Below, one piece after another: positions 1 through 64,000 of a DNA stretch of 64,000 nt. The notes under the pieces are model-generated. The model ran no database searches and was not told the DNA's origin. It saw only the letters and a program-made list of their open reading frames with translations. The DNA lies in contig NZ_NEUE01000296.1 in assembly GCF_002910905.1 (NCBI RefSeq), forward strand, positions 1 through 64,000, read 5' to 3'. Within the stretch, counting starts at the first letter, position 1; each line of letters starts with the position of its first letter. The DNA is from Streptomyces sp. SM11 (GTDB lineage: Bacteria; Actinomycetota; Actinomycetes; Streptomycetales; Streptomycetaceae). Both the position numbers and the translations under genes were made by a program.

Positions 1-1253
1 GCGGCGGCGCGGTGGCGCAGGACGGCTTCGGCGGCCTGCCAGGCGGCGTGCAGGGTGCGGGCCTCGACCAGCTCCTTACGGCCGGTGGCGGCGCTCTTCT
101 CGGCGGCGGTCAGGGCCAGCGAGGCGTGCCGGTAGGCGAGTTCGGCGGCGATCAGGGCGCGGCGGCCCCGGGTGGCGTCGGCCTCGGTGACGGTGTGGGC
201 GGCCGCGGTGACACGTTCGGCCAGCTCGGTGGTGCGGCCGCGCTCCTCGGCGGCGCGGGCGGTCAGGCGGCGGGCCAGGGTACGGGTGCGGCGTTCGGCG
301 CCGGCGTGGATGTCGCGGGTGCGGGCGCGGGCGTCGGTGGCCTCGACGATCCGGCCGAGCAGATCCACGGAGCCCGCGGTGAAGTCGCGTTCGGCGGTCA
401 GCTCGGCGCGGCGGCCCAGTTTGTTGCCGAAGCCGCTGACCAGGTCGGCGAGTCCGTCGGTGTCGCGGGTGTCGGTGACGGCGCGCAGCAGCAGGTCGGT
501 GAAGTCGGAGTCCTTCTTCACCGCGAAGAGTCCGGCGGCCTCGCCCTCGTCGGCGTTCATCTCGCGCTGGTAGCGGAAGAGTTCGGGGTCGAGGCCGAGG
601 TCGCCGAGGTGTTCGATCCAACGGTCGTGGATCTCTTCCCAGTGCACGTCGAGGTGCTGGTAGAACTTGCCCGCGTCCATCAGCGCGTCGCGGAACCCCT
701 TCATGGTGCGCCGCCTGCCGCGCGCCCCGGAGACGCCCTCGGCGGGGCGCCCCACGGCGGAGGACTCGGCGACGGGCAGGCTGTCCAGGCTGAGCCCGGG
801 ACCGGGCCGGAACGAATACCAGGCCTCGGCGAACTTGCGGGGGTCGTTGGAGACCTGGCGGCCGCGCCACTCGCTGACCTTGCCGACGACGACGCATTCA
901 CCGGTGAGGGTGTGCTGCCACTCCAGGGCGACGTGCCCGCAGTCGTCAGCGAGGAGGAATTTGCGCAGCACGCCGGAGCTGGCGCCGCCGAGGGTGTTGC
1001 GGTGGCCGGGGAGCATCACCGAGAAGATCAGCTTGAGCAGGACGGACTTGCCGCCGCCGTTCTCCAGGAAGAGGACACCCGCGGGGGCGGGCCGGCGGGG
1101 CGGGCCGACCGGCTCGTCCTCGAAGAACTCCGCCTGGGCGGGGGCGGGGCGGGGAACGGGTGCGCCGACGCCGCGCAGGTCGAGGACGGTGTCGGCGTAG
1201 CGCGCACCGGCAGGCCCGATGGAGTAGAGGCGGACCCGGGACAACTCGTACAT
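1..1253 (-). CDS. SMC-like coiled-coil ATPase, N-terminal part (gene runs off the left edge)
   Basis: This is the first 417 codons of a long protein that continues past base 1. The ATG at 1253 has a GAGAG ribosome site about 9 bases upstream. The protein opens with a short beta-rich stretch and a P-loop at about residues 63-70 (ENGGGKS followed by VLLKL). A long Arg/Ala/Glu-rich segment then looks like the start of a coiled coil. That is the head-plus-coil layout of SMC/MukB/RecN-like ATPases. It lies third in an operon after two smaller proteins (1351-2295 and 2438-3967), which resembles the MukF-MukE-MukB order of MksBEF and Wadjet JetABC systems. I infer a chromosome-organising or plasmid-restricting condensin-like complex. 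No nuclease subunit (JetD type) is visible; if present it would lie left of the window. Confidence 0.72.
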   Translation of the reverse strand, partial: MYELSRVRLYSIGPAGARYADTVLDLRGVGAPVPRPAPAQAEFFEDEPVGPPRRPAPAGVLFLENGGGKSVLLKLIFSVMLPGHRNTLGGASSGVLRKFLLADDCGHVALEWQHTLTGECVVVGKVSEWRGRQVSNDPRKFAEAWYSFRPGPGLSLDSLPVAESSAVGRPAEGVSGARGRRRTMKGFRDALMDAGKFYQHLDVHWEEIHDRWIEHLGDLGLDPELFRYQREMNADEGEAAGLFAVKKDSDFTDLLLRAVTDTRDTDGLADLVSGFGNKLGRRAELTAERDFTAGSVDLLGRIVEATDARARTRDIHAGAERRTRTLARRLTARAAEERGRTTELAERVTAAAHTVTEADATRGRRALIAAELAYRHASLALTAAEKSAATGRKELVEARTLHAAWQAAEAVLRHRAA

Positions 1254-1350
1254 GGCGGCGGACTCTCGTCGTTCGGTGAGCGGGGGCGGAGCGGCAGATG
1301 CGGTGCGGTGCGGACGGGCTTTGCGGCGTGGTCGGGAACGGCCGGTCGGG

Positions 1351-2295
1351 TCAGGAGTGGAAGGGGAGGCCCGCGTCGGCGGCCAGCTCCATGCTGTCGG
1401 GGTCGGGCGGCGGCAGCAGGGTGGCGGAGCCGTCTGTGACCGGGACGACGCCGAGCTCCAGCAGTTCGGCCATGGCGGCGCTGCCCGCCATGTCGCGGAC
1501 CTGGAGCTGGTAGCGGGCGGTGGTGCGGTAGGCGCCACCCGCGTCGTCGCCGGTGCGCTGGAGGAAGCCGGAGTCGGTGAGGAAGGCGACGGCCTTGCCG
1601 ATGATGCCGGTGGTGGATCCGGCGAGCCGACGGGCGTCCTTGGTCGCGCCGGTGGCGCTGCGGCGGGCGTAGATCCGCCAGCCGGCTTCGAGCCCGGGGG
1701 CGTCGCTGACCGGGTCGGTGTTGTCGCCCTGTTCCTCGGCGCGCTCCTCCAGCCGCCGGCAGGCCTGACGGACGAAGGCGTCGACGCCGTTGACCGTGAT
1801 GCGGCCGATGTACGCGTCGTCGGCGAGGTCCTCGGGGCGGGGGAAGGCGAGGGCGGCGACGGCCAGGTGGGCGAGGCCGTGCAGGAAGCGGTCGGCGGCG
1901 TCGGAGGAGGCGCGGCGGGCGTAGTCACCCATGCGGACGGCGAAGACGGAGTCCTCGCCCGCCGTCACGGCCATCCCGGCTCGCGGGGAGACCTCCAGGA
2001 CGATGAGGCCGAGACCGGTGGCGACGGCGTCGGCGAGCCGGGCGAAGGTGCTCTCCTCGCGGTAGCGCCGCAGCAGGTCGGCGTATTCGGCGTCGCGGGC
2101 GGGCAGCAGCTTGGGCTGGAGTCCGAAGGAGACCAGGCGGGCAGCGTCGGCGGCGTCGGCCGGGGTGACGGGTGCCTGTCCGGCGGGCTCGGCGGCGCCG
2201 GGGTGCGCCGAGTCGCCGGCGTACGGGGTGGAGGGTCCGGCGTACGTGGAGGGCTCGGTCCACGCGTCGGGGTGCTCGGCGTCGTGGTCGCTCAC
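1351..2295 (-). CDS. Hypothetical protein, MukE/JetB-position accessory subunit of the SMC-like system
   Basis: This 314-residue protein lies between the upstream 2438-3967 gene and the SMC-like ATPase gene. The first 50 residues are a low-complexity Pro/Ala/Ser tail. The rest is mixed alpha/beta and ends with a segment (about residues 225-285) that reads like a winged helix of the kind found in MukE/JetB subunits (GIIGKAVAFLTDSGFLQR, then a beta-hairpin with TTARYQLQVRD). I did not recognise a named family from sequence alone, so the MukE-like role is inferred from gene order, size and fold impression. A gap of 142 bases separates it from the upstream gene. The gap has an open frame rich in Pro and Ala, but nothing supports it as a gene. 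Confidence 0.6.
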   Translation of the reverse strand: MSDHDAEHPDAWTEPSTYAGPSTPYAGDSAHPGAAEPAGQAPVTPADAADAARLVSFGLQPKLLPARDAEYADLLRRYREESTFARLADAVATGLGLIVLEVSPRAGMAVTAGEDSVFAVRMGDYARRASSDAADRFLHGLAHLAVAALAFPRPEDLADDAYIGRITVNGVDAFVRQACRRLEERAEEQGDNTDPVSDAPGLEAGWRIYARRSATGATKDARRLAGSTTGIIGKAVAFLTDSGFLQRTGDDAGGAYRTTARYQLQVRDMAGSAAMAELLELGVVPVTDGSATLLPPPDPDSMELAADAGLPFHS

Positions 2296-2437
2296 GGCTG
2301 GGACTCCTCGGTACGGAAGACGTGCGGGTGCGGCGGGAGGGCAGGACCGGCCATGGCAGGAGGCGCGGAGCGGTTCATGGCGGAAGCGGTGGGGCGGTTC
2401 GTGCCGGAAGGCGCGGGGCCGGTCGTCGCGGGGCCGG

Positions 2438-3967
2438 TCACGAGGCCTCCTTGCGGTCGGCGGCCATGCCGACGGCGTCCAGCAGGGCGGTGCCCACGAT
2501 CAGGTCGGCGCCGCCGAACTCCGGGTCGTCCAGCTCGGCCCCGTCGTCCACGGCGAACAGCAGGCGGCGCTCGCCCTGGCGGTAGGCGGTGCCGACCGGC
2601 GGGCTGGCGGCGTGGACGGCGAGCAGGGCGACCAGGTACGGCAGGTCGGTGTCGCCGGTGCGGCGGGCCTCGGCGAGCAGTCCGGAGAGCCGGCGCGGGG
2701 CGTCGTGCTCCAGGTCGAGCAGGGTCATGGCGCGGGCGAGCTGCTCCTCGCTGAACCGGCTGTCGTCCGGGGTGGCGATCAGGTCGGGCTCGGGCATCTC
2801 CGCGCCCAGGTGCTCGCGCTCCAGCGGCGGGGTGAGCAGCATGTCGACCAGGTCCCCGACCCGTACGGAGGTGGGGGTGCGCAGGCCGGTGCCGTGGGCG
2901 AAGAAGGCGTCGGTGGCCCGGGTGGACTGTTCGACGGGGAGGGGGAGGAGCGGGGCGAGGAGCTGCCCGTACAGATCGAGGCCCGCGTGGGCGGTGGGCG
3001 GGGCGAACGCCTGCCGGTCCTGCTCCGCGCGGAAGAGGGGGCCCGCCTCCAGGAGCCGGGACTGGAGCTGGGTGTGGCGGCGGATACAGTCCTTGACGAT
3101 GTCGACGAGCTCGGCTGCCCGGCGCTTGTGCTCGGGGTCCTCGGCCTCGTCGCGCGCCTTGCGGATGTTGGTGAGGATCGCGTTCTCGTGGCGGTAGCGG
3201 TCGGCCACGTGGTCCAGGGCCTCGGCGATCATGTCCGGGACGGTGTGGAGCCAGTCGACGGCGCGGACGTTGCGCCGGGTGGCCTCCAGGGTCCGGCGCA
3301 GGGTCTCGGCGTACTGCACGGTGCGGTAGCGGGCCTGTTCGGCGGCGAGCTGGGCGTCCGCGAGGCGGCCCCGGCTGATGAGGACCTCCAGCTTGACCTC
3401 GGCGGCGATCTGGGCGCTGGTGACATCGGTGTCCAACGCGCCGACCAGGACGTTGACCGCTTCGTCGGTGGCGCGGAGGTAGACCGTGCCGCCGTAGCCC
3501 GGGACCTCTTCGATGAGCTTGAAGTCGTAGTCCCGGCGGACATAGACCCCGTCGGGGTTGAAAGTGCCGTAGACCGCGCGGAAGCCGCGGTCTACGCTGC
3601 CGACGTTGATCAGGTTCTCCAGGACCCAGCGGGCGACCCGTTCGTGTTCGGCGACGGGGCGGTCGGGGGCCTGGGCGCCGACCCGGGGCAGCAGTCTGGC
3701 CACTATCTGGTCGTGGTCGGCTCCGGTGTCGAAGTCCATGTTGAGCGTGACGTGGTCGATCGCGGCGAGGGCGACCTCCGCCATGGCGTACACCGTGTAC
3801 TCGCCGGCCAGATTCGCCTTGCGGACGTCGAGGTCGTGCAGCGGCGCCGTGCACGCGAGCGCGCGCAGCCGCCGTGAGAGCCCCTCGTCGGCGGCGGGGC
3901 CCGGGGCAGGCCGCGGCCCCGCGCTGAGCTGCGGCGAGGCGGTGTCCGGGTAGGCAGGCGAAGTCAC
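2438..3967 (-). CDS. Hypothetical protein, kleisin-like (MukF/JetA-position) first gene of the SMC-like operon
   Basis: The protein has about 509 residues and is mostly helical. After a 40-residue Pro/Ala/Ser tail comes a compact N-terminal region (LHDLDVRKANLAGEYTVYAM), then long helices around residues 150-330, and a C-terminal alpha/beta part that could be a winged helix. This size and position match the kleisin-like first subunit of MksBEF/Wadjet operons; that role is inferred. The frame is open from a TTG at 3997. I prefer the GTG at 3967 because a good -10 hexamer, TAATCT, ends 7 bases upstream, which is typical of leaderless actinobacterial mRNAs. The only purine-rich stretch (GAGGA) is 15 bases from the GTG, too far to be a strong ribosome site. 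Confidence 0.6.
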   Translation of the reverse strand: MTSPAYPDTASPQLSAGPRPAPGPAADEGLSRRLRALACTAPLHDLDVRKANLAGEYTVYAMAEVALAAIDHVTLNMDFDTGADHDQIVARLLPRVGAQAPDRPVAEHERVARWVLENLINVGSVDRGFRAVYGTFNPDGVYVRRDYDFKLIEEVPGYGGTVYLRATDEAVNVLVGALDTDVTSAQIAAEVKLEVLISRGRLADAQLAAEQARYRTVQYAETLRRTLEATRRNVRAVDWLHTVPDMIAEALDHVADRYRHENAILTNIRKARDEAEDPEHKRRAAELVDIVKDCIRRHTQLQSRLLEAGPLFRAEQDRQAFAPPTAHAGLDLYGQLLAPLLPLPVEQSTRATDAFFAHGTGLRTPTSVRVGDLVDMLLTPPLEREHLGAEMPEPDLIATPDDSRFSEEQLARAMTLLDLEHDAPRRLSGLLAEARRTGDTDLPYLVALLAVHAASPPVGTAYRQGERRLLFAVDDGAELDDPEFGGADLIVGTALLDAVGMAADRKEAS

Positions 3968-4004
3968 GTGGGACAGATTAGGTCCTCGCACTGACAACGG
4001 TCGA
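3967..4004 (-). promoter_or_regulatory. Candidate leaderless promoter for the SMC-like operon
   Basis: On the minus strand TCGACC (4004-3999) is followed after 18 bases by TAATCT (3980-3975), and the GTG start begins 7 bases later at 3967. This places transcription start at or next to the start codon. It lies immediately after the stop of the upstream oxoprolinase gene, so the SMC-like operon need not depend on read-through. The -35 match is moderate. Confidence 0.45.
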
Positions 4005-4011
4005 AACGGCG

Positions 4012-7707
<3,696 letters not shown>

Positions 7708-8268
7708 GGCGCCATTCTGTGCCCGCGCTCACGGTCCCGCAGGGGCAAAGCGCGGGCAGGAGTCCGGTCCGGGAGGAGCACCACCGGCCGGGGCGGCTGC
7801 CGACGGGCCGCCTCGGCGTCCTCGGCGTCCCGGGTCCCGCCCGCCGGGCGTATGCGGTCGCGGAGCGCCGCTTCCACGGCGGCGCCGGGGAGAAGGTCTC
7901 TCCCCGGCGCCGTCGGTAGCTCGGCGACCGGCACGTTCAGGGACTCGTATCCGATCCAGCCGCTCTCGCCACGGCCCATCCTGATGACCACCGGCAGTGC
8001 GGCCGGCGAGTCGGGGTCGGCCACCGCGCGGGTGAAGGTCGACCGTCCGAGCAGCACGAGCCCGTCACGGAAGTCCATGAAGCCGTCGTCACCACGGCCT
8101 CCCTCGATGAGGTGGGCCGCTTTCCACAGGGCCACCGGTAGGCGGAGCGGGTCACCCCCACCACCGTGACGGCGAAGGCGGCGATCCGCTCCGGCTCCTG
8201 GGCCGCGAGCACGTCGGTCAGGGTGCCGGGCGCCCACCACTGGTTGATGTCCGTGGTGGGAAGCCCAG

Positions 8269-8294
8269 GAGGGGGGGCTGGCAACGCCCCTCCT
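8269..8294 (-). terminator. GC-rich hairpin after the HEAT-like gene
   Basis: GGAGGGG (8269-8275) pairs with CCCCTCC (8288-8294) around a 12-base loop, 29 bases after the stop of the gene at 8323. There is no T-run, as is usual in Streptomyces. Confidence 0.45.
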
Positions 8295-8322
8295 CCAACG
8301 CCCTTCCCCACGGCTCCTGGCC

Positions 8323-9741
8323 TCAGACCGCCGGCGCGTCCGGTCCGATCCGGCTCCGTACCGCCGTCTGGACCTCGGCCTCCTCGGCCGGATCGGCGGC
8401 GAGGCGGCGCAGGCGTTCGGCGACGCGGACGTCTCCCGTCTCGGCGTGCAGGGCGGCCACCTCCCGGGTCGTCTCCTCGCAGTCCCAGAGGCACTCCACC
8501 GCGAACCCGGTCGCGAAGAACGGGTCGGTGGCGGCCAGGGCGCGGGCGGCCCTGCCCCGCAGGTGCGAGGAGGACGTCTCGCGGTAGACGTGGCGCAGCA
8601 CGGGGGCGGCGCAGGCGATGCCGAGGCGTCCTGCTCCGTCGACCAGGGTCCACAGCCGGGGGTCGTCGGGCCCGTCGCCGCGTACGGCCTCCCGCAGCGC
8701 GCCGAGGACTTGGGGAGCGTCCTGGGCGGCACCTCGGCAGGCGAGCACTCCGGCGGCCGACGCACCGAGGGCGTCGGGGCGGTGGGCCCAGCGCCTGGCC
8801 CGTTCCACGGCGTCGCCGCTGGTCATCCGCTCGAAGGCGGCGATGGCCGAGTCGGCGACGGTGCGGGCGGAGCTGACAGCGGCGGCCTCGATGAGGTCGA
8901 GGACGGCGGGGTCGCCCGCCTCGGCGAGGTAGTGCAGGGCGGCGCAGCGGGCGCCTTCGGGGCCGCCGCGGGCGGCCTCGACGATCAGGTGCAGGTCGTC
9001 GGGTCCGGCGACGGCGGAAATACAGCGCGCTGCGGGGACGTGCAGTTCGCTGCCGCGCTCCAGGGCCTGCTGGGCCCAGTCGAAGACGGCCTGGACGCTC
9101 CAGCCGGGGCGGGGTCCCCCGGGGCGCATCTGGCGTTGCCATCGGTCGAACGAGCCCTGCTCGCCGGCGGCCCTGACCCGGGCGCCGACCGCTTCGCGCG
9201 GGTCTTCGGCCCACAGCCGCCAGGGGCGCGGCTCGAAGGAGTCCCGCACGGCGGCGGCGAGCTCGGCCGCCCCCTGGTCGGTGGCCGGGAAGCGGGCGAG
9301 GACGGGCAGCGCGAGGGAGCGCAGACCGGCGTCGTCGTCGCGCAGGGCGAGTTCGTCCAGGGCCCAGGCCCAGTTGGCGCCGTTCGCCGCGTAGCGGCGG
9401 AGCAGGGCCAGGGCGTCGTCGCGTCCGTAGGAGGCGAGGTGGCCGAGGACGGACAGCGCCAGACCGGTGCGTGAGTCGTCGGTATCGAGGTGGTCGTCGG
9501 GATCGGCGAGGTGCCGCTCGATCTCCTCGATACCGCCGTCGAGGTCGAGGTAGAGGCGCGCGTAGTAGAGGGAGCGGTTCTCCACCTGCCAGTCGTGACG
9601 GGGGTCGCTCACGACGCAGTGGTTGAGAGCCGCGAGGGCCTCGGGGCGCGGTGCGGCGAGCGCGTGGAGCGTGCCGTCGCCGCGGCCCCTCTGCAACAGG
9701 CCGAGCAGGGTGCCGCTCGGCGCTATGAACGGATCGAACAT
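8323..9741 (-). CDS. HEAT-repeat-like protein of unknown function
   Basis: This 472-residue soluble protein consists almost entirely of short helical pairs. Recurrent patterns such as ALAVLGHLASYGRDDALALLRRYA, AALHYLAEAGDPAVLDLIEAAA and GRAARALAATDPFFATGFAVECL suggest armadillo/HEAT-type repeats. There is no signal peptide or catalytic motif. I do not recognise a specific family; such proteins usually act as scaffolds. The frame stays open upstream, but ATG 9741 is preferred because GAGG lies 9 bases upstream and the protein then starts cleanly with MFDPFIAPSGTLLGLLQRG. Confidence 0.7.
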   Translation of the reverse strand: MFDPFIAPSGTLLGLLQRGRGDGTLHALAAPRPEALAALNHCVVSDPRHDWQVENRSLYYARLYLDLDGGIEEIERHLADPDDHLDTDDSRTGLALSVLGHLASYGRDDALALLRRYAANGANWAWALDELALRDDDAGLRSLALPVLARFPATDQGAAELAAAVRDSFEPRPWRLWAEDPREAVGARVRAAGEQGSFDRWQRQMRPGGPRPGWSVQAVFDWAQQALERGSELHVPAARCISAVAGPDDLHLIVEAARGGPEGARCAALHYLAEAGDPAVLDLIEAAAVSSARTVADSAIAAFERMTSGDAVERARRWAHRPDALGASAAGVLACRGAAQDAPQVLGALREAVRGDGPDDPRLWTLVDGAGRLGIACAAPVLRHVYRETSSSHLRGRAARALAATDPFFATGFAVECLWDCEETTREVAALHAETGDVRVAERLRRLAADPAEEAEVQTAVRSRIGPDAPAV

Positions 9742-9832
9742 GGGAGAAAGCCTCACATCAAGCTGTCGACGCAACCGGGACTGTGCAGTGCCCCCGTGCC
9801 TCTCGGCACGCGGGGGTGTCCGGGGGACACCG

Positions 9833-9981
9833 CTACGCCGCGCAGTGACATGATCGGCCGACCGCCGTCTTTCGCCTGGTGTAGAGCATCTTCCTCTGCC
9901 TCTCGTCGGTGGCCCTGAGCGGGCCCGCGACGTCATGATGACCCAGCCATTTCGCCACCGCGACCACATTTACGACGGACC
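9833..9981 (-). pseudogene. Possible tyrosine-recombinase C-terminal remnant
   Basis: A short minus-strand frame reads VVNVVAVAKWLGHHDVA and then RATDERQRKML. The VAxWLGH block resembles the conserved LGH motif near the C-terminus of phage-type integrases, and the EDRxRK-like tail fits actinobacterial integrases. The catalytic tyrosine line and everything upstream are absent. The match covers about 30 residues, so chance is a real possibility. Confidence 0.25.
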
Positions 9982-9997
9982 GGTCAGCGGAGCCCAC

Positions 9998-10025
9998 GGC
10001 GGACGCGTCGACAAGCGCGTCCGCC
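9998..10025 (-). terminator. Terminator hairpin of the ankyrin gene
   Basis: GGCGGACGCG (9998-10007) pairs perfectly with CGCGTCCGCC (10016-10025) around an 8-base loop, only 6 bases past the stop codon of the ankyrin gene. Confidence 0.6.
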
Positions 10026-10031
10026 GGCGTC

Positions 10032-10424
10032 TCACCGGGCACCGAAGCGTTCCAGCAGGTCGGACTTGCCGAACATCCGGGCCGTGTCCAGCGCGGACGG
10101 GGTTCCGGCGGCCGGGTCGGCGCCCGCGGCGAGCAGGGCGTCGATGACGGCGTCCTCCCCCTTGAAGACGGCTCCGGCCAGCGGGGTCTGGCCCCGGTCG
10201 TTGGCCCGGTCCGGGTCGGCCTCGCGGGCGACGAGGGCGGCGACGGTGCCGGCGTGCCCGTGGTAGGCGGCGAGCATCAGCAGCGTGTCGCCCCGGTCGT
10301 TGGTGAGGTTGGCGGGGACTCCGGCCTCGACGTACGCAGTGAGCGCCTCGGTGTCGCCGGTGCGGGCCAGGTCGAAGACCTTGGTCGCCAGCTCGACCAC
10401 CTCGGGATCGGGGGTTCCACTCAT
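10032..10424 (-). CDS. Small ankyrin-repeat protein
   Basis: This 130-residue cytoplasmic protein is made of three to four ankyrin repeats. Each has the TPL/TLL turn followed by AAxxGHxxxVxxLLxxGADP-type helices: NDRGDTLLMLAAYHGHAGTVAALVAREADP, then NDRGQTPLAGAVFKGEDAVIDALLAAGADP. The final repeat is degenerate and ends TARMFGKSDLLERFG. Such proteins mediate protein contacts; no partner can be named. The start ATG at 10424 fits the compact repeat boundary. A strong terminator follows directly. Confidence 0.85.
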   Translation of the reverse strand: MSGTPDPEVVELATKVFDLARTGDTEALTAYVEAGVPANLTNDRGDTLLMLAAYHGHAGTVAALVAREADPDRANDRGQTPLAGAVFKGEDAVIDALLAAGADPAAGTPSALDTARMFGKSDLLERFGAR

Positions 10425-10750
10425 CGGACGGACCGCCTTCCTTGACTGCTGCCGCGACTGTCACCGCCGCGGTGACCTGGTGGGGAGTACGGCACGGGGC
10501 CGTACGAGTGAATCGACAGGGTACTGCTCCCGGGACGACATGACCCGGCCCGGACACGGCAAGGGATCACCGCGGCTGATCCTGCCCGGCACGGACGAGG
10601 TGATGCCGCTCCCTGGAGGCCGACTTCCGTGGGCCAGTCAAGTGAAAGCGCAGGATATTCACTCGATTGCACCTTTTGTCGTATAGATACTTCCCGTGAT
10701 CCTGGAAGGACTCATGGTGACTGTCCCCTTCAACCAGGAGAGAACCGCTC

Positions 10751-10945
10751 ATGATCCTTTCCATCTCGGGCGTGGTACTGCTCGCCATCATCGTCTTCCT
10801 GTTCTTCAAGAAGGACGGGCTCAAGGCCTCCCACGCCATCGTCTGTGCCCTGTTCGGCTTCTACCTGGCCGGCACCGCCATCGCGCCGAGCATCACGGCG
10901 GGCGGGGCGAGCCTCGCCGGCCTGCTGGGCGGGATCAAGTTCTGA
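10751..10945 (+). CDS. smeA: SmeA, small membrane protein of the sporulation septum
   Basis: This 64-residue protein has two hydrophobic helices (about residues 3-19 and 28-46) separated by KKDGLK and followed by a Gly/Ala-rich tail. Its size and topology, and its position 37 bases upstream of an FtsK/SpoIIIE-like gene, match smeA of the Streptomyces smeA-sffA operon. In that system SmeA helps target the FtsK-like partner to sporulation septa and affects spore maturation. The ribosome site AGGAG lies 9-10 bases before the ATG. Expression is developmental in known species. The upstream region (10,640-10,690) is relatively AT-rich, but I could not define a WhiG or WhiA site there. Confidence 0.8.
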   Translation: MILSISGVVLLAIIVFLFFKKDGLKASHAIVCALFGFYLAGTAIAPSITAGGASLAGLLGGIKF

Positions 10946-10982
10946 CGCTCCGCAACCGCTCCCACCCCTTCAGGAGACCGAT

Positions 10983-12665
10983 GTGGCCCGGCGACCACTC
11001 CCCCGCATTCTGAGCAGCGGCAGCGCTTCGATCACTCGCAGCAGAGAGATCGCGCGCACGGCCGCCGACAGTGCCACCGATGTCCTCCATCCGCTGATCA
11101 CAGTGGTCCGCGGACTGCGGCTGCTGGCCGTGTCCGGCCGGCAGAAGTGGGTCGCGACCCCCAAGGAACGGCGAGGTCCCAAGCTGTTCCTCGGCGCGGC
11201 CTGCGTGCTGGTGGTGGCGCTCGTCCCCTACGGGCCGATCCTGGCCCTCGTCACGGTGATGGGCGCAGCCGCGTGGAAGGGGCGGGAGCGGGCCCCGGTG
11301 CGGACCGGGCCCGACGACGCGGAGACCGCACGCCTGCGGTCGCTGTACGAGGCGCTCGTGCCGTACTTCTCGACGGCCGACGACCCCGATCCGCTGTTCG
11401 CCCACGGCGGCGACTGGGCGAAGGCCCTCGACGGCTACGGCTTCGACGACGACGGGCGGCTCACCCGCCTCCAGGTCTCCTACCCCGCGTACTTCACGGA
11501 CGGCGAGGCCGCCGCCCGCTCCCGGATCGAGCAGCTGCTCCACACCAAGTCCGGCCGGGGCCGTGAGTACCACTTCGGCTGGGACGAGGAGGCCAACCGC
11601 CTCGTCATGACGGTGCTGGACGCGCTCCCCACGACGATCGCCGCCCAGCGCTTCGTCACCGCCCCCGGCGAGACGGTCATCGGCTTCACCGACCCGGACG
11701 CCGTCTCGCGCACCGTCCCCGTGCGCGACGGCGACACGACGGTGGACGCCTCGCCCGTGGTCTGGCGGACCGGCGGCCGCTCCACCGAACCGCACCTGCT
11801 GGCCGTCGGACAGCCCGGTGCCGGCACCACGACCCTGGTCCGCTCGATCGCCCTCCAGGCCCTCCAGAACGGCGACGTGATCGTCGTCGACGGCAGCGGG
11901 ACCGGTGAGTACGGCGCCCTCACCGGGCGCACCGGCGTCCTCGCCGTGGAGTCCGGCCTCGGCGGGGCGCTGGCCACTCTGGAATGGGCGGCGCACGAGA
12001 CCGAGCGGCGCCTGATCACCGCCAACCTGGCCCGCCAGACCGGCCGCCCGACGCCGGACGACATCCGGCGTCCGCTGTGGATCCTGCTGGACCGGCCCGG
12101 CGTCCTCGGCCACCTCGCGACGGCCGACGGCAGGCCCGACCCGCAGGAACTGCTCCGGATCCCGCTGCGGCACGGCCGGGCGGCGCAGGTCACCGTCGTG
12201 CTGGCCGAGCAGTTCGACGCGCTGGACACGCTCACCGAGACCGTACGGACCCACACCCGCGCCCGCGCGGTCCTCGGGCCCGCCTCCCGCGAGCAGATCG
12301 AAGCCGTCCTCGGCGCCGAACCGCACACCACGCCGCCGCCCGAGGTCCCCCCGGGCCGCGGCTACGTCCGCCTGGGCACGGGCCCGGTCCTGCGGCTCCA
12401 GGTGCCCGCCACCCCGGACCCGTACGACGACGCCACCAGCGACGCGCACCGGCGGGCGGTACTCGGCCTGCTGCCCGGCCCGCACACCCCGATGGCGGCG
12501 CCGGCGCGGGAGCCCGCCGACGAGGGCCCCGCGACGGAGCAGGTCCCCGTGGCGGTGGAAGCCGCGGCCCGTCCGGTCGAGGCGGTTCCGGTGGAGGCGG
12601 TGGTCGCCGAGGCCAGGCCGTCCGAGCCGCTCGCGAAGGCGCAGCCGGCGGGCGCCGAGAGCTGA
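10983..12665 (+). CDS. sffA: SffA, SpoIIIE/FtsK-like protein, partner of SmeA
   Basis: The protein has about 560 residues. The GTG start at 10983 has AGGAG 7 bases upstream. One or two membrane helices lie at about residues 60-90 (LFLGAACVLVVALVPYGPILALVTVMGAAAW). An FtsK-like ATPase domain follows at about residues 240-490, and then an acidic Ala/Pro/Glu-rich tail. It should act with SmeA at sporulation septa in DNA handling. The P-loop is unusual: the segment at about residues 275-283 reads GQPGAGTTT, with Thr where the Walker A Lys belongs. The Walker B-like strand reads WILLDRPG, with Arg after the Asp. The protein may therefore bind DNA or membrane without normal ATP hydrolysis. Whether this is family-wide I cannot tell. 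Confidence 0.78.
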   Translation: MARRPLPRILSSGSASITRSREIARTAADSATDVLHPLITVVRGLRLLAVSGRQKWVATPKERRGPKLFLGAACVLVVALVPYGPILALVTVMGAAAWKGRERAPVRTGPDDAETARLRSLYEALVPYFSTADDPDPLFAHGGDWAKALDGYGFDDDGRLTRLQVSYPAYFTDGEAAARSRIEQLLHTKSGRGREYHFGWDEEANRLVMTVLDALPTTIAAQRFVTAPGETVIGFTDPDAVSRTVPVRDGDTTVDASPVVWRTGGRSTEPHLLAVGQPGAGTTTLVRSIALQALQNGDVIVVDGSGTGEYGALTGRTGVLAVESGLGGALATLEWAAHETERRLITANLARQTGRPTPDDIRRPLWILLDRPGVLGHLATADGRPDPQELLRIPLRHGRAAQVTVVLAEQFDALDTLTETVRTHTRARAVLGPASREQIEAVLGAEPHTTPPPEVPPGRGYVRLGTGPVLRLQVPATPDPYDDATSDAHRRAVLGLLPGPHTPMAAPAREPADEGPATEQVPVAVEAAARPVEAVPVEAVVAEARPSEPLAKAQPAGAES

Positions 12666-12690
12666 GCCGGGCAGGCCCGAGCAGCACGAC

Positions 12691-12726
12691 GGGCGGGGAG
12701 CGGACCCGATGGTCCGCTCCCCGCCC
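12691..12726. terminator. Strong bidirectional terminator between sffA and the MocR gene
   Basis: The arms GGGCGGGGAGCGGACC (12691-12706) and GGTCCGCTCCCCGCCC (12711-12726) form a perfect 16-bp stem with a CGAT loop. They lie between two convergent genes. Confidence 0.8.
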
Positions 12727-12751
12727 GCGGTCGTTCCGTCGAAGGAGCCGC

Positions 12752-14251
12752 TCAGGCCACGAAGCTGCGCGGGACGTCGGCCCCCGCGCCCGCCCCGGAC
12801 CGCACCAGGCCCACCGCCGCGGCCAGGCGTACGGCCGCCTCGTCGGCGACCGGGCCGCTCACCGTGAACGGCAGCCGCACATATCCCTCGAAGGCCCCGT
12901 CGACCCCGAAGCGAGGGCCCGAAGGCACCCGGACGCCGACGCGTTCGCCCGCGACGGCCAGCCGCGATCCGGAGAGGCCGCCGGTGCGCACCCACAGCGT
13001 CAGGCCGCCGCGCGGCACGGCGAACTCCCAGTCCGGAAGTTCCCGGCGCACCGCCGCGACCAGTGCGTTCCGGTTCTCGCGCGCCTGGCTCCGCCGGACC
13101 TCGACGGCCTGTTCCCAGCCGCCCGTGCCCATCAGCCAGTTGACGGCGAGCTGTTCCAGGACGGGGGTGCCCATGTCGGCGTACGCGCGGGCGGCGACCA
13201 GACTGCGGATGACGTCCGGGGCCGCGCGCACCCAGCCGATGCGCATGCCGGCCCAGAAGGCCTTGCTGGCCGAGCCGACGGTCAGGACCGTGCTGCCGGC
13301 CGGGTCGAAGGCGCAGACCCGGCGCGGCATGTCGATGTCTGCGTCCAGGCGGAGTTCGCTCATCGTCTCGTCGACGACCAGGACCGTTCCGGCCGACCGG
13401 GCCGCCTCCACCAGGTCCCGGCGCTGCTGCTCGTCGGCGAGCGCGCCGGTGGGGTTGTGGAAGTCGGCGACCACATAGGCGAGCCGGGGTGCGGCGTCCC
13501 GCAGCACCTGACGCCAGCGGTTCATGTCCCAGCCGCCGAGCCCCTCCTCCATCGCGACCGGGACCAGGCGGGCGCCCGTCTCGCGCATCAGCTGGAGGAT
13601 GTTGGCGTAACTGGGGGACTCGACCGCGATGCGTTCGCCGCGGCCCGCGAAGAGGTGGCAGATCGCGTCGATGGCACCCATCGCGCCGGTGGTGACCATG
13701 ACCTGTTCGGGCATGGTGGGGATGCCGAGCGCGGTGTAGCGGTCGGCGATCATCTGGCGCAGGGCGGGCAGTCCGGCCGGGTAGTCACCGTGCGTGTGGG
13801 CGTACGGCGGCAGCTCCTCCAGCGCCCCCTGGACGGCACGGGTCAGCCAGGGCTCGGGTGCCGGCAGGGCCGCGCAACCCAGGTCGATCATCGAGCCGAG
13901 CGACTCCGGCGGCAGCGGTTCCAGACCGCGGGCGGGCAGCGGATTACCGGCCGGGACGGCGGTCCAGCTTCCCGCGCCGCGCCGCGACTCCAGGAAGCCT
14001 TCGGCGCGCAGCGCCTCGTAGGCGGCCGCGACGGTCGTCCGGCTGACGGACAGGGCGAGGGCCAGTTCACGTTCGGCGGGGAGTCGGGCGGCGACCGGAA
14101 CCCGGCCCTCCAGGACGAGTAGCCGTACGCCGTCGGCCAGCGCACGGTAGGCGGGGGGCTTGCGGCCGCCCGGTCCGGTGGGCCGGGCCTGTTGCGACCG
14201 GAGCTGCCGGGCGAGCTGGGCCGCCCCCACTGTCGATGTCCACTGTGCCAC
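12752..14251 (-). CDS. MocR-type regulator (GntR winged helix fused to an aminotransferase-like domain)
   Basis: This protein of about 499 residues has an N-terminal GntR helix-turn-helix (roughly residues 20-85: LPAERELALALSVSRTTVAAAYEALRAEGFLESRRGAGSW). A class I aminotransferase-fold domain follows, with the PLP lysine in GSASKAFWAGMRIGW. MocR proteins sense PLP or an amino compound and switch nearby genes. The frame is open far upstream, but the GTG at 14251 with a GGAAGGTGG site about 9 bases away gives a clean start (VAQWTSTVG). The gene is divergent from the membrane protein at 14354, which it probably controls. Confidence 0.85.
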   Translation of the reverse strand: MAQWTSTVGAAQLARQLRSQQARPTGPGGRKPPAYRALADGVRLLVLEGRVPVAARLPAERELALALSVSRTTVAAAYEALRAEGFLESRRGAGSWTAVPAGNPLPARGLEPLPPESLGSMIDLGCAALPAPEPWLTRAVQGALEELPPYAHTHGDYPAGLPALRQMIADRYTALGIPTMPEQVMVTTGAMGAIDAICHLFAGRGERIAVESPSYANILQLMRETGARLVPVAMEEGLGGWDMNRWRQVLRDAAPRLAYVVADFHNPTGALADEQQRRDLVEAARSAGTVLVVDETMSELRLDADIDMPRRVCAFDPAGSTVLTVGSASKAFWAGMRIGWVRAAPDVIRSLVAARAYADMGTPVLEQLAVNWLMGTGGWEQAVEVRRSQARENRNALVAAVRRELPDWEFAVPRGGLTLWVRTGGLSGSRLAVAGERVGVRVPSGPRFGVDGAFEGYVRLPFTVSGPVADEAAVRLAAAVGLVRSGAGAGADVPRSFVA

Positions 14252-14330
14252 CGAAATCAGTCCACCTTCCTCGAATTGGCCATAGTTGACGACCGGCCTC
14301 CTGCCACAGAGTGGCACGAAGCAGTCCACT
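14238..14330. promoter_or_regulatory. Three direct copies of GTCCAC(T/C) between the divergent MocR and membrane-protein genes
   Basis: On the plus strand GTCCACT (14238-14244), GTCCACC (14260-14266) and GTCCACT (14324-14330) straddle the divergent starts. MocR regulators commonly bind spaced direct or inverted repeats in exactly this kind of intergenic region. The first copy lies just inside the MocR gene start, which would suit autoregulation. Binding is inferred only. Confidence 0.4.
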
Positions 14331-14353
14331 ATCACTACATCAGGGGGCACAAC

Positions 14354-15067
14354 GTGGCCAGGACCACCGGCCGGAGCACCACCCATCTCACCCGGCGGCT
14401 GGTCCAGCTGTACATCGGCCTGACGCTGTACGGGGCGAGCTCCGCGCTCCTGGTGCGGGCCGAACTCGGCCTGGAGCCGTGGGGCGTACTGCACCAGGGC
14501 CTCGCTGAACTGACCGGGATCTCGATCGGCGTCGTGTCGATCATCATCGGCGCGGTGGTGCTGCTGCTGTGGATCCCGCTGCGCCAGCGGCCGGGGCTCG
14601 GCACGGTCTCGAACGTCTTCGTGGTCGGGCTGGCGCTGGACGGGACGCTCGCCGTGGTCGGCGACCTGGAGGGCCTCGGGCTCCGCATCCCGGTGATGGT
14701 TCTGGGCGTCGTGCTCAACGGGGTGGCGACCGGGCTGTACATCGCGGCCCGGTTCGGCCCCGGCCCGCGCGACGGGCTGATGACCGGGCTGAACCACGTC
14801 ACCGGCCGCTCGATCCGGCTGGTCCGCACGGCGATCGAGGTGGCCGTCGTGGCGACGGGCTTCGTGCTGGGCGGCTCGCTCGGGGCCGGAACGGTGCTGT
14901 ACGCCCTCGCCATCGGCCCGCTGGCCCAGTTCTTCCTGCGGATGTTCGCACTGCCCGCGCCCGCCGAGGTCACCCCGGGTTCCGACGGACCGTCCACCAC
15001 CGCGCCGCCCGCCGGTTCCGGGCCCGTTGCCGCCCCGGCGTCCGGGCACGCCATACTGCCGCAGTGA
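14354..15067 (+). CDS. YczE/YitT-like integral membrane protein
   Basis: This 237-residue membrane protein has about five hydrophobic helices and a Pro/Ala-rich C-terminal tail. The motif RAELGLEPWGVLHQGLAELTGIS and the later RFGPGPRDGLMTGLNHVTG are typical of YczE-like membrane proteins, whose transport substrate is unknown. The GTG at 14354 has GGGGG 5-6 bases upstream. The gene is divergent from a MocR regulator, a common pairing for this family. It overlaps the next gene by four bases (GTGA). Confidence 0.75.
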   Translation: MARTTGRSTTHLTRRLVQLYIGLTLYGASSALLVRAELGLEPWGVLHQGLAELTGISIGVVSIIIGAVVLLLWIPLRQRPGLGTVSNVFVVGLALDGTLAVVGDLEGLGLRIPVMVLGVVLNGVATGLYIAARFGPGPRDGLMTGLNHVTGRSIRLVRTAIEVAVVATGFVLGGSLGAGTVLYALAIGPLAQFFLRMFALPAPAEVTPGSDGPSTTAPPAGSGPVAAPASGHAILPQ

Positions 15068-15825
15068 AACCGAGCCACCCCTACCTGGACCACCCGACGC
15101 CGATCGCCTTCGCCCATCGCGGCGGGGCGGCGGACGGCGTGGAGAACACCGCGACCGCCTTCCGCCGGGCGTCCGACGCGGGCTACCGCTACTTCGAGAC
15201 CGATGTGCACACCACGGCGGACGGCCGGCTGGTCGCCTTCCACGACGCGACGCTGGACCGGGTCACCGACACCCGGGGCCGGATCGCCGAACTGCCCTGG
15301 AGCGAGGTGCGCCGGGCCCGGGTCGGGGGCGGCGAACCGCTCCCGCTCTTCGAGGAACTCCTTGAGGAGTTCCCGGAGGCCCGCTGGAACGTGGACCTTA
15401 AGGCCGAATCGGCGCTGGAGCCGCTGCTCGGCCTGATCCGCCGCACCGACGCCTGGGACCGGGTCTGCGTCGGTTCGTTCTCGGAGGCCCGGGTGGCCCG
15501 CGCCCACCGTCTGGCGGGCCACCGCCTGGCCACGTCGTACGGGGTGCGCGGCGTCCTGGGGCTGCGCCTGCGTTCGTACGGGATCCCGGCGGCCCTGCGC
15601 GCGGGCGCGGTCTGCGCACAGGTCCCGGAGCGGCAGGGCGGCATCCCGGTGGTGGACGCCCGTTTCGTCCGCACGGCGCACGCGCTGGGACTCCAGGTGC
15701 ACGTCTGGACGGTGAACGAACCGGAGCGGATGGCGGCGCTCCTGGACCTCGGCGTGGATGGCATCATGACCGATCACATCGAGACGCTGCGTACGGTGCT
15801 GAGCGAGCGGGGGGCATGGTCTTGA
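15064..15825 (+). CDS. glpQ: Glycerophosphodiester phosphodiesterase
   Basis: This 253-residue GDPD-family TIM barrel hydrolyses glycerophosphodiesters to glycerol-3-phosphate and an alcohol. The active-site elements are all visible: FAHRGG near residue 15 with ENT following, FETDVH, and the general-acid loop FHDATLDRVTDTRG. The C-terminal strands read VHVWTVN and GVDGIMTDH. There is no signal peptide, so a cytoplasmic role in phospholipid head-group turnover is likely. The GTG start overlaps the stop of the preceding membrane-protein gene (GTGA), so the pair is translationally coupled. Confidence 0.88.
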   Translation: MKPSHPYLDHPTPIAFAHRGGAADGVENTATAFRRASDAGYRYFETDVHTTADGRLVAFHDATLDRVTDTRGRIAELPWSEVRRARVGGGEPLPLFEELLEEFPEARWNVDLKAESALEPLLGLIRRTDAWDRVCVGSFSEARVARAHRLAGHRLATSYGVRGVLGLRLRSYGIPAALRAGAVCAQVPERQGGIPVVDARFVRTAHALGLQVHVWTVNEPERMAALLDLGVDGIMTDHIETLRTVLSERGAWS

Positions 15826-15871
15826 CGCCCGGTCCGTCCGCGTCCACAGGGGACGACCGAGGGGACGCGGA

Positions 15872-17245
15872 ATGAGCACCGGGACCACGGGGAAGGCCGA
15901 TCCGTCAGGGCGACCGCCGGGAGACGGAACGGCGGCCGCCCGCAAGCGGGAGCAGCACGGCTGGTATTTCTACGACTTCGCCTGCTCCGTCTACTCCACC
16001 AGCGTGCTGACCGTCTTCCTCGGTCCGTATCTGACGTCGATCGCCAAGGCGGCGGCCGATCCCGACGGGTTCGTGCACCCCCTAGGCATACCCGTGCGCG
16101 CGGGCTCGCTGTTCGCGTACTCCGTCTCGGCGTCCATCGTGGTGGCCGTGATCCTGATGCCGATCGTGGGCGCGGCGGCGGACCGTACGGGGCGCAAGAA
16201 GCCGCTGCTGGCGGCGGCCGCCTACACGGGGGCCGCGGCGACGGCCGGGATGTTCTTCCTGGACGGCCACCGCTATCTGCTGGGGGCGTTCCTGCTGATC
16301 GTGGCCAACGCCTCGATCTCCGTGTCGATGGTCCTGTACAACGCCTACCTGCCGCAGATCGCCGGGCCGGAGGAGCGCGACGCGGTCTCCTCGCACGGCT
16401 GGGCCTTCGGCTACGCCTCGGGCGCCCTAGTCCTGGTCCTCAACCTGATCCTGTACACCGGCCACGAGTCCTTCGGGCTGGCGGAGTCCGACGCGGTGCG
16501 GATCTGTCTCGCCTCGGCCGGTGTGTGGTGGGGTGCGTTCACCCTCGTACCGCTGCGCCGGCTGCGCGACCGCCGGGTGCCGCCGGGCGGCGAGGGCTCG
16601 GTCGGATCCGGGTGGAAGCAGCTGCGGGCAACCCTGCGCGACATGCGGCGCCACCCGCTGACGCTCTCCTTCCTGCTCGCCTATCTCGTCTACAACGACG
16701 GGATCCAGACGGTGATCTCACAGGCCTCGCTGTACGGCTCCGAGGAGCTGGGCCTGGATCAGACGACGCTGATCATCGCCGTGCTGCTGGTGCAGATCCT
16801 GGCGGTGGCGGGGGCTCTCGGCATGGGGCGGCTCGCCCGGACGCACGGCGCCAAGCGCACTATCCTCGGATCGCTGGTCATCTGGACCCTGATCCTGGTC
16901 TCCGCCTACTTGCTGCCCGCCGACGCGCCGGTGTTCTTCTTCGTCCTGGCGGCGGCGATCGGTCTGGTGCTGGGCGGCAGCCAGGCGCTGTCGCGGTCGC
17001 TGTTCTCGCATCTGGTGCCGCGCGGCAAGGAGGCGGAGTACTTCTCCGCGTACGAGATGAGCGACCGCGGTCTGAGCTGGCTGGGGCCCCTGGTGTTCGG
17101 TCTGGCGTACCAGCTGACCGGCAGCTACCGGGAGGCGATCATCTCGCTGATCGTGTTCTTCGCCCTCGGCGCGGCACTGCTCGCGCGGGTTCCGGTGAGG
17201 CGGGCGATCCAGGCCGCGGGCAACCCGGTGCCGGACCGGATTTAG
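15872..17245 (+). CDS. MFS transporter, UMF1/Atg22-like family
   Basis: This 457-residue protein has 12 predicted membrane helices. The N-terminal EQHGWYFYDFACSVYSTSVLTVFLGPYL is the signature opening of the UMF1 (vacuole-effluxer-like) branch of the major facilitator superfamily. GAAADRTGRKKPLL is the loop 2-3 motif. Substrates are unknown; amino acid or drug efflux are both possible. The start ATG has GAGGGG 7 bases upstream. A weak inverted repeat (AGGCC...GGCCT, about 17263-17283) may be its terminator. Confidence 0.85.
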   Translation: MSTGTTGKADPSGRPPGDGTAAARKREQHGWYFYDFACSVYSTSVLTVFLGPYLTSIAKAAADPDGFVHPLGIPVRAGSLFAYSVSASIVVAVILMPIVGAAADRTGRKKPLLAAAAYTGAAATAGMFFLDGHRYLLGAFLLIVANASISVSMVLYNAYLPQIAGPEERDAVSSHGWAFGYASGALVLVLNLILYTGHESFGLAESDAVRICLASAGVWWGAFTLVPLRRLRDRRVPPGGEGSVGSGWKQLRATLRDMRRHPLTLSFLLAYLVYNDGIQTVISQASLYGSEELGLDQTTLIIAVLLVQILAVAGALGMGRLARTHGAKRTILGSLVIWTLILVSAYLLPADAPVFFFVLAAAIGLVLGGSQALSRSLFSHLVPRGKEAEYFSAYEMSDRGLSWLGPLVFGLAYQLTGSYREAIISLIVFFALGAALLARVPVRRAIQAAGNPVPDRI

Positions 17246-17311
17246 ACGTTGCCGTCAAAGGCCGGTAGTATACGTCTTTGGCCTGCCCGGAGGACCGTTA
17301 CTGCGAGTGGA

Positions 17312-17326
17312 AGCGGTTCAACCGCT
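17312..17326. repeat. 15-bp near-perfect palindrome upstream of rbpA
   Basis: AGCGGTTCAACCGCT consists of 7-bp arms around one central base. It lies about 110 bases upstream of the rbpA promoter. It could be an operator or part of an RNA hairpin at the end of the MFS transcript. Confidence 0.35.
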
Positions 17327-17422
17327 GGGTGACAACATCCAACAAAGGTGACAAACCGGGCATGGGCGGGTACTCAACCCAGATAAGGCAGCGGCACGAC
17401 GGGCGACGCATGACCGGCAACG

Positions 17423-17448
17423 GGAATCTTTACCGCCGACCGGACGTT
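17423..17448 (+). promoter_or_regulatory. Sigma-R-type promoter of rbpA
   Basis: GGAAT (17423-17427), an 18-base spacer and GTT (17446-17448) match the GGAAT-N18/19-GTT consensus of the thiol-stress sigma factor SigR exactly. The promoter lies about 60 bases before the rbpA start. In Streptomyces coelicolor rbpA is known to be induced by disulfide stress through SigR, so context and motif agree. Confidence 0.75.
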
Positions 17449-17510
17449 GACCGGATGACGACGACAGCGACATTTTGTCCTGTGGGCGACAAGCCCGGGA
17501 GGCACGATTC

Positions 17511-18080
17511 ATGAGTGAGCGAGCTCTCCGCGGCACGCGACTTGTGGTTACCAGCTACGAGACGGACCGCGGCATCGATCTGGCCCCGCGCCAGGCGGTG
17601 GAGTACGCATGCCAGAACGGACATCGATTCGAGATGCCGTTCTCGGTAGAGGCGGAAATTCCGCCGGAGTGGGAGTGCAAGGCGTGCGGCGCCCAGGCAC
17701 TCCTGGTGGACGGGGATGGCCCCGAAGAGAAGAAGGGCAAGCCGGCGCGTACGCACTGGGACATGCTCATGGAGCGGCGCACCCGCGAGGAGCTGGAGGA
17801 GGTGCTGGCCGAGAGGCTGGCGGTTCTGCGCTCCGGAGCCATGAACATCGCCGTGCACCCGCGGCTCTTGGTATGCCCTTCCCGTCAGGGGGTGAGGGGC
17901 GGGCGAGGACCCTGCGGGTCGTCGTCGGGCCCGGAGGGCGCCTGGGTGCCGTCCTCGCGGACGACCTCACCGGGGACGACTTTTCCGTCCGGCCGGTGCA
18001 TCCTGGCTTGCTGGAACGCGTCCGAGAGGCTGCCCGGCGAGGCGGCCCGCATCCGGCGTTCCAGCGAGCGCTCCGCGTAA
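17511..18080 (+). CDS. rbpA: RbpA, RNA polymerase-binding protein, with an abnormal C-terminal read-through
   Basis: The first 118 residues are classic Streptomyces RbpA. They include the zinc-binding CxxxH and CxxC (ACQNGHRF, ECKACG) and the sigma-interaction helix region (ARTHWDMLMERRTREELEEVL). RbpA binds RNA polymerase and group I/II sigma factors and stabilises open complexes. Residue 118 ends at 17864 (NIAVHPR). The usual short tail and stop (DSRKSA-like, total about 124 residues) are missing. The frame instead runs through the fxsA gene in antisense to 18080, adding about 71 unrelated residues. Only 20 bases separate HPR from the fxsA stop. This looks like a deletion of the rbpA stop and the intergenic terminator, either real or an assembly loss. 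The start ATG has GGGAGG upstream. Confidence 0.85.
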   Translation: MSERALRGTRLVVTSYETDRGIDLAPRQAVEYACQNGHRFEMPFSVEAEIPPEWECKACGAQALLVDGDGPEEKKGKPARTHWDMLMERRTREELEEVLAERLAVLRSGAMNIAVHPRLLVCPSRQGVRGGRGPCGSSSGPEGAWVPSSRTTSPGTTFPSGRCILACWNASERLPGEAARIRRSSERSA

Positions 18081-18493
18081 CGGCTGATCATGGTGCGCAC
18101 TGGCGGCACCAGCAGGATCAGGCCGGCCGCGTCCGAGATCAGGCCGGGGATCAGGAGCAGCAGCCCGCCCAGCATCAGCAGCCCGTTGCCCCGGGATCCC
18201 TTGCCACCCGCGGCAGCGGCCGGCGGGGTGGCGGGGGCACCGGGCTGTCCCGGCATCTGCTGGAGGGTTTCGGTCAGGTTCTTGAAGGCGCGCCGGCCGG
18301 CGCTCTTGATGACCACCGTGCCGAGCACGGCGCCGGCCACCAGGATCAGCAGGACGGCGAGGCCGCCCGCGGCCGAGGCGACCAGGGTCAGGAGCCAGAT
18401 CTCCAGGACCAGCCAGGCGGCCAGGGCAAGCGGCAGGAATCTACGGGCGCGCGAGCGCCGGGGACGGGTCGGGGGCGGAGTGCCGGTCGTCAT
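17885..18493 (-). CDS. fxsA: FxsA-family membrane protein
   Basis: This 202-residue protein has an N-terminal helix (RFLPLALAAWLVLEIWLLTLVASAAGG), then LAVLLILVAGAVLGTVVIK, and a third hydrophobic segment LLMLGGLLLLIPGLISDAAGLILLVPPVR. The PG-I/L-SD-x-G-L-x-LLLPP pattern defines the FxsA family, named for suppression of F-plasmid exclusion of phage T7 in Escherichia coli. Its role in actinobacteria is unclear. The C-terminal tail is charged and disordered. The stop lies unusually close to rbpA on the opposite strand, with no terminator between them. Confidence 0.88.
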   Translation of the reverse strand: MTTGTPPPTRPRRSRARRFLPLALAAWLVLEIWLLTLVASAAGGLAVLLILVAGAVLGTVVIKSAGRRAFKNLTETLQQMPGQPGAPATPPAAAAGGKGSRGNGLLMLGGLLLLIPGLISDAAGLILLVPPVRTMISRYAERSLERRMRAASPGSLSDAFQQARMHRPDGKVVPGEVVREDGTQAPSGPDDDPQGPRPPLTP

Positions 18494-18606
18494 GCACCCA
18501 GTGTGCCCGTACCGGCGTGCAAGCGGCGTAAGAGGGTGATCATGAAGCGGTCCGGTCCGGTCCGCCCCCGGCCGCCAGCCCGCCCTCCGTCTCCGGTCCG
18601 GGGCCG

Positions 18607-19374
18607 TCAGAGGGGCTTGCGACCCAGAACCTTGTTCGCGCGGGAGGTGATGCCCCAGCCGGTGACCCGCCACAGCGCCTCGACGAGGATGTCCCGGCTC
18701 ATCTTCGAGTCGCCGATCTCCCGGTCGACGAACGTGATGGGGACCTCGACCACGTGATAGCCCGCCTCGACCGCGCGGCGGGCGAGATCCACCTGGAAGC
18801 AGTAGCCCTGCGAGGCGACCTCGCCCAGTCCGAGGCCGCCCAGCGTCTCGGTGCGGAAGGCGCGGTAGCCGCCGGTGACGTCCCGGACGGAGAGGCCGAG
18901 AGCAAGCCGGGAGTAGAGGCTTCCGCCGCGCGAGATCACCTCCCGGCTCCTGGGCCAGTTGACCACCCGGCCGCCCGGCACCCAGCGGGATCCGAGGACC
19001 AGGTCGGCGCCCTTGAGCGCGGTGAGCAGCCTGGGCAGCTCCTCGGGCTGGTGGGAGCCGTCGGCGTCCATCTCGACGAGCACGCCGTAGCCGTGCTCGG
19101 AGCCCCAGGCGAAGCCGGCGAGATAGGCGGCGCCGAGCCCTTCCTTGCCCTTGCGGTGCAGGACGTGCACCTGGTCGTCGGACGCGGCGATCTCGTCGGC
19201 CGCCTTGCCGGTGCCGTCGGGGCTGTTGTCGTCGGCCACCAGGATGTCGGCATCCGGGACGGCGGTGCGCACCCGGTCGACGATCGGTCCGATGTTCTCG
19301 ACCTCGTTGTAGGTCGGAATGATCACCAGAACCTTGCCGAGCGGGCCGAACTGCCTCTGACCGCCGTCGTTCAC
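18607..19374 (-). CDS. ppm1: Polyprenol monophosphomannose synthase
   Basis: This 255-residue GT2 glycosyltransferase transfers mannose from GDP-mannose to polyprenyl phosphate, giving the donor for extracytoplasmic mannosylation of proteins and lipids. The GT-A features are clear: IIPTYNEVENI at the start, the DDNSPDGTG loop, and EMDADGSHQPEEL carrying the metal-binding DXD equivalent. There is no fused acyltransferase domain or membrane segment, as expected of the Streptomyces form. The GTG at 19374 has AAGGGG about 6 bases upstream. In Streptomyces this enzyme is required for protein O-mannosylation and infection by some phages. Confidence 0.9.
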   Translation of the reverse strand: MNDGGQRQFGPLGKVLVIIPTYNEVENIGPIVDRVRTAVPDADILVADDNSPDGTGKAADEIAASDDQVHVLHRKGKEGLGAAYLAGFAWGSEHGYGVLVEMDADGSHQPEELPRLLTALKGADLVLGSRWVPGGRVVNWPRSREVISRGGSLYSRLALGLSVRDVTGGYRAFRTETLGGLGLGEVASQGYCFQVDLARRAVEAGYHVVEVPITFVDREIGDSKMSRDILVEALWRVTGWGITSRANKVLGRKPL

Positions 19375-19936
19375 TACTGCCCCTTAGAGTCGTACACAGA
19401 GGGACACCATATCCAGCGCGCCGCCGCCGGACTCCGACGCGGTCGCGCGGGCGTGCGGCGCGGCGCGGACAGACCCGTGGAACTGCGGACAGAACACGGG
19501 CCCACGACATGGCTCAGGGCTCCGGACGGAACTGCGGATCGGGGCCCGGCGCCCTTCGGGCCGACCTGGGACCCGCTGGCTGCGGGTCGACCGAAAGCCG
19601 TTGTCTACTGAACGTCCGGGCCCCACCCGGGTCCCACCCTCCGACCGGCCGCAACCGTCCCTCGCCCCGAGGCGCGGGCGCTGAACCTGGCTGTCAGCGG
19701 TGGTGGGCCGGTGCGGCACACCACCTCATGACCCAGCGGCGTTCGACGACTGCGTGGAGGTTCAACCGGTCGGACGTCCTGTGGTGGGCCCGGCCGAACC
19801 TACCGGCCGGTGGGCGCGTTCTGTCAACAGCCGTGCGACCTGCGACTTCTTCCGAAATCGCCTGGTCAGTGCCGAAGGGCCGCAGGTCGCGGACCAGCCG
19901 TCGGGCCATCGATCGGCGGTACGGAATGTCCCGACG
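19375..19936. other. 562-base stretch without a recognisable gene
   Basis: Several open frames cross this stretch on both strands, but none has a convincing start, codon bias or family match. One minus-strand frame (about 19909-19694; MARRLVRDLRPFGTDQAISEEVAG) starts like a real alpha-helical protein and then loses composition. This could be the debris of a small gene. The promoter of ppm1 must lie in its left part. Confidence 0.5.
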
Positions 19937-21583
19937 TCACTCGTTCGGTCGCACATAGACAGTTCGTCCGAAGACCACGGTCCGCAGGCAGACGGGAAGG
20001 TCGGCCCCGGGCGTCAGATCCGGCAGGCCCGGCGTGCCGGACCGGGGATCGGTGGACCATCGGGCGACCCGGTCGTCGGGGGCCTGGACCAGGAGTTCGG
20101 CGGTGCGCCAGACGGCGTAGTCGGCCGGGGCGCCGGGCACCAGGAGGCCGGCGTCGTCGCGGCCGACGGCCCGCCAGCCGCCCCGGGTATGGGCGGCGAA
20201 CCCGGCGCGGACCGAGATGCGGTGCTCCGGGGTGCGATGGTGGGCGGCGGCCCGCACGGTGCCCCAGGGGTCGAGCGGGGTGACCGGACTGTCGGAGCCG
20301 AAGGCGAGGGGCACTCCGGCGCGCAGCAGCGCCGCGTACGGGTTGAGGCCGGTGGCCCGCTCCGCGCCGAGGCGCTCGGCGTACATCCCCTCCGACCCGC
20401 CCCAGGCGGCGTCGAAGGCGGGCTGGACGGATGCGGTCAGGCCCAGTTCGGCGAAGGCGGCGATGGTCTCGGGGGTGAGCAGCTCGGCGTGTTCGACGCG
20501 GTGGCGGGCGGCCCGGATCCGGCCGAGGCCGAGCGTCCCGGCGGCGGCCCTGATCCCGTCCACCACGGCGGTGACCGCGGCGTCGCCGATGGCGTGGAAA
20601 CCCGCCTGGAGGCCCGCCTCGGTGCAGGCGGTGACATGGGCGGCGATCCGGGCGGCGTCCAGGTGGGCGGTGCCGGTGTGCGGGGCGTCCGCGTACCCCT
20701 GGTGCAGGCAGGCGGTGTGCGAGCCGAGGGAACCGTCGACGAACAGGTCGCCCGCGGCGCCGATCGCGCCGAGTTCGCGGATGCGCCGGGCATCCTTCTC
20801 GTCCGCGATCTCCTCGGCCCAGAGACCGAGGACGCGCGGTCCCGGCCGCTCGGCAGCGAGGGCGAGGAGGCCGGTGAAGTCCTCCTCGTCGGAGATCTCG
20901 GGCCCGCCGCACTCGTGCACGCTGCCGATGCCGAGGGAGGCGGCGTGGTCGAGGGCGGCGCGCTGGGCGGCGGCCCGCTGGGCGGACGACAGCGCGCCGT
21001 GGGCGGCCGCCCGTACCGCGTGGTGGGCGTCGCCGGTCAGCGGCGCTTCGGGGTGGTATCCGGTCATCCCGGTGACGCCGGGGACGAGGTCCAGCAGGGC
21101 CGTCGTGACGACCGCGGAGTGCACGTCGATCCGCGGCAGGTACAGAGCCCGGCCGCCGGCCGCCTCGTCGAGCTCGGCGCGCGAGGGGTGGCGCCGCTCG
21201 GGCCAGCGGGCGGTGTCCCAGCCGTGCCCGAGCAGAACGTCCCCGGCGGCCCGGCCGTGTCCGAACGCACGGACGAGACCGAGGGCCTCGGCCAGGGTGC
21301 GGGCGCCGGAGAGGTCGAGCCCCGTCAGAGCCAGGCCGGTGGCGGTGGTGTGCACATGGGCGTCGGTGAACGCCGGGGTGACCAGGGCGCCTTCGAGGTC
21401 GACCACCTCGTCCACGCCGCTCGCGAAGGCGTCGGCTGCCCCCTCGGACCCCACCCAGGCGACATGCCCGCGTTCGACGACCATCGCGGTGGCGAACGGG
21501 TCGGCGGGGCTGTGGACGTCGCCGCCGCGCAACAGCACGGTGCGGTGTTCGGGGGCGCTCTGGGGGGCGGTGCTCTGGCTCAT
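19937..21583 (-). CDS. Amidohydrolase family protein (YtcJ/exoenzyme-regulatory AepA-like)
   Basis: This 548-residue metal-dependent hydrolase has the composite beta-sandwich plus TIM-barrel layout of the YtcJ group. The metal site begins with FTDAHVHTT near residue 75. Other marks are FHAIGDAAV, HRVEHAELL and FGSDSPVTPLDPWGTV. The substrate is unknown; family members hydrolyse N-acyl or urea-type bonds. ATG 21583 is preferred to an upstream in-frame start because the protein then begins MSQSTAPQSAPEHRTVLLRGG, right before the first sandwich strand. It follows an Lrp/AsnC regulator 82 bases upstream on the same strand. Confidence 0.82.
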   Translation of the reverse strand: MSQSTAPQSAPEHRTVLLRGGDVHSPADPFATAMVVERGHVAWVGSEGAADAFASGVDEVVDLEGALVTPAFTDAHVHTTATGLALTGLDLSGARTLAEALGLVRAFGHGRAAGDVLLGHGWDTARWPERRHPSRAELDEAAGGRALYLPRIDVHSAVVTTALLDLVPGVTGMTGYHPEAPLTGDAHHAVRAAAHGALSSAQRAAAQRAALDHAASLGIGSVHECGGPEISDEEDFTGLLALAAERPGPRVLGLWAEEIADEKDARRIRELGAIGAAGDLFVDGSLGSHTACLHQGYADAPHTGTAHLDAARIAAHVTACTEAGLQAGFHAIGDAAVTAVVDGIRAAAGTLGLGRIRAARHRVEHAELLTPETIAAFAELGLTASVQPAFDAAWGGSEGMYAERLGAERATGLNPYAALLRAGVPLAFGSDSPVTPLDPWGTVRAAAHHRTPEHRISVRAGFAAHTRGGWRAVGRDDAGLLVPGAPADYAVWRTAELLVQAPDDRVARWSTDPRSGTPGLPDLTPGADLPVCLRTVVFGRTVYVRPNE

Positions 21584-21665
21584 GGGACCAGTCTCGCGCC
21601 TGCCAGCCACCGCCCGGCCCCCGGCCCCCTTCCGGAGCGGGCCGGACATCCCCCGGGCCCACCGC

Positions 21666-22106
21666 TCAGATACGCGGGGGCCGGGCCTCGTACGGAGTGG
21701 ACAGGACGACGGTGGTCCGGGTGGACACGCCGGCGAGGGTACGGATCCGGGTGAGCAGGTGTTCCAGCTCCAGCGGGGTCGCCACACGCACCTTGAGGAT
21801 GTAGTTCTCGTCCCCGGCGACGCTGTGACAGGCCTCCAGTTCGGGTACCCCGGCGAGCCGTTCGGCGATGTCGTCGGGTGCGCTCGGATCGAACGGCTTC
21901 ACCGAGATGAACGCGGTGAGGGGCAGCCCGACGGCCTCGGGGTCGACGACCGCGGTATAGCCGCGGACCACCCCGCGCTGCTCCAGTCGGCGGACGCGCT
22001 GATGAACCGCCGAGGTGGACAGGCCCGTGGCCTTGCCCAGGTCGGTGTAGCTCATCCGCCCGTCCTTGACGAGCAACTCAACAATCTGACGGTCCAGCTC
22101 CTCCAT
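21666..22106 (-). CDS. Lrp/AsnC-family transcriptional regulator
   Basis: This 146-residue regulator has an N-terminal helix-turn-helix (LDRQIVELLVKDGRMSYTDLGKATGLSTSAVHQRVRRLEQRGVV). A C-terminal RAM ligand-sensing domain follows (AFISVKPFDPSAPDDIAERLAGVPEL, then CHSVAGDENYILKVRV). The family responds to amino acids and often regulates neighbouring genes. It lies upstream of the amidohydrolase gene and divergent from a small zinc-ribbon protein gene, so either or both may be targets. Confidence 0.92.
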   Translation of the reverse strand: MEELDRQIVELLVKDGRMSYTDLGKATGLSTSAVHQRVRRLEQRGVVRGYTAVVDPEAVGLPLTAFISVKPFDPSAPDDIAERLAGVPELEACHSVAGDENYILKVRVATPLELEHLLTRIRTLAGVSTRTTVVLSTPYEARPPRI

Positions 22107-22307
22107 GCGGATCAACCTATGGCCCAGGGCGTCCCCCGGCACAGTCGCGCGGGTCACAGAACGGCACCTGCGGGTGGCATGTGACGAACACCACAGGCCC
22201 ACGGGTCGGTAGCGGGCCGCCTCACGGTTATCGGCCATGCGCGACGGGAAGTGCTTGCTGTGGTCGAGGCCGTGACGCCTTGTCGGCCCACCCGAGGGGG
22301 AACTTCC

Positions 22308-22706
22308 ATGCAGAGCCTGAAGCTCACCGGACGTACCGAACCGGAGCCTGTCGATCCGGACGACGACGGTACCGCCGACGCGTACGACATGTTCGAGATG
22401 GTCCGGGTGACCTGCCCGGACTGCGCCCAGCCCATCGCACTGCTGGCCGACGAGGACGTCCTGCCGGAGCACGCCCGGTGCCCCACGCCGTGGAACCCCT
22501 TCGTCCTCACCGTCTGCGCCGGGACCGGCCGCGGCGTGAGCGACGCCCGGCCCGCGGACGAGACGCTGGAGCTCCAGGAGCAGGAGGCCGGGCTACTGCT
22601 GACGCTCCCCCAGGGCCTCGACTGGCGGATGCAGCCCTTCTCGCACGCCGGAGGACCCGGCTCCCGTCCGGTGCGCGTGCCGCGGATACGGCCCGAGGCC
22701 GCCTGA
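22308..22706 (+). CDS. Small hypothetical protein with a putative zinc ribbon
   Basis: This 132-residue acidic protein has VTCPDCAQPIALLADEDVLPEHARCP, which supplies three spaced cysteines and could form a degenerate zinc ribbon. The rest has no recognised domain. The ATG has a GAGGGGG ribosome site 7 bases upstream, which decides the start against the longer open frame. It is divergent from the Lrp regulator and is closed by a strong hairpin. Confidence 0.65.
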   Translation: MQSLKLTGRTEPEPVDPDDDGTADAYDMFEMVRVTCPDCAQPIALLADEDVLPEHARCPTPWNPFVLTVCAGTGRGVSDARPADETLELQEQEAGLLLTLPQGLDWRMQPFSHAGGPGSRPVRVPRIRPEAA

Positions 22707-22729
22707 CCCCGTACGCCGTACGCCCACCC

Positions 22730-22761
22730 GGCACCACGGCGGGCCCGGCCGCCGTGGTGCC
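22730..22761 (+). terminator. Terminator hairpin after the zinc-ribbon protein gene
   Basis: GGCACCACGGC (22730-22740) pairs with GCCGTGGTGCC (22751-22761). The inner GG/CC pairs extend the stem. It begins 24 bases after the stop codon. Confidence 0.65.
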
Positions 22762-22865
22762 CGTGGTTCCGCTGCCCCGGCGCCGGCGCAGGGCGTGGCC
22801 TCTGCGAACGGGCGCTCGATTCGGCGTACCAGTGACCCCGGCCCGTCCTGCCGCGTTGGCCCGGT

Positions 22866-23171
22866 ATGACCACGCTGCATTCACCAGTGGGTTCGGGTCG
22901 TCGCCGGCTCGCCGCACCCGCCCCCGAAGAATCGGTTCCGCAGCCGGGTGCGCCCGCCCAGCCGCTGCCCCGCTCCACCGGGGCCTCGCCCATGGGCGCC
23001 CCCGTGGGCCCGCCGATCTACAGCGCGTTGCTCAGTCAGTGGGAGAGCGCCGGCCGCACGCTGCCGGGCCCCCGCGACCCGGAGTGGAACCAGGCCGCGG
23101 CACTGCCCTCCTGGTCCGAGGCGCCGCTGCGGTTCAGCGCGTCTCGGGACCCGCGAGGTGGCGCGCGATGA
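22866..23171 (+). CDS. Small Pro-rich hypothetical protein
   Basis: This 101-residue protein has a Pro/Ala-rich N-terminal half followed by IYSALLSQWESAGRTLPGPRDPEWNQAAALPSW, which looks like a folded segment of a Streptomyces-specific small protein. It has no clear ribosome site. Its last 38 bases overlap the 3' end of the convergent acyl-CoA dehydrogenase gene. The call rests on composition and the compact ordered segment. Confidence 0.5.
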   Translation: MTTLHSPVGSGRRRLAAPAPEESVPQPGAPAQPLPRSTGASPMGAPVGPPIYSALLSQWESAGRTLPGPRDPEWNQAAALPSWSEAPLRFSASRDPRGGAR

Positions 23172-24306
23172 CCATGCGCTGGATCTGATTGGTGCCCTCC
23201 ACGATCTGGAGCACCTTCGCCTCGCGCATCAGCCGTTCGACCGGGAAGTCGAGCGTGTAGCCGTAGCCGCCGAGCACCTGGACGGCGTCGGTGGTCACCC
23301 GCATGGCCGCGTCCGTGCAGAACAGCTTCGCCATGGCGGCCTGCCGGGAGAAGGACTCCCCCGCGTCGCGCAGCCGGGCCGCCTCCAGATACAGCGCCCG
23401 GCCGGCCTCGATATGGGTGGCCATGTCGGCGAGCATGAACCGCAGCCCCTGGAAGTCCGCGATGGGGCGGCCGAACTGGCGCCGGTCGGTGGCGTACCTT
23501 ACGGCCTCGTCCAGCGCCGCCTGGGCGACCCCGACCGCACAGGCGGCGATGCCGAGGCGCCCGGAGTCGAGTGCGGACAGGGCGATGGCGAAGCCCTGGC
23601 CCTCCTCGCCGATGCGCCGGTCGTCGCCGACCCGTACGCCGTCGAAGTGGAGCTGGGCCGTGGGCGAGCCCTTCATCCCCATCTTCTTCTCGGGGAGAGC
23701 CGCGTTCAGCCCCTCGGCGTCGCCGGGGACGAGGAAGGCCGTGATGCCGCGGGGACCCTCGACGCCGGTACGGGCGAGCACGGTGCAGAAGTCGGCGACG
23801 CCGCCGTGGGTGATCCACGCCTTGGTCCCGGTGATGACCCACCCGTCCCCGTCCCGTACGGCCTTGGTGCGCAGCGAGGCGGCATCGGAGCCGGAGGCGG
23901 GTTCGGAGAGGCAGTAGGAGCCCAGCAGGCCGCCGGTGAGCATGGCCGGGAGGTGCGCGGCGCGCTGTTCGTCGGTGCCGTATCCGGCGAGGGCGTGGCA
24001 GGCGAGGGAGTGGACACTGACGCCGAGTCCGACGGTGAGCCGGGCGGCGGCCAGTTCTTCCAGGACCTGGAGGTAGACCTCGTAGGGCTGGTCACCGCCT
24101 CCGTGGGCGGAGTCGTACGGGAGTCCCAGGAGTCCGGCCTCGGACAGGAGGGTGAAGACCTCGCGCGGGAAGACGCCCGCATCCTCCTCCTCGGCCGCCC
24201 GGGGAGCGATCTCCTTCGACACGATGTCGCGGACGAGCGCGACGAGCTGCCGGGACTCCTCGGTGGGCAGACGGCGTTCCACCGGCTGCGGGGCACGGTC
24301 GGACAT
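23134..24306 (-). CDS. Acyl-CoA dehydrogenase
   Basis: This 390-residue flavoenzyme of the medium/short-chain acyl-CoA dehydrogenase family introduces a C2-C3 double bond in acyl-CoAs. Hallmarks are YCLSEPASGSDAASLRTKA (FAD contact), WITHGGVAD, and the C-terminal region DAVQVLGGYGYTLDFPVERLMREAKVLQIVEGTNQIQRM. The catalytic Glu is in the IVEGTNQIQR segment. The chain-length preference cannot be read from sequence. It is probably monocistronic. Confidence 0.92.
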   Translation of the reverse strand: MSDRAPQPVERRLPTEESRQLVALVRDIVSKEIAPRAAEEEDAGVFPREVFTLLSEAGLLGLPYDSAHGGGDQPYEVYLQVLEELAAARLTVGLGVSVHSLACHALAGYGTDEQRAAHLPAMLTGGLLGSYCLSEPASGSDAASLRTKAVRDGDGWVITGTKAWITHGGVADFCTVLARTGVEGPRGITAFLVPGDAEGLNAALPEKKMGMKGSPTAQLHFDGVRVGDDRRIGEEGQGFAIALSALDSGRLGIAACAVGVAQAALDEAVRYATDRRQFGRPIADFQGLRFMLADMATHIEAGRALYLEAARLRDAGESFSRQAAMAKLFCTDAAMRVTTDAVQVLGGYGYTLDFPVERLMREAKVLQIVEGTNQIQRMVIARHLAGPETR

Positions 24307-24889
24307 GACGGCGCTCTCCTCCCTGTCGGGCGTTGCGGCGGTCGCGCGCTCGGGGTGGGAGAGGCGCCGCCGGGTGATCTCCCGGAACGACCCGGGAAAA
24401 ACAGACTGCCCCGCCGATCCTGCCCTCCCGGGTCACGGGTGGCGCGGTCATCGGCCGTGGCGGGTTGAGTATGCCCGATCGAATGCCTCCCGTCACGGGG
24501 CGATGGGCAGGCCGGACGGCCCGGAGGGGCCGCGGGCGATCGGCGGACCGGCCCGAAACCATTGACCTGACTGGTCTGGTCCCCCTGCGGCTCCTCCGAA
24601 CGCCTTGCGGTGTCCATGCCAGATCGGCGCGGTTGCCCGGCGTTCGGCCCGTGCTCCCCACACATCAGCCCTCCGCTCACGAGGAGCCACGATGCTCAAG
24701 CCGCACCGCCCCCGCGCCCGGCTGCGGGAGCTCGCCGCGGCCGCCCCCACGACGGCGGGCGGCAAGGTGATCGGATACTTCACCTGGCTCTCACGGCGCG
24801 GACGGAACGGGCGGGGGCCGGGCGGGTGCCCCGTCCGTTCGCGCGCCCTGCCCCGCCGTGTGCCGCACGGCCACGGAGGCGTCGGGACG
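24307..24889. other. Intergenic stretch of 583 bases with no supported gene
   Basis: The left part holds the acyl-CoA dehydrogenase promoter region. A plus-strand ATG at 24692 has a good GAGGAG site and begins MLKPHRPRARLRELAAAAP, but the frame loses protein-like composition and overlaps the next gene in antisense. It is not called here. Confidence 0.45.
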
Positions 24890-25042
24890 TCACAGCAGGC
24901 CGAGCCGGGTGACGAGCATCGCGAACACGACCACGAACGCCCAGCCCGCGATGTGCTCTATCAGCTTCGAGCCGTCCTCGGGTCCGCCGGTGCGCGCACG
25001 GCGGGCGTGGTGGGCGTTTCCTGCTGCGGTGGTCGCGGTCAT
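24890..25042 (-). CDS. Small single-pass membrane protein
   Basis: This 50-residue protein has a charged, polar N-terminus (HARRARTGGPEDGSKLIEH) and one C-terminal membrane helix (IAGWAFVVVFAMLVTRLGLL) ending at the stop, as in tail-anchored proteins. GAGCGAGA lies 5-12 bases before the ATG. The function is unknown. Its size and clean architecture argue that it is real despite its length. Confidence 0.6.
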   Translation of the reverse strand: MTATTAAGNAHHARRARTGGPEDGSKLIEHIAGWAFVVVFAMLVTRLGLL

Positions 25043-25278
25043 GGCGTCTCGCTCTTCGTACGGCTGCGGCTGGGCCCCCAGGGACCCGACCAGAGTGCCA
25101 GGATCCCGGGCCGCGGAGAACCAGATCCCGGTCACGGCCGGACGCGGCCCGAGTGTCCGGGGCGTCCCGCTCCCCCGGTACGGCACGGATATCGGGTCGG
25201 GCCGGGGCGCCGACCAGGGCGCGCGTTGTCCCCGGGCGCGGCTCGGCGACGGTTGGTCCCGTTCACGCGGCCGCCCGG

Positions 25279-28200
25279 TCAGGCGTGCATCGCCGCGTAC
25301 TCGCCGAGCCACCCTGCCGCCAGCCGGTCACCGCGGGTGAAGACGGCCGCGCCCCGGCACCCGGCCGACGCGTCGGCCGGGTCGGCGGGCGGCAGGAGCA
25401 GGGTGGTCTCCTCGCCATCGCCGATGTGCAGAGTGGTGCTCGCGCCGTTCCACAGGCGGATCACCGCTCCGGGCGGGGCCCATACCCTGGCCTCTCCGTC
25501 CTGGAGCGCCATGCGTGTGCCGGTGGCGCGCTCCGCGAGAAGGGCGCGGTAGTGGTCCTGGGAGATCACACAGTCGCTCGGCCGCGTCGTGCCGTTCCAG
25601 TCCGGTGCGTCGATACCGCGGGCCCGGGCCGCGTTCCACATACGGGGGACGAGGCCGGGCGCGAGCGGGGCCGTGGCCATGCGCTCGCACATCCAGAGCA
25701 GTCGCCCGGCCCCTCGCGGGGCCCCCAGGGTGCGCCAGCGGATGCGCAGCGAGAGGTCACCGGCCACGACGGCCACCCAAGGATGGACGGTGCCGAGAGA
25801 TCCCTGTGCACCGAGCCAGGCCAGGTAGCGCTGGGCCTCCTCCAGGATTCCGGTCATGGAGTCCACGGGGATACCGAGGACGTAGGCGGGGCGGCCCCGG
25901 AAGAGACCCGGTCGGGTCGCCGCCAGCAGCAGCACCGCGCGGGCCAGGTCTCCGGCCTGTGGCCGCCGCGTGTCGTCGCCCGGCGTCGGATCGTCCGACG
26001 GGGCCGGCCCCCGGGCGTCGTCCGGCTCGTCGTCCGCGTGCCCGGTTTCACGCAGAACCCGGCGCAGGGCCGTCTTCGCCCGCTCGGTGAACGGCGCTTG
26101 TTCGAGTACGGGCAGCCGGGTGCTGAGCAGGGCTGCGAGCAACTGCTCGGCGGTGAGAGGGTCTTCGGGTACCGGTACCTGACGCGACGCCGTCGCGAGG
26201 TCGGCTGCGAGCGTGGCGTCGACCATGAAGCGACTGGTCAGTCTGCCCAGCGCGCTGGGCTCCAAACGGTCCCCGTCGGCAGCGGGCCGCAGGCAGCCCG
26301 TCGCGGCGAGGAACTGTGCCGCCTCATGGAGCGGTTCGACGCCGTCGTGGCCCTGGTGCGCGGCGAACGTCCCGGCCCACCAGCGCTCCGCCTCCTCGAT
26401 GTTCGCCAGCCGTTCCTGCACGGCCTCGGCGAGAAGATGGTCGGCCAGGTGCTCGTCGAGCCGCGATCGCACGGTGTATCCGGCGGCCAGCCGCGCCTGC
26501 CAGTGTGCGCGTTCAGCCGGGTCGGTCAGCAGGAACGCCCAGCCCTCGCGCTCCCCGGCGCCGATGCGGCCGGCACGTCCGAACATCTGCTGGACCATGG
26601 ACACCTCGATGCGGTCCAGACCGATGGTGGTGTCGCTGACGATCACCGCGCGGGCGGGAAGGTTGACGCCGGCCGCAACCGTGGAGGTGGCGACCAGGAC
26701 GTCCGCCTCGCGGGCGCGGAACGCCTGCTCGGCCTCCCGCTTGTACGGCCAGTCCCGGTAGTGCAGCCGTACCCCGGCCTTGGTGCACAGCCGCTCCACG
26801 GCTTCGGCGTCGTCGGCGTCCACTTCGGCGGTGGGCACGCCCCGGTCCGCGGCCAGGGCGAGCGCCGTGGACCGCACCCGGCGCTTGCTGCCGCAGAAGA
26901 CGAGGACGCTGCCGCCGTCCGCGGTGGTCCGCCGGGCGATGCGCACGGTGGCCCCGGTACGGACGGCGGCCCGCGCCGCCCAGTCCGTCTCGTCGACCGG
27001 GGGCAGGATCGGCAGTTGCCAGGTGAGCCGGGTGGGCCGCCAAGTGGTACGGACCAGGCGGGCGCCCAGCCAGTCCGCGACCTCGTCCGCGTTGGCGACC
27101 GTCGCGGACAGACCGACGATCCGGGTGGCCACACTGTCCTCCCGCACGCGGGCGAGCAGCGCCTCCAGTACGGCTCCGCGTGTCGGGTCGCCGAGCAGAT
27201 GGATCTCGTCGACCACCAGGCAGCCGACCTCGGCGAGCGCGTCCCGCAGCGAGCCCGCACGGCAGATCGCCTCGAACTTCTCGGTGGTGGCCACCCATAC
27301 GTCGGCCGACCGGATCAGCTTCGTGTCCACCGCGGCCTCACCGGTCAGTCTGACCACCCTCAGTCCATGGTCGCGCCACAGCTGGAGCTCCCGGTCCAGT
27401 TCGTCGGTGAGTGAGCGCTGCGGCACCAGCCAGGCCGCCTTGCGTCCGCGGGCGTACGCCTCCAACGCCGCGACCATCCCGATCGGGGTCTTTCCCGCAC
27501 CCGTCGGCGCCACCACGACCAGATGCCCCGTGTCCTTGAGCACCGCCGGAACGGCGGCGGCCTGCACAGGGTTGAACGAGGGGTGAGGCAGCAGCCCGGC
27601 CCATTCGGCCGGTACCAGTTCACCGACGGGCACGTAGTTGTCCCCGTCGCCGTCCGGCAGCTCCTCCAACGCGTCCCACTGGGCGGCGAAGGCATCCCGA
27701 CCCGCCGCCGCCCAGGGCCCTGCGGCGGGGGCCGCACCGTGCGGACCGACCGCGACCAGCTCCGTACGCCCGCCGGTGTCGTCGACCGTGCCGACCTGAC
27801 CGGCCTCCTCCCAGTAGCGGCCGACGCGGTACGGTACGTCCCGCTCCGTGAGCCACGCCCGCAGCGTCCGGTACTCCGGCCCTTCGGGGAGGATCACCCG
27901 CATGTCCTCCGCCGTCGTGAGCTCGGCGTCGGCCGGGCGCCACGCGGGATCGGTGACCATCCACCACGACAGGGCGCGCTGCTCGGTCCCGTCGGGCACG
28001 ACCAGGTCCTGCGGCCACGCCGGGCCACGCCCCGCGCGCACCCCCGGACGCGGCTGCGCCGAAACCCCGACGGCCGCGGTCACGTTGCCCCCCGGCCCGT
28101 CCGGGCAGGCCCCGCGCCGCACGGGCACCGGGCGGGGCCGGGTCGCCTGTCCGGCCTGGCGGGGCACGGCGTCGGTCAGCTGGTCGTACCGCTTCGCCCC

Positions 28201-28461
28201 GAGATCCGCGAGAGTGAAGGCGGTGGGACAGCCGGGGCAGACGAGTGCCGTGTACTGGTAGGTGCGCCCCTGGGACTCGTACGGTTTGCGCAGGGCGTGC
28301 AGTTCGCCGCCGCATTCGGGGCAGCGGCGGTCGACGGTCGCCTCGTAGCTCCACCCCGGCTCCGCGAACCGTGCGGGGAACTCTCCGGCCGGCGTGACTC
28401 CCCACCGCTCCTGTGCCAGGCCGGTGACGGATTCGTGCACGTCTGCTTCGTCACTGCGCAT
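25279..28461 (-). CDS. Ski2/Hel308-like DEAH helicase with an N-terminal zinc ribbon
   Basis: This protein of about 1060 residues is a superfamily 2 helicase. A zinc ribbon at about residues 44-80 has CPEC and CPGC pairs. The helicase core begins near residue 315: motif I APTGAGKTPIG, motif II DEIH near 418, motif III LSAT, motif V TSTVAAGVNLPARAVI and motif VI QMFGRAGR near 625. The VNLPAR and QMxGRAGR pattern is characteristic of the Ski2/Hel308 group. A long C-terminal region (about 700-1060) has no recognised domain. Possible roles are DNA repair, RNA processing or phage defence; nothing beside it settles this. The start is uncertain: ATG 28461 has no good ribosome site, and in-frame ATGs lie 21 and 45 bases upstream. 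Confidence 0.8.
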   Translation of the reverse strand: MRSDEADVHESVTGLAQERWGVTPAGEFPARFAEPGWSYEATVDRRCPECGGELHALRKPYESQGRTYQYTALVCPGCPTAFTLADLGAKRYDQLTDAVPRQAGQATRPRPVPVRRGACPDGPGGNVTAAVGVSAQPRPGVRAGRGPAWPQDLVVPDGTEQRALSWWMVTDPAWRPADAELTTAEDMRVILPEGPEYRTLRAWLTERDVPYRVGRYWEEAGQVGTVDDTGGRTELVAVGPHGAAPAAGPWAAAGRDAFAAQWDALEELPDGDGDNYVPVGELVPAEWAGLLPHPSFNPVQAAAVPAVLKDTGHLVVVAPTGAGKTPIGMVAALEAYARGRKAAWLVPQRSLTDELDRELQLWRDHGLRVVRLTGEAAVDTKLIRSADVWVATTEKFEAICRAGSLRDALAEVGCLVVDEIHLLGDPTRGAVLEALLARVREDSVATRIVGLSATVANADEVADWLGARLVRTTWRPTRLTWQLPILPPVDETDWAARAAVRTGATVRIARRTTADGGSVLVFCGSKRRVRSTALALAADRGVPTAEVDADDAEAVERLCTKAGVRLHYRDWPYKREAEQAFRAREADVLVATSTVAAGVNLPARAVIVSDTTIGLDRIEVSMVQQMFGRAGRIGAGEREGWAFLLTDPAERAHWQARLAAGYTVRSRLDEHLADHLLAEAVQERLANIEEAERWWAGTFAAHQGHDGVEPLHEAAQFLAATGCLRPAADGDRLEPSALGRLTSRFMVDATLAADLATASRQVPVPEDPLTAEQLLAALLSTRLPVLEQAPFTERAKTALRRVLRETGHADDEPDDARGPAPSDDPTPGDDTRRPQAGDLARAVLLLAATRPGLFRGRPAYVLGIPVDSMTGILEEAQRYLAWLGAQGSLGTVHPWVAVVAGDLSLRIRWRTLGAPRGAGRLLWMCERMATAPLAPGLVPRMWNAARARGIDAPDWNGTTRPSDCVISQDHYRALLAERATGTRMALQDGEARVWAPPGAVIRLWNGASTTLHIGDGEETTLLLPPADPADASAGCRGAAVFTRGDRLAAGWLGEYAAMHA

Positions 28462-28561
28462 GCCCCGACTGTGGCATCCCATGATCACCGCGTGCAGGCC
28501 GATCACACGGTTTCCCCCGATCAGGCGGCGTCGTCGGGGACGGTTGTGGGGCCGAACCTGC

Positions 28562-29938
28562 TCACAGCAGGCCGAGCGACCGCAGCACGCGGTGCCGGCC
28601 CGGTGTCGTCCGGGTCGGCCAGTAGACGTAGCACACCCCGCCCGTGCCGCTTCTGACCTGGCCGTTCGCGTCGTAGCGCTTGGTCCGGAGCCAGATGTTC
28701 TCGAACTCGCGCCGCCGGTAGACCCGGCGTACCGCGTCGTTGTCGGGCGACGCGGGGTCGTTGGCGATGACGTCGCCCTCGGCGGTGAAACCGATCACCG
28801 TCATCAGGTGGCCGGCCGTCCCGTATCCGGCGCCGGGCAGTTCCTCCTTCCGGAAGGACTGGGAGGTGATGACGGGGATTCCGGCGCGGATGAGCCGCTC
28901 CACGTCGGTGAGCGAACCGAGCCGGGTGACCACGGCGTTCATGTCACGGTACGTGGCGGCGTAGGCGGCGTTGAACGGCCAGTTGCCGCAGCCCTCGTAC
29001 TGGTAGTCGTAGGTGTGGCGGGCGGCGTGGCAGACCTGGGGGTCGGGCAGGCCGGGCTTGACCCAGGCGAGGTCCTCGGCGGTGGGGCGGCGGCCCCAGT
29101 ACTCGATGATCATCTGCGATGAGGTGGGGCTGCACCACGCCTCGCCGCCGTTGTCGTACTCGGGGTACTGCCCGATGTGGATGTTCTGCGAGTAGCGGGG
29201 CACGGGCAGTTCGCGGGCGAGCACGGGGGTGCTCGCGGGCACCGTGAAGCGGTCGGGTACGTCGGAGGCCATCGCACCGACCCGCCAGACGGTCGGGGTG
29301 AGGCGGCTGCCCGGGGTGCGGTACAGCGTGAGCCGCAGCCGGTAGGAGACCAGGCGCGCGCCGCTCGCCGGGTCGTCCACCGAGACGGTGTCCGTCCACA
29401 CGGAGCTGTGCGGGTCGCCCTGGCCGTCGACGGACGTACGGCGGAGGTCGCCGTCGCCCGCCGCCCAGCGGCCCATCACGAACCAGGGGGTGGTGGTGCC
29501 GTCCGCGTAGGCGCCGGTCAGTTCGGCCTGGATCCAGGTGCCGGCCGGGGTGCGGGCGTTCCAGGAGATGATCACCTCGGTGGCGGGGACGGCGGAGCGG
29601 TGGACGGAGGAGGTCCAGGTGGCGTAGTCCCAGGCGGCCGTCGTGCCCGTGTGCGGGTCGGTGTGGTCGGTGCGGCCGGCCGGGACGGCGATCACCAGGC
29701 CGGGGCGGGCGCCGGGCTGGATCCGGGTGCCGTCGCCCGTGCCGCAGCGCCAGTCGGTGTAGGTGTGCCAGAAACGGTTGTCCACGAGGACCTCCGGGCC
29801 GCCGGAGGGGCCGGCCGGCGAGGACGGGACTGCGGACGGGGCGGCGGACGCGGGCGCGGCGGAGGCCACCGTGCCGGCGCCCGCCGCCGCGGCGAGCGCG
29901 GCGGTCAGGACGGTTCTGCGCGAAGTCGGACTGGTCAT
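28562..29938 (-). CDS. Secreted C39-like cysteine peptidase (Tat signal)
   Basis: The protein has about 458 residues. The N-terminus TSRRTVLTAALAAAAGAGTVASAAPASA is a twin-arginine signal peptide, so export of a folded protein is expected. Residues 50-250 form a beta-rich region of unknown role. The C-terminal half is a peptidase_C39_2-like domain with the catalytic Cys in GEAWCSPTSSQMIIEYWG, His in GTAGHLMTVIGF, and the third residue in VIANDPASPDND. Substrates are unknown; extracellular peptide processing is likely. A purine-rich GGGGG lies about 8-10 bases before the ATG. Confidence 0.85.
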   Translation of the reverse strand: MTSPTSRRTVLTAALAAAAGAGTVASAAPASAAPSAVPSSPAGPSGGPEVLVDNRFWHTYTDWRCGTGDGTRIQPGARPGLVIAVPAGRTDHTDPHTGTTAAWDYATWTSSVHRSAVPATEVIISWNARTPAGTWIQAELTGAYADGTTTPWFVMGRWAAGDGDLRRTSVDGQGDPHSSVWTDTVSVDDPASGARLVSYRLRLTLYRTPGSRLTPTVWRVGAMASDVPDRFTVPASTPVLARELPVPRYSQNIHIGQYPEYDNGGEAWCSPTSSQMIIEYWGRRPTAEDLAWVKPGLPDPQVCHAARHTYDYQYEGCGNWPFNAAYAATYRDMNAVVTRLGSLTDVERLIRAGIPVITSQSFRKEELPGAGYGTAGHLMTVIGFTAEGDVIANDPASPDNDAVRRVYRRREFENIWLRTKRYDANGQVRSGTGGVCYVYWPTRTTPGRHRVLRSLGLL

Positions 29939-30135
29939 GGTCGTGACCCCCGGTCGGATGCTGAAGATGGTCTGCGGGTGCCGTGCGGTGCGCCAACTAT
30001 CCCGGTTCCGGGCCGGATCGGGCCAGCGGTTCGGCAGCCGCCGCCGGACCAATATGGGTCTGGACCACTGGCGTGACCTGCGATGGCTCGGAACACTCCC
30101 CAGGGCCGCTCCGTGCCGGAACGTACCCTGGAGCC

Positions 30136-30765
30136 ATGGACGACCTGGCCCGCCACGCCGATGGCCTCTGCTCACTGCCCCCTTCCTGCGGGCCGGTCCG
30201 GCTCGTCGCGGTCGACGGGCACGCCGGTTCGGGCAAGAGCACCTTCGCCGCCCGCCTCGCGGCGGCGCTGGGCGGTGCGCCGGTCCTCCACCTGGACGAT
30301 CTCGCCACGCACGAGGAGCTGTTCGGCTGGACGGGGCGGCTGATGGGGCAGGTGATCCTGCCGCTCTCGCGCGGCGAGGCCGCCCGCTATGCCCCGTACG
30401 ACTGGACGGAGCGCCGCTTCGGCCCGGCGCGGATGCTGGAGCCGGCCCCGGTGGTACTGGTGGAGGGGGTCGGCACGGGACGCCGGGAGCTGCGCCCGTG
30501 GCTGGCGGCGCTGTGCTGGATGGAGCTGGACCGGGAGACGTCCTGGGAGCGGGGCCGGTGCCGGGACGGGGCCGGGCTCACCGGGTTCTGGGACGGGTGG
30601 ACGCTCGCCGAGGGGCGGCATTTCGCCGAAGATCCCTCACGGCCCTATGCCGACGCGCTGGTACACCAGTTGCCGGAGGGGTACGCGTGGCTCCCCGGGC
30701 CCCGCGCGACAGCGGGAGCGAACCGAAGCGTCACGCACGGTAGCCAGAATGTCCCGCCATACTGA
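30136..30765 (+). CDS. Uridine kinase-like P-loop protein
   Basis: This protein of about 209 residues has a P-loop at residues 26-36 (VDGHAGSGKST). HLDDLATHEELFGW follows and then a central parallel-sheet core (PVVLVEGVGTGRRELRPWL), as in uridine kinase/phosphoribulokinase-like proteins. The phosphate acceptor is unknown. The ATG at 30136 is 6 bases after TACCCT (30124-30129), which would suit a leaderless transcript; no ribosome site is visible. Confidence 0.75.
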   Translation: MDDLARHADGLCSLPPSCGPVRLVAVDGHAGSGKSTFAARLAAALGGAPVLHLDDLATHEELFGWTGRLMGQVILPLSRGEAARYAPYDWTERRFGPARMLEPAPVVLVEGVGTGRRELRPWLAALCWMELDRETSWERGRCRDGAGLTGFWDGWTLAEGRHFAEDPSRPYADALVHQLPEGYAWLPGPRATAGANRSVTHGSQNVPPY

Positions 30766-30802
30766 GCAGTCGGAAATCGTCCCGGAAGTGCCCCAACTCC
30801 GC

Positions 30803-30832
30803 TTGACCGTGGGGCCTTGCTGGTCTTACGTT
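30803..30832 (+). promoter_or_regulatory. Promoter of a leaderless mini-ORF upstream of the EccA-like gene
   Basis: TTGACC (30803-30808), 18 bases, TACGTT (30827-30832) form a good SigA/HrdB-type promoter. The GTG of the mini-ORF begins 6 bases after the -10 box, so the mRNA should start at that codon. Confidence 0.55.
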
Positions 30833-30838
30833 CTCATT

Positions 30839-30892
30839 GTGCGGCTTTTCGGAGCCCCCGCAGACGCGAAGCCCCCGGTTGTTCCCCCGTGA
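30839..30892 (+). CDS. Leaderless 17-codon Pro-rich mini-ORF (candidate leader peptide)
   Basis: The frame GTG...TGA encodes MRLFGAPADAKPPVVPP. It has no ribosome site but a -10 box at leaderless distance. Codons 10-13 form the left arm of the hairpin at 30868-30903, and the stop codon lies in its loop. This geometry, with two Pro-Pro pairs, is what a translation-coupled attenuator would need. It is not a known peptide to me. Confidence 0.4.
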   Translation: MRLFGAPADAKPPVVPP

Positions 30893-30903
30893 TCGGGGGC
30901 TTC
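30868..30903 (+). terminator. Terminator or attenuator hairpin before the EccA-like gene
   Basis: GAAGCCCCCG (30868-30877) pairs perfectly with CGGGGGCTTC (30894-30903) around a 16-base loop, followed by GTTCTG. It either ends the kinase transcript or attenuates the downstream ATPase gene. Confidence 0.6.
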
Positions 30904-31124
30904 GTTCTGTGCTCCCGCCGCCGCCCCGGCGACCACGCAGAGCGATTCACTCACCCTCGGTCACCGCCCCGAAGGTCCGCCATCGAGCGGTCACCTCCCC
31001 CCGTGCGCGGGTACGATGCAGCTCGGTGTGGTCAATTCCCTCCCTCCGCGCCGTGATTCAGCACGCTCCGGTGGGCATGCTGTGCGGGCGGAACATCCTG
31101 GGGGCACGGTTTGTGGGGGACCTG

Positions 31125-33029
31125 ATGGACATCGGCACACAGGGCGCTGGCGCCCCTGCCGACCTCGCCTGGCTGCGTGGCATGGACGCCTACACCATGG
31201 GCGCCTACCCCCAGGCCGAGGAGGAGTTCAGAGCCGCGGTGCGGTTCGATCCCGGCATGGCGGACGGCTGGCTCGGCCTCCACGCGCTGCGCATCGACAC
31301 CACCACGGCCCTGTTACGCATGTACCGGCACCGCGACCGCTTCGGCGAACAGCGCGCACGCCACCGACGTACGCTCAACTCCTGGTACTGGCTGGGCTGG
31401 TGGGTGCAGCCGGTGCTGGAGAGCCGGCGCGATCTGCTGCTGGCGCACGCCTCGCACTGGCTGGACGGACGCCATGTGCCCGAGCTGGACCGGGCGTTGG
31501 CGGGGCTGCCGCCGGTGGACGCGGATCCGCAGGTGCGGTTCCTGCACGCCTGCCGCTCCTATCTGGTCAAGGACTGGGAGCAGTTGGTGCGCTGCACCGA
31601 GCAGCTCGTCGACGACCCGATGCTCGGCATCGAGGCGGGTCTGTTCGGCGGGATGGCGAGGGTGCGGCTGGAGATGTTCGGGCAGGCGGAGCCGCTGCTG
31701 TCGGCCTCGCTGATGCGCTGCCGCAGCGAGCAGCCGCAGCGCAAGGAGCTGCGCTACTGGCTGGCGCGGGCCCACGAGGGCACCGGGCGCAGCGCGGCCG
31801 CCCTGCCGCTGTACCGGGCGGTGCACCGGGTCGACCCGGCCTTCATGGACACCTCCGCCCGGCTCGCCGCGCTCGTAGAGGGCGATGGGTACGACGAGTC
31901 GGCGGATCTGGCCGCCGTGACCCTGACCGGTTTCGGTTCGGGGGGCGCGGGGGCGGAGCCGCGCCCGGAGGGCGACGCGCTGCTCGGCACCGATCTGGTG
32001 GACGGGCGCGAGTCGTGGCCGCTGGGCGACGCGGGGCTGCTCGGCGACGACCCGGCCCCCGGTCCGCCCCCGCCCGTCGAGGGCGCCCGCCGCACCAGGA
32101 CCCGGAAGCCGCCGCCCTTCCCTGCCGGGCCCAGCGATCCCGCCCTGCTGGCCGAGGCGCTGGCGCAGCTGGAGCGCATGGTCGGTCTCGATCCGGTGAA
32201 ACGACAGGTCAAGGCGCTCTCCGCACAGTTGAACATGGCCCGGCTGCGGGCCGAGCAGGGTCTCCCCGTCCAGCCGCCGAAGCGCCACTTCGTCTTCTCC
32301 GGGCCCTCCGGCACCGGCAAGACCACCGTGGCGCGCATCCTGGGCCGGGTCTTCTACGCCCTCGGGCTGCTCGGCGGCGATCACCTGGTCGAGGCGCAAC
32401 GGTCAGATCTGGTCGGGGAGTTCCTGGGCCAGACGGCGGTCAAGGCCAATGAGCTGATCGACTCGGCGCTGGGCGGGGTGCTGTTCGTCGACGAGGCGTA
32501 CAGCCTGGCCAACTCCGGTTACAGCAAGGGTGACGCGTACGGCGACGAGGCGCTTCAGGTCCTCCTCAAGCGGGCCGAGGACAACCGGGATCATCTCGTC
32601 GTCATCCTCGCGGGCTACCCGGAAGGCATGGACCGGCTGCTCGCCACCAACCCGGGGCTTTCCTCCCGCTTCACCAGCAGGGTCGACTTCCCCAGCTACC
32701 GGCCGCTCGAACTCACCGCGATCGGGAGTGTCCTGGCCGCCGAGAACGACGACGTGTGGGACGAGGAGGCGGCGGACGAGCTGCGCTCCATCAGCGGCCA
32801 TGTGGTGGACCAGGGCTGGATCGACGAGCTGGGTAACGGCCGTTTCCTGCGGACCCTGTACGAGAAGAGCTGCGCCTACCGTGATCTGCGGCTCTCCGGC
32901 TATCCGGGCGAGCTGACCCGCCAGGACCTGTCGACGCTGCGGCTCCCGGACCTGATGCAGGCGTACGGCGAGGTGCTGTCGGGGCGCGGGCCGGTGGGCC
33001 GGGGCAAGCAGGAGCCGGGCGCGGGGTGA
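31125..33029 (+). CDS. EccA-like AAA+ ATPase with N-terminal TPR domain
   Basis: The protein has about 634 residues. Residues 1-260 are helical TPR-like repeats (GAYPQAEEEFRAAVRFDPGMADGWLGLHAL). An acidic linker at 280-345 joins them to a CbxX/CfqX-type AAA+ domain with Walker A FSGPSGTGKTTVARIL, Walker B GVLFVDEAYSL, and sensor region NPGLSSRFTSRVDFP. This architecture is that of EccA, the cytosolic ATPase of type VII secretion, but no Esx, EccB-E or mycosin gene is in the window. The ATG at 31125 has GGGGGA just upstream. A GTG 12 bases earlier is an alternative. The long leader contains the mini-ORF and hairpin described separately. Confidence 0.82.
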   Translation: MDIGTQGAGAPADLAWLRGMDAYTMGAYPQAEEEFRAAVRFDPGMADGWLGLHALRIDTTTALLRMYRHRDRFGEQRARHRRTLNSWYWLGWWVQPVLESRRDLLLAHASHWLDGRHVPELDRALAGLPPVDADPQVRFLHACRSYLVKDWEQLVRCTEQLVDDPMLGIEAGLFGGMARVRLEMFGQAEPLLSASLMRCRSEQPQRKELRYWLARAHEGTGRSAAALPLYRAVHRVDPAFMDTSARLAALVEGDGYDESADLAAVTLTGFGSGGAGAEPRPEGDALLGTDLVDGRESWPLGDAGLLGDDPAPGPPPPVEGARRTRTRKPPPFPAGPSDPALLAEALAQLERMVGLDPVKRQVKALSAQLNMARLRAEQGLPVQPPKRHFVFSGPSGTGKTTVARILGRVFYALGLLGGDHLVEAQRSDLVGEFLGQTAVKANELIDSALGGVLFVDEAYSLANSGYSKGDAYGDEALQVLLKRAEDNRDHLVVILAGYPEGMDRLLATNPGLSSRFTSRVDFPSYRPLELTAIGSVLAAENDDVWDEEAADELRSISGHVVDQGWIDELGNGRFLRTLYEKSCAYRDLRLSGYPGELTRQDLSTLRLPDLMQAYGEVLSGRGPVGRGKQEPGAG

Positions 33030-33030
33030 G

Positions 33031-33064
33031 GCCGCGCCCGGGCGCGATCGCTCCCGGGCGCGGC
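33031..33064. terminator. Bidirectional terminator between the EccA-like and CNNM genes
   Basis: GCCGCGCCCGGG (33031-33042) pairs perfectly with CCCGGGCGCGGC (33053-33064) around a 10-base loop. It starts 2 bases after the stop codon. Confidence 0.75.
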
Positions 33065-33101
33065 ACCGGCCGTCGGCTCCCGGCACGGCCCCGGCGTCAC
33101 A

Positions 33102-34208
33102 TCAGTGCACGAGGGTCCCGGGCACCGGGAGGTCCGGCGCCTTCGGCACGTCCACCGTGCGGCGGGGCACCGACACCGTCCGGTGGGCCGGGTCGCGCAC
33201 CTCCCCCACCAGCGTCTCCAGCACGTCCTCCATGGCGACCAGGCCGAGGATCCGGCCCGAGGCGTCCGCGACCTGCGCCAGGTGCGTCGCGGCGCGGCGC
33301 ATAACGGTCAGGGCGTCGTCGAGCGGGAGCTCGGCCCGTACGGTCGCCATCGGGCGCCAGGTCTGCTGCGGGACCGCGCGGTCCGGGTCCTCCAGCTCCA
33401 GGACGTCCTTGACGTGGAGGTAGCCCATGAAGGGGCCGCCGCCGTCCGCACAGACCGGGAAGCGGGAGAAGCCGGTGCGCACCGTCAGCTCCTCGATCCG
33501 GCGCGGAGTCACGGACGGGTCGACCGTGACCAGCGACGCCCGTTCCAGCAGGACGTCGGTGACCGGCCTGCTGCCCAGTTCGAGGGCGTCCTCCAGGCGC
33601 ATCGCCGCCTCCGGTCCGAGGAGCCCGGCCTGTCCGGAGTCCTCCACGAGCCGGTTGAGCTGCTCGCTGGTGAAGACGGCCTCCACCTCGTCCTTCGGCT
33701 CGACGCCGAACAGCCGCAGCACCAGACCGGCACAGGCGCCCAGGGCGGTGGTGACCGGACGGCAGAGCCGGGCGAAGGCGACCAGGCCGGGGCTCAGCCA
33801 CAGCGCGGTCCGCTCGGGCGCCGCCATCGCGAGGTTCTTCGGGACCATCTCGCCGATGACCAGGTGCAGGACGACCACGGACAGGAGCGCGAGGGCGAAG
33901 CCGAGGGGGTGGACGAGCCCGTCGGGGACGTGCGCCGCGTGGAAGACCGGCTCCAGGAGATGGGCGACGGTCGGCTCGGCGACGGCGCCGAGGGTGAGGG
34001 AGCAGACGGTGATGCCGAACTGGGCGGCGGCCATCATCTGCGGCAGGTTCTCCAGGCCGTGCAGGACCGTGCGGGCCCGGCCGGAACCCTGAGCGGCCAG
34101 TGGTTCGATCTGGCTGCGGCGGACCGAGACGAGGGCGAACTCGGCGCCGACGAAGAAGCCGTTCGCCAGCACGAGGAGGGCGGCGAGGAGGAGTTGGAGC
34201 ATGCTCAT
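33102..34208 (-). CDS. CNNM/CorC-type membrane protein with CBS domains (second of a pair)
   Basis: This 368-residue protein has a DUF21 membrane domain (about residues 1-190: LLLAALLVLANGFFVGAEFALVSVRRSQIE, then LVIGEMVPKNLAMAAPERTALWLSPGLVAF). A CBS pair follows at about 205-340 (RFPVCADGGGPFMGYLHVKDVL and GLVAMEDVLETLVGEVRD). The family transports or senses divalent cations such as Mg2+; the older name hemolysin is misleading. It lacks the C-terminal CorC domain that its upstream neighbour has, so the two may form a heteromer. The ATG overlaps the stop of that neighbour (ATGA). Confidence 0.88.
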   Translation of the reverse strand: MSMLQLLLAALLVLANGFFVGAEFALVSVRRSQIEPLAAQGSGRARTVLHGLENLPQMMAAAQFGITVCSLTLGAVAEPTVAHLLEPVFHAAHVPDGLVHPLGFALALLSVVVLHLVIGEMVPKNLAMAAPERTALWLSPGLVAFARLCRPVTTALGACAGLVLRLFGVEPKDEVEAVFTSEQLNRLVEDSGQAGLLGPEAAMRLEDALELGSRPVTDVLLERASLVTVDPSVTPRRIEELTVRTGFSRFPVCADGGGPFMGYLHVKDVLELEDPDRAVPQQTWRPMATVRAELPLDDALTVMRRAATHLAQVADASGRILGLVAMEDVLETLVGEVRDPAHRTVSVPRRTVDVPKAPDLPVPGTLVH

Positions 34209-35563
34209 CGCACGGCCTCCAGCAGGTCCCGTGCGGCCGGGTCAGGCAGCGGGTCGGGCGCCCGGGTGAAACGGACCCGTTCGGCGCGGTAGTGGCCGAC
34301 CTGGCGGACGGAGATCCGCCAGCCGGGGAGTTCGGCCCGGTCGCCGGGGGCGGGGATGCGGCCCAGCAGGCCGGCGACGAGCCCGGCGACGGTCTCGTAC
34401 GGCCCCTCGGGCACGTCCAGGCCGCTCCGGCGCAGGGTGTGGACCCGGCAGCTGCCCTCGGCGTCCCACACCGGGCGGCCGTCCTCGCCGATGGCGGCGG
34501 TCAGTTCGGGGCGGCCTGCGCCCTCGGCGTCGTGCTCGTCGCGGACCTCGCCGACGAGTTCCTCGATGATGTCCTCCAGGGTGACGACGCCGGCGGTGCC
34601 GCCGTACTCGTCGACGACCACGGCTATCGGCTGTTCGTGGCGCAGCCGCCGCAGCAGCAGTTCCACGGGCAGGGTCTCCGGCACCAGGAGCGGGGGGACG
34701 GCGATCCGTCCGGCCGGGGTGCGCAGGCGCTCGGGGGCGGGGACGGCGAGGGCGTCCTTGAGGTGGACCATGCCGATGACCTCGTCGATGCGGTCCCGGT
34801 AGACCGGGAAGCGGGAGAGGCCGGTGGCGCGGGTGAGGTTGAGGACGTCCTCGGCGGTCGCGGAGGAGTGCAGGGCGCTGACCTTCACCCGGGGGGTCAT
34901 GACGTGCTGGGCGGTGAGGCCGGCCAGCGAGAGGGTCCGGACGAAGAGGTCGGCGGTGTCCTGTTCCAGGGCTCCGGCCTCGGCGGAGTGCCGGGCCAGT
35001 GAGACCAGTTCGCCCGGGGTGCGGGCGGAGGCCAGTTCGTCGGTGGGCTCTACGCCCAGGAGCCGCACCAGCCGGTTGGCCAGGGCGTTGAGGAGGGTGA
35101 TCACCGGTCGCAGGAGGCCCGCGAAGCGGGCTTGCGGTCCGGCGACGAAGCGGGCCACCTGGAGCGGCCGGGAGACCGCCCAGTTCTTGGGCACGAGTTC
35201 ACCGACGACCATCTGCACGGCCGAGGCCAGCAGCATCCCGACGACGATGCCGACGCCCGGGACGGCCCCCGCGGGCAGTCCGGTGGCGGTGAGGGGTCCG
35301 GCGAGCAGCTGGGCGAGGGCCGGTTCGGCGAGCATGCCCACCACCAGGGAGGTGATGGTGATACCGAGCTGGGTGCCGGAGAGCTGGAAGGAGAGTTCAC
35401 GCAGGGCTTCGACGACGGTACGGGCCCGTCGGTCGCCCTCGGCCGCGGCGCGTTCGGCGTCGGGCCGGTCCACCGTGACGAGCCCGAATTCGGCTGCCAC
35501 GAAGAAACCGTTGGCGAGGATGAGGAGAAAGGCCGCTCCGAGGAGCAGCAGGGGGGTGGTCAT
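34205..35563 (-). CDS. CNNM/CorC-type membrane protein with CBS and CorC domains (first of a pair)
   Basis: This 452-residue protein has an N-terminal DUF21 membrane domain (LLLGAAFLLILANGFFVAAEFGLVTVDR; MVVGELVPKNWAVSRPLQ). A CBS pair follows at about 215-340 (RFPVYRDRIDEVIGMVHLKDAL; VVDEYGGTAGVVTLEDIIEELVGEVRDEHD) and then a C-terminal CorC/HlyC domain (about 350-440; VAGLVAGLLGRIPAPGD). A role in Mg2+/Co2+ homeostasis is likely. GGAG lies upstream of the ATG. It is translationally coupled to the shorter paralogue downstream. Confidence 0.9.
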   Translation of the reverse strand: MTTPLLLLGAAFLLILANGFFVAAEFGLVTVDRPDAERAAAEGDRRARTVVEALRELSFQLSGTQLGITITSLVVGMLAEPALAQLLAGPLTATGLPAGAVPGVGIVVGMLLASAVQMVVGELVPKNWAVSRPLQVARFVAGPQARFAGLLRPVITLLNALANRLVRLLGVEPTDELASARTPGELVSLARHSAEAGALEQDTADLFVRTLSLAGLTAQHVMTPRVKVSALHSSATAEDVLNLTRATGLSRFPVYRDRIDEVIGMVHLKDALAVPAPERLRTPAGRIAVPPLLVPETLPVELLLRRLRHEQPIAVVVDEYGGTAGVVTLEDIIEELVGEVRDEHDAEGAGRPELTAAIGEDGRPVWDAEGSCRVHTLRRSGLDVPEGPYETVAGLVAGLLGRIPAPGDRAELPGWRISVRQVGHYRAERVRFTRAPDPLPDPAARDLLEAVR

Positions 35564-35755
35564 GAGGCCGCCGCCTCCGGGGAAGGGGCGGCGCAGGTAC
35601 TACCGGACGATCCGTCCATTGCTGGAGGGAGTCACTCCTTGGGTCGCAGGAAAGCCCCGCGGGCCCGGGATCGGGCCGTGGAACGGGCGGGGCGGGGCGC
35701 GCGGGACGCCGCCGCCCACCAGAGTAGACAAGAAGGCCGCGCGCCGGGCAGGGGC

Positions 35756-36226
35756 TCAGCCGTTGCCGGGGGTGTCGTCGTTTCCGGCGCCGTGCGACTC
35801 GGCGAGGTCGCGCAGGGCGCGCGCGTCGCGGATGGCCTGCTGCTTGGCCAGGCCGGGCTGGATGCCGAGGGCGGGCAGGCTCGTGCCGTCGCTGAGGTCG
35901 AGGAAGACCCAGGGGTCGCCGGAGCGCAGGTTGACGCGGAGGATCTCCTCCCACGCCAGTCTGCGGGTCAGGGTGAGGTTGACGACCGTGACCCCGGTGT
36001 CGTCGGCGGTGACCCTGGGCCTGCTGAGCAGGGCCAGGACGCCGAAGAAGAGTGCCGCGACGAGGACGAACGTGATCCGCTCCCCCGGGTTCAACCGCTC
36101 CAGCATGAGCGCGATGACCGTGATGACGAGGAACATCGCCAGGCCCACGCTCAGCAGGACCACCCGGGTGAGGGTGGGCCGGAAGGTGACCGGCAGGGTG
36201 GGGAGTTCGGGCCTGGGCGCGGACAT
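35756..36226 (-). CDS. PH-domain membrane protein
   Basis: This 156-residue protein has two hydrophobic helices (RVVLLSVGLAMFLVITVIALML and ITFVLVAALFFGVLALLS). A bacterial PH-like domain follows (about residues 70-125; RVTADDTGVTVVNLTLTRRLAWEEILRVNLRSGDPWVFLDL). The family is common in actinobacteria and of unknown function. It lies 38 bases after hisG on the same strand, so it is probably the last gene of the rib-his transcript. Confidence 0.8.
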   Translation of the reverse strand: MSAPRPELPTLPVTFRPTLTRVVLLSVGLAMFLVITVIALMLERLNPGERITFVLVAALFFGVLALLSRPRVTADDTGVTVVNLTLTRRLAWEEILRVNLRSGDPWVFLDLSDGTSLPALGIQPGLAKQQAIRDARALRDLAESHGAGNDDTPGNG

Positions 36227-36264
36227 CGGGAGTCTTCTCTCGGGGGTACGGGCGGCCGGGGCCG

Positions 36265-37113
36265 TCAGAGGCGGCAGGCGTGGATGGCCGTGGTGAGGAT
36301 GGCGCGGGCGCCGAGCTCGTACAGGTCGTCCATGATCCGCTGGGCTTCCTTGGCGGCGACCATGGAGCGGACGGCGACCCAGCCCTCGTGGTGCAGCGGG
36401 GAGATGGTCGGCGACTCCAGGCCCGGAGTGAGGGCGACGGCGCGCTCCAGGTGCTCGACGCGGCAGTCGTAGTCCATCATCACGTAGGACCGGGCGACCA
36501 GGACGCCCTGGAGGCGGCGGAGGAACTGCTGCACCTTGGGGTCGTCGGCGGGGGCGCCGTTGCGCCGGATGACGACGGCCTCGGAGGTCATGATCGGCTC
36601 GCCGATCACCTCCAGTCCGGCGTTGCGCAGGCTGGTGCCGGTCTCCACCACGTCGGCGATGATCTGGGCGACGCCGAGCTCGATGGCGGTCTCGACCGCG
36701 CCGTCGAGGTGGACGACGGAGGCCTTGACGCCCGCCTCGGCGAGGTGGGCGGCGACGATGCCCTCGTAGGAGGTGGCGATCGTCATGCCGTCGAAGTCCT
36801 GCGGGCCCGCCGCGGTGCCGGGCTTGGTGGCGTAGCGGAAGGTGGAGCGGGCGAAGCCGAGCTGGAGGATCTCCTCGGAGTCGGCCCCGGAGTCCAGCAG
36901 CAGGTCGCGGCCGGTGATGCCGATGTCGAGCTTGCCGGAGCTGACGTAGATCGCGATGTCGCGGGGGCGGAGGTAGAAGAACTCGACCTCGTTCGAAGGG
37001 TCGACCAGGACCAGCTCCTTGGACTCCTTGCGCTGCTGGTAGCCGGCCTCATGGAGCATCGCCATCGCAGGCCCGGAGAGTGAACCCTTGTTGGGGACGG
37101 CGATGCGCAGCAT
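36265..37113 (-). CDS. hisG: ATP phosphoribosyltransferase, long form (HisG)
   Basis: This 282-residue enzyme joins ATP and PRPP to start histidine biosynthesis. It is the long, homohexameric form with a C-terminal regulatory ACT-like domain (about 210-282). Motifs include LRIAVPNKGSLSGPAM, FFYLRPRDIAIYVSSGKLDIGITGRD and the PRPP-binding region DVVETGTSLRNAGLEVI. The regulatory domain should give feedback inhibition by histidine. It follows hisE by 82 bases within the rib-his operon, a separation from the main his operon that is usual in Streptomyces. Confidence 0.95.
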   Translation of the reverse strand: MLRIAVPNKGSLSGPAMAMLHEAGYQQRKESKELVLVDPSNEVEFFYLRPRDIAIYVSSGKLDIGITGRDLLLDSGADSEEILQLGFARSTFRYATKPGTAAGPQDFDGMTIATSYEGIVAAHLAEAGVKASVVHLDGAVETAIELGVAQIIADVVETGTSLRNAGLEVIGEPIMTSEAVVIRRNGAPADDPKVQQFLRRLQGVLVARSYVMMDYDCRVEHLERAVALTPGLESPTISPLHHEGWVAVRSMVAAKEAQRIMDDLYELGARAILTTAIHACRL

Positions 37114-37195
37114 GAGGTCGCTTCCTTTGTGCGGAGGAGTACGGAGGAGTGCGGAGAAATGTGCGGGCGGTTTCGGGGAGAGGGCTCGGACCGGC

Positions 37196-37468
37196 TCAGA
37201 GATGGGCGTAGACGTCGTCCAGCGAGATCCCGCGGGCGACCATCATCACCTGGACGTGGTACAGCAGCTGGGAGATCTCCTCGGCGGTGGCTTCCTTGCC
37301 CTCGTGCTCGGCGGCCATCCAGACCTCGGCGGCCTCCTCGACGACCTTCTTGCCGATGGCATGCACGCCCTTGCCCACCAGTTCGGCGGTGCGCGAGGTG
37401 GAGGGGTCGCCTTCGGCGGCCTTGAGCTGGAGCTCGGTGAAGAGCTCTTCGAAGGTTTTGTGTCCCAT
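37196..37468 (-). CDS. hisE: Phosphoribosyl-ATP pyrophosphohydrolase (HisE)
   Basis: This 90-residue all-alpha MazG-like enzyme hydrolyses phosphoribosyl-ATP to phosphoribosyl-AMP, the second step of histidine synthesis. The metal-binding ExxE and ExxD arrangement is visible in [18 protein letters not shown] followed by [12 protein letters not shown]. It is the stand-alone form, not fused to HisI. It lies 35 bases after ribH and directly before hisG. Confidence 0.95.
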
Positions 37469-37503
37469 GATGGTCCTCAGAATACGGGGTCGCCGGGCGG
37501 CAC

Positions 37504-37989
37504 TCAGCGCCAGGGTTCGCTGATGGTCCGCAGCGTGGCAGCGGTGGCCACGGCGGCGGTGACCGCTTCGTGCCCCTTGTCCTCGTTGGACCCTTCGAGG
37601 CCGGCCCGGTCGAGCGCCTGCTCCTCGGTGTCACAGGCCAGTACGCCGAAGCCGACGGGGACTCCGGTGTCGACGGTGACCTGGGTGAGGCCGAGGGTGA
37701 CGCCCTGGGAGACGTACTCGAAGTGGGGGGTACCGCCCCGGACGATCACGCCGAGGGCGACGATCGCGTCGTAGCCGCGTCCGGCGAGCACCTTGGCCAC
37801 GACGGGCAGCTCGAAGCTTCCCGGGACGCGGAGCAGGGTCGGCTCGTCGATGCCCAGCTCGTGCAGGGCGCGCAGGGCGCCGTCGACGAGGCCGTCCATG
37901 ACCTTCTCGTGCCACTGGGCCGCGATCACGGCCACGCGGAGGTCGCCGCAGTTGCGTACGGACAGTTCGGGTGCACCCTTGCCGCTCAT
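37504..37989 (-). CDS. ribH: 6,7-dimethyl-8-ribityllumazine synthase (RibH)
   Basis: This 161-residue enzyme condenses 5-amino-6-ribitylamino-uracil with 3,4-dihydroxy-2-butanone 4-phosphate to the riboflavin precursor lumazine. Typical segments are [50 protein letters not shown] (with catalytic His) and [17 protein letters not shown]. The start ATG at 37989 has AGGAGAG 3-4 bases upstream. It belongs to the rib operon, 41 bases after ribBA. Confidence 0.95.
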
Positions 37990-38030
37990 GTCTCTCCTGT
38001 TGCTGGTTACGTGGTGTTCGGTGGTTCGCG

Positions 38031-39322
<1,292 letters not shown>

Positions 39323-39326
<4 letters not shown>

Positions 39327-39967
39327 GCCGTGGCTCCTTCCAGAGCGGGTGTCCGCGTACGCAGCCACCAGTCGCGCATCCCCCACAGGACGAGGGCGCC
39401 GTAGATGATGTAGACGAAGCCGGAGAAGGCGAATCCGTTGGCGAAGTTCAGCGGGACGCCGACCAGGTCGACCAGCAGCCAGGCGAACCAGAACTCGACC
39501 ATGCCGCGGGCCTGGGCGTACATCGCGACGACGGTGCCGACGAAGATGTACGCGTCCGGCCACGGGTCCCAGGACAGCGACGGGAAGGCGGTGAACAGGC
39601 CGCCGACGGCGAGGGTGCCCAGCGCGGCGGCGCCGATCAGCACGCCGCGCTCGCGCCAGGTGGCGAAGCGTACGGCGATGGAGCCGTCCTGGGCCTGCTG
39701 CCTGCCCCGGTTCCAGGACCACCAGCCCCACAGCGCGACGACGATGACGACCAGCTGCTTGCCCGCGCTGCCGGAGAGGTGCGCGGAGGCGAAGGCGACG
39801 AGCAGGATCACGCCGGAGAGGAGCTGGGCGGGCCAGGTCCAGATCGAGCGCCGCCAGCCGAGAGCCAGGGCGACCAGGCCAACGAGGTTGCCGATCATGT
39901 CCGACCATCTGATGTGCTGGCCGAACACGGTGAAGGCCTCGGAGTTGAGCCAGTTCGCCGCGTTCAC
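39323..39967 (-). CDS. ribM: PnuC-family riboflavin transporter (RibM/PnuX)
   Basis: This 214-residue membrane protein has about seven helices and PnuC-family features ([35 protein letters not shown]; the C-terminal [19 protein letters not shown]). PnuC proteins carry nicotinamide riboside. The branch encoded inside actinobacterial rib operons (RibM/PnuX) is known to take up riboflavin and analogues, which suits its place between riboflavin synthase and RibBA. It overlaps both neighbours by four bases. Confidence 0.88.
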
Positions 39968-40572
39968 CGCGGGTCCCCTCCCGCCCGGTCGCCGAGCAGC
40001 CGCTCGACGTACTTGGCGAGGACGTCCACCTCCAGGTTGACCGGGTCGCCGGGCTGCTTGTGGCCGAGCGTGGTCAGGGCGAGGGTGGTGGGGATGAGGC
40101 TGATGGTGAAGTGGTCCGCCGCGGCGTCGACGACGGTGAGGCTCACGCCGTCGACGGTGATGGAGCCCTTCTCCACGACGTACCGGGTCAGCTCGGGCGG
40201 CAGGGAGACCTTGACGAGCTCCCAGTGTTCGGAGAGGGTGCGCTCGACGATGGTGCCGGTGCCGTCCACGTGGCCCTGGACGAGGTGTCCGCCGAGCCGG
40301 CCGCCGAGCGCCATCGGGCGTTCCAGGTTGACCCGGGAGCCGGTGGTGAGCGCGCCGAGGCTGGAGCGCAGGAGCGTCTCGGCCATCACGTCGGCGGTGA
40401 ATTCGCCGTCGCCGGTGTCCACGACGGTGAGGCAGACGCCGTTCACCGCGATGGAGTCGCCGTGCTTGGCGCCCTCGGTGACGACGGGGCCGCGCAGCCG
40501 GAAGCGGGAGGCGTCCGCAAGCCGCTCGACGGCGGTGACCTCACCCAGTTCTTCGACAATTCCGGTGAACAC
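39964..40572 (-). CDS. ribE: Riboflavin synthase alpha chain
   Basis: This 202-residue enzyme dismutates two lumazines to riboflavin and its substrate precursor. It shows the internal duplication of lumazine-binding domains: [12 protein letters not shown]...[14 protein letters not shown] in the first half, and [12 protein letters not shown]...[15 protein letters not shown] in the second. The gene is called ribC or ribE depending on species. It begins immediately after ribD (no gap) and overlaps ribM. Confidence 0.95.
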
Positions 40573-41673
40573 TCAGTTTCCCTTCCGAGCAGGGGCGGGG
40601 ACGGCGGTGACGCGCAGATCGGGGCCGATCGGCACGGTCTCGGTCACATCGAGGCGCAGCGCCCGGGAGATGGTGGTGATTCCGGCGTCGGCCAGGGCGG
40701 CGGGGCCCGCGCCGAGCAGAACCGGGGCGAGATAGCCGACGACCTTGTCGACCTTCCCGGCGGCGACGAAGGCCCCGGCGAGGGTGGGTCCGCCTTCGAG
40801 GAGTACGGAGCGGACGCCGCGGGTGTGCAGCGCGGCGAGGAGGGCGTCGAGGTCCAGGCCGGGTCCGGCGGCGGCGCGGGGCAGCCGCAAGACGGCGGTC
40901 CCGGGGAGGTGACCGGCCGGGGCGTCGTCGGCGACGGCGACCAGGGTGGGCGCGGTGTCGTCCAGGACCCGGGCGCCGGGTTTCACGGCGGTGGCGTCGG
41001 TGTCGAGGACGACCCGCAGCGGCTGGGTGGCCCCGTCGATACCGCGTACGCCCAGCTGGGGGTCGTCGGTGCGGGCGGTACCGGAGCCGACGAGCACGGC
41101 GTCGGCCTCGGCGCGCAGCCGGTGGACGTCGGCGCGGGCCTCGGGCGAGGTGATCCAGCGGCTGGTGGCGTCGGCGGCGGCGATCCGGCCGTCGAGCGTG
41201 GCGGCGTACTTCCACAGGACGTACGGCCGCCCCTGGCGCACCGAGGTCAGCCAGGCGGCGTTGCCCGCCCCGGCCTCCTCGGCGAGGAGGCCCTGCTCGG
41301 CCCGGACCCCGGCCCGGCGCAGGGTGTCGCCGCCGCCGGCGGCCCCCGGGTCCGGGTCGGCGACCGCGTACACGACGCGGCTGATCCCGGCGGCCAAGAG
41401 CGCCTTAGCGCAGGGGCCGGTGCGGCCGGTGTGGTCACAGGGTTCGAGGGTGACGTAGGCGGTGCCGCCGCGGGCCCGTTCGCCGGCCGCGCGGAGGGCG
41501 TGGACCTCGGCGTGCGGCCCTCCGGCGCGCTGGTGGAAGCCTTCGCCGGCGACGGCTCCGGTGGCGTCGGTGATCACGCATCCGACCACCGGGTTGGGGC
41601 TGGTGGAGCCGAGACCGCGCGCCGCGAGCGTGATCGCTCGGCGCATAGCGGTGATGTCGGCTGCGGTATCCAC
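40573..41673 (-). CDS. ribD: Bifunctional riboflavin deaminase/reductase (RibD)
   Basis: This 366-residue enzyme deaminates the product of GTP cyclohydrolase II and reduces its ribosyl side chain. The N-terminal deaminase domain has HAEVHAL and the zinc ligands in LEPCDHTGRTGPCAKALL. The C-terminal reductase domain starts near residue 150 (RPYVLWKYAATLDGRIAA; LLEGGPTLAGAFVAAG). The GTG start at 41673 has AGGAGG 5 bases upstream. It is the first gene of the operon downstream of the FMN riboswitch. Confidence 0.95.
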   Translation of the reverse strand: MDTAADITAMRRAITLAARGLGSTSPNPVVGCVITDATGAVAGEGFHQRAGGPHAEVHALRAAGERARGGTAYVTLEPCDHTGRTGPCAKALLAAGISRVVYAVADPDPGAAGGGDTLRRAGVRAEQGLLAEEAGAGNAAWLTSVRQGRPYVLWKYAATLDGRIAAADATSRWITSPEARADVHRLRAEADAVLVGSGTARTDDPQLGVRGIDGATQPLRVVLDTDATAVKPGARVLDDTAPTLVAVADDAPAGHLPGTAVLRLPRAAAGPGLDLDALLAALHTRGVRSVLLEGGPTLAGAFVAAGKVDKVVGYLAPVLLGAGPAALADAGITTISRALRLDVTETVPIGPDLRVTAVPAPARKGN

Positions 41674-41791
41674 CGGGTCCTCCTGCCTCTTCGGGCACGG
41701 ACTCCGGGGCCTGTCGATGACGACAGATAGAGCGGCTCATCAGGGGAAACGCCGAGAACCCGAGAACGGGAACGCCGGGAACGCACGGAGT

Positions 41792-41808
41792 GCCGGGAGA
41801 TTCCCGGC
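41792..41808 (-). promoter_or_regulatory. Hairpin in the FMN riboswitch expression platform
   Basis: GCCGGGA (41792-41798) and TCCCGGC (41802-41808) form a perfect 7-bp stem with a 3-base loop. It lies between the riboswitch aptamer and the ribD start. It may be the terminator or part of a switching stem. Confidence 0.45.
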
Positions 41809-41851
41809 CATGCGTCCGCCGACGGCGGCGTACCGATGACAACCCGCCGCG

Positions 41852-41975
41852 CACTGCCTCCCATCCGGACTTTCACCGTCGGTCCAGGAATTTCACCTGG
41901 TCAACCGGCCGCTGGCTGCGGACGGGTCGCGGACTGTAACCGCCGGTTCGGACTTACACCGACCCCGGAGTGCGC
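41852..41975 (-). promoter_or_regulatory. FMN riboswitch (RFN element) of the rib operon
   Basis: Read on the minus strand, the element contains the invariant blocks GGGGTCGGTGTAAGTCCG, ACCGGCGGTTACAGTCCGCGA, and the 3' block GACGGTGAAAGTCCGGATGG followed by GAGGCAG. These match the FMN-binding aptamer that represses riboflavin genes when FMN is abundant. It lies 180 bases upstream of ribD. Analogues such as roseoflavin would also be expected to act on it. Confidence 0.95.
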
Positions 41976-42102
41976 TGCTATTGGTACGGAACCAGTCTGC
42001 CACGGACACCTCACGGCCATGCGGGTGAGCCGTGTGGGCTGGGTCACAGAGCGAGTGGCGCGTTCCGATCGGCGAGAAACCGACAGAAATGTTGACCGCC
42101 AA

Positions 42103-42144
42103 AGGTCCATGCCTATTGACGCACTGGTCTAGTCCTTTTAATCT
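42103..42144 (+). promoter_or_regulatory. Chitinase promoter with two direct repeats (DasR-type operator)
   Basis: TTGACG (42116-42121), a 17-base spacer and TAATCT (42139-42144) form a near-consensus promoter. Two 12-bp direct repeats, AGGTCCATGCCT (42103-42114) and TGGTCTAGTCCT (42125-42136), lie 22 bases apart, one just before the -35 and one in the spacer. Streptomyces chitinase promoters carry such repeats. The second copy closely resembles the DasR-responsive element (ACTGGTCTAGACCA-like), linking control to N-acetylglucosamine metabolism. Confidence 0.8.
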
Positions 42145-42254
42145 CTGCGTCACCTCCGAGGTTCGGTCCGACGGTGTGCGCACACCAGGACCCCAACACG
42201 ACCCACCCCTTTTGCCAGTTGTGTTCTGCCGACCTCCCCAGGAGGAACGACCAC

Positions 42255-44609
42255 ATGCTGTCCCCCACCCGAGCGAGAGCCACCCTGCTCGCCGCCGGCG
42301 CCGCCGTCGCCGGACTGCTGCTGAGCTCACTCGCCGCAGGTCCGTCGGCCGCCGCCGACCAGGCCTCCTGCCGACCCGACGGGCTGTACCAGACCCCCGG
42401 CGTCGACGTCCCCTACTGCTCCGTCTACGACGCCGACGGGCGCGAGAAGATGGGCGCCGACCACCAACGGCGCGTCATCGGTTACTTCACCAACTGGCGT
42501 ACCGGCAAGGACGGCAAGGACGCCTACCTCGTCCCGGACATCCCGTGGGACAAGGTCACGCACCTCAACTACGCCTTCGCGCACGTCGACGGGTCCAACA
42601 AGCTCTCGGTCGGCCCCGACAGCGCCGCCAACGCCTCCACCGGCATGACCTGGCCCGGTGTCACAGGCGCGGAGATGGACCCGGCGCTCCCCTACAAGGG
42701 GCACTTCAACCTCCTGACGAAGTACAAGAAGCAGCACCCGAACGTGAAGACCCTGGTCTCCGTGGGCGGCTGGGCCGAGACGGGCGGCTACTTCGCCCCC
42801 GACGGCGAGCGCGTCGACTCGGGCGGCTTCTACTCGATGGCGACCAACGCCGACGGGTCGGTCAACCAGGCGGGCATCGACACCTTCGCCGACTCGGCCG
42901 TCGACTTCATCAAGAAGTACGGCTTCAACGGCGTCGACATCGACTACGAGTACGCGACCACGATGAAGGACGCGGGCAACCCCCTGGACCACACGCTGTC
43001 CAACGGCCGCCGCGCCGGGCTGGTCAAGGGCTACGACGCCCTGATGAAGACGCTGCGCGAGAAGCTCGACCACGCGGGCGCCGCCGACGGCAAGCACTAC
43101 CTGCTGACCGTCGCCGCCCCCTCCTCCGGCTACCTGCTGCGGGGCATGGAGACGTACCAGATGCAGAAGTACCTGGACTACGTCAACATCATGTCCTACG
43201 ACCTGCACGGCGCCTGGAACGAGTACGTCGGCCCGAACGCCTCCCTGTTCGACGACGGCAAGGACGCCGAACTGGCGCAGGCGAGCGTGTACTCCACCTC
43301 GCAGTACGGCGGCACCGGCTACCTCAACACCGACTGGGCCTACCACTACTTCCGAGGCTCGATGCCGGCCGGCCGGATCAACATCGGTCTGCCGTACTAC
43401 ACCCGCGGCTTCAAGAACGTGCAGGGCGGCACCGACGGACTGTGGGGCAGGGCGGCCACGACCGACTGCCCGGCGGGCGCGGGTCTGACCAAGTGCGGTG
43501 ACGGCGCGGTCGGCATCGACAACCTCTGGCACGACAAGGACACCAACGGCAAGGAATCGCCGGCCGGTTCCAACCCGATGTGGCACGCGAAGAACCTGGA
43601 GAAGGGCATCGTCGGCGACTACGTCACCGACTACGGCTTCCCCGCGGACACCCGGCTGACCGGCACCTACGCTCGCAAGTACGACTCCACGCTGGTCGCC
43701 CCGTGGCTGTGGAACGCCGAGAAGAAGGTGTTCCTCTCCACCGAGGACGAGCAGTCGGTGAAGGCCAAGGCCGACTACGTCGTGGACAAGGGCATCGGCG
43801 GCACGATGATCTGGGAGCTGGCGGGCGACTACCAGTGGAACGCGGCGAAGGGCCAGTACGAGACGGGCTCCACGCTGACCACCGCGATGTACGACGCGTT
43901 CAAGTCGGCGACCCCGTACGGCGCGAAGCGCTCCACGATCGACCTGCCCACCCAGGCCGTGAACATCGACGTCTCCTTCGGGCAGTTCCCGCTGGGCGAC
44001 TCCAACTACCCGATCAGCCCCAAGCTGAAGATCACCAACCGGACCGAGGCCACCCTGCCCGGCGGTACGGAGTTCCAGTTCGACTACTCCACCTCCGCCC
44101 CGGCCAACGCCAAGGACCAGTCCGGATTCGGCACGACGATCATCCGCAGCGACCACACGGCGGCCAACAACATCGGCGGCCTCAAGGGCGACTACAACCG
44201 CGTCTCGCTGAAGCTCCCGGCCTGGCAGACGCTGGCCCCCGGCGCCTCGGTGGAGCTGGACTTCGTCTACTACCTGCCCACCTCCACCCCGTCGAACTGG
44301 ACGGTGACCTTCGACGGGAAGTCCTACTCCCTCGCCGGTGATCTGGCCCGCGGCACCACCGTGGTGGAGCCCGGCACCGGCACCGACCCCACACCGACGC
44401 CGGACCCCACCGGCCCGACCCCGACCCCGACCCCGACGGAGCCGGGCGGCAGCTGCACGGCCCCGGCCTGGAACGCGGCCACCGAGTACGGCGGCGGCTC
44501 CACCGTCAGCCACGACGGCCACCAGTGGAAGGCCTCGTGGTGGACGAAGGGCGAGACGCCCGGATCCACCGGTCAGTGGGGCGCCTGGAAGGACCTCGGC
44601 GCCTGCTGA
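42255..44609 (+). CDS. Secreted GH18 chitinase with a C-terminal chitin-binding domain
   Basis: This 784-residue enzyme has a Sec signal peptide (residues 1-34, ending PSAAADQ) and a GH18 catalytic domain (about 70-555). The catalytic signature reads [10 protein letters not shown], with the proton-donor Glu present. A beta-sandwich domain (about 570-695) precedes a Thr/Pro linker ([16 protein letters not shown]) and a C-terminal CBM5/12-type domain ([34 protein letters not shown]). It cleaves chitin outside the cell. AGGAGGA lies 8 bases before the ATG. The promoter has DasR-type repeats. Confidence 0.95.
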
Positions 44610-44623
44610 TCCCTCCTCCGGCC

Positions 44624-44660
44624 GCCCGGCGGTGAGCGGATCCCCCGTTCACCGCCGGGC
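44624..44660 (+). terminator. Terminator of the chitinase gene
   Basis: GCCCGGCGGTGA (44624-44635) pairs perfectly with TCACCGCCGGGC (44649-44660) around a 13-base loop, 14 bases after the stop codon. Confidence 0.7.
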
Positions 44661-44744
44661 TTCCCGCCCCCACCGGCCCCGGCCCCGGCGTCCACCGCCG
44701 GAAAGCCTCCCGGGGGGCGGACCCCGTTCTGGCAGGCTGGCGCC

Positions 44745-45491
44745 ATGACGACGATTCTGGTCACCGGCGCCACCGGTGCCCTCGGCCGCCAGGTCGCGGA
44801 GCGGCTGCGCACCGAGGGGGCCGGCGTCCGCGGTCTCAGCAGGCGCTCCCCCTCGTACGCCGTCGATCCGCGCGACGGCAAGGGTCTGGACGCGGCGGTC
44901 GAGGGGGCGGACGTGATCGTCCACTGCGCCACCACCCCGCGCGGCGGCGACGACCGGGCGGCGGGGTTCCTCATCAACGCGGCGAAGCGGGCCGGGACGC
45001 CGCATCTTCTCCACATCTCGATCGTCGGCGTGGACCGGCTGCCGCTGGGCTACTACACGGTCAAGCACCGGGTCGAGCGGATGATCGAGTACTCCGGGCT
45101 CGGCTCGACGATCCTGCGGACCACGCGGTTCCACGACCTGGCCCTGCGCATCCTGTCCGGCGCGGCGATACTGCCCGTGCTGCCGGTGCCCGCCAGCGTG
45201 TCGCTCCAGCCGGTCGACAGCGGCGAGGTCGCCGACCGGCTCACGGCCCTGGCGCTCGGCGGGCCGGCGGGCCGGGTGCCCGACCTGGGCGGACCCGAGG
45301 TCCGTGAGCTGACCGGCCTCACCGGGGCGTTCCTGCGGGCCACCGGCCGCAGGCGGCGGGTGGTACCGGTCCGGCTGGCGGGCGAGGCGTACGCGGGCTA
45401 CCGGCGCGGCGACCACCTGGCGCCCGAACACGCCGTGGGAACCGTGACGTTCGAGGAGTTCCTCGACCGCCGCCACCGCCACCCGGTCTGA
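44745..45491 (+). CDS. NAD(P)-binding NmrA/atypical-SDR protein
   Basis: This 248-residue Rossmann-fold protein has the nucleotide-binding GATGALGRQVAERL at residues 8-21 and the NmrA-like pattern of short sheets (DVIVHCATTP; HLLHISIVGVD, then YYTVKHRVERMIEYSGL, which carries a YxxxK pair). It could be an NAD(P)H-dependent oxidoreductase or a redox sensor. No ribosome site of note is seen. It is convergent with the ROK regulator gene. Confidence 0.8.
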   Translation: MTTILVTGATGALGRQVAERLRTEGAGVRGLSRRSPSYAVDPRDGKGLDAAVEGADVIVHCATTPRGGDDRAAGFLINAAKRAGTPHLLHISIVGVDRLPLGYYTVKHRVERMIEYSGLGSTILRTTRFHDLALRILSGAAILPVLPVPASVSLQPVDSGEVADRLTALALGGPAGRVPDLGGPEVRELTGLTGAFLRATGRRRRVVPVRLAGEAYAGYRRGDHLAPEHAVGTVTFEEFLDRRHRHPV

Positions 45492-45555
45492 TCCCGTGCG
45501 CTCCGGCCCGAGCCCGCGCGATCGGCCCGCCCGCCGATCCTCGGGGGCGGCCCGG

Positions 45556-46746
45556 TCAGCCCCCCGGTGCGAACAGCGCGTCCTGCGCCGCGTCCCGGGC
45601 GGTGATCAGCGCGCCGCGCAGTACGGCCCCGTCGCCCAGCGAACCGGCGCGGACCTCGGTGCGCAGGGGTGACATCGCGGCCAGCCGCTCCTCGACCCGG
45701 GCGGCGAGCGCGGTCCCGCCCGCGTGGCCGACGGCCCCCGCGAGCAGGACGCAGCCCGGGTCGAGCACCGAGGCGACGGCGGCGGCGCCGAGGGCGAGGC
45801 GGTCCGCCAGCTCCTTCAGGAAGGGCTCGCCGGTCTCCCCCGCCTCCAGGGCGGTCCGCACCGCGTCCACGGCCGCCGCCTCCTCGCGGCCCCCGGCCAT
45901 CGCGCCGAGGTCCACGAGTCCGTGCCCGGCGGCGAGTTCGCACAGGGCGACGGATCCGGCCAGGGAGTGGAATCCGCCCTCGCAGTTCACCGCCGAGGGC
46001 AGTCCGCTCACCCCGGGGACGGGGAGAAAGCCGATCTCCCCCGCGCCGCCGGACGCCCCCTGACGCAGCTTGCCGTCCAGCATCACGGCGGCCCCGATCC
46101 CCTGGCCGAGCCAGAGCAGGACGAAGGTCTCGCAGTCGTGGGCGGCGCCCTCCCGGTGCTCCGCCACGGCCGCGAGGTTGGTCTCGTTCTCCACCAGGAC
46201 GGTGGCGGAGAGCCGGCGCTGGAGCTCCCGGACCAGGACCCGGTGCCAGGCAGGCAGGCCGGAGCTGTCGCGCAGTTCACCGGTGACGGGGTCGATCAGC
46301 CCCGGCGCCCCGACCCCGACGCTGTGCAGCGGCACGGATCCGGCTTCGCGGGCGGTGCGCTCCAGGAGAGCGGCGGCCCGCTCGACGGCGGGTTCGGTGC
46401 CGGTGTCACCGCCGATGGGCAGGGAGCCCTCGGCGAGGGTGGCCCCCAGCAGGTCGGTGACGACCACGCCGACGCTTCCCAGGCGCACGTCGAGCGCCGC
46501 GAGATGGGCCCGGTCGGCGACGATCCCGTACAGCCGGGCGTTGGGTCCGCGGCGGACGGCCCCGGACTCGCCCACGACCTGGATCAGCCCGGCCCCCCGG
46601 AGCCGCTCGACGAGGTCGGCGACGGTGGGGCGGGAGAGTCCGGTCAGCGTCTTGAGCTGGGTGGCCGTCAGCGGGCCGTCCTGCTGGAGCAGCCGCAGGG
46701 CGAGCCGGTCGTTGATGGCCCGAGCCGTGCTCGGTGATGCGGGCAT
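45556..46746 (-). CDS. ROK-family transcriptional regulator
   Basis: The protein has about 396 residues. The N-terminal helix-turn-helix reads ALRLLQQDGPLTATQLKTLTGLSRPTVADLVERL, and a ROK sugar-kinase-like domain follows (ENETNLAAVAEHREG; GQGIGAAVMLDGKLRQGASGGAGEIG). The usual zinc site (CxCGxxGC) is replaced by VNCEGGFHSLAG, which keeps a single Cys, so metal binding and perhaps sugar sensing are altered. It is divergent from an MFS exporter with a palindrome between the two genes. Confidence 0.88.
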   Translation of the reverse strand: MPASPSTARAINDRLALRLLQQDGPLTATQLKTLTGLSRPTVADLVERLRGAGLIQVVGESGAVRRGPNARLYGIVADRAHLAALDVRLGSVGVVVTDLLGATLAEGSLPIGGDTGTEPAVERAAALLERTAREAGSVPLHSVGVGAPGLIDPVTGELRDSSGLPAWHRVLVRELQRRLSATVLVENETNLAAVAEHREGAAHDCETFVLLWLGQGIGAAVMLDGKLRQGASGGAGEIGFLPVPGVSGLPSAVNCEGGFHSLAGSVALCELAAGHGLVDLGAMAGGREEAAAVDAVRTALEAGETGEPFLKELADRLALGAAAVASVLDPGCVLLAGAVGHAGGTALAARVEERLAAMSPLRTEVRAGSLGDGAVLRGALITARDAAQDALFAPGG

Positions 46747-46806
46747 ACCGGGATCCTTCCAGATCGCCGCCCCGCCGCTTCCCGGGGGCGTGACGTAATG
46801 ACTATT

Positions 46807-46827
46807 TATCAGGCAGGTTTCCTGATA
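46807..46827. promoter_or_regulatory. Inverted repeat between the ROK and MFS genes (probable operator)
   Basis: TATCAGG (46807-46813) and CCTGATA (46821-46827) are perfect inverted 7-mers, 7 bases apart, in an AT-rich island of otherwise GC-rich DNA. The island probably also carries both divergent promoters. Binding by the ROK protein is inferred. Confidence 0.55.
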
Positions 46828-46903
46828 GTTTACGCCCGCATCGTCGCACGGGAGCGCCGGGACCACCGGCATCCGAGAATTCCCAGGGGAGGGACACGAC
46901 GGC

Positions 46904-48133
46904 ATGGCGAACGACTCGACCGTCACGGTCTACAGCGCGGAACGGGTGAAGCGGGCCCGGATCGCCGTCGCCGCGGTCTTCACCGTGCACGGGGCGGTGA
47001 CCGGCAGCTTCGCGACCCGGGTGCCGTGGATCCAGGATCACGCCGGGGTGAGCGCGGGTCAGCTCGGCCTGGCGCTGGCTTTCCCGGCGATCGGCGCGTC
47101 GATCGCGATGCCGCTGGCCGGCCGGGTCAGTCACCGGTTCGGGGCGCGGACCGCCCTGCGGGGGCTTCTGGCGCTGTGGACGCTGGCGCTGGTCCTGCCC
47201 GCCCTCGCACCGGACCTGGTCACCCTGTGCGCGGCGCTGTTCGTCTACGGGGCGACGGCGGGGATGTCCGATGTCGCGATGAACGCGCTGGGCGTCGAGG
47301 TGGAGAACCGTCTCGACAAGTCGATCATGTCGGGTCTGCACGGCATGTGGAGTGTGGGCGCGCTGATCGGTTCGGCGGCGGGCACGGTCGCCGCCCACAC
47401 CGGGACCGACGCTCGTCTGCACCACGTCATCGCGGCTCTGGTGCTCACGGCGGTGGGGCTGATCGCCTGCCGGGGCGTCCTCGACCTCCAGAGCGGTCCG
47501 GAGGAGGAGCCGCCGCCGCGCTTCACGCTGCCGCCGAAGTCGGCCCTGCTCATCGGGGCGATCGGATTCTGCGCGGTCTTCGCCGAAGGGGCGAGCCTGG
47601 ACTGGTCGGCGGTCTACCTGCGGGACGTTCTGGACAGCTCCGAGGGTCTCGCGGCGGCGTCCACCACGGCGTTCGCCCTGACGATGGCGGTGGCCCGGAT
47701 CGCCGGGGACCGGATCGTCGACCGGTTCGGCGCGGTCCGCACGGTGCGGACCGGTGGACTGCTCGCCACCACGGGCGGGCTGCTGGTCGTGTTCTCGCCG
47801 TCCCCGGCGGCCGCGATGTGCGGCTTCGGGCTGCTGGGCCTGGGCGTGGCGGTCGTGGTCCCGCTGGCCTTCGCCGCGGCGGGGCGCAGCGGACCGAACC
47901 CGAGCCAGGCCATCGCGGGCGTCGCTACCATCACGTACACCTCCGGTCTGATCGCCCCCTCCGCGATCGGCTCGCTGGCCGAGGCCACCTCGCTGGTGGT
48001 GTCGTTCGGCGTGGTGACGGCGCTGGCCTTCGGACTGGTGCTGGGCGCCGGCGTGCTGCGGTCGGCCGACCGGAAGGCCGCCGCCCCGGCGGCCGGCGGC
48101 GGTGCGGCGGCGAAGAGCGCCGCCGGGAGCTGA
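46904..48133 (+). CDS. MFS transporter (sugar/drug exporter type)
   Basis: This 409-residue protein has about 12 membrane helices. It begins RIAVAAVFTVHGAVTGSFATRVPWIQDHAGVSAGQLGLAL and has the loop motif GRVSHRFGARTALRG, a pattern found in the YbjJ-like MFS group. The substrate is unknown. GGGAGGG lies about 9 bases before the ATG. It is divergent from the ROK regulator, which probably controls it. Confidence 0.85.
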   Translation: MANDSTVTVYSAERVKRARIAVAAVFTVHGAVTGSFATRVPWIQDHAGVSAGQLGLALAFPAIGASIAMPLAGRVSHRFGARTALRGLLALWTLALVLPALAPDLVTLCAALFVYGATAGMSDVAMNALGVEVENRLDKSIMSGLHGMWSVGALIGSAAGTVAAHTGTDARLHHVIAALVLTAVGLIACRGVLDLQSGPEEEPPPRFTLPPKSALLIGAIGFCAVFAEGASLDWSAVYLRDVLDSSEGLAAASTTAFALTMAVARIAGDRIVDRFGAVRTVRTGGLLATTGGLLVVFSPSPAAAMCGFGLLGLGVAVVVPLAFAAAGRSGPNPSQAIAGVATITYTSGLIAPSAIGSLAEATSLVVSFGVVTALAFGLVLGAGVLRSADRKAAAPAAGGGAAAKSAAGS

Positions 48134-48295
48134 CCGGGGCCGGGCGCGGGGACGGCGTGCGCGGCGGCGGGTGACCTCCGCGCGGCCGCCACCCGCCGCA
48201 CCACTACCATGGCGCTGATCTTTTCCGCAGGTGAACACCGAAACCCGGGTCGCAGACCGGCCGGCGCACCGAGCAGACCTTCAGGGAGCAAGACC

Positions 48296-49681
48296 ATGGC
48301 GGGCTTCGGCTGGAAGCTGCACGGCGACGGCAAGAGCCTCGCACCGGGCGAGGTCGTCAGACCGGACGAGCGACTCACCTGGGGACGCACCGCCGGCCTC
48401 GGCGGGCAGCACGTGGTCTCCATGATCGGGGCCTGCTTCGTCGCCCCCGTCCTGATGGGGCTGGACGCCAACCTCGCCGTCATGGCATCCGGTGCGGCCA
48501 CCATCCTTTTCCTGCTCATCACCCGGGGCCGTATCCCCAGCTATCTCGGCAGCAGTCTGTCGTTCATCGGCGTGGCCGCCGTCATCAAGACGCAGGGCGG
48601 CGACGCGGCGACCCTCACCGGCGCACTGCTGGTCGTCGGCGCGGTCCTCTTCCTGTGCGGGGCGGTCATCCGCGCCCTCGGCGCCCGCGTCGTCCACGCC
48701 GTCCTGCCGCCGGTGGTCACCGGCGCGGTGGTCATGCTGATCGGGTTCAACCTGGCTCCCGTCACCGCCGGCACCTACTGGCCCCAGGACCAGTGGACCG
48801 CGCTGCTCACCATGCTCTTCACGGGTTTCGCCCTCGTCGTGCTGCGCGGTTTCTGGTCCCGTATCGCGATCTTCCTCGGGCTGGCCTTCGGCTATCTGAT
48901 CTCCTGGGTCTTCGACCGTGTCTTCGGCAAGATCCACTCCCCCGCGGGAGGTACCGAAGCGGTCGACCACTGGCGCCTCGACCTCTCGGGGGTGGCCAAG
49001 GCCGACTGGATCGGCCTCCCCACCTTCCACGCCCCGAGCTTCTCCCTGTCCGCGGTGCTCGTCGCCCTGCCCGTGGTCATCGCGCTCGTCGCCGAGAACG
49101 CGGGGCACGTCAAGGCCGTGGGCGAGATGACCGGCGACCCGCTGGACGACAAGCTCGGCACGGCGATCATGGCCGACGGAGCCGCCACCGTGATGGCGAC
49201 GTCCGTCGGCGGCCCCGCCACGACGACGTACGCCGAGAACATCGGCGTCATGGCCGCCACCCGCGTCTACTCGACCGCCGCCTACTGGTGCGCCGCCGGC
49301 TTCGCGATCCTGTTCGGACTCTGCCCCAAGTTCGGCGCCGTCGTGGCCGCCATCCCCGGCGGGGTCCTCGGAGGCATCACCGTCATCCTGTACGGCATGA
49401 TCGGCCTGCTGGGCGCCCAGATCTGGGTCCGCTCCCGCGTCGACCTCTCCAACCCGCTCCACCTCATACCCGTGGCCGCGGGGCTCATCGTCGGAATCGG
49501 CAACGTCAGCCTGACGCTCACCGACAACTTCGAGCTCAGCGGCATCGCGCTGGGAACCCTGATCGTCGTCGTCGGCTACCACGCCCTGCGGGTCCTGGCT
49601 CCCGCTCACATGAGGAACGAGCCACCGCTCACGGAATCCGGCAGTCCGGGGTACGACCGAGGTCTGCCGGGCGGATCGTGA
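48296..49681 (+). CDS. Uracil/xanthine permease (UraA/PyrP-like)
   Basis: This 461-residue NAT/NCS2 family carrier has about 14 membrane segments. It contains the substrate-site region VALPVVIALVAENAGHVKAVGEMTG and the second signature VMATSVGGPATTTYAENIGVMAATRVYST, typical of uracil permeases (proton symport). GGGAG lies 8 bases upstream of ATG 48296, which decides the start over the longer open frame. Confidence 0.9.
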   Translation: MAGFGWKLHGDGKSLAPGEVVRPDERLTWGRTAGLGGQHVVSMIGACFVAPVLMGLDANLAVMASGAATILFLLITRGRIPSYLGSSLSFIGVAAVIKTQGGDAATLTGALLVVGAVLFLCGAVIRALGARVVHAVLPPVVTGAVVMLIGFNLAPVTAGTYWPQDQWTALLTMLFTGFALVVLRGFWSRIAIFLGLAFGYLISWVFDRVFGKIHSPAGGTEAVDHWRLDLSGVAKADWIGLPTFHAPSFSLSAVLVALPVVIALVAENAGHVKAVGEMTGDPLDDKLGTAIMADGAATVMATSVGGPATTTYAENIGVMAATRVYSTAAYWCAAGFAILFGLCPKFGAVVAAIPGGVLGGITVILYGMIGLLGAQIWVRSRVDLSNPLHLIPVAAGLIVGIGNVSLTLTDNFELSGIALGTLIVVVGYHALRVLAPAHMRNEPPLTESGSPGYDRGLPGGS

Positions 49682-49710
49682 GGCCCGGCGGAGAGGAAGC
49701 GCGCCGGGCC
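49682..49710 (+). terminator. Terminator of the uracil permease gene
   Basis: GGCCCGGC (49682-49689) pairs with GCCGGGCC (49703-49710) immediately after the stop codon. Confidence 0.6.
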
Positions 49711-49833
49711 GCGGCGTGCCGCATTGGCCGGATTCAAGGGTGCGGTCTAGAGATTTCCTGACTCCGCGCCGTGGCGATGGATCAGTACTGTCGGGAGCGT
49801 CGGGAAGCAGAAGCAAGGAATCTGGAGTCTGTC

Positions 49834-50739
49834 GTGCGTATCAGCGTCTGTATCCTGCCCGACCGTCCGTTCCGGGAGGCGGCCGCGAGCTGGCGGCACG
49901 CGGAGGAGCTGGGCTTCCACGCCGCCTACAGCTACGACCACATCACCTGGGCCGGGCTGCCGGACAGCGCCTGGTACGGCGCGATACCCACGCTGACGGC
50001 CGCCGCCGGGGTCACCTCGCGGATCAGGCTCGGCACGCTGGTGACGTCGCCGAACTACCGGCACCCGGTCCCCCTTGCCCACGACGTCGTCACGCTGGAC
50101 GCCATCAGCGAGGGCCGCTTCGTCCTCGGCTTCGGCGCGGGATCGCCGGATGCCGACGCCTTCGTGCTCGGCCAGGGCGAGCGCGGCAAGGGCTGGTCGG
50201 TGCAGGAACGCGGCGGCCGGTTCCGCGAGTCCGTGGAACTCCTGGACCGGCTGCTGACCGGAGCGCCCGACGGCCGCAAGCAGACCACCTTCCTCGGCCG
50301 CTACTACGAAGCGGTCGACGCCCGGCTGGAGCCTGGCTGCGTACAGCGGCCCAGAGTGCCCTTCGTGCTGGCGGCGAACGGTCCGCTGGGGATGCGGACC
50401 GTCGCGCGGTACGGCGCGTCGTGGGTCGTCACCGACCAGGGGGACGTACCCAGGCACGAGCGGACCGCGTCCTGGACCTGGTCCCTGCTCGCGCGGCGCA
50501 TGGAGCAGCTGGACGCGGCGTGCGAGCGGGAGGGCCGCGACCCGAAGTCCCTGGACCGTACGCTGCTGACCGGGTTCTCCCTGCTGCCGACGATGGAGTC
50601 CGCACAGGCGTTCGCGGATGTCGCGGGACGGTGCGCGGAGCTGGGCTTCACCGACATCGTGGTCCACTGCCCGCGCGAGTCCGGGTTCTTCGCCAGTCCC
50701 CGCCACGTCATCGAGGAGATCGCGCCCGCGAACCGCTGA
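49834..50739 (+). CDS. LLM-class (F420-dependent type) oxidoreductase
   Basis: This 301-residue luciferase-like TIM barrel starts VRISVCILPDRPFREAAASWRHAEELGFHAAYSYDHI. It continues with RLGTLVTSPNYRHPVPLAHDVVTLD and RFVLGFGAGSPDADAF, segments shared by F420-dependent reductases of the methylene-H4MPT reductase group. The substrate is unknown. The GTG at 49834 has GGAG 7 bases upstream. It is the last plus-strand gene before the biosynthetic cluster; a strong terminator separates them, so I treat it as outside the cluster. Confidence 0.82.
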   Translation: MRISVCILPDRPFREAAASWRHAEELGFHAAYSYDHITWAGLPDSAWYGAIPTLTAAAGVTSRIRLGTLVTSPNYRHPVPLAHDVVTLDAISEGRFVLGFGAGSPDADAFVLGQGERGKGWSVQERGGRFRESVELLDRLLTGAPDGRKQTTFLGRYYEAVDARLEPGCVQRPRVPFVLAANGPLGMRTVARYGASWVVTDQGDVPRHERTASWTWSLLARRMEQLDAACEREGRDPKSLDRTLLTGFSLLPTMESAQAFADVAGRCAELGFTDIVVHCPRESGFFASPRHVIEEIAPANR

Positions 50740-50763
50740 GCGCCTCTCGCCGCAGCCCCTCGC

Positions 50764-50794
50764 GGCCCCGTTCACGCGATCCGTGGACGGGGCC
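50764..50794. terminator. Bidirectional terminator at the left boundary of the biosynthetic cluster
   Basis: GGCCCCGTTCACG (50764-50776) pairs with CGTGGACGGGGCC (50782-50794) with one G-T pair and a 5-base loop. It separates the convergent oxidoreductase and carboxylic acid reductase genes. Confidence 0.75.
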
Positions 50795-50830
50795 CGCGTC
50801 CGCGCGGAGGCCGGATCGCGCGGGCGCCGC

Positions 50831-53800
50831 TCAGAGCAGGCCGTGCAGCCTCAGGTCGGCCACGCACTTGGCGATGTACGGGGGAGAGAGCGACGGCACA
50901 CGCCCCTCGCCCACCCCGAGAGCGCCGACCGCCGTGCTGAACCGCGAGGCCGGCACGGCGGAGCCCGCCCTCGGTACGCCCGGCCGGGCGTACGCCCGCA
51001 TCAGCGGCAGCAGCGACAGCCGGCGCTGGTGGTCGGGCAGACCGCGCAGAGCCGCCTCGGCGCGCATGTGCCACTGCCGGTGGTCGTCGAACCGGGTGAT
51101 CGGGTGGCCCGCGTCGATCAGCCAGTCCACGAACTCGTCCCACGAGATCCCGTCGTCGTGGGCGTTGACCGTGTTGTAGGTGACGTACCCGTCCTCGTTC
51201 CCGGCGCTGAGCGACGTGATCGCCGCGGCGGTGAAGTCGACCGGCAGGCCGCTGTAGTGCGCCCGCCGACGGCCGCCGTCCCGGTCGAGCCGGTAGAAGG
51301 AGCGCGGCGCCATGCCGGTCGTGAGGACACTCAGGAGCAGCCGGCTGAACCGGTCGGTCAGGTTCAGCCCGCCGGGAAGGCTGCTGTGGGCCAGGATCAT
51401 GTCCGGCCGGAACACGGTGACCGGCAGGCCCGTCCTCTCGTGCGCCTCGCGCAGCAGGACCTCGCCGGCCCACTTGCTCGTGGCGTATCCGTTCGCGTCG
51501 GAGTCGTCCAGGGGCCGTACCGGGGACGCCGTTCGGACGTCGGCCGTCTCGTCGAGGAACGAGCCGTCGGGCAGCATCGCGGCCGCCACCGTCGACACAT
51601 AGGCGAACCGCTTCGCCCGGCCGGTGAGCGCCAGCTCGATGAGCTCCGCCGTCGCGGCGACGTTCGGCGCGAACAGGCGGTGATACGGCAGGACATGGTT
51701 GACCAGCGCCGCCGCGTGCACGATCTGGTCGGTCTGCCCGGCGAGTGACTCCCAGGCCGTCTCCGTCAGGCCCAGGCGTGGCGCCGACACGTCCGCGGCC
51801 AGGACCGTCAGATGCCGCGCCGCGGCGGCGTCGAACCAGTCGGTGTGGTCGGCCACCGCGCCGCGCAGGCACGCGAGCACGCGCTGCCGTGCGGCCACGT
51901 CGTCGGCGGCCCGGGCCAGGCAGGTCAGCCGGCCGCCCGTCTCGGCGACGCGCCGCAGCCGGTCGACCGCCAGGAACCGTCCGAGATACCCGGTCGCCCC
52001 GGTGAGAAGTACGTTCTGTACGGAGGCCTGGCCGCCCCGCGCTCCGCGCCCGGCGGCCAGGAGTCGCCCGTCGACGAAGCGGTCGAGAGCCAGATCGACG
52101 GCCCGCACCTCGTGTGCGTCGCCTCCGTGCACGGAGGCGACGGTGGGGCGCGGCTCCCGGGCGTCGCGCGCCGAGCCGAGCCGGTCCGCTATGCGGGCCA
52201 GCGTCGAGGAGGGCTGGAGGATGACCTGGATGGGCACCTCCTCATCGAGGATCTGTTCGAGGACGGTCGAGAAGGTGTGCGCCGACAGGGAGTCGCCGCC
52301 CAGATCCGTGAAGGCGGCCTCCGCCCGCACCAGCGACGAGGGGCAGCCGAGGGTGATCTGCGCGGCGGCGCGGACCGCCTCCAACGGTGTGACCTCACCG
52401 CCTGCGGCCCGCAGTGCCGCTATCTGGCCCGCCCGGCCGGCCGCGATGTCCGCGTACAGCCGCTCCAGTCGCGGTCCGTAGTGTTCCTTCAGGGCGGGCC
52501 GCAGAACCTTGCCGACCCCCGACAGCAGCCCGTTCGCGACCGTGAACGGCTGCCGCTCGACGACGACGTCGTGCGGGATCTCGTACGCGTGCAGGCCCGC
52601 GCCATGGGCGAGTTCCCGCAGGGAATCCAGGACCGCGGCCCGTACGGCGGCGTCGTCGGCCCGCCCCAGGCGCTCGGCGTCGGGGACCACCACGGCCAGC
52701 GGGAACGCCTGCTCGCTGCTGCCGTACACGTAGATCTGCGCGATGTCCGGGCTGGTCGCGTACAGCGCCTCAAGGCCGGACACGGCGATGAACTCACCCT
52801 GGGACAACTTCACCACGTTGTTCATCCGGTCGACGTAGACCAGCCGGCCGGGCGCGGTCTCGGCGAAGACGTCGCCGGTGCGGTAGTAGCCGTCCTCGTC
52901 GAAGGCGCGGGCGGTGACCTCGGGCTGCTGGTAGTACCCGGGGAACAGCCCGACCGACTTCACCCGCAACTCGCCGCGGGGGTGCGGTTTGTCGGTGCTG
53001 AAGTACCCGAGTTCGGGGACGTCGGCCAGCCGGTAGCCGGTCACCGGCGGGCAGCGCACCTCCTGGTCGACGACGATGGCCCGGGTCGTCTCCGTCGACC
53101 CGTAGCAGTCGATGATCCGCGTGCCGAGAAGCGAGGCCGTAAAGGTGTGCATCGCCTCCGACAAGGGCGCGCTGCCGCACAGGGCGAAGACGATCCGGCC
53201 GCCGAGCATGCTGTCGCGGACCAGGGCCGACGCGGCTGCCTCGGCCCTGGGGCGGGGTGTGCCGGTGCGGCCGAGACGGTCGGCCTCGAGCAGGTACCGC
53301 TGGTACACCATGTCGCAGATCCTCGGCACCAGGCTGAACACCGTGGGACGCGACAGGCGGATGTCGTCGAACAGCGTCGACATGTCGCCGCGGGCCGCGA
53401 AGTAGCCGGTGCCGCCGGCGGCGAGGCCGTTGACCAGCCAGGCGCGGCCGTTGACATGGCTCATGGGCGTGTAGTGCAGCACGAACACCGGGGTGCCGCT
53501 GCCGCCTCCGGCGTTCAGCCCGCCGCGGGCGTTCTGCCACATCCTCGTGATCATGGAGGCGGTGTAGATCGCGCCCTTGGGCGTGCCCGTGCTCCCAGAG
53601 GTGTAGATCAGGCCGACCAGCCGGTCCGGATCCCCGTCCTCGTACGGTTCCGCGGCCGGCAGCCGGGCGCCCCGGCCCACCTCGTCCACCAGCGGAACCA
53701 CCTCGGCCCGCCCGCTCAGCCTGCCGCCGGCCGACTCGAACGCCTCCCGGTCGTCGTCCACTCGGGGGTCGTAGTCGAAGACCACCAGGCGCTCGATGGA

Positions 53801-54346
53801 GTCGGACGCCAGGACGGCGCCGACCGCGGCGTCGAGCGAACCGACGTCGGCCGCGAGGATCCTCGGCCCCGTCTCGGCGACGACCGGAGCCAGCCGTGCG
53901 GCGGACGAACCGGTGGGAAGCGGCACCGAAACCGCGCCCAGGTACATGCAGGCCAGGTCGATGACCGCGTAGTCGACACCGGTGAACCCCAGGGTCGCGA
54001 CGAAATCCCCGGCACGCAGACAGTCCGGGCCGTCGGCCCAGGCGGCCGCCAGTCGGCCGACCCGTTGCCACAGTTCGGCGTAGGTCAACGTGTCGAAGAC
54101 AGGGAGGAGTTCACGGGTGCGGCGGCCGGTGGCGGGGTCGCGGACGACACGGCCGGCCCTGCGGGCGAGGGCCGGCCGGTCGGCGTACCCGTGCATGGCG
54201 GCCGCGATGACCCCCATGAGGCCGTCCTGGCGGCCGATGGCATCGGCGACGTCGGGTGACGGGACCGCCCCGGCGAACTCGGGATCGCCCGCGTGCAGGG
54301 CAGCGATCCTTGAGGCGACATCGTGACCTGCCTGATGCTCCGACAT
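50831..54346 (-). CDS. car: Carboxylic acid reductase (adenylation-carrier-reductase)
   Basis: This 1171-residue enzyme activates a carboxylic acid with ATP, loads it on a phosphopantetheine arm and reduces the thioester with NADPH to an aldehyde. The adenylation domain (about 1-640) has LIYTSGSTGTPKGA near 249, CYGSTETT near 415 and the A10 lysine in LLSGVGKVLRPAL near 612. The carrier domain has its serine in DLGGDSLSAHTF near 686. The reductase domain (about 780-1171) has LLTGATGYLGRF and the catalytic Tyr/Lys in NGYATSKWAGE. All key residues are present. It needs a phosphopantetheinyl transferase, not seen here. GGAG lies 5-6 bases before the ATG. The acid substrate is unknown. Confidence 0.93.
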   Translation of the reverse strand: MSEHQAGHDVASRIAALHAGDPEFAGAVPSPDVADAIGRQDGLMGVIAAAMHGYADRPALARRAGRVVRDPATGRRTRELLPVFDTLTYAELWQRVGRLAAAWADGPDCLRAGDFVATLGFTGVDYAVIDLACMYLGAVSVPLPTGSSAARLAPVVAETGPRILAADVGSLDAAVGAVLASDSIERLVVFDYDPRVDDDREAFESAGGRLSGRAEVVPLVDEVGRGARLPAAEPYEDGDPDRLVGLIYTSGSTGTPKGAIYTASMITRMWQNARGGLNAGGGSGTPVFVLHYTPMSHVNGRAWLVNGLAAGGTGYFAARGDMSTLFDDIRLSRPTVFSLVPRICDMVYQRYLLEADRLGRTGTPRPRAEAAASALVRDSMLGGRIVFALCGSAPLSEAMHTFTASLLGTRIIDCYGSTETTRAIVVDQEVRCPPVTGYRLADVPELGYFSTDKPHPRGELRVKSVGLFPGYYQQPEVTARAFDEDGYYRTGDVFAETAPGRLVYVDRMNNVVKLSQGEFIAVSGLEALYATSPDIAQIYVYGSSEQAFPLAVVVPDAERLGRADDAAVRAAVLDSLRELAHGAGLHAYEIPHDVVVERQPFTVANGLLSGVGKVLRPALKEHYGPRLERLYADIAAGRAGQIAALRAAGGEVTPLEAVRAAAQITLGCPSSLVRAEAAFTDLGGDSLSAHTFSTVLEQILDEEVPIQVILQPSSTLARIADRLGSARDAREPRPTVASVHGGDAHEVRAVDLALDRFVDGRLLAAGRGARGGQASVQNVLLTGATGYLGRFLAVDRLRRVAETGGRLTCLARAADDVAARQRVLACLRGAVADHTDWFDAAAARHLTVLAADVSAPRLGLTETAWESLAGQTDQIVHAAALVNHVLPYHRLFAPNVAATAELIELALTGRAKRFAYVSTVAAAMLPDGSFLDETADVRTASPVRPLDDSDANGYATSKWAGEVLLREAHERTGLPVTVFRPDMILAHSSLPGGLNLTDRFSRLLLSVLTTGMAPRSFYRLDRDGGRRRAHYSGLPVDFTAAAITSLSAGNEDGYVTYNTVNAHDDGISWDEFVDWLIDAGHPITRFDDHRQWHMRAEAALRGLPDHQRRLSLLPLMRAYARPGVPRAGSAVPASRFSTAVGALGVGEGRVPSLSPPYIAKCVADLRLHGLL

Positions 54347-54432
54347 GAATGCTCCGGTGTGTGTGGAGTGCGAGGGACCAGCTGCGAGCGCGGGTGCGTG
54401 CCGGGCGGCGGGCGGCAATTCGACGACAGGCC

Positions 54433-55830
54433 CTAGCGGCCCGTTGCGTCGGCGGGCTGTGCCCGGCCGCCGAGAAGGGCGGCCAGGCCCATCAGGACGT
54501 AGACGGCGATGAGGGCGAACGCCGGTGCGGCGATGCCGCCTCCGGACTGGAGGCCGGCGAGCAGGGCGACCCCGATCAGGGATCCGGTCGACCGGCCCGC
54601 CGACATCAGCCCGGAGGCGATGGCCGATCGGTGCTCCGGGGCCGCGGCCAGGGTCAGGGTGATCTGTGGCACGGTCACCAGGCCGAAACCGAGCCCGATG
54701 AACGCCAGCCCGGCACAGGTGCCGACCGGGGTGTCGCCGCCGACGACGGCCAGCACCACCGCGCCGAGCAGGGACAGCAGGATGCCGGCGCCCAGCACCG
54801 CCCGGGCACCGTACTTGGCGGCGAAGCGTCCCGCGGCCAGCGGCATGAAGGTGATCGGCAGGGCGGATGCCAGGAAGAACAGCCCGACGGTGATCGGGTC
54901 GTAACCGCGCACCTGCTGGAGGAACACGCTGAGCGTGAACATCAGCCCGTTGTAACCGACGAAGAGCAGCAGGCCGACCGCGACATAGCCGCGGAACCCG
55001 GGGGCCCGGAACAGGTCCGCCGGAATCATGGGGTACGCGTAACCGCGCTGCCGGACCACGAAGGCGGCGAACGCGGCCAGGGCCGCCACCGCCGCCACCA
55101 CGGGCAACGGCCGGGTCCATCCCAGCTCCTGTCCTTCGGCGAGCGCGAGCGCGAGACCGCCGAGGAAGACGATGGACAGCAACTGGCCCGGCACGTCCTG
55201 CGGTTCCTTGGACGTGGACCGTTCGACCCGTGGCATGTTCCGTGCCGAGAGCCACAGGACGACCAGGACGATGGGCACGTTGATCCAGAAGATGCTCCGC
55301 CAGCCCACCGTCGCGACCAGGGCGCCCCCGAGCGTGGGACCGAAGGCGACCGGACTCCCGGCGACCATCGACCAGATGGAGATGGCTTTGGCGCGCTTGC
55401 CGGGCTCCCGGTAGGTGTCGGTGAGCATCACCAGGGTGGCGGGCATGACGAGCACCGCTCCCAGCCCCTGGGCCGCCCGCACGGCGACGAGCACCGTGCC
55501 GTTGGGGGCGAGCCCGCACAGCGCGGAGGCCACCCCGAACAGCGCGACCCCGAGCCGGAACATCCGCACCGCGCCGTAGTGCCCCACCGCTGCGGCTCCG
55601 GCCAGCATCAGGCCGGCGATGACGACCACGTAGGAGGTGACGACGAACTGCATCGTCGGAAGGCTCGCGTGGAGACTGTCGCGGATCGCCGGGATCGCGA
55701 CGTGGAGGATGCTGGTGTCGACGACGATCATCCCGTGCGCCAGACAGGCCACCGCCAGGACGCGGCCGGGCCGCAGGGCCGCACCGCCGCTGTCGGACGT
55801 GCGGTTGTCGAAACTGGTGGATTCGGCCAT
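54433..55830 (-). CDS. DHA2-family MFS exporter of the biosynthetic cluster
   Basis: This 465-residue protein (from ATG 55830) has about 14 membrane helices in the EmrB/QacA (DHA2) pattern. Motif C-like GSPVAFGPTLGGALVATVGWRSIFWINVPI and the first-helix signature VVDTSILHVAIPAI are clear. It probably exports the cluster product or gives self-resistance. An in-frame ATG at 55857 is an alternative start; neither has a strong ribosome site. It is followed after 86 bases by the carboxylic acid reductase gene, with which it should form one transcript. Confidence 0.88.
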   Translation of the reverse strand: MAESTSFDNRTSDSGGAALRPGRVLAVACLAHGMIVVDTSILHVAIPAIRDSLHASLPTMQFVVTSYVVVIAGLMLAGAAAVGHYGAVRMFRLGVALFGVASALCGLAPNGTVLVAVRAAQGLGAVLVMPATLVMLTDTYREPGKRAKAISIWSMVAGSPVAFGPTLGGALVATVGWRSIFWINVPIVLVVLWLSARNMPRVERSTSKEPQDVPGQLLSIVFLGGLALALAEGQELGWTRPLPVVAAVAALAAFAAFVVRQRGYAYPMIPADLFRAPGFRGYVAVGLLLFVGYNGLMFTLSVFLQQVRGYDPITVGLFFLASALPITFMPLAAGRFAAKYGARAVLGAGILLSLLGAVVLAVVGGDTPVGTCAGLAFIGLGFGLVTVPQITLTLAAAPEHRSAIASGLMSAGRSTGSLIGVALLAGLQSGGGIAAPAFALIAVYVLMGLAALLGGRAQPADATGR

Positions 55831-55910
55831 GGCCTGCCATTTCGCATGAGTTCGCATGGGTTCGCGTCAGCGCGCATGAGGCGGTGAATTGATGCCGACA
55901 ATACTGCGAA

Positions 55911-55938
55911 ACCCTAGTGACAAAACACGCAGCGTCAA
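55911..55938 (-). promoter_or_regulatory. Promoter of the MFS-carboxylic acid reductase operon
   Basis: On the minus strand TTGACG (55938-55933), a 16-base spacer and TAGGGT (55916-55911) match the Streptomyces housekeeping consensus well. The MFS start follows about 80 bases later. Confidence 0.55.
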
Positions 55939-55994
55939 CCACGCAGTCCGCCAAACCGACCCCGATGTCCGAATGGTCCGATTCCAGGGTCAGG

Positions 55995-56053
55995 TATAGA
56001 GAACGGTCCACTTCCCCACGGGGCCTGACGCTCCATAGCCTCAGAGCGCTGAG
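55995..56053 (+). promoter_or_regulatory. Possible promoter and operator of the plus-strand biosynthetic operon
   Basis: A TATAGA -10-like box lies at 55995-56000, but no good -35 is visible at 16-19 bases, so an activator or alternative sigma factor may be needed. Downstream, CTCAG (56040-56044) and CTGAG (56049-56053) form a small inverted repeat around AGCG in the leader. No regulator gene is present within the visible part of the cluster. Confidence 0.35.
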
Positions 56054-56096
56054 AATCCCAAGAGGGCACAGCCTGGAAGTGCAGGGGGGAACACCA

Positions 56097-57755
56097 TTGT
56101 CCTTTTCCCGAGAGTTCCGGGGAATTCCACAACGTCCGTCACCCATGCCGTTCCACCGCTATGCGCGGGATACCACCTCTCCCACTTCGGGCTGGTCACG
56201 GCGGTGGCCGGACGGTGCGGTCGACCGCGCTCCGATCTGGGCCTCGGTTGATCTCCGGGACGGAAACCAGGCGCTGGCCGACCCCATGGACATGCGCCGG
56301 AAGCAGCGGATGTTCGACCTGCTCGTGGCGACAGGTTTCAAAGACATAGAAATCGGATATCCGGCGGCCAGCGCGCACGATTTCGATTTCGTCCGCGAAC
56401 TGGTCACCAAAGAGGGAATCCCGGACGACGTAACGGTCTCGGTTTTCACGCCGGCCCGCCCAGAACTCATCGAGCGGACCTTCGACGCGATTCGCGGAGC
56501 CGACCGCGCCGTGGTGCATTTGTGCCATGCCACGGCCTGCCTGTGGCGCGAGGTCGTGTTCGGGATGTCGCCGCGCGAGGTCCTGCGCATGGCTGTCGAC
56601 GGCGCACAGCACCTGGTGCGCCTGGCGGAGCGTGAGCCCGCGACCGACATCCGGTTCGAGTATTCACCCGAGACCTTCAACCTGACCGAGCCGGAGTTCG
56701 CCCTGGAGATCGCGAACCGGGTCGCGGAGGTCGTCGACGCCACGTCCGACCGGCCGCTCGTGCTGAACCTCCCGACCACCGTGGAGACCCACTCGCCCCA
56801 CGTCTTCGCCGACCAGGTGGAGTGGATGCACCGCAACCTCGACCGGCGTGACGCGATCATTCTCTCCGTCCACCCGCACAACGACCGGGGTACCGCCGTC
56901 GCTTCGGCGGAACAGGCCATGCTCGCCGGGGCCGACCGGGTCGAGGGCACCTTGTTCGGCAACGGCGAACGCACCGGGAACGTCTGCCTGGTGACCCTCG
57001 CGCTCAACCTGTTCAGCAGCGGAGTCGATCCCCAGCTGGATATCTCCGACATCGACGCCGTCCGCGAGATCGTCGAGGACTGCAACCGACTGCCCGTGCA
57101 CCCCCGCCACCCCTACGCCGGCGACCTGGTCTACACCGCCTTCTCCGGCACCCACCAGGACGCCATCGCCAAGGGCTTGGCCGCACTGGCCGACCGGGCC
57201 GAACGGGAGGGCAAGGACGTCGGCGACATGCCCTGGCAGGTGCCCTACCTGCCCATCGACCCGAAGGACGTCGGCCGTGACTACCAGGCGATCATCCGGG
57301 TGAACGGCCAGTCGGGCAAGGGCGGCATCGCCTACGTGCTCAAGGCCGGCTGGGGGATCGACCTGCCGATGGAACTGCGGCGGGACTTCGCCGCCGTGGT
57401 CCAGTCCGCCGCCGACGCCCTGGGGCACGAACTGGAACCGTCGGAGATCTGGCAGCTGTTCCGGGAGACCTACTGCCTCGACGACTCGCCCGCACTGCCC
57501 GTCGGCGACGGCGGTGGCGGTGCCGACGGCGCCGAGATCCTCGCACGGCTCGCCGCCGAGCACGGTATCGGGTTCACCCGGCCCCGGTTCACCGGCACGG
57601 CGGCGACCGGCGCACCGATGACCTGCCTCGTGGCGGTGGACACGGGCGGCCGCACCGTCTGGGGACTCGGCCAGGCGGCCACCGCCCCCGACGCGGCACA
57701 CAGATCTGCTCGTTCCGCGCTGCTACGGGCGGGCCTGCACGAAGGAGACCAGTGA
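56097..57755 (+). CDS. LeuA-like 2-isopropylmalate synthase homologue of the biosynthetic cluster
   Basis: This 552-residue DRE-TIM metallolyase condenses acetyl-CoA (or a related acyl-CoA) with an alpha-keto acid. The DLRDGNQAL metal site lies near residue 51, the HxH of SVHPHNDRG near 260, and NGERTGNVCLVTLALNLF follows. A C-terminal dimer/regulatory region is present but short. I choose the TTG at 56097 because AGGGGGG lies 7 bases upstream, and the resulting N-terminus (PSPMPFHRYAR) aligns with the PSxMPxHKY opening of genuine LeuA proteins. ATG 56145 has no ribosome site. No leuB, leuC or leuD lies nearby, so a specialised role (chain extension or unusual malate-type acid) is likely. The GTGA overlap couples it to the next gene. 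Confidence 0.88.
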   Translation: MSFSREFRGIPQRPSPMPFHRYARDTTSPTSGWSRRWPDGAVDRAPIWASVDLRDGNQALADPMDMRRKQRMFDLLVATGFKDIEIGYPAASAHDFDFVRELVTKEGIPDDVTVSVFTPARPELIERTFDAIRGADRAVVHLCHATACLWREVVFGMSPREVLRMAVDGAQHLVRLAEREPATDIRFEYSPETFNLTEPEFALEIANRVAEVVDATSDRPLVLNLPTTVETHSPHVFADQVEWMHRNLDRRDAIILSVHPHNDRGTAVASAEQAMLAGADRVEGTLFGNGERTGNVCLVTLALNLFSSGVDPQLDISDIDAVREIVEDCNRLPVHPRHPYAGDLVYTAFSGTHQDAIAKGLAALADRAEREGKDVGDMPWQVPYLPIDPKDVGRDYQAIIRVNGQSGKGGIAYVLKAGWGIDLPMELRRDFAAVVQSAADALGHELEPSEIWQLFRETYCLDDSPALPVGDGGGGADGAEILARLAAEHGIGFTRPRFTGTAATGAPMTCLVAVDTGGRTVWGLGQAATAPDAAHRSARSALLRAGLHEGDQ

Positions 57756-58255
57756 AGAACAACTCTTTCCACACGGTCGGTCCCGGTATCTACCGGGAAG
57801 ACAGCGGGATGGTCTACGAGGACTACGTACCCGGCGAGGTGGTCGAACACCGGCCGGGCCGGACGATCACCATGACCGACAACGTGTGGAGCTCCCTGCT
57901 CTGCCTCAACCAGCATCCGCTGCACATCGATGCCGTCTACGCCGAGCAGACCCGGTTCGGCAAGATCGTCGTCTCCAGTCTGGTCACCTTCGGGATCGTG
58001 AACGGGATGACCGTCTCCACCATCAGCGCCAAGTGCGTCGCCAACCTCGGTTGGGACAAGGTGCGGCTGACCGCCCCGGTGTTCGTGGGCGACACGCTCT
58101 ACGCACAGACCCGCATCGTCTCCCGGCGCGAGTCCGGCACGCGCCCCGACCAGGGAATCGTGACCGTCCACACCACCGGCCGGAACCAGGACGACGTGAC
58201 GGTGATCGAGTTCGAGCGGACGATCCTCGTCCCCAAGCAGGAGGCACAACAATGA
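57752..58255 (+). CDS. MaoC-type hydratase/dehydratase
   Basis: This 167-residue single hot-dog protein is close to the mesaconyl-CoA/itaconyl-CoA hydratase branch of the MaoC family. Residues 22-60 (YEDYVPGEVVEHRPGRTITMTDNVWSSLLCLNQHPLHID) carry the expected active-site Asp and His (TMTDN and HPLHID). It should add or remove water on an alpha,beta-unsaturated acyl-CoA. MaoC and CitE proteins paired in one operon are known from itaconyl-CoA and mesaconyl-CoA metabolism. The GTG start overlaps the LeuA stop, and its own stop overlaps the next ATG. Confidence 0.88.
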   Translation: MKNNSFHTVGPGIYREDSGMVYEDYVPGEVVEHRPGRTITMTDNVWSSLLCLNQHPLHIDAVYAEQTRFGKIVVSSLVTFGIVNGMTVSTISAKCVANLGWDKVRLTAPVFVGDTLYAQTRIVSRRESGTRPDQGIVTVHTTGRNQDDVTVIEFERTILVPKQEAQQ

Positions 58256-59199
58256 TTCCGGTCATCGACCTGGACCCGGAGCGTCCCGGCCTCGAACACA
58301 GGACAGCCGAGGAGATATCCGACGCCTGCCGGCAGACCGGGTTCTTCGTGGTACGCGGACACGGCATCGCCCGCGAGGTCTTCGACGACGCCTACGACGC
58401 CTCGCTGCGCTTCTTCCGCCTCCCGCTGGAGAACAAGCGCGAGTTCCCGATGCGCACCTCCACCGCGCGCGGCGACAACGACTACAGCCCCTACGGGTAC
58501 AGCGCCCTGCTCTCCGAGAACGCCTACGCCTACACCGGGAAACCGGGAATGCCGTCGGATTACGTCGAGAAGTTCAGCACCGGACGGCTGATCCTGAACG
58601 ACGATGAAGAACTCCCTTTCCCGGACGACGAGTCGGGGGCACAGCTGCGCGCGGCCCTGAAGCAGTACTTCGCCGCCTGCGAGACCGTGGCGGGCCGGAT
58701 CGCCGAGCTGCTGGCCCTCGCCCTGGACCTGCCCAGGGACTTCTTCGCCACCCGGACGAACACCTCCAACGACTCGCTCCGCTCGCACCTCTACCCCGGA
58801 GTCGCCCCCGAGTTCCTCAACGACCAGGGCATGGGGCAGCACACGGACGGCACGCTGATCACCCTGCTCACCCAGGACGGCCCGGGCCTCCAGCTCCAGG
58901 ACCGCTCCGGCCGCTGGCTGGACATCGACGTCCGGGAGCGCGACAGCTTCATCGTCAACATCGGCGACCTGATGGCCCGTTGGTCGAACGACGAGTACGT
59001 GTCGACGCCGCACCGGGTCCGGCTCGCCGACCGGCAGCGGCAGTCCATCGTGTTCTTCAAGCTGGCCAACGACGACACCGTCATCGAGTGCTTCCCCAAG
59101 TTCGCGGCGGACCGACCCGCGAAGTACGAGCCCATCCGCTACGAGGACTACTCACTCCAGAAGATGAACCTGCTGTTCGGAAGGGAAGACGCGCAGTGA
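58252..59199 (+). CDS. IPNS-like Fe(II)/2-oxoglutarate-dependent oxygenase
   Basis: This 315-residue protein belongs to the isopenicillin N synthase/flavanone hydroxylase-like group. The N-terminal domain reads ISDACRQTGFFVVRGHGI. The iron ligands are in GQHTDGTLITLL (His and Asp, near 198-200) and STPHRV (near 253). The 2-oxoglutarate-binding RQSIVFF follows near 262. All catalytic residues are present. It should hydroxylate, desaturate or cyclise an intermediate. It overlaps both neighbours by four bases. Confidence 0.92.
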   Translation: MIPVIDLDPERPGLEHRTAEEISDACRQTGFFVVRGHGIAREVFDDAYDASLRFFRLPLENKREFPMRTSTARGDNDYSPYGYSALLSENAYAYTGKPGMPSDYVEKFSTGRLILNDDEELPFPDDESGAQLRAALKQYFAACETVAGRIAELLALALDLPRDFFATRTNTSNDSLRSHLYPGVAPEFLNDQGMGQHTDGTLITLLTQDGPGLQLQDRSGRWLDIDVRERDSFIVNIGDLMARWSNDEYVSTPHRVRLADRQRQSIVFFKLANDDTVIECFPKFAADRPAKYEPIRYEDYSLQKMNLLFGREDAQ

Positions 59200-60059
59200 A
59201 GTCCTACGCGAGCCTGCTCTACACCCCGGCGCTGCTGCTGGCGTCGGTCGCCCGGCCCGGCCGGGTCCGCGCCGACATGCTGGTCCTGGACCTGGAGGAC
59301 TCCATCCATCCGGCCAGGAAGGCCGAGGCCCGTGCCCTGCTGGCGCAGGCGGACGACCTCACCGGGGCCGGCCTGCCCGCACTCGGCATGCGGGTGAACA
59401 CCATCGCGACGCCCGACGGCCTGGCGGACATGCGGGCGCTGGTCGAGATGGACGCCACCATCGGCGGCGTACCTCTCGACGTGGTCTTCATCCCCAAGAT
59501 CTCCGGCCCCGGCGACGTTGCCATCTACCGGTCACTGCTGTCGCACACCTCCAGGCCGCCGCAGATCTGCAGCTTCATCGAGAGCATCGACGCCGTCGAC
59601 AACGCCGTCGAGATCGCCGCGGTCAGCGACGGCCTGTGCTTCGGCCAGGCGGATCTGACGGCCGACCTGTACGCCGAGAACACCTTCTACCTCGATCACG
59701 CGCGGGCCCGGCTCTGCTCCGCGGCGGCCAAGTACCGCGTGCCCGCGATCGACACCAACTCGTTCGAACTGCACGACCTCGACGTCGTCGCGGCGCAGTG
59801 CCGGGCGGCCCGGGACGCCGGATTCACCGGCAAGGCGGCCATCCACCCCCGGCAGGTCGACACCATCGCCGAGACGTTCACCGTCGGCCCGGACAAGATC
59901 GCCGAGTACCGCAGCGTGGTCGAGGACTACAACTCCACGTCCTACGGCTTCGCGGTCGAGGAGGACCGCGTACTCGCCCCGCCGTTCGTGCTGCGGGCCC
60001 AGCGCATGCTCGAACTCCACGCACCCGACGAAGCCGCCCGGAACGCCCACACCAAGTAG
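59196..60059 (+). CDS. CitE-like (HpcH/HpaI family) acyl-CoA lyase/aldolase
   Basis: This 287-residue TIM-barrel enzyme resembles citramalyl-CoA, malyl-CoA and beta-methylmalyl-CoA lyases. MLVLDLEDSIHPARK lies near residue 30. The metal ligands are the Glu in CSFIESIDAVDNAVEIA and the Asp in LCFGQADLTADL. A C-terminal loop carries AAIHPRQVDTI. It could cleave or form a C-C bond between an acyl-CoA and an alpha-keto acid or aldehyde. Paired with the MaoC protein, it can interconvert an unsaturated acyl-CoA and a hydroxy acyl-CoA. GTGA overlap with the preceding gene. Confidence 0.9.
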   Translation: MKSYASLLYTPALLLASVARPGRVRADMLVLDLEDSIHPARKAEARALLAQADDLTGAGLPALGMRVNTIATPDGLADMRALVEMDATIGGVPLDVVFIPKISGPGDVAIYRSLLSHTSRPPQICSFIESIDAVDNAVEIAAVSDGLCFGQADLTADLYAENTFYLDHARARLCSAAAKYRVPAIDTNSFELHDLDVVAAQCRAARDAGFTGKAAIHPRQVDTIAETFTVGPDKIAEYRSVVEDYNSTSYGFAVEEDRVLAPPFVLRAQRMLELHAPDEAARNAHTK

Positions 60060-60073
60060 CCCAGGGGATCCCA

Positions 60074-60964
60074 GTGAAGAAGCTTCCGCAGCACGCGATC
60101 ATCGACGTCTCCACCCACCCGACCGAGCTGACCGACGGCCGGCTCCACGCCGTCGGGGACGAACTCGTCCTGGAACTGGTGCGGCTGGTCGCCGAAGGCG
60201 AAGGCGTCGCCGTCTGCCACGGCGTCGCCAAGACGCTGGCGCACCACGGACTGGACGTCCGCAAGGAGCAGGACGCCGCGATCGCCCGCGACTACCTCGA
60301 GTCGCTGTTCCGCGGCTTCGGCGAGCACGTCGACGTCTCCCGGTTCAGCCCCGTCACGATGGACTACGACCGCATCGCCGGCATGGACGTCGACGGGTAC
60401 AACAAGAACACGCACTTCACGCCCAACGGCGACCACACCACCGAGCGCGAGTTCCTGACGACCAAGTGCGTGCACTTCGACGCCGCCACACCGTTCATCG
60501 GGAACATCTACGGGCCCAACACCAACATCACCGACGGCACCCCGATGGTCTGCGACACCCGCGCCTACTGCCAGGACACCGGGGTCTCCCCCGCCGATCT
60601 GCTGGAGCTGATGCCGCACAGCTACAACGTCGCGGTCAAGGAGGAACATGCCGAGCCGGTCCTGGCCGGATACGCGTCCGCCGTGGACGCCGACCTGTCC
60701 GCCGACCTGGTCATGGTCGTCCTGCTCAACGAGGTGGAGGGCGGGCTCGCGCACGCCGGCTCCGAGCCCCGTCCCGCCGACCCCACCCGGCCCTCGCGCC
60801 GCCCGATCCGGCACCTGGAGTACCAGTTCGCCGAGGATGTCGAGCTGTCGAAGTGGTACCGGCACTACCGCCTGGAGATCCCGCAGCCCAGCCTCCAGGT
60901 GCCGGACGAGGCCGCGCGCGAGCGCTACCACCGCGGGATCGACCCGGTCGGGACGAACCAGTGA
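60074..60964 (+). CDS. Probable Fe(II)/2-oxoglutarate-dependent oxygenase of an unrecognised subgroup
   Basis: I did not recognise this 296-residue protein as a named family. The segment KCVHFDAATPFIGNIYGPN (His134-x-Asp136) followed by DGTPMVCDTRAYC resembles the HxD strand and the following GG-x-P-x-x-x-D turn of TauD-like oxygenases. A distal His could be in PIRHLEYQF (about 249), and a 2-oxoglutarate-binding Arg in YRHYRLEIP. The N-terminal half (LVRLVAEGEGVAVCHGV) fits the usual lead-in strand. The GTG start has CAGGGG 6 bases upstream and lies 14 bases after the CitE stop, the only non-overlapping junction in the operon. If the reading is wrong, a cupin-type enzyme is the alternative. 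Confidence 0.6.
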   Translation: MKKLPQHAIIDVSTHPTELTDGRLHAVGDELVLELVRLVAEGEGVAVCHGVAKTLAHHGLDVRKEQDAAIARDYLESLFRGFGEHVDVSRFSPVTMDYDRIAGMDVDGYNKNTHFTPNGDHTTEREFLTTKCVHFDAATPFIGNIYGPNTNITDGTPMVCDTRAYCQDTGVSPADLLELMPHSYNVAVKEEHAEPVLAGYASAVDADLSADLVMVVLLNEVEGGLAHAGSEPRPADPTRPSRRPIRHLEYQFAEDVELSKWYRHYRLEIPQPSLQVPDEAARERYHRGIDPVGTNQ

Positions 60965-61875
60965 CGACGTCCACGGAATACAGCGTGCCGACCATGTCCG
61001 CACGTGACCGCGAGGAGCTCGACACGCTCCTCGCGTCCCTCGCCTCGGACGAATGGCCGCCGGACATCGACGACGCCCGGGTGTTCTACGACGCATGGGG
61101 CGCGCCGATCGCCGACGACATCGAGGTCGAACAGCGCGACGGCGGCCACCTGTTGACCCCACCGAACGCGGAGGGCTCCCCGACCGGGCTCTACCTGCAC
61201 GGCGGCGGATACGTGTACGGCTCCCTGCGCAGCCACGGCCACATGGTCTCCGAGATCGCCCGCGCGGCCCGCTGCCGGATGTTCTTCGTGGACTACCGGC
61301 GAGCCCCCGAGCACCCCTACCCGGCGGCGCTCGACGACGTCGTGGCCGCGTACCGGAGCCTGCTCGCCGACGGGGTCGCCGCCTCCGACCTGGTCCTCGC
61401 GGGCGACTCGGCGGGCGGCGGCCTGGTGCTCGCGACGCTGCTGAAGCTGCGGGACTCGGGGCTGCCGCTGCCGGCCGCCGCGGCCTGCGTCTCGCCGTGG
61501 ACCGACCTCACGGGCAGCGGGGAGAGCTACCACGCTCTGGAGCACGAGGACCCCATGCTCAGCAAGCCGGTCGTGGACCTGGTGTCCGCGTCGTACCTGG
61601 CGGGCACCGCGCCCACACATCCGTACGTCTCCCCGCTGTTCGGGGAACTCGCGGGGCTGCCCCCGGTGCTCCTCCAGGTGGGCAGCCGCGAGATTCTGCT
61701 CAGCGACGCCGAGCGGTTCGCGGCCGGGCTGCGGCGCGCGGGAGGCACCGGTGTGCTGGAGGTCTGGCCCGGCATGGTGCACGTCTGGCACCTCCACCAC
61801 GCGCGCCTCGCCAAGGCCCGCGAGGCCGTGAGCCGGCTCGGCGGCTGGCTCCGCGCCCAGGCGGCGGGTGCGTGA
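60961..61875 (+). CDS. Alpha/beta hydrolase, hormone-sensitive lipase (HSL) family
   Basis: This 304-residue hydrolase has the oxyanion motif HGGGYVYG near residue 80, the nucleophile elbow GDSAGGG near 148, an acid in REILLSDAERFA and the catalytic His in WPGMVHVWHLHH. It might act as an esterase, thioesterase or amidase releasing or trimming an intermediate. There is no signal peptide. The GTG start overlaps the previous stop, and its stop shares one base with the next start (TGATG). Confidence 0.9.
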   Translation: MTTSTEYSVPTMSARDREELDTLLASLASDEWPPDIDDARVFYDAWGAPIADDIEVEQRDGGHLLTPPNAEGSPTGLYLHGGGYVYGSLRSHGHMVSEIARAARCRMFFVDYRRAPEHPYPAALDDVVAAYRSLLADGVAASDLVLAGDSAGGGLVLATLLKLRDSGLPLPAAAACVSPWTDLTGSGESYHALEHEDPMLSKPVVDLVSASYLAGTAPTHPYVSPLFGELAGLPPVLLQVGSREILLSDAERFAAGLRRAGGTGVLEVWPGMVHVWHLHHARLAKAREAVSRLGGWLRAQAAGA

Positions 61876-63101
61876 TGACCGAGGACATCACAGGACCCCA
61901 CCGGTACCGCAACAACCGGAAGATGGTGCCCGCCGGTGAGGCCGCGTGGGGCCTGTCCCGCAAGCACGGGATGCTCGGCCTCGTGGTCGAGGCCGTCGAC
62001 GGCCAGAACCGGCTGCGCGACATCCGCACCGGGCACGAGTTCGCCAACCTGTCGTCCTGCTCGTACCTGGGTCTCAACAGCCACCCCACGGTGATCGAGG
62101 CCGGACGCGCCGCACTGGACGAGGAGCGGATCACCGGGCTGTCCATGGGCGAGTTCCGGATCCGGCTCGGCATCATGGAACGGCTGGAGGAGGAGCTCGC
62201 CGCGCACTTCGGCACCCATGTGCTGCCGTCGGTGTCCTGCGGGGTCCTCAGTTCGGCGATCCTGCCGCTGCTCGCCTCCGGGCATCTGACCGACGGCGAG
62301 CCCCTCGTCGTGGTCTTCGACCGGTTCGCGCACTTCTCCCTGAACTTCCTCAAGCCCGTTCTCGCCGACGAGACACTGGTGGTGACCTGTCCGCACAACG
62401 ACATGCAGTACCTCGAGGACGTCTGCAAGCGGTACCCGCGGGTGGCCTACGTCGCCGAAGGCGTCTACTCCACCGGCGGGCAGGCCGACCTGAAGGGCAT
62501 CAAGGATCTCCAGGACCGTTACGGGATGTTCGTCTACCTCGACGACTCCCACGCGCTGTCGGCCGTGGGCGGGCGCGGTGAGGGATACGCGCGCACCGTG
62601 TTCGACACCCTCGGTTCCCGCACGATCATCGTCGCCTCGATCGCCAAGGCGTTCGGCAGCACCGGCGGCATCGCCATGGTCGGCGACCGCGACGTGTTCG
62701 ACCTCCTCTACCGGTCCGGGCCACTGGCCTGGTCCCAGGGGTTGCGGACCGCCGCGGTCGGCACCACGCTCGGGGCCCTGGAGGTCCACCGGAGTCCGGA
62801 ACTCGGCCTGCGGCAGCGACAACTCGCCCGGAACATCGCCCTCTTCGACGAGCGGTTGCGCGACCACGGCCTGCGGGGCACCGGATCGCACATCAAGTTC
62901 GTCACCGTCGGCGACAACGACCGGGCGGTGGCGCTGTCGACCGAGCTCTACCGGCGCGGCTACTACTGCTCCGCCATGTTCTTCCCCATCGTGGCGCAGG
63001 GGCAGGCGGGTGTGCGGATGATGCTGCGTGGCGACATGGCGGCGGAGCTGACCGAACGCTTCGCGACGGACCTCCTCGACGTGCTGGCGGAGCTCGCATG
63101 A
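61875..63101 (+). CDS. Alpha-oxoamine synthase (PLP-dependent, AONS/KBL/SPT-like)
   Basis: This 408-residue fold-type I enzyme resembles 8-amino-7-oxononanoate synthase, 2-amino-3-ketobutyrate ligase and serine palmitoyltransferase. These condense an amino acid with an acyl-CoA or acyl carrier with loss of CO2, giving an alpha-amino ketone. Key segments are LSSCSYLGLNSHP, GEFRIRLGIMERLEEELAAHFG, VYSTGGQADLKGI and YLDDSHALSAVGGRGEG. The PLP lysine is in ASIAKAFGSTGG near 257, where classical members read SLSKxFG. No biotin or threonine-catabolism gene is nearby, so a biosynthetic role is likely. ATGA overlap with the next gene. Confidence 0.9.
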   Translation: MTEDITGPHRYRNNRKMVPAGEAAWGLSRKHGMLGLVVEAVDGQNRLRDIRTGHEFANLSSCSYLGLNSHPTVIEAGRAALDEERITGLSMGEFRIRLGIMERLEEELAAHFGTHVLPSVSCGVLSSAILPLLASGHLTDGEPLVVVFDRFAHFSLNFLKPVLADETLVVTCPHNDMQYLEDVCKRYPRVAYVAEGVYSTGGQADLKGIKDLQDRYGMFVYLDDSHALSAVGGRGEGYARTVFDTLGSRTIIVASIAKAFGSTGGIAMVGDRDVFDLLYRSGPLAWSQGLRTAAVGTTLGALEVHRSPELGLRQRQLARNIALFDERLRDHGLRGTGSHIKFVTVGDNDRAVALSTELYRRGYYCSAMFFPIVAQGQAGVRMMLRGDMAAELTERFATDLLDVLAELA

Positions 63102-63991
63102 CCATCACGGACCCGGAGCACGACGTGTCCGACGTGGCGGCCGTGGCCGCGCTGATGCGCGAGAGCCTGCGCAGCGGCGCGGTGCGGCGGATGGCCGTAC
63201 CGCTGCGGCAGGTCGTCGACGACGGCCGCGGCGCCAGATTCCTGTCCATGCCCGCCGTCAGTGCCGATCTCGGGCTGTGCGTCAACAAGACCGCCACCAT
63301 CACCGACGGTCCGGGCCCGACCGTCACGTCCGTGGTCCCGGTGTTCTCCACCACGACCGGGGAGCTCCTCGGGGTGCTGGACGGCGCGGCCGTCACCAAC
63401 CTCAAGTGCGCGGCCGTGACGGCGCTGGTCACCGATCGCTGCGCGGACCGGGACAGCACCGTCCTCGGGATCGTCGGATCGGGGGTGCAGGCCTGGCAGC
63501 AGTACCTCGGGGTGACGGCGGTGCGCGGGATCACCGAGGTACGGGTCCACTCCCGTACCCCCGAGCACGCCGGAATTCTGTGCGAGCGCATCCGGCGCGC
63601 GGATCCGGGGGTACGCGCCCTGGTCGGCGCGTCGGCCGAGGAGGCCACCGCGGGAGCGGATGTCATCTCGACGGCGACGACCTCCGTACGGCCGCTGCCG
63701 ATCGCCGCCGGACTGCCGGAGCACGTGCACATCAACTGCATGGGCGCGCACACCACCGAGTCGCGGGAGCTGCCCCGCTCGCTCCTGTCCACCGTCACGC
63801 TCGTCGTCGAGGACATGGCGATCGCCGTCGCCGAGGCGGGGGAGATCCACCGCACGGCGATCGACCTGGAATCCCTGGAGACCGGCTCGCACCCCGGACT
63901 CGACGGCCGCCCGACCGTCTTCAGCTCCACCGGACACGCCTCACTGGACCTCATCACCTGTGCCCATCTGGTGGCGCGGCCACACCCTTGA
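63098..63991 (+). CDS. Ornithine cyclodeaminase/mu-crystallin family protein
   Basis: This 297-residue protein has the NAD(P)-binding loop GIVGSGVQAWQQYL near residue 125 and the substrate-site lysine region CVNKTATITDGPG near 60. ISTATTSVRPLP and NCMGAHTTESRELP are further family marks. Members cyclise ornithine, reduce cyclic imines (ketimine reductases), or split amino-acid conjugates as SbnB does. In a cluster making an amino ketone and an aldehyde, reduction of a cyclic imine is an attractive guess. The ATG overlaps the oxoamine synthase stop. Confidence 0.88.
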   Translation: MTITDPEHDVSDVAAVAALMRESLRSGAVRRMAVPLRQVVDDGRGARFLSMPAVSADLGLCVNKTATITDGPGPTVTSVVPVFSTTTGELLGVLDGAAVTNLKCAAVTALVTDRCADRDSTVLGIVGSGVQAWQQYLGVTAVRGITEVRVHSRTPEHAGILCERIRRADPGVRALVGASAEEATAGADVISTATTSVRPLPIAAGLPEHVHINCMGAHTTESRELPRSLLSTVTLVVEDMAIAVAEAGEIHRTAIDLESLETGSHPGLDGRPTVFSSTGHASLDLITCAHLVARPHP

Positions 63992-64000
63992 CCGAGCAGT
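63988..64000 (+). CDS. Start of a further operon gene (partial, at the right edge)
   Basis: TTG ACC GAG CAG begins at 63988 and overlaps the preceding TGA by the same four-base pattern (TTGA) seen through the operon. Only four codons are visible, so this is a positional inference that the cluster continues. Confidence 0.3.

Follow-up and report, generated by a model that had tools for sequence, protein, structure and literature searches.

Gene content and extent of the locus

The window analysed here is a 64,000-nt stretch of Streptomyces sp. SM11 (assembly GCF_002910905.1, contig NZ_NEUE01000296.1, positions 1-64,000, forward strand), which from 50831 onwards holds the following ten genes:

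50831..54346, minus strand: CAR, carboxylic acid reductase with A-T-R domains (NCBIfam equivalog and Pfam)
54433..55830, minus strand: MFS exporter (Pfam MFS_1, 2.2e-56)
56145..57755, plus strand: LeuA paralogue (HMGL-like and IPMS_D2)
57752..58255, plus strand: MaoC hydratase/dehydratase, mesaconyl-CoA hydratase-like (Pfam MaoC_dehydratas, MC_hydratase)
58252..59199, plus strand: OG1, Fe(II)/2OG oxygenase (Pfam DIOX_N and 2OG-FeII_Oxy)
59196..60059, plus strand: CitE-like aldolase, RipC/Ccl-like (HpcH_HpaI)
60074..60964, plus strand: P7, Fe(II)/2OG-oxygenase-fold protein of an unnamed family (invariant residues and AlphaFold model)
60961..61875, plus strand: HSL-family alpha/beta hydrolase (Abhydrolase_3, 7.4e-57)
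61872..63101, plus strand: AOS, PLP-dependent alpha-oxoamine synthase (PRK07505, 443.9 bits)
63098..63991, plus strand: OCD/mu-crystallin-family NAD(P)H reductase (OCD_Mu_crystall, 2.3e-35)

By their coordinates, six of the seven junctions in the run LeuA-MaoC-OG1-CitE-P7-HSL-AOS-OCD overlap, five of them by 4 nt; HSL and AOS overlap by 4 nt if AOS begins at GTG and by 1 nt if it begins at the ATG that follows, and the sole gap, of 14 nt, separates CitE and P7. The initial annotation had described a carboxylic acid reductase and exporter facing an eight-gene operon with overlapping junctions, and its gene labels hold. Its statement that the cluster lacks a PKS module and a condensation domain also stands, as none was found in the ten window proteins or the downstream proteins scanned.

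The window truncates the cluster. The contig continues to 69683 and carries a 68-aa ORF (possibly AtzG-like, without a match in a Pfam search), an amidase, a second MFS exporter, an ATP-grasp ligase and a LuxR regulator, while two Xaa-Pro aminopeptidases lie further on, on a separate contig whose position was assigned by synteny. The ATP-grasp ligase downstream of the window points to a peptide-like product. At the other end, a gene named by eye as flavin-dependent-oxygenase-like (49771-50739) was considered as a cluster member and dropped, the genomes of loci L009-L011 holding only 46-49% homologues. In L048 and L049, homologues of this gene at 89-93% adjoin the cluster; the L008 genome has one at 81%, counted anywhere in the genome.

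Conservation across genomes and properties of the enzymes

Nineteen related loci, selected by their AOS, were compared from Streptomyces, Kitasatospora, Embleya, Nocardia, Corallococcus and one Rhodobacter MAG. Within flanks of up to 10 kb, P7 is present in 19/19 loci, OCD in 18/19, OG1 in 18/19 (three degenerate), MaoC and CitE in 15/19 each, HSL within the gene run in 15/19, LeuA in 13/19, and an ATP-grasp-like protein of any of three groups in 17/19. CAR, which lies upstream of LeuA, was seen in 5/19 loci in the fetched flanks (about 4-5 kb upstream in view for L012-L019), and thus looks like a sub-clade addition and not part of the core. This co-conservation makes a chance grouping of the genes very unlikely and excludes the absence of shared gene sets in other genomes that the initial annotation had named as a possible refutation. 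The 19 loci include close relatives, such as the near-identical L013-L015, and do not count as independent cases. The Corallococcus loci keep P7-HSL-AOS-OCD-OG1 and are missing LeuA, MaoC and CitE, and CitE gave no match at E <= 0.001 in two of three Corallococcus-type genomes searched. The AOS may therefore take quite different acyl groups.

CAR has AMP-binding, PP-binding and NAD_binding_4 domains in A-T-R order and scores 1501.5 bits against the NF041592 equivalog (cut-off 1300; scanned as 50831-54343). Together with the HMGL-like LeuA it places an HMGL-like and AMP-binding pair inside the cluster, for which a generic cluster finder might give the label of a beta-lactone cluster. The initial annotation had warned that such a label may mislead. 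We reject a beta-lactone pathway as scarcely credible, since the AMP-binding protein belongs to the CAR equivalog and was not seen in 14 of the 19 related loci.

P7 resists assignment by sequence comparison, with no Pfam match at cut-off (one match at chance level, E 0.15), no NCBIfam or PDB sequence match, and no match in plasmids by tblastn. However, H134-x-D136, H227, R243 and R246 are invariant in all 19 rows of an alignment comprising the window and 18 of the 19 loci (L013 was omitted for its overlong extracted frame). The AlphaFold model (pLDDT 75.4; the stretch 104-131 is of poor quality) aligns with GlaH/CsiD (VIA Z 11.8, rmsd 3.2, 191 aligned, 12% identity), and Foldseek returned a single match at E <= 0.001 (TM 0.39). 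The H-x-D...H ligands and the predicted fold support placing P7 in the Fe(II)/2OG oxygenase superfamily as a predicted activity, in agreement with the earlier suggestion of a second probable Fe/2OG enzyme. Besides carrying its Pfam domains, OG1 matches Fe/2OG enzymes of the PDB in profile searches; its alignment holds 13 of 19 possible rows. The raised dN/dS of OG1 alone is no proof of decay, as P7 likewise gives 0.49-0.51 in the pairs that involve L012. HSL scores below the cut-off of the GESAG HSL subfamily.

The LeuA protein has the HMGL-like and IPMS_D2 domains and no further Pfam domain at E 0.001; by phmmer, residues 2-450 are covered by 1sr9, and a second match (502-529) is weak. Its catalytic and metal motifs (DLRDGNQ, HPHNDRG and GNGERTGN) are retained in 14/14 cluster LeuAs, all of which also share the pocket changes L143F and Y169C. 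We take these positions to align with the 2-oxo-acid contacts of Mycobacterium tuberculosis LeuA. Both changes are absent from the genome's two other LeuAs of this type, and the residues beyond GERTGN number 259-284 in the cluster LeuAs versus 305 and 290 in those two copies. By sequence, the cluster LeuA is a 2-isopropylmalate synthase paralogue with an altered 2-oxo-acid pocket and a reduced C-terminal regulatory domain, and pocket changes common to all cluster copies and lacking in the other two suggest a changed substrate. The partly missing regulatory domain and the two other homologues would suit a feedback-insensitive enzyme that merely boosts flux through the leucine pathway, or a resistance copy, in which case CitE would take 4-methyl-2-oxopentanoate. 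We consider this unlikely, though a serious contender, since alteration at the presumed 2-oxo-acid contacts in every cluster LeuA argues against it.

In NCBIfam, MaoC comes closest to RipB/Ich and CitE to RipC/Ccl; in the PDB, the two top chains for MaoC are 4e3e, described as a MaoC domain dehydratase, and 8hgn, which is a beta-methylmalyl-CoA dehydratase. This homology to enzymes of itaconate degradation raises the reading that the pair acts as RipB and RipC in the degradative direction. However, both scores fall below cut-off (210.6 of 340 bits for MaoC, 153.7 of 375 for CitE), no CoA-transferase was found among the cluster proteins scanned, and the two genes are linked to AOS, ATP-grasp, CAR and exporters in what appears to be a biosynthetic setting. 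Itaconate-type catabolism is thus highly improbable, and we reject it. In the 16 cluster CitEs the R, E and D residues are conserved throughout, and the C-terminal lid Asp is absent. Loss of this Asp was considered as a marker of ktm-type aldolases and discarded: it is absent in 31/31 AOS-linked CitEs but also in 7/14 control CitEs, and so is not specific.

Relationship to ketomemicin biosynthesis and a proposed pathway

AOS scores 443.9 bits against PRK07505 (cut-off 342), with the PLP lysine region aligned. In the AOS tree, the window clade (20 rows) is sister to the AOS of loci L120-L122 with support of 100/99; identities between the window and these loci are 50-52% for AOS, 50-53% for MaoC and 32-34% for CitE. 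L121 encodes, in order, an HpcH/HpaI aldolase, AOS, MaoC, a PGM1-type ATP-grasp, an amidinotransferase (recognised by a PDB match and without a Pfam match) and a Zn-dehydrogenase, which is the composition reported for ktmA-F. Our ktm-type label for L121, and the assignment of the window AOS as a KtmB-kind C-acyltransferase by its sister position, derive from composition and tree; in L122, of the same AOS clade, no ktm D-F genes were seen. An HpcH/HpaI aldolase and a MaoC-type dehydratase stand beside AOS in the window as well. The initial annotation knew of no described pathway with this gene set, a view that has to be revised, as the aldolase/AOS/dehydratase core resembles ktm and the AOS is sister to a clade with a ktm-type locus.

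The remaining ktm functions appear in other forms. The ATP-grasp protein of the window cluster has no PGM1_C or PreAtp-grasp matches, and its model, for which nine sequences were used (four at 20-25% identity), adopts a glutathione-synthetase/YgiC fold with Z 26.4. This fold comes from the window's own group; the other two of the three ATP-grasp-like groups align at 20-25%. Pfam and NCBIfam scans of the cluster proteins found no amidinotransferase. An OCD-family reductase occurs instead of the zinc-type dehydrogenase (ktmF), and L025 and L121 show the reverse, a Zn-type dehydrogenase without OCD. Neither was seen in L120, which is cut by a contig end, or in L122. The Corallococcus loci have a dehydrogenase-like gene (25-37%, by query) besides OCD, which weakens the exchange argument.

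A wider sample indicates that such clusters fall into several classes. Of 392 genomes, 7 carry class A, the window's type (the window's own genome is one of them), and at least 11 carry class B; judged by length, five class A matches lie on the same contigs as L007, L013, L015, L017 and L019 and are no extra evidence. The 31 AOS rows comprise 7 of class A and 20 that were fetched (11 class B, 3 class C and 6 without an adjoining CitE), with G645, G749, G461 and G760 left unfetched. All 11 class B loci encode a 4-hydroxy-2-oxovalerate aldolase and an acetylating acetaldehyde dehydrogenase and gave no LeuA match, a replacement that one would predict for a LeuA whose role is to provide a 2-oxo acid and that suggests a modular choice of side chain. 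The CitEs of classes A, B and C are not joined in a supported clade, so the aldolases may be separate recruitments. An M24 peptidase gene is present in 8 of the 11 fetched class B stretches.

Together, these observations lead us to hypothesize, with a probability of about 0.6, that the cluster encodes a ketone-linked (ketomethylene) pseudopeptide pathway that follows the core logic of ketomemicin biosynthesis without being of the ktm type in the strict sense. In ketomemicin biosynthesis, KtmA takes phenylpyruvate and malonyl-CoA as substrates, and KtmB takes arginine. We infer the chemical steps, substrates and order as follows. The LeuA paralogue, probably with housekeeping LeuCD and LeuB, would supply a homologated 2-oxo acid, to which CitE, in the proposed role of KtmA and judging from its subfamily, would add the acetyl or malonyl group of a CoA ester, forming an alkylmalyl-CoA. 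MaoC would dehydrate this to an alkylfumaryl- or alkylidenesuccinyl-CoA, and OCD, judging from the swap pattern, would carry out the reduction that is the zinc-type dehydrogenase's job in ktm. By family and phylogeny, AOS would then join the CoA ester to an amino acid with loss of CO2, yielding a 5-amino-4-oxo-2-alkyl acid, which P7 and OG1, the latter partnered by HSL, may oxidise. The ATP-grasp ligase would attach an amino acid, and the amidase or Xaa-Pro aminopeptidase may trim the product or shield the host. Finally, the CAR of this sub-clade may turn the free acid into an aldehyde, and the two MFS proteins would export the product. The outline given in the initial annotation fits the homology evidence: an acyl-CoA that is branched or unsaturated, its decarboxylative joining to an amino acid, oxidation, and conversion of an acid into an aldehyde. 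The last of these apparently belongs to the sub-clade and not to the core.

The same enzymes could instead make a nitrogen heterocycle. After AOS and CAR, the amine would close on the aldehyde to form a six-membered cyclic imine, from which OCD would produce a piperidine or the oxygenases a 3-hydroxypyridine. The NCBIfam relatives of OCD, all below cut-offs, include pyrroline/piperideine-2-carboxylate reductases, and, should CitE and MaoC give alkylfumaryl-CoA, the spacing between the CAR aldehyde and the amine would suit this ring closure. However, the far wider distribution of OCD than of CAR implies a core role for OCD independent of the aldehyde, and the ATP-grasp-like proteins in most loci suggest amide-bond formation. 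A heterocyclic product is therefore quite improbable.

Significance and comparison with known systems

If the ketomethylene pseudopeptide reading is correct, Streptomyces holds at least two further types of ketomemicin-related pathway (classes A and B), and cluster finders based on NRPS and PKS genes could miss or mislabel such clusters. The product may be a small molecule that resembles protease inhibitors and is of a type not described so far, and the linked Xaa-Pro aminopeptidase genes suggest its target. A more speculative extension, which we hold only tentatively, is that the cluster represents a third natural ketomethylene pseudopeptide family beside the ketomemicins and arphamenines, built on a purpose-made 2-oxo acid from an altered LeuA, with two Fe/2OG oxidations and, in this sub-clade, a peptide-like aldehyde end; its target would be an M24 aminopeptidase, with spare copies encoded in the cluster itself, and class B would be a fourth family.

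In the open-access literature searched, we found no CAR/AOS or LeuA/MaoC/CitE/AOS cluster and no ktm-like relative, ketomemicin excepted. The arphamenines of Chromobacterium, aminopeptidase B inhibitors, are described in passages of PMC11943689 as the only other natural ketomethylene pseudopeptides besides the ketomemicins, and are likened to the window cluster here by product class. Dynaplanin offers a further parallel in DynZ, a stand-alone PLP C-acetyltransferase of an arginine-containing pseudopeptide pathway; it differs in that dynZ and dynY suffice in a heterologous host, and the passages of PMC9239090 on this pathway make no mention of a CitE/MaoC route. The 11 class B Streptomyces loci share AOS, CitE, MaoC, OCD and a relative of the window's ATP-grasp, and add a cupin_8 protein to their aldolase and dehydrogenase where the window has LeuA, P7, OG1 and HSL. 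The known system most similar to the window cluster in its core is ketomemicin (ktmA-F): both combine an aldolase, a PLP C-acyltransferase, a dehydratase, an ATP-grasp ligase and a reductase, and neither has an NRPS or PKS. Unlike ktm, the window cluster has no amidinotransferase, uses OCD in place of a Zn-dehydrogenase and an ATP-grasp of glutathione-synthetase fold in place of the PGM1 type, and adds LeuA, two Fe/2OG enzymes, HSL, an amidase and CAR.

Gene content and extent of the cluster

All ten genes named in the initial annotation were found, between 50831 and 63991. A carboxylic acid reductase (CAR) and an MFS exporter are opposite in orientation to a plus-strand operon encoding LeuA, MaoC, an Fe(II)/2OG oxygenase (OG1), CitE, P7, an HSL-family hydrolase (HSL), an alpha-oxoamine synthase (AOS) and an OCD/mu-crystallin-family protein (OCD). 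Six of the seven operon junctions overlap, five by 4 nt and HSL/AOS by 4 or 1 nt according to the start codon, while CitE and P7 are separated by a 14-nt gap. The cluster extends beyond the window end, and the contig itself ends at 69683. Synteny with a relative carrying the same cluster (G459) places contig C10 of the window's genome (G000) ~210 bases beyond the window's contig.

Genes beyond the window end (contig coordinates, except the last line)
64033-64239, 68-aa ORF
64232-65689, amidase
about 65686-66942, second MFS exporter
66958-68310, 450-aa protein with no Pfam match
after the 450-aa protein, opposite strand, LuxR-family regulator truncated by the contig end
G000:C10 (L145) 1129-2541 and 2674-4044, two tandem Xaa-Pro aminopeptidase genes that follow the cluster by synteny

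A third Xaa-Pro aminopeptidase copy lies elsewhere in the genome, and the linked copies may serve as spare copies of the target or act in maturation. A probable secreted chitinase at 42174-44609 (by eye, from the translation) is unrelated to the cluster.

Sequence-family searches gave no match for P7. H134-x-D136, H227, R243 and R246 are invariant in an alignment of the window protein with those of 18 loci (19 rows). In Foldseek the predicted model (mean pLDDT 75.4, residues 104-131 poorly modelled) matched one structure at E <= 0.001, the glutarate hydroxylase CsiD (TM 0.39), and VIA likewise ranked glutarate hydroxylase GlaH/CsiD first (Z 11.8, rmsd 3.2, 191 aligned), followed by KDO1, clavaminate synthase and AsnO. 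The invariant H-x-D...H and these model matches identify P7 as a predicted Fe/2OG-oxygenase-fold protein with the expected ligands, and a putative oxygenase. By the same approach, the model of the 450-aa protein (pLDDT 74.7) matched YgiC and glutathionylspermidine/glutathione synthetases in VIA (Z 26.4, rmsd 3.6, 346 aligned), which points to an ATP-grasp ligase by predicted fold.

P7 is rare, occurring in 2/396 actinomycete and 9/392 Streptomyces genomes (the window's own counted in each), with two of the nine remote (30%) and in a different gene context. Remote relatives at L050:8612-9577 and L051:9347-10291 (30-31%) share the H-x-D...H pattern and neighbor an S9-peptidase-like protein (by eye) and a class I PLP enzyme (with a Pfam assignment in L051 only); they may belong to another small pathway using this oxygenase family.

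Conservation and variation among related loci

An AOS search of named genomes yielded 19 loci (L007-L025), not all independent since several are near-copies, in which presence was counted within flanks up to 10 kb. The counts were P7 19, OCD 18, OG1 18, MaoC 15, CitE 15, HSL within the gene run 15, LeuA 13, amidase 11, M24 peptidase 10 and CAR 5, and the loci vary in their modules. An ATP-grasp-like protein from any of three groups, of which only the window's was modelled for fold, occurs in 17/19 loci, being missing from L012 and L020. CAR was found in L007-L011 (Streptomyces, Kitasatospora, Embleya), and none was seen in the stretches examined of L012-L015 and L018. Within its flanks, the Nocardia locus L020 showed no LeuA, OG1 or HSL.

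The Corallococcus loci (L021-L024) retain P7-HSL-AOS-OCD-OG1 plus two ATP-grasp-like ligases, one of them L-amino-acid-ligase-like. In L021, the one annotated, this set adjoins a double-KS protein and an AMP-binding/PCP/condensation-domain protein. CitE was absent at E <= 0.001 from two of three genomes of this type searched. Beside its core, the Rhodobacter MAG locus (L025:9983-21194) has a lantibiotic-dehydratase-N-like protein as well as two proteins without Pfam match that align at 20-22% to the ATP-grasp set. An AurF-type N-oxygenase assigned by Pfam lies ~4-5 kb downstream of the core in S. purpureus (L016:17320-19037), together with a protein that by eye resembles seryl-tRNA synthetase.

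In three loci OG1 has lost its iron-binding motif with the reading frame intact.

OG1 genes without the iron-binding motif
L016 7316-8095
L017 7374-8081
L019 7258-8025

OG1 dN/dS is 0.53-0.65 in these loci versus 0.23 in intact relatives; P7, CitE and AOS there give 0.13-0.34, and P7 reaches 0.51 in pairs with L012. The operon lacks HSL in the same three loci, and thus OG1 and HSL seem to have been lost jointly.

Proposed acyl-donor supply

The R, E and D residues that we take to be the CitE lyase site are retained in 16/16 cluster CitEs. The C-terminal lid Asp is absent from the window CitE, from all 31 AOS-linked CitEs and from 7/14 control CitEs. MaoC matches Pfam MC_hydratase; of the PDB chains, a MaoC-domain dehydratase and a beta-methylmalyl-CoA dehydratase match it best. 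Together with a kinship of MaoC/CitE to RipB/RipC that falls below cut-off, these features support alkylmalyl-CoA formation as the probable source of the acyl donor.

LeuA retains its catalytic motifs. At positions aligned with Leu143 and Tyr169 of M. tuberculosis LeuA, presumably pocket positions, all 14 cluster LeuAs (window plus 13 loci) have F and C, and two other homologues of the same type in the window's genome have L and Y. These changes and the reduced C-terminal regulatory domain make a changed substrate and lost leucine feedback likely.

Streptomyces also has another cluster type, class B, which is the commoner of the two. It accounts for 11 of 20 loci fetched around AOS matches (L117-L119, L127-L131, L134-L136) and combines AOS, CitE, MaoC and OCD with an ATP-grasp related to that of the window cluster (29-31%). 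In all 11, a 4-hydroxy-2-oxovalerate aldolase, an acetylating acetaldehyde dehydrogenase and a cupin_8 protein replace LeuA, P7, OG1 and HSL; the first two exceed NCBIfam cut-offs in L136. Because this aldolase/dehydrogenase pair, run in reverse, can yield a 2-oxo acid, the simplest common role of the pair and LeuA would be 2-oxo acid supply for CitE.

Proposed pathway and relation to ketomemicin

Among 392 Streptomyces genomes, 30 had AOS matches at E <= 1e-40. One locus, L121, has the order HpcH/HpaI aldolase, AOS, MaoC dehydratase, PGM1-type ATP-grasp, amidinotransferase and zinc-binding dehydrogenase. The amidinotransferase gave no Pfam match and was recognised by its similarity to arginine:glycine amidinotransferase (E 4.5e-46). 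The gene composition of L121 is that reported for ktmA-F in PMC11943689, and L121 is called ktm-type on the basis of this composition.

In the 43-row AOS tree, the window clade (20 rows: window, L049 and 18/19 loci, with L025 outside) is sister to L120-L122 (support 100/99), and class B falls elsewhere, as do AOS genes that have no adjacent CitE. The CitE tree did not unite the classes. L120 is ended by a contig edge and has a partial ATP-grasp match, and none of the ktm D-F genes was seen in L122. AOS relatives without CitE alongside (39-42% to the window's AOS) occur at six Streptomyces loci (L123-L126, L132, L133).

The best reading is that AOS would make a ketomethylene pseudodipeptide, which P7 and OG1 would oxidize, OCD would reduce and the ATP-grasp ligase would extend, with CAR reducing the product to an aldehyde in the window's sub-clade. 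OCD may perform the reduction that ktmF does, a hint drawn from L025 and L121, where OCD is missing and a zinc-type dehydrogenase is present. However, the Corallococcus loci carry OCD plus a distant dehydrogenase-like gene, and neither type was seen in L120 or L122, both of which count against such an exchange. The chemistry first proposed for the cluster is partly supported, but the statement that no described pathway resembles it does not hold: its described relative is ketomemicin.
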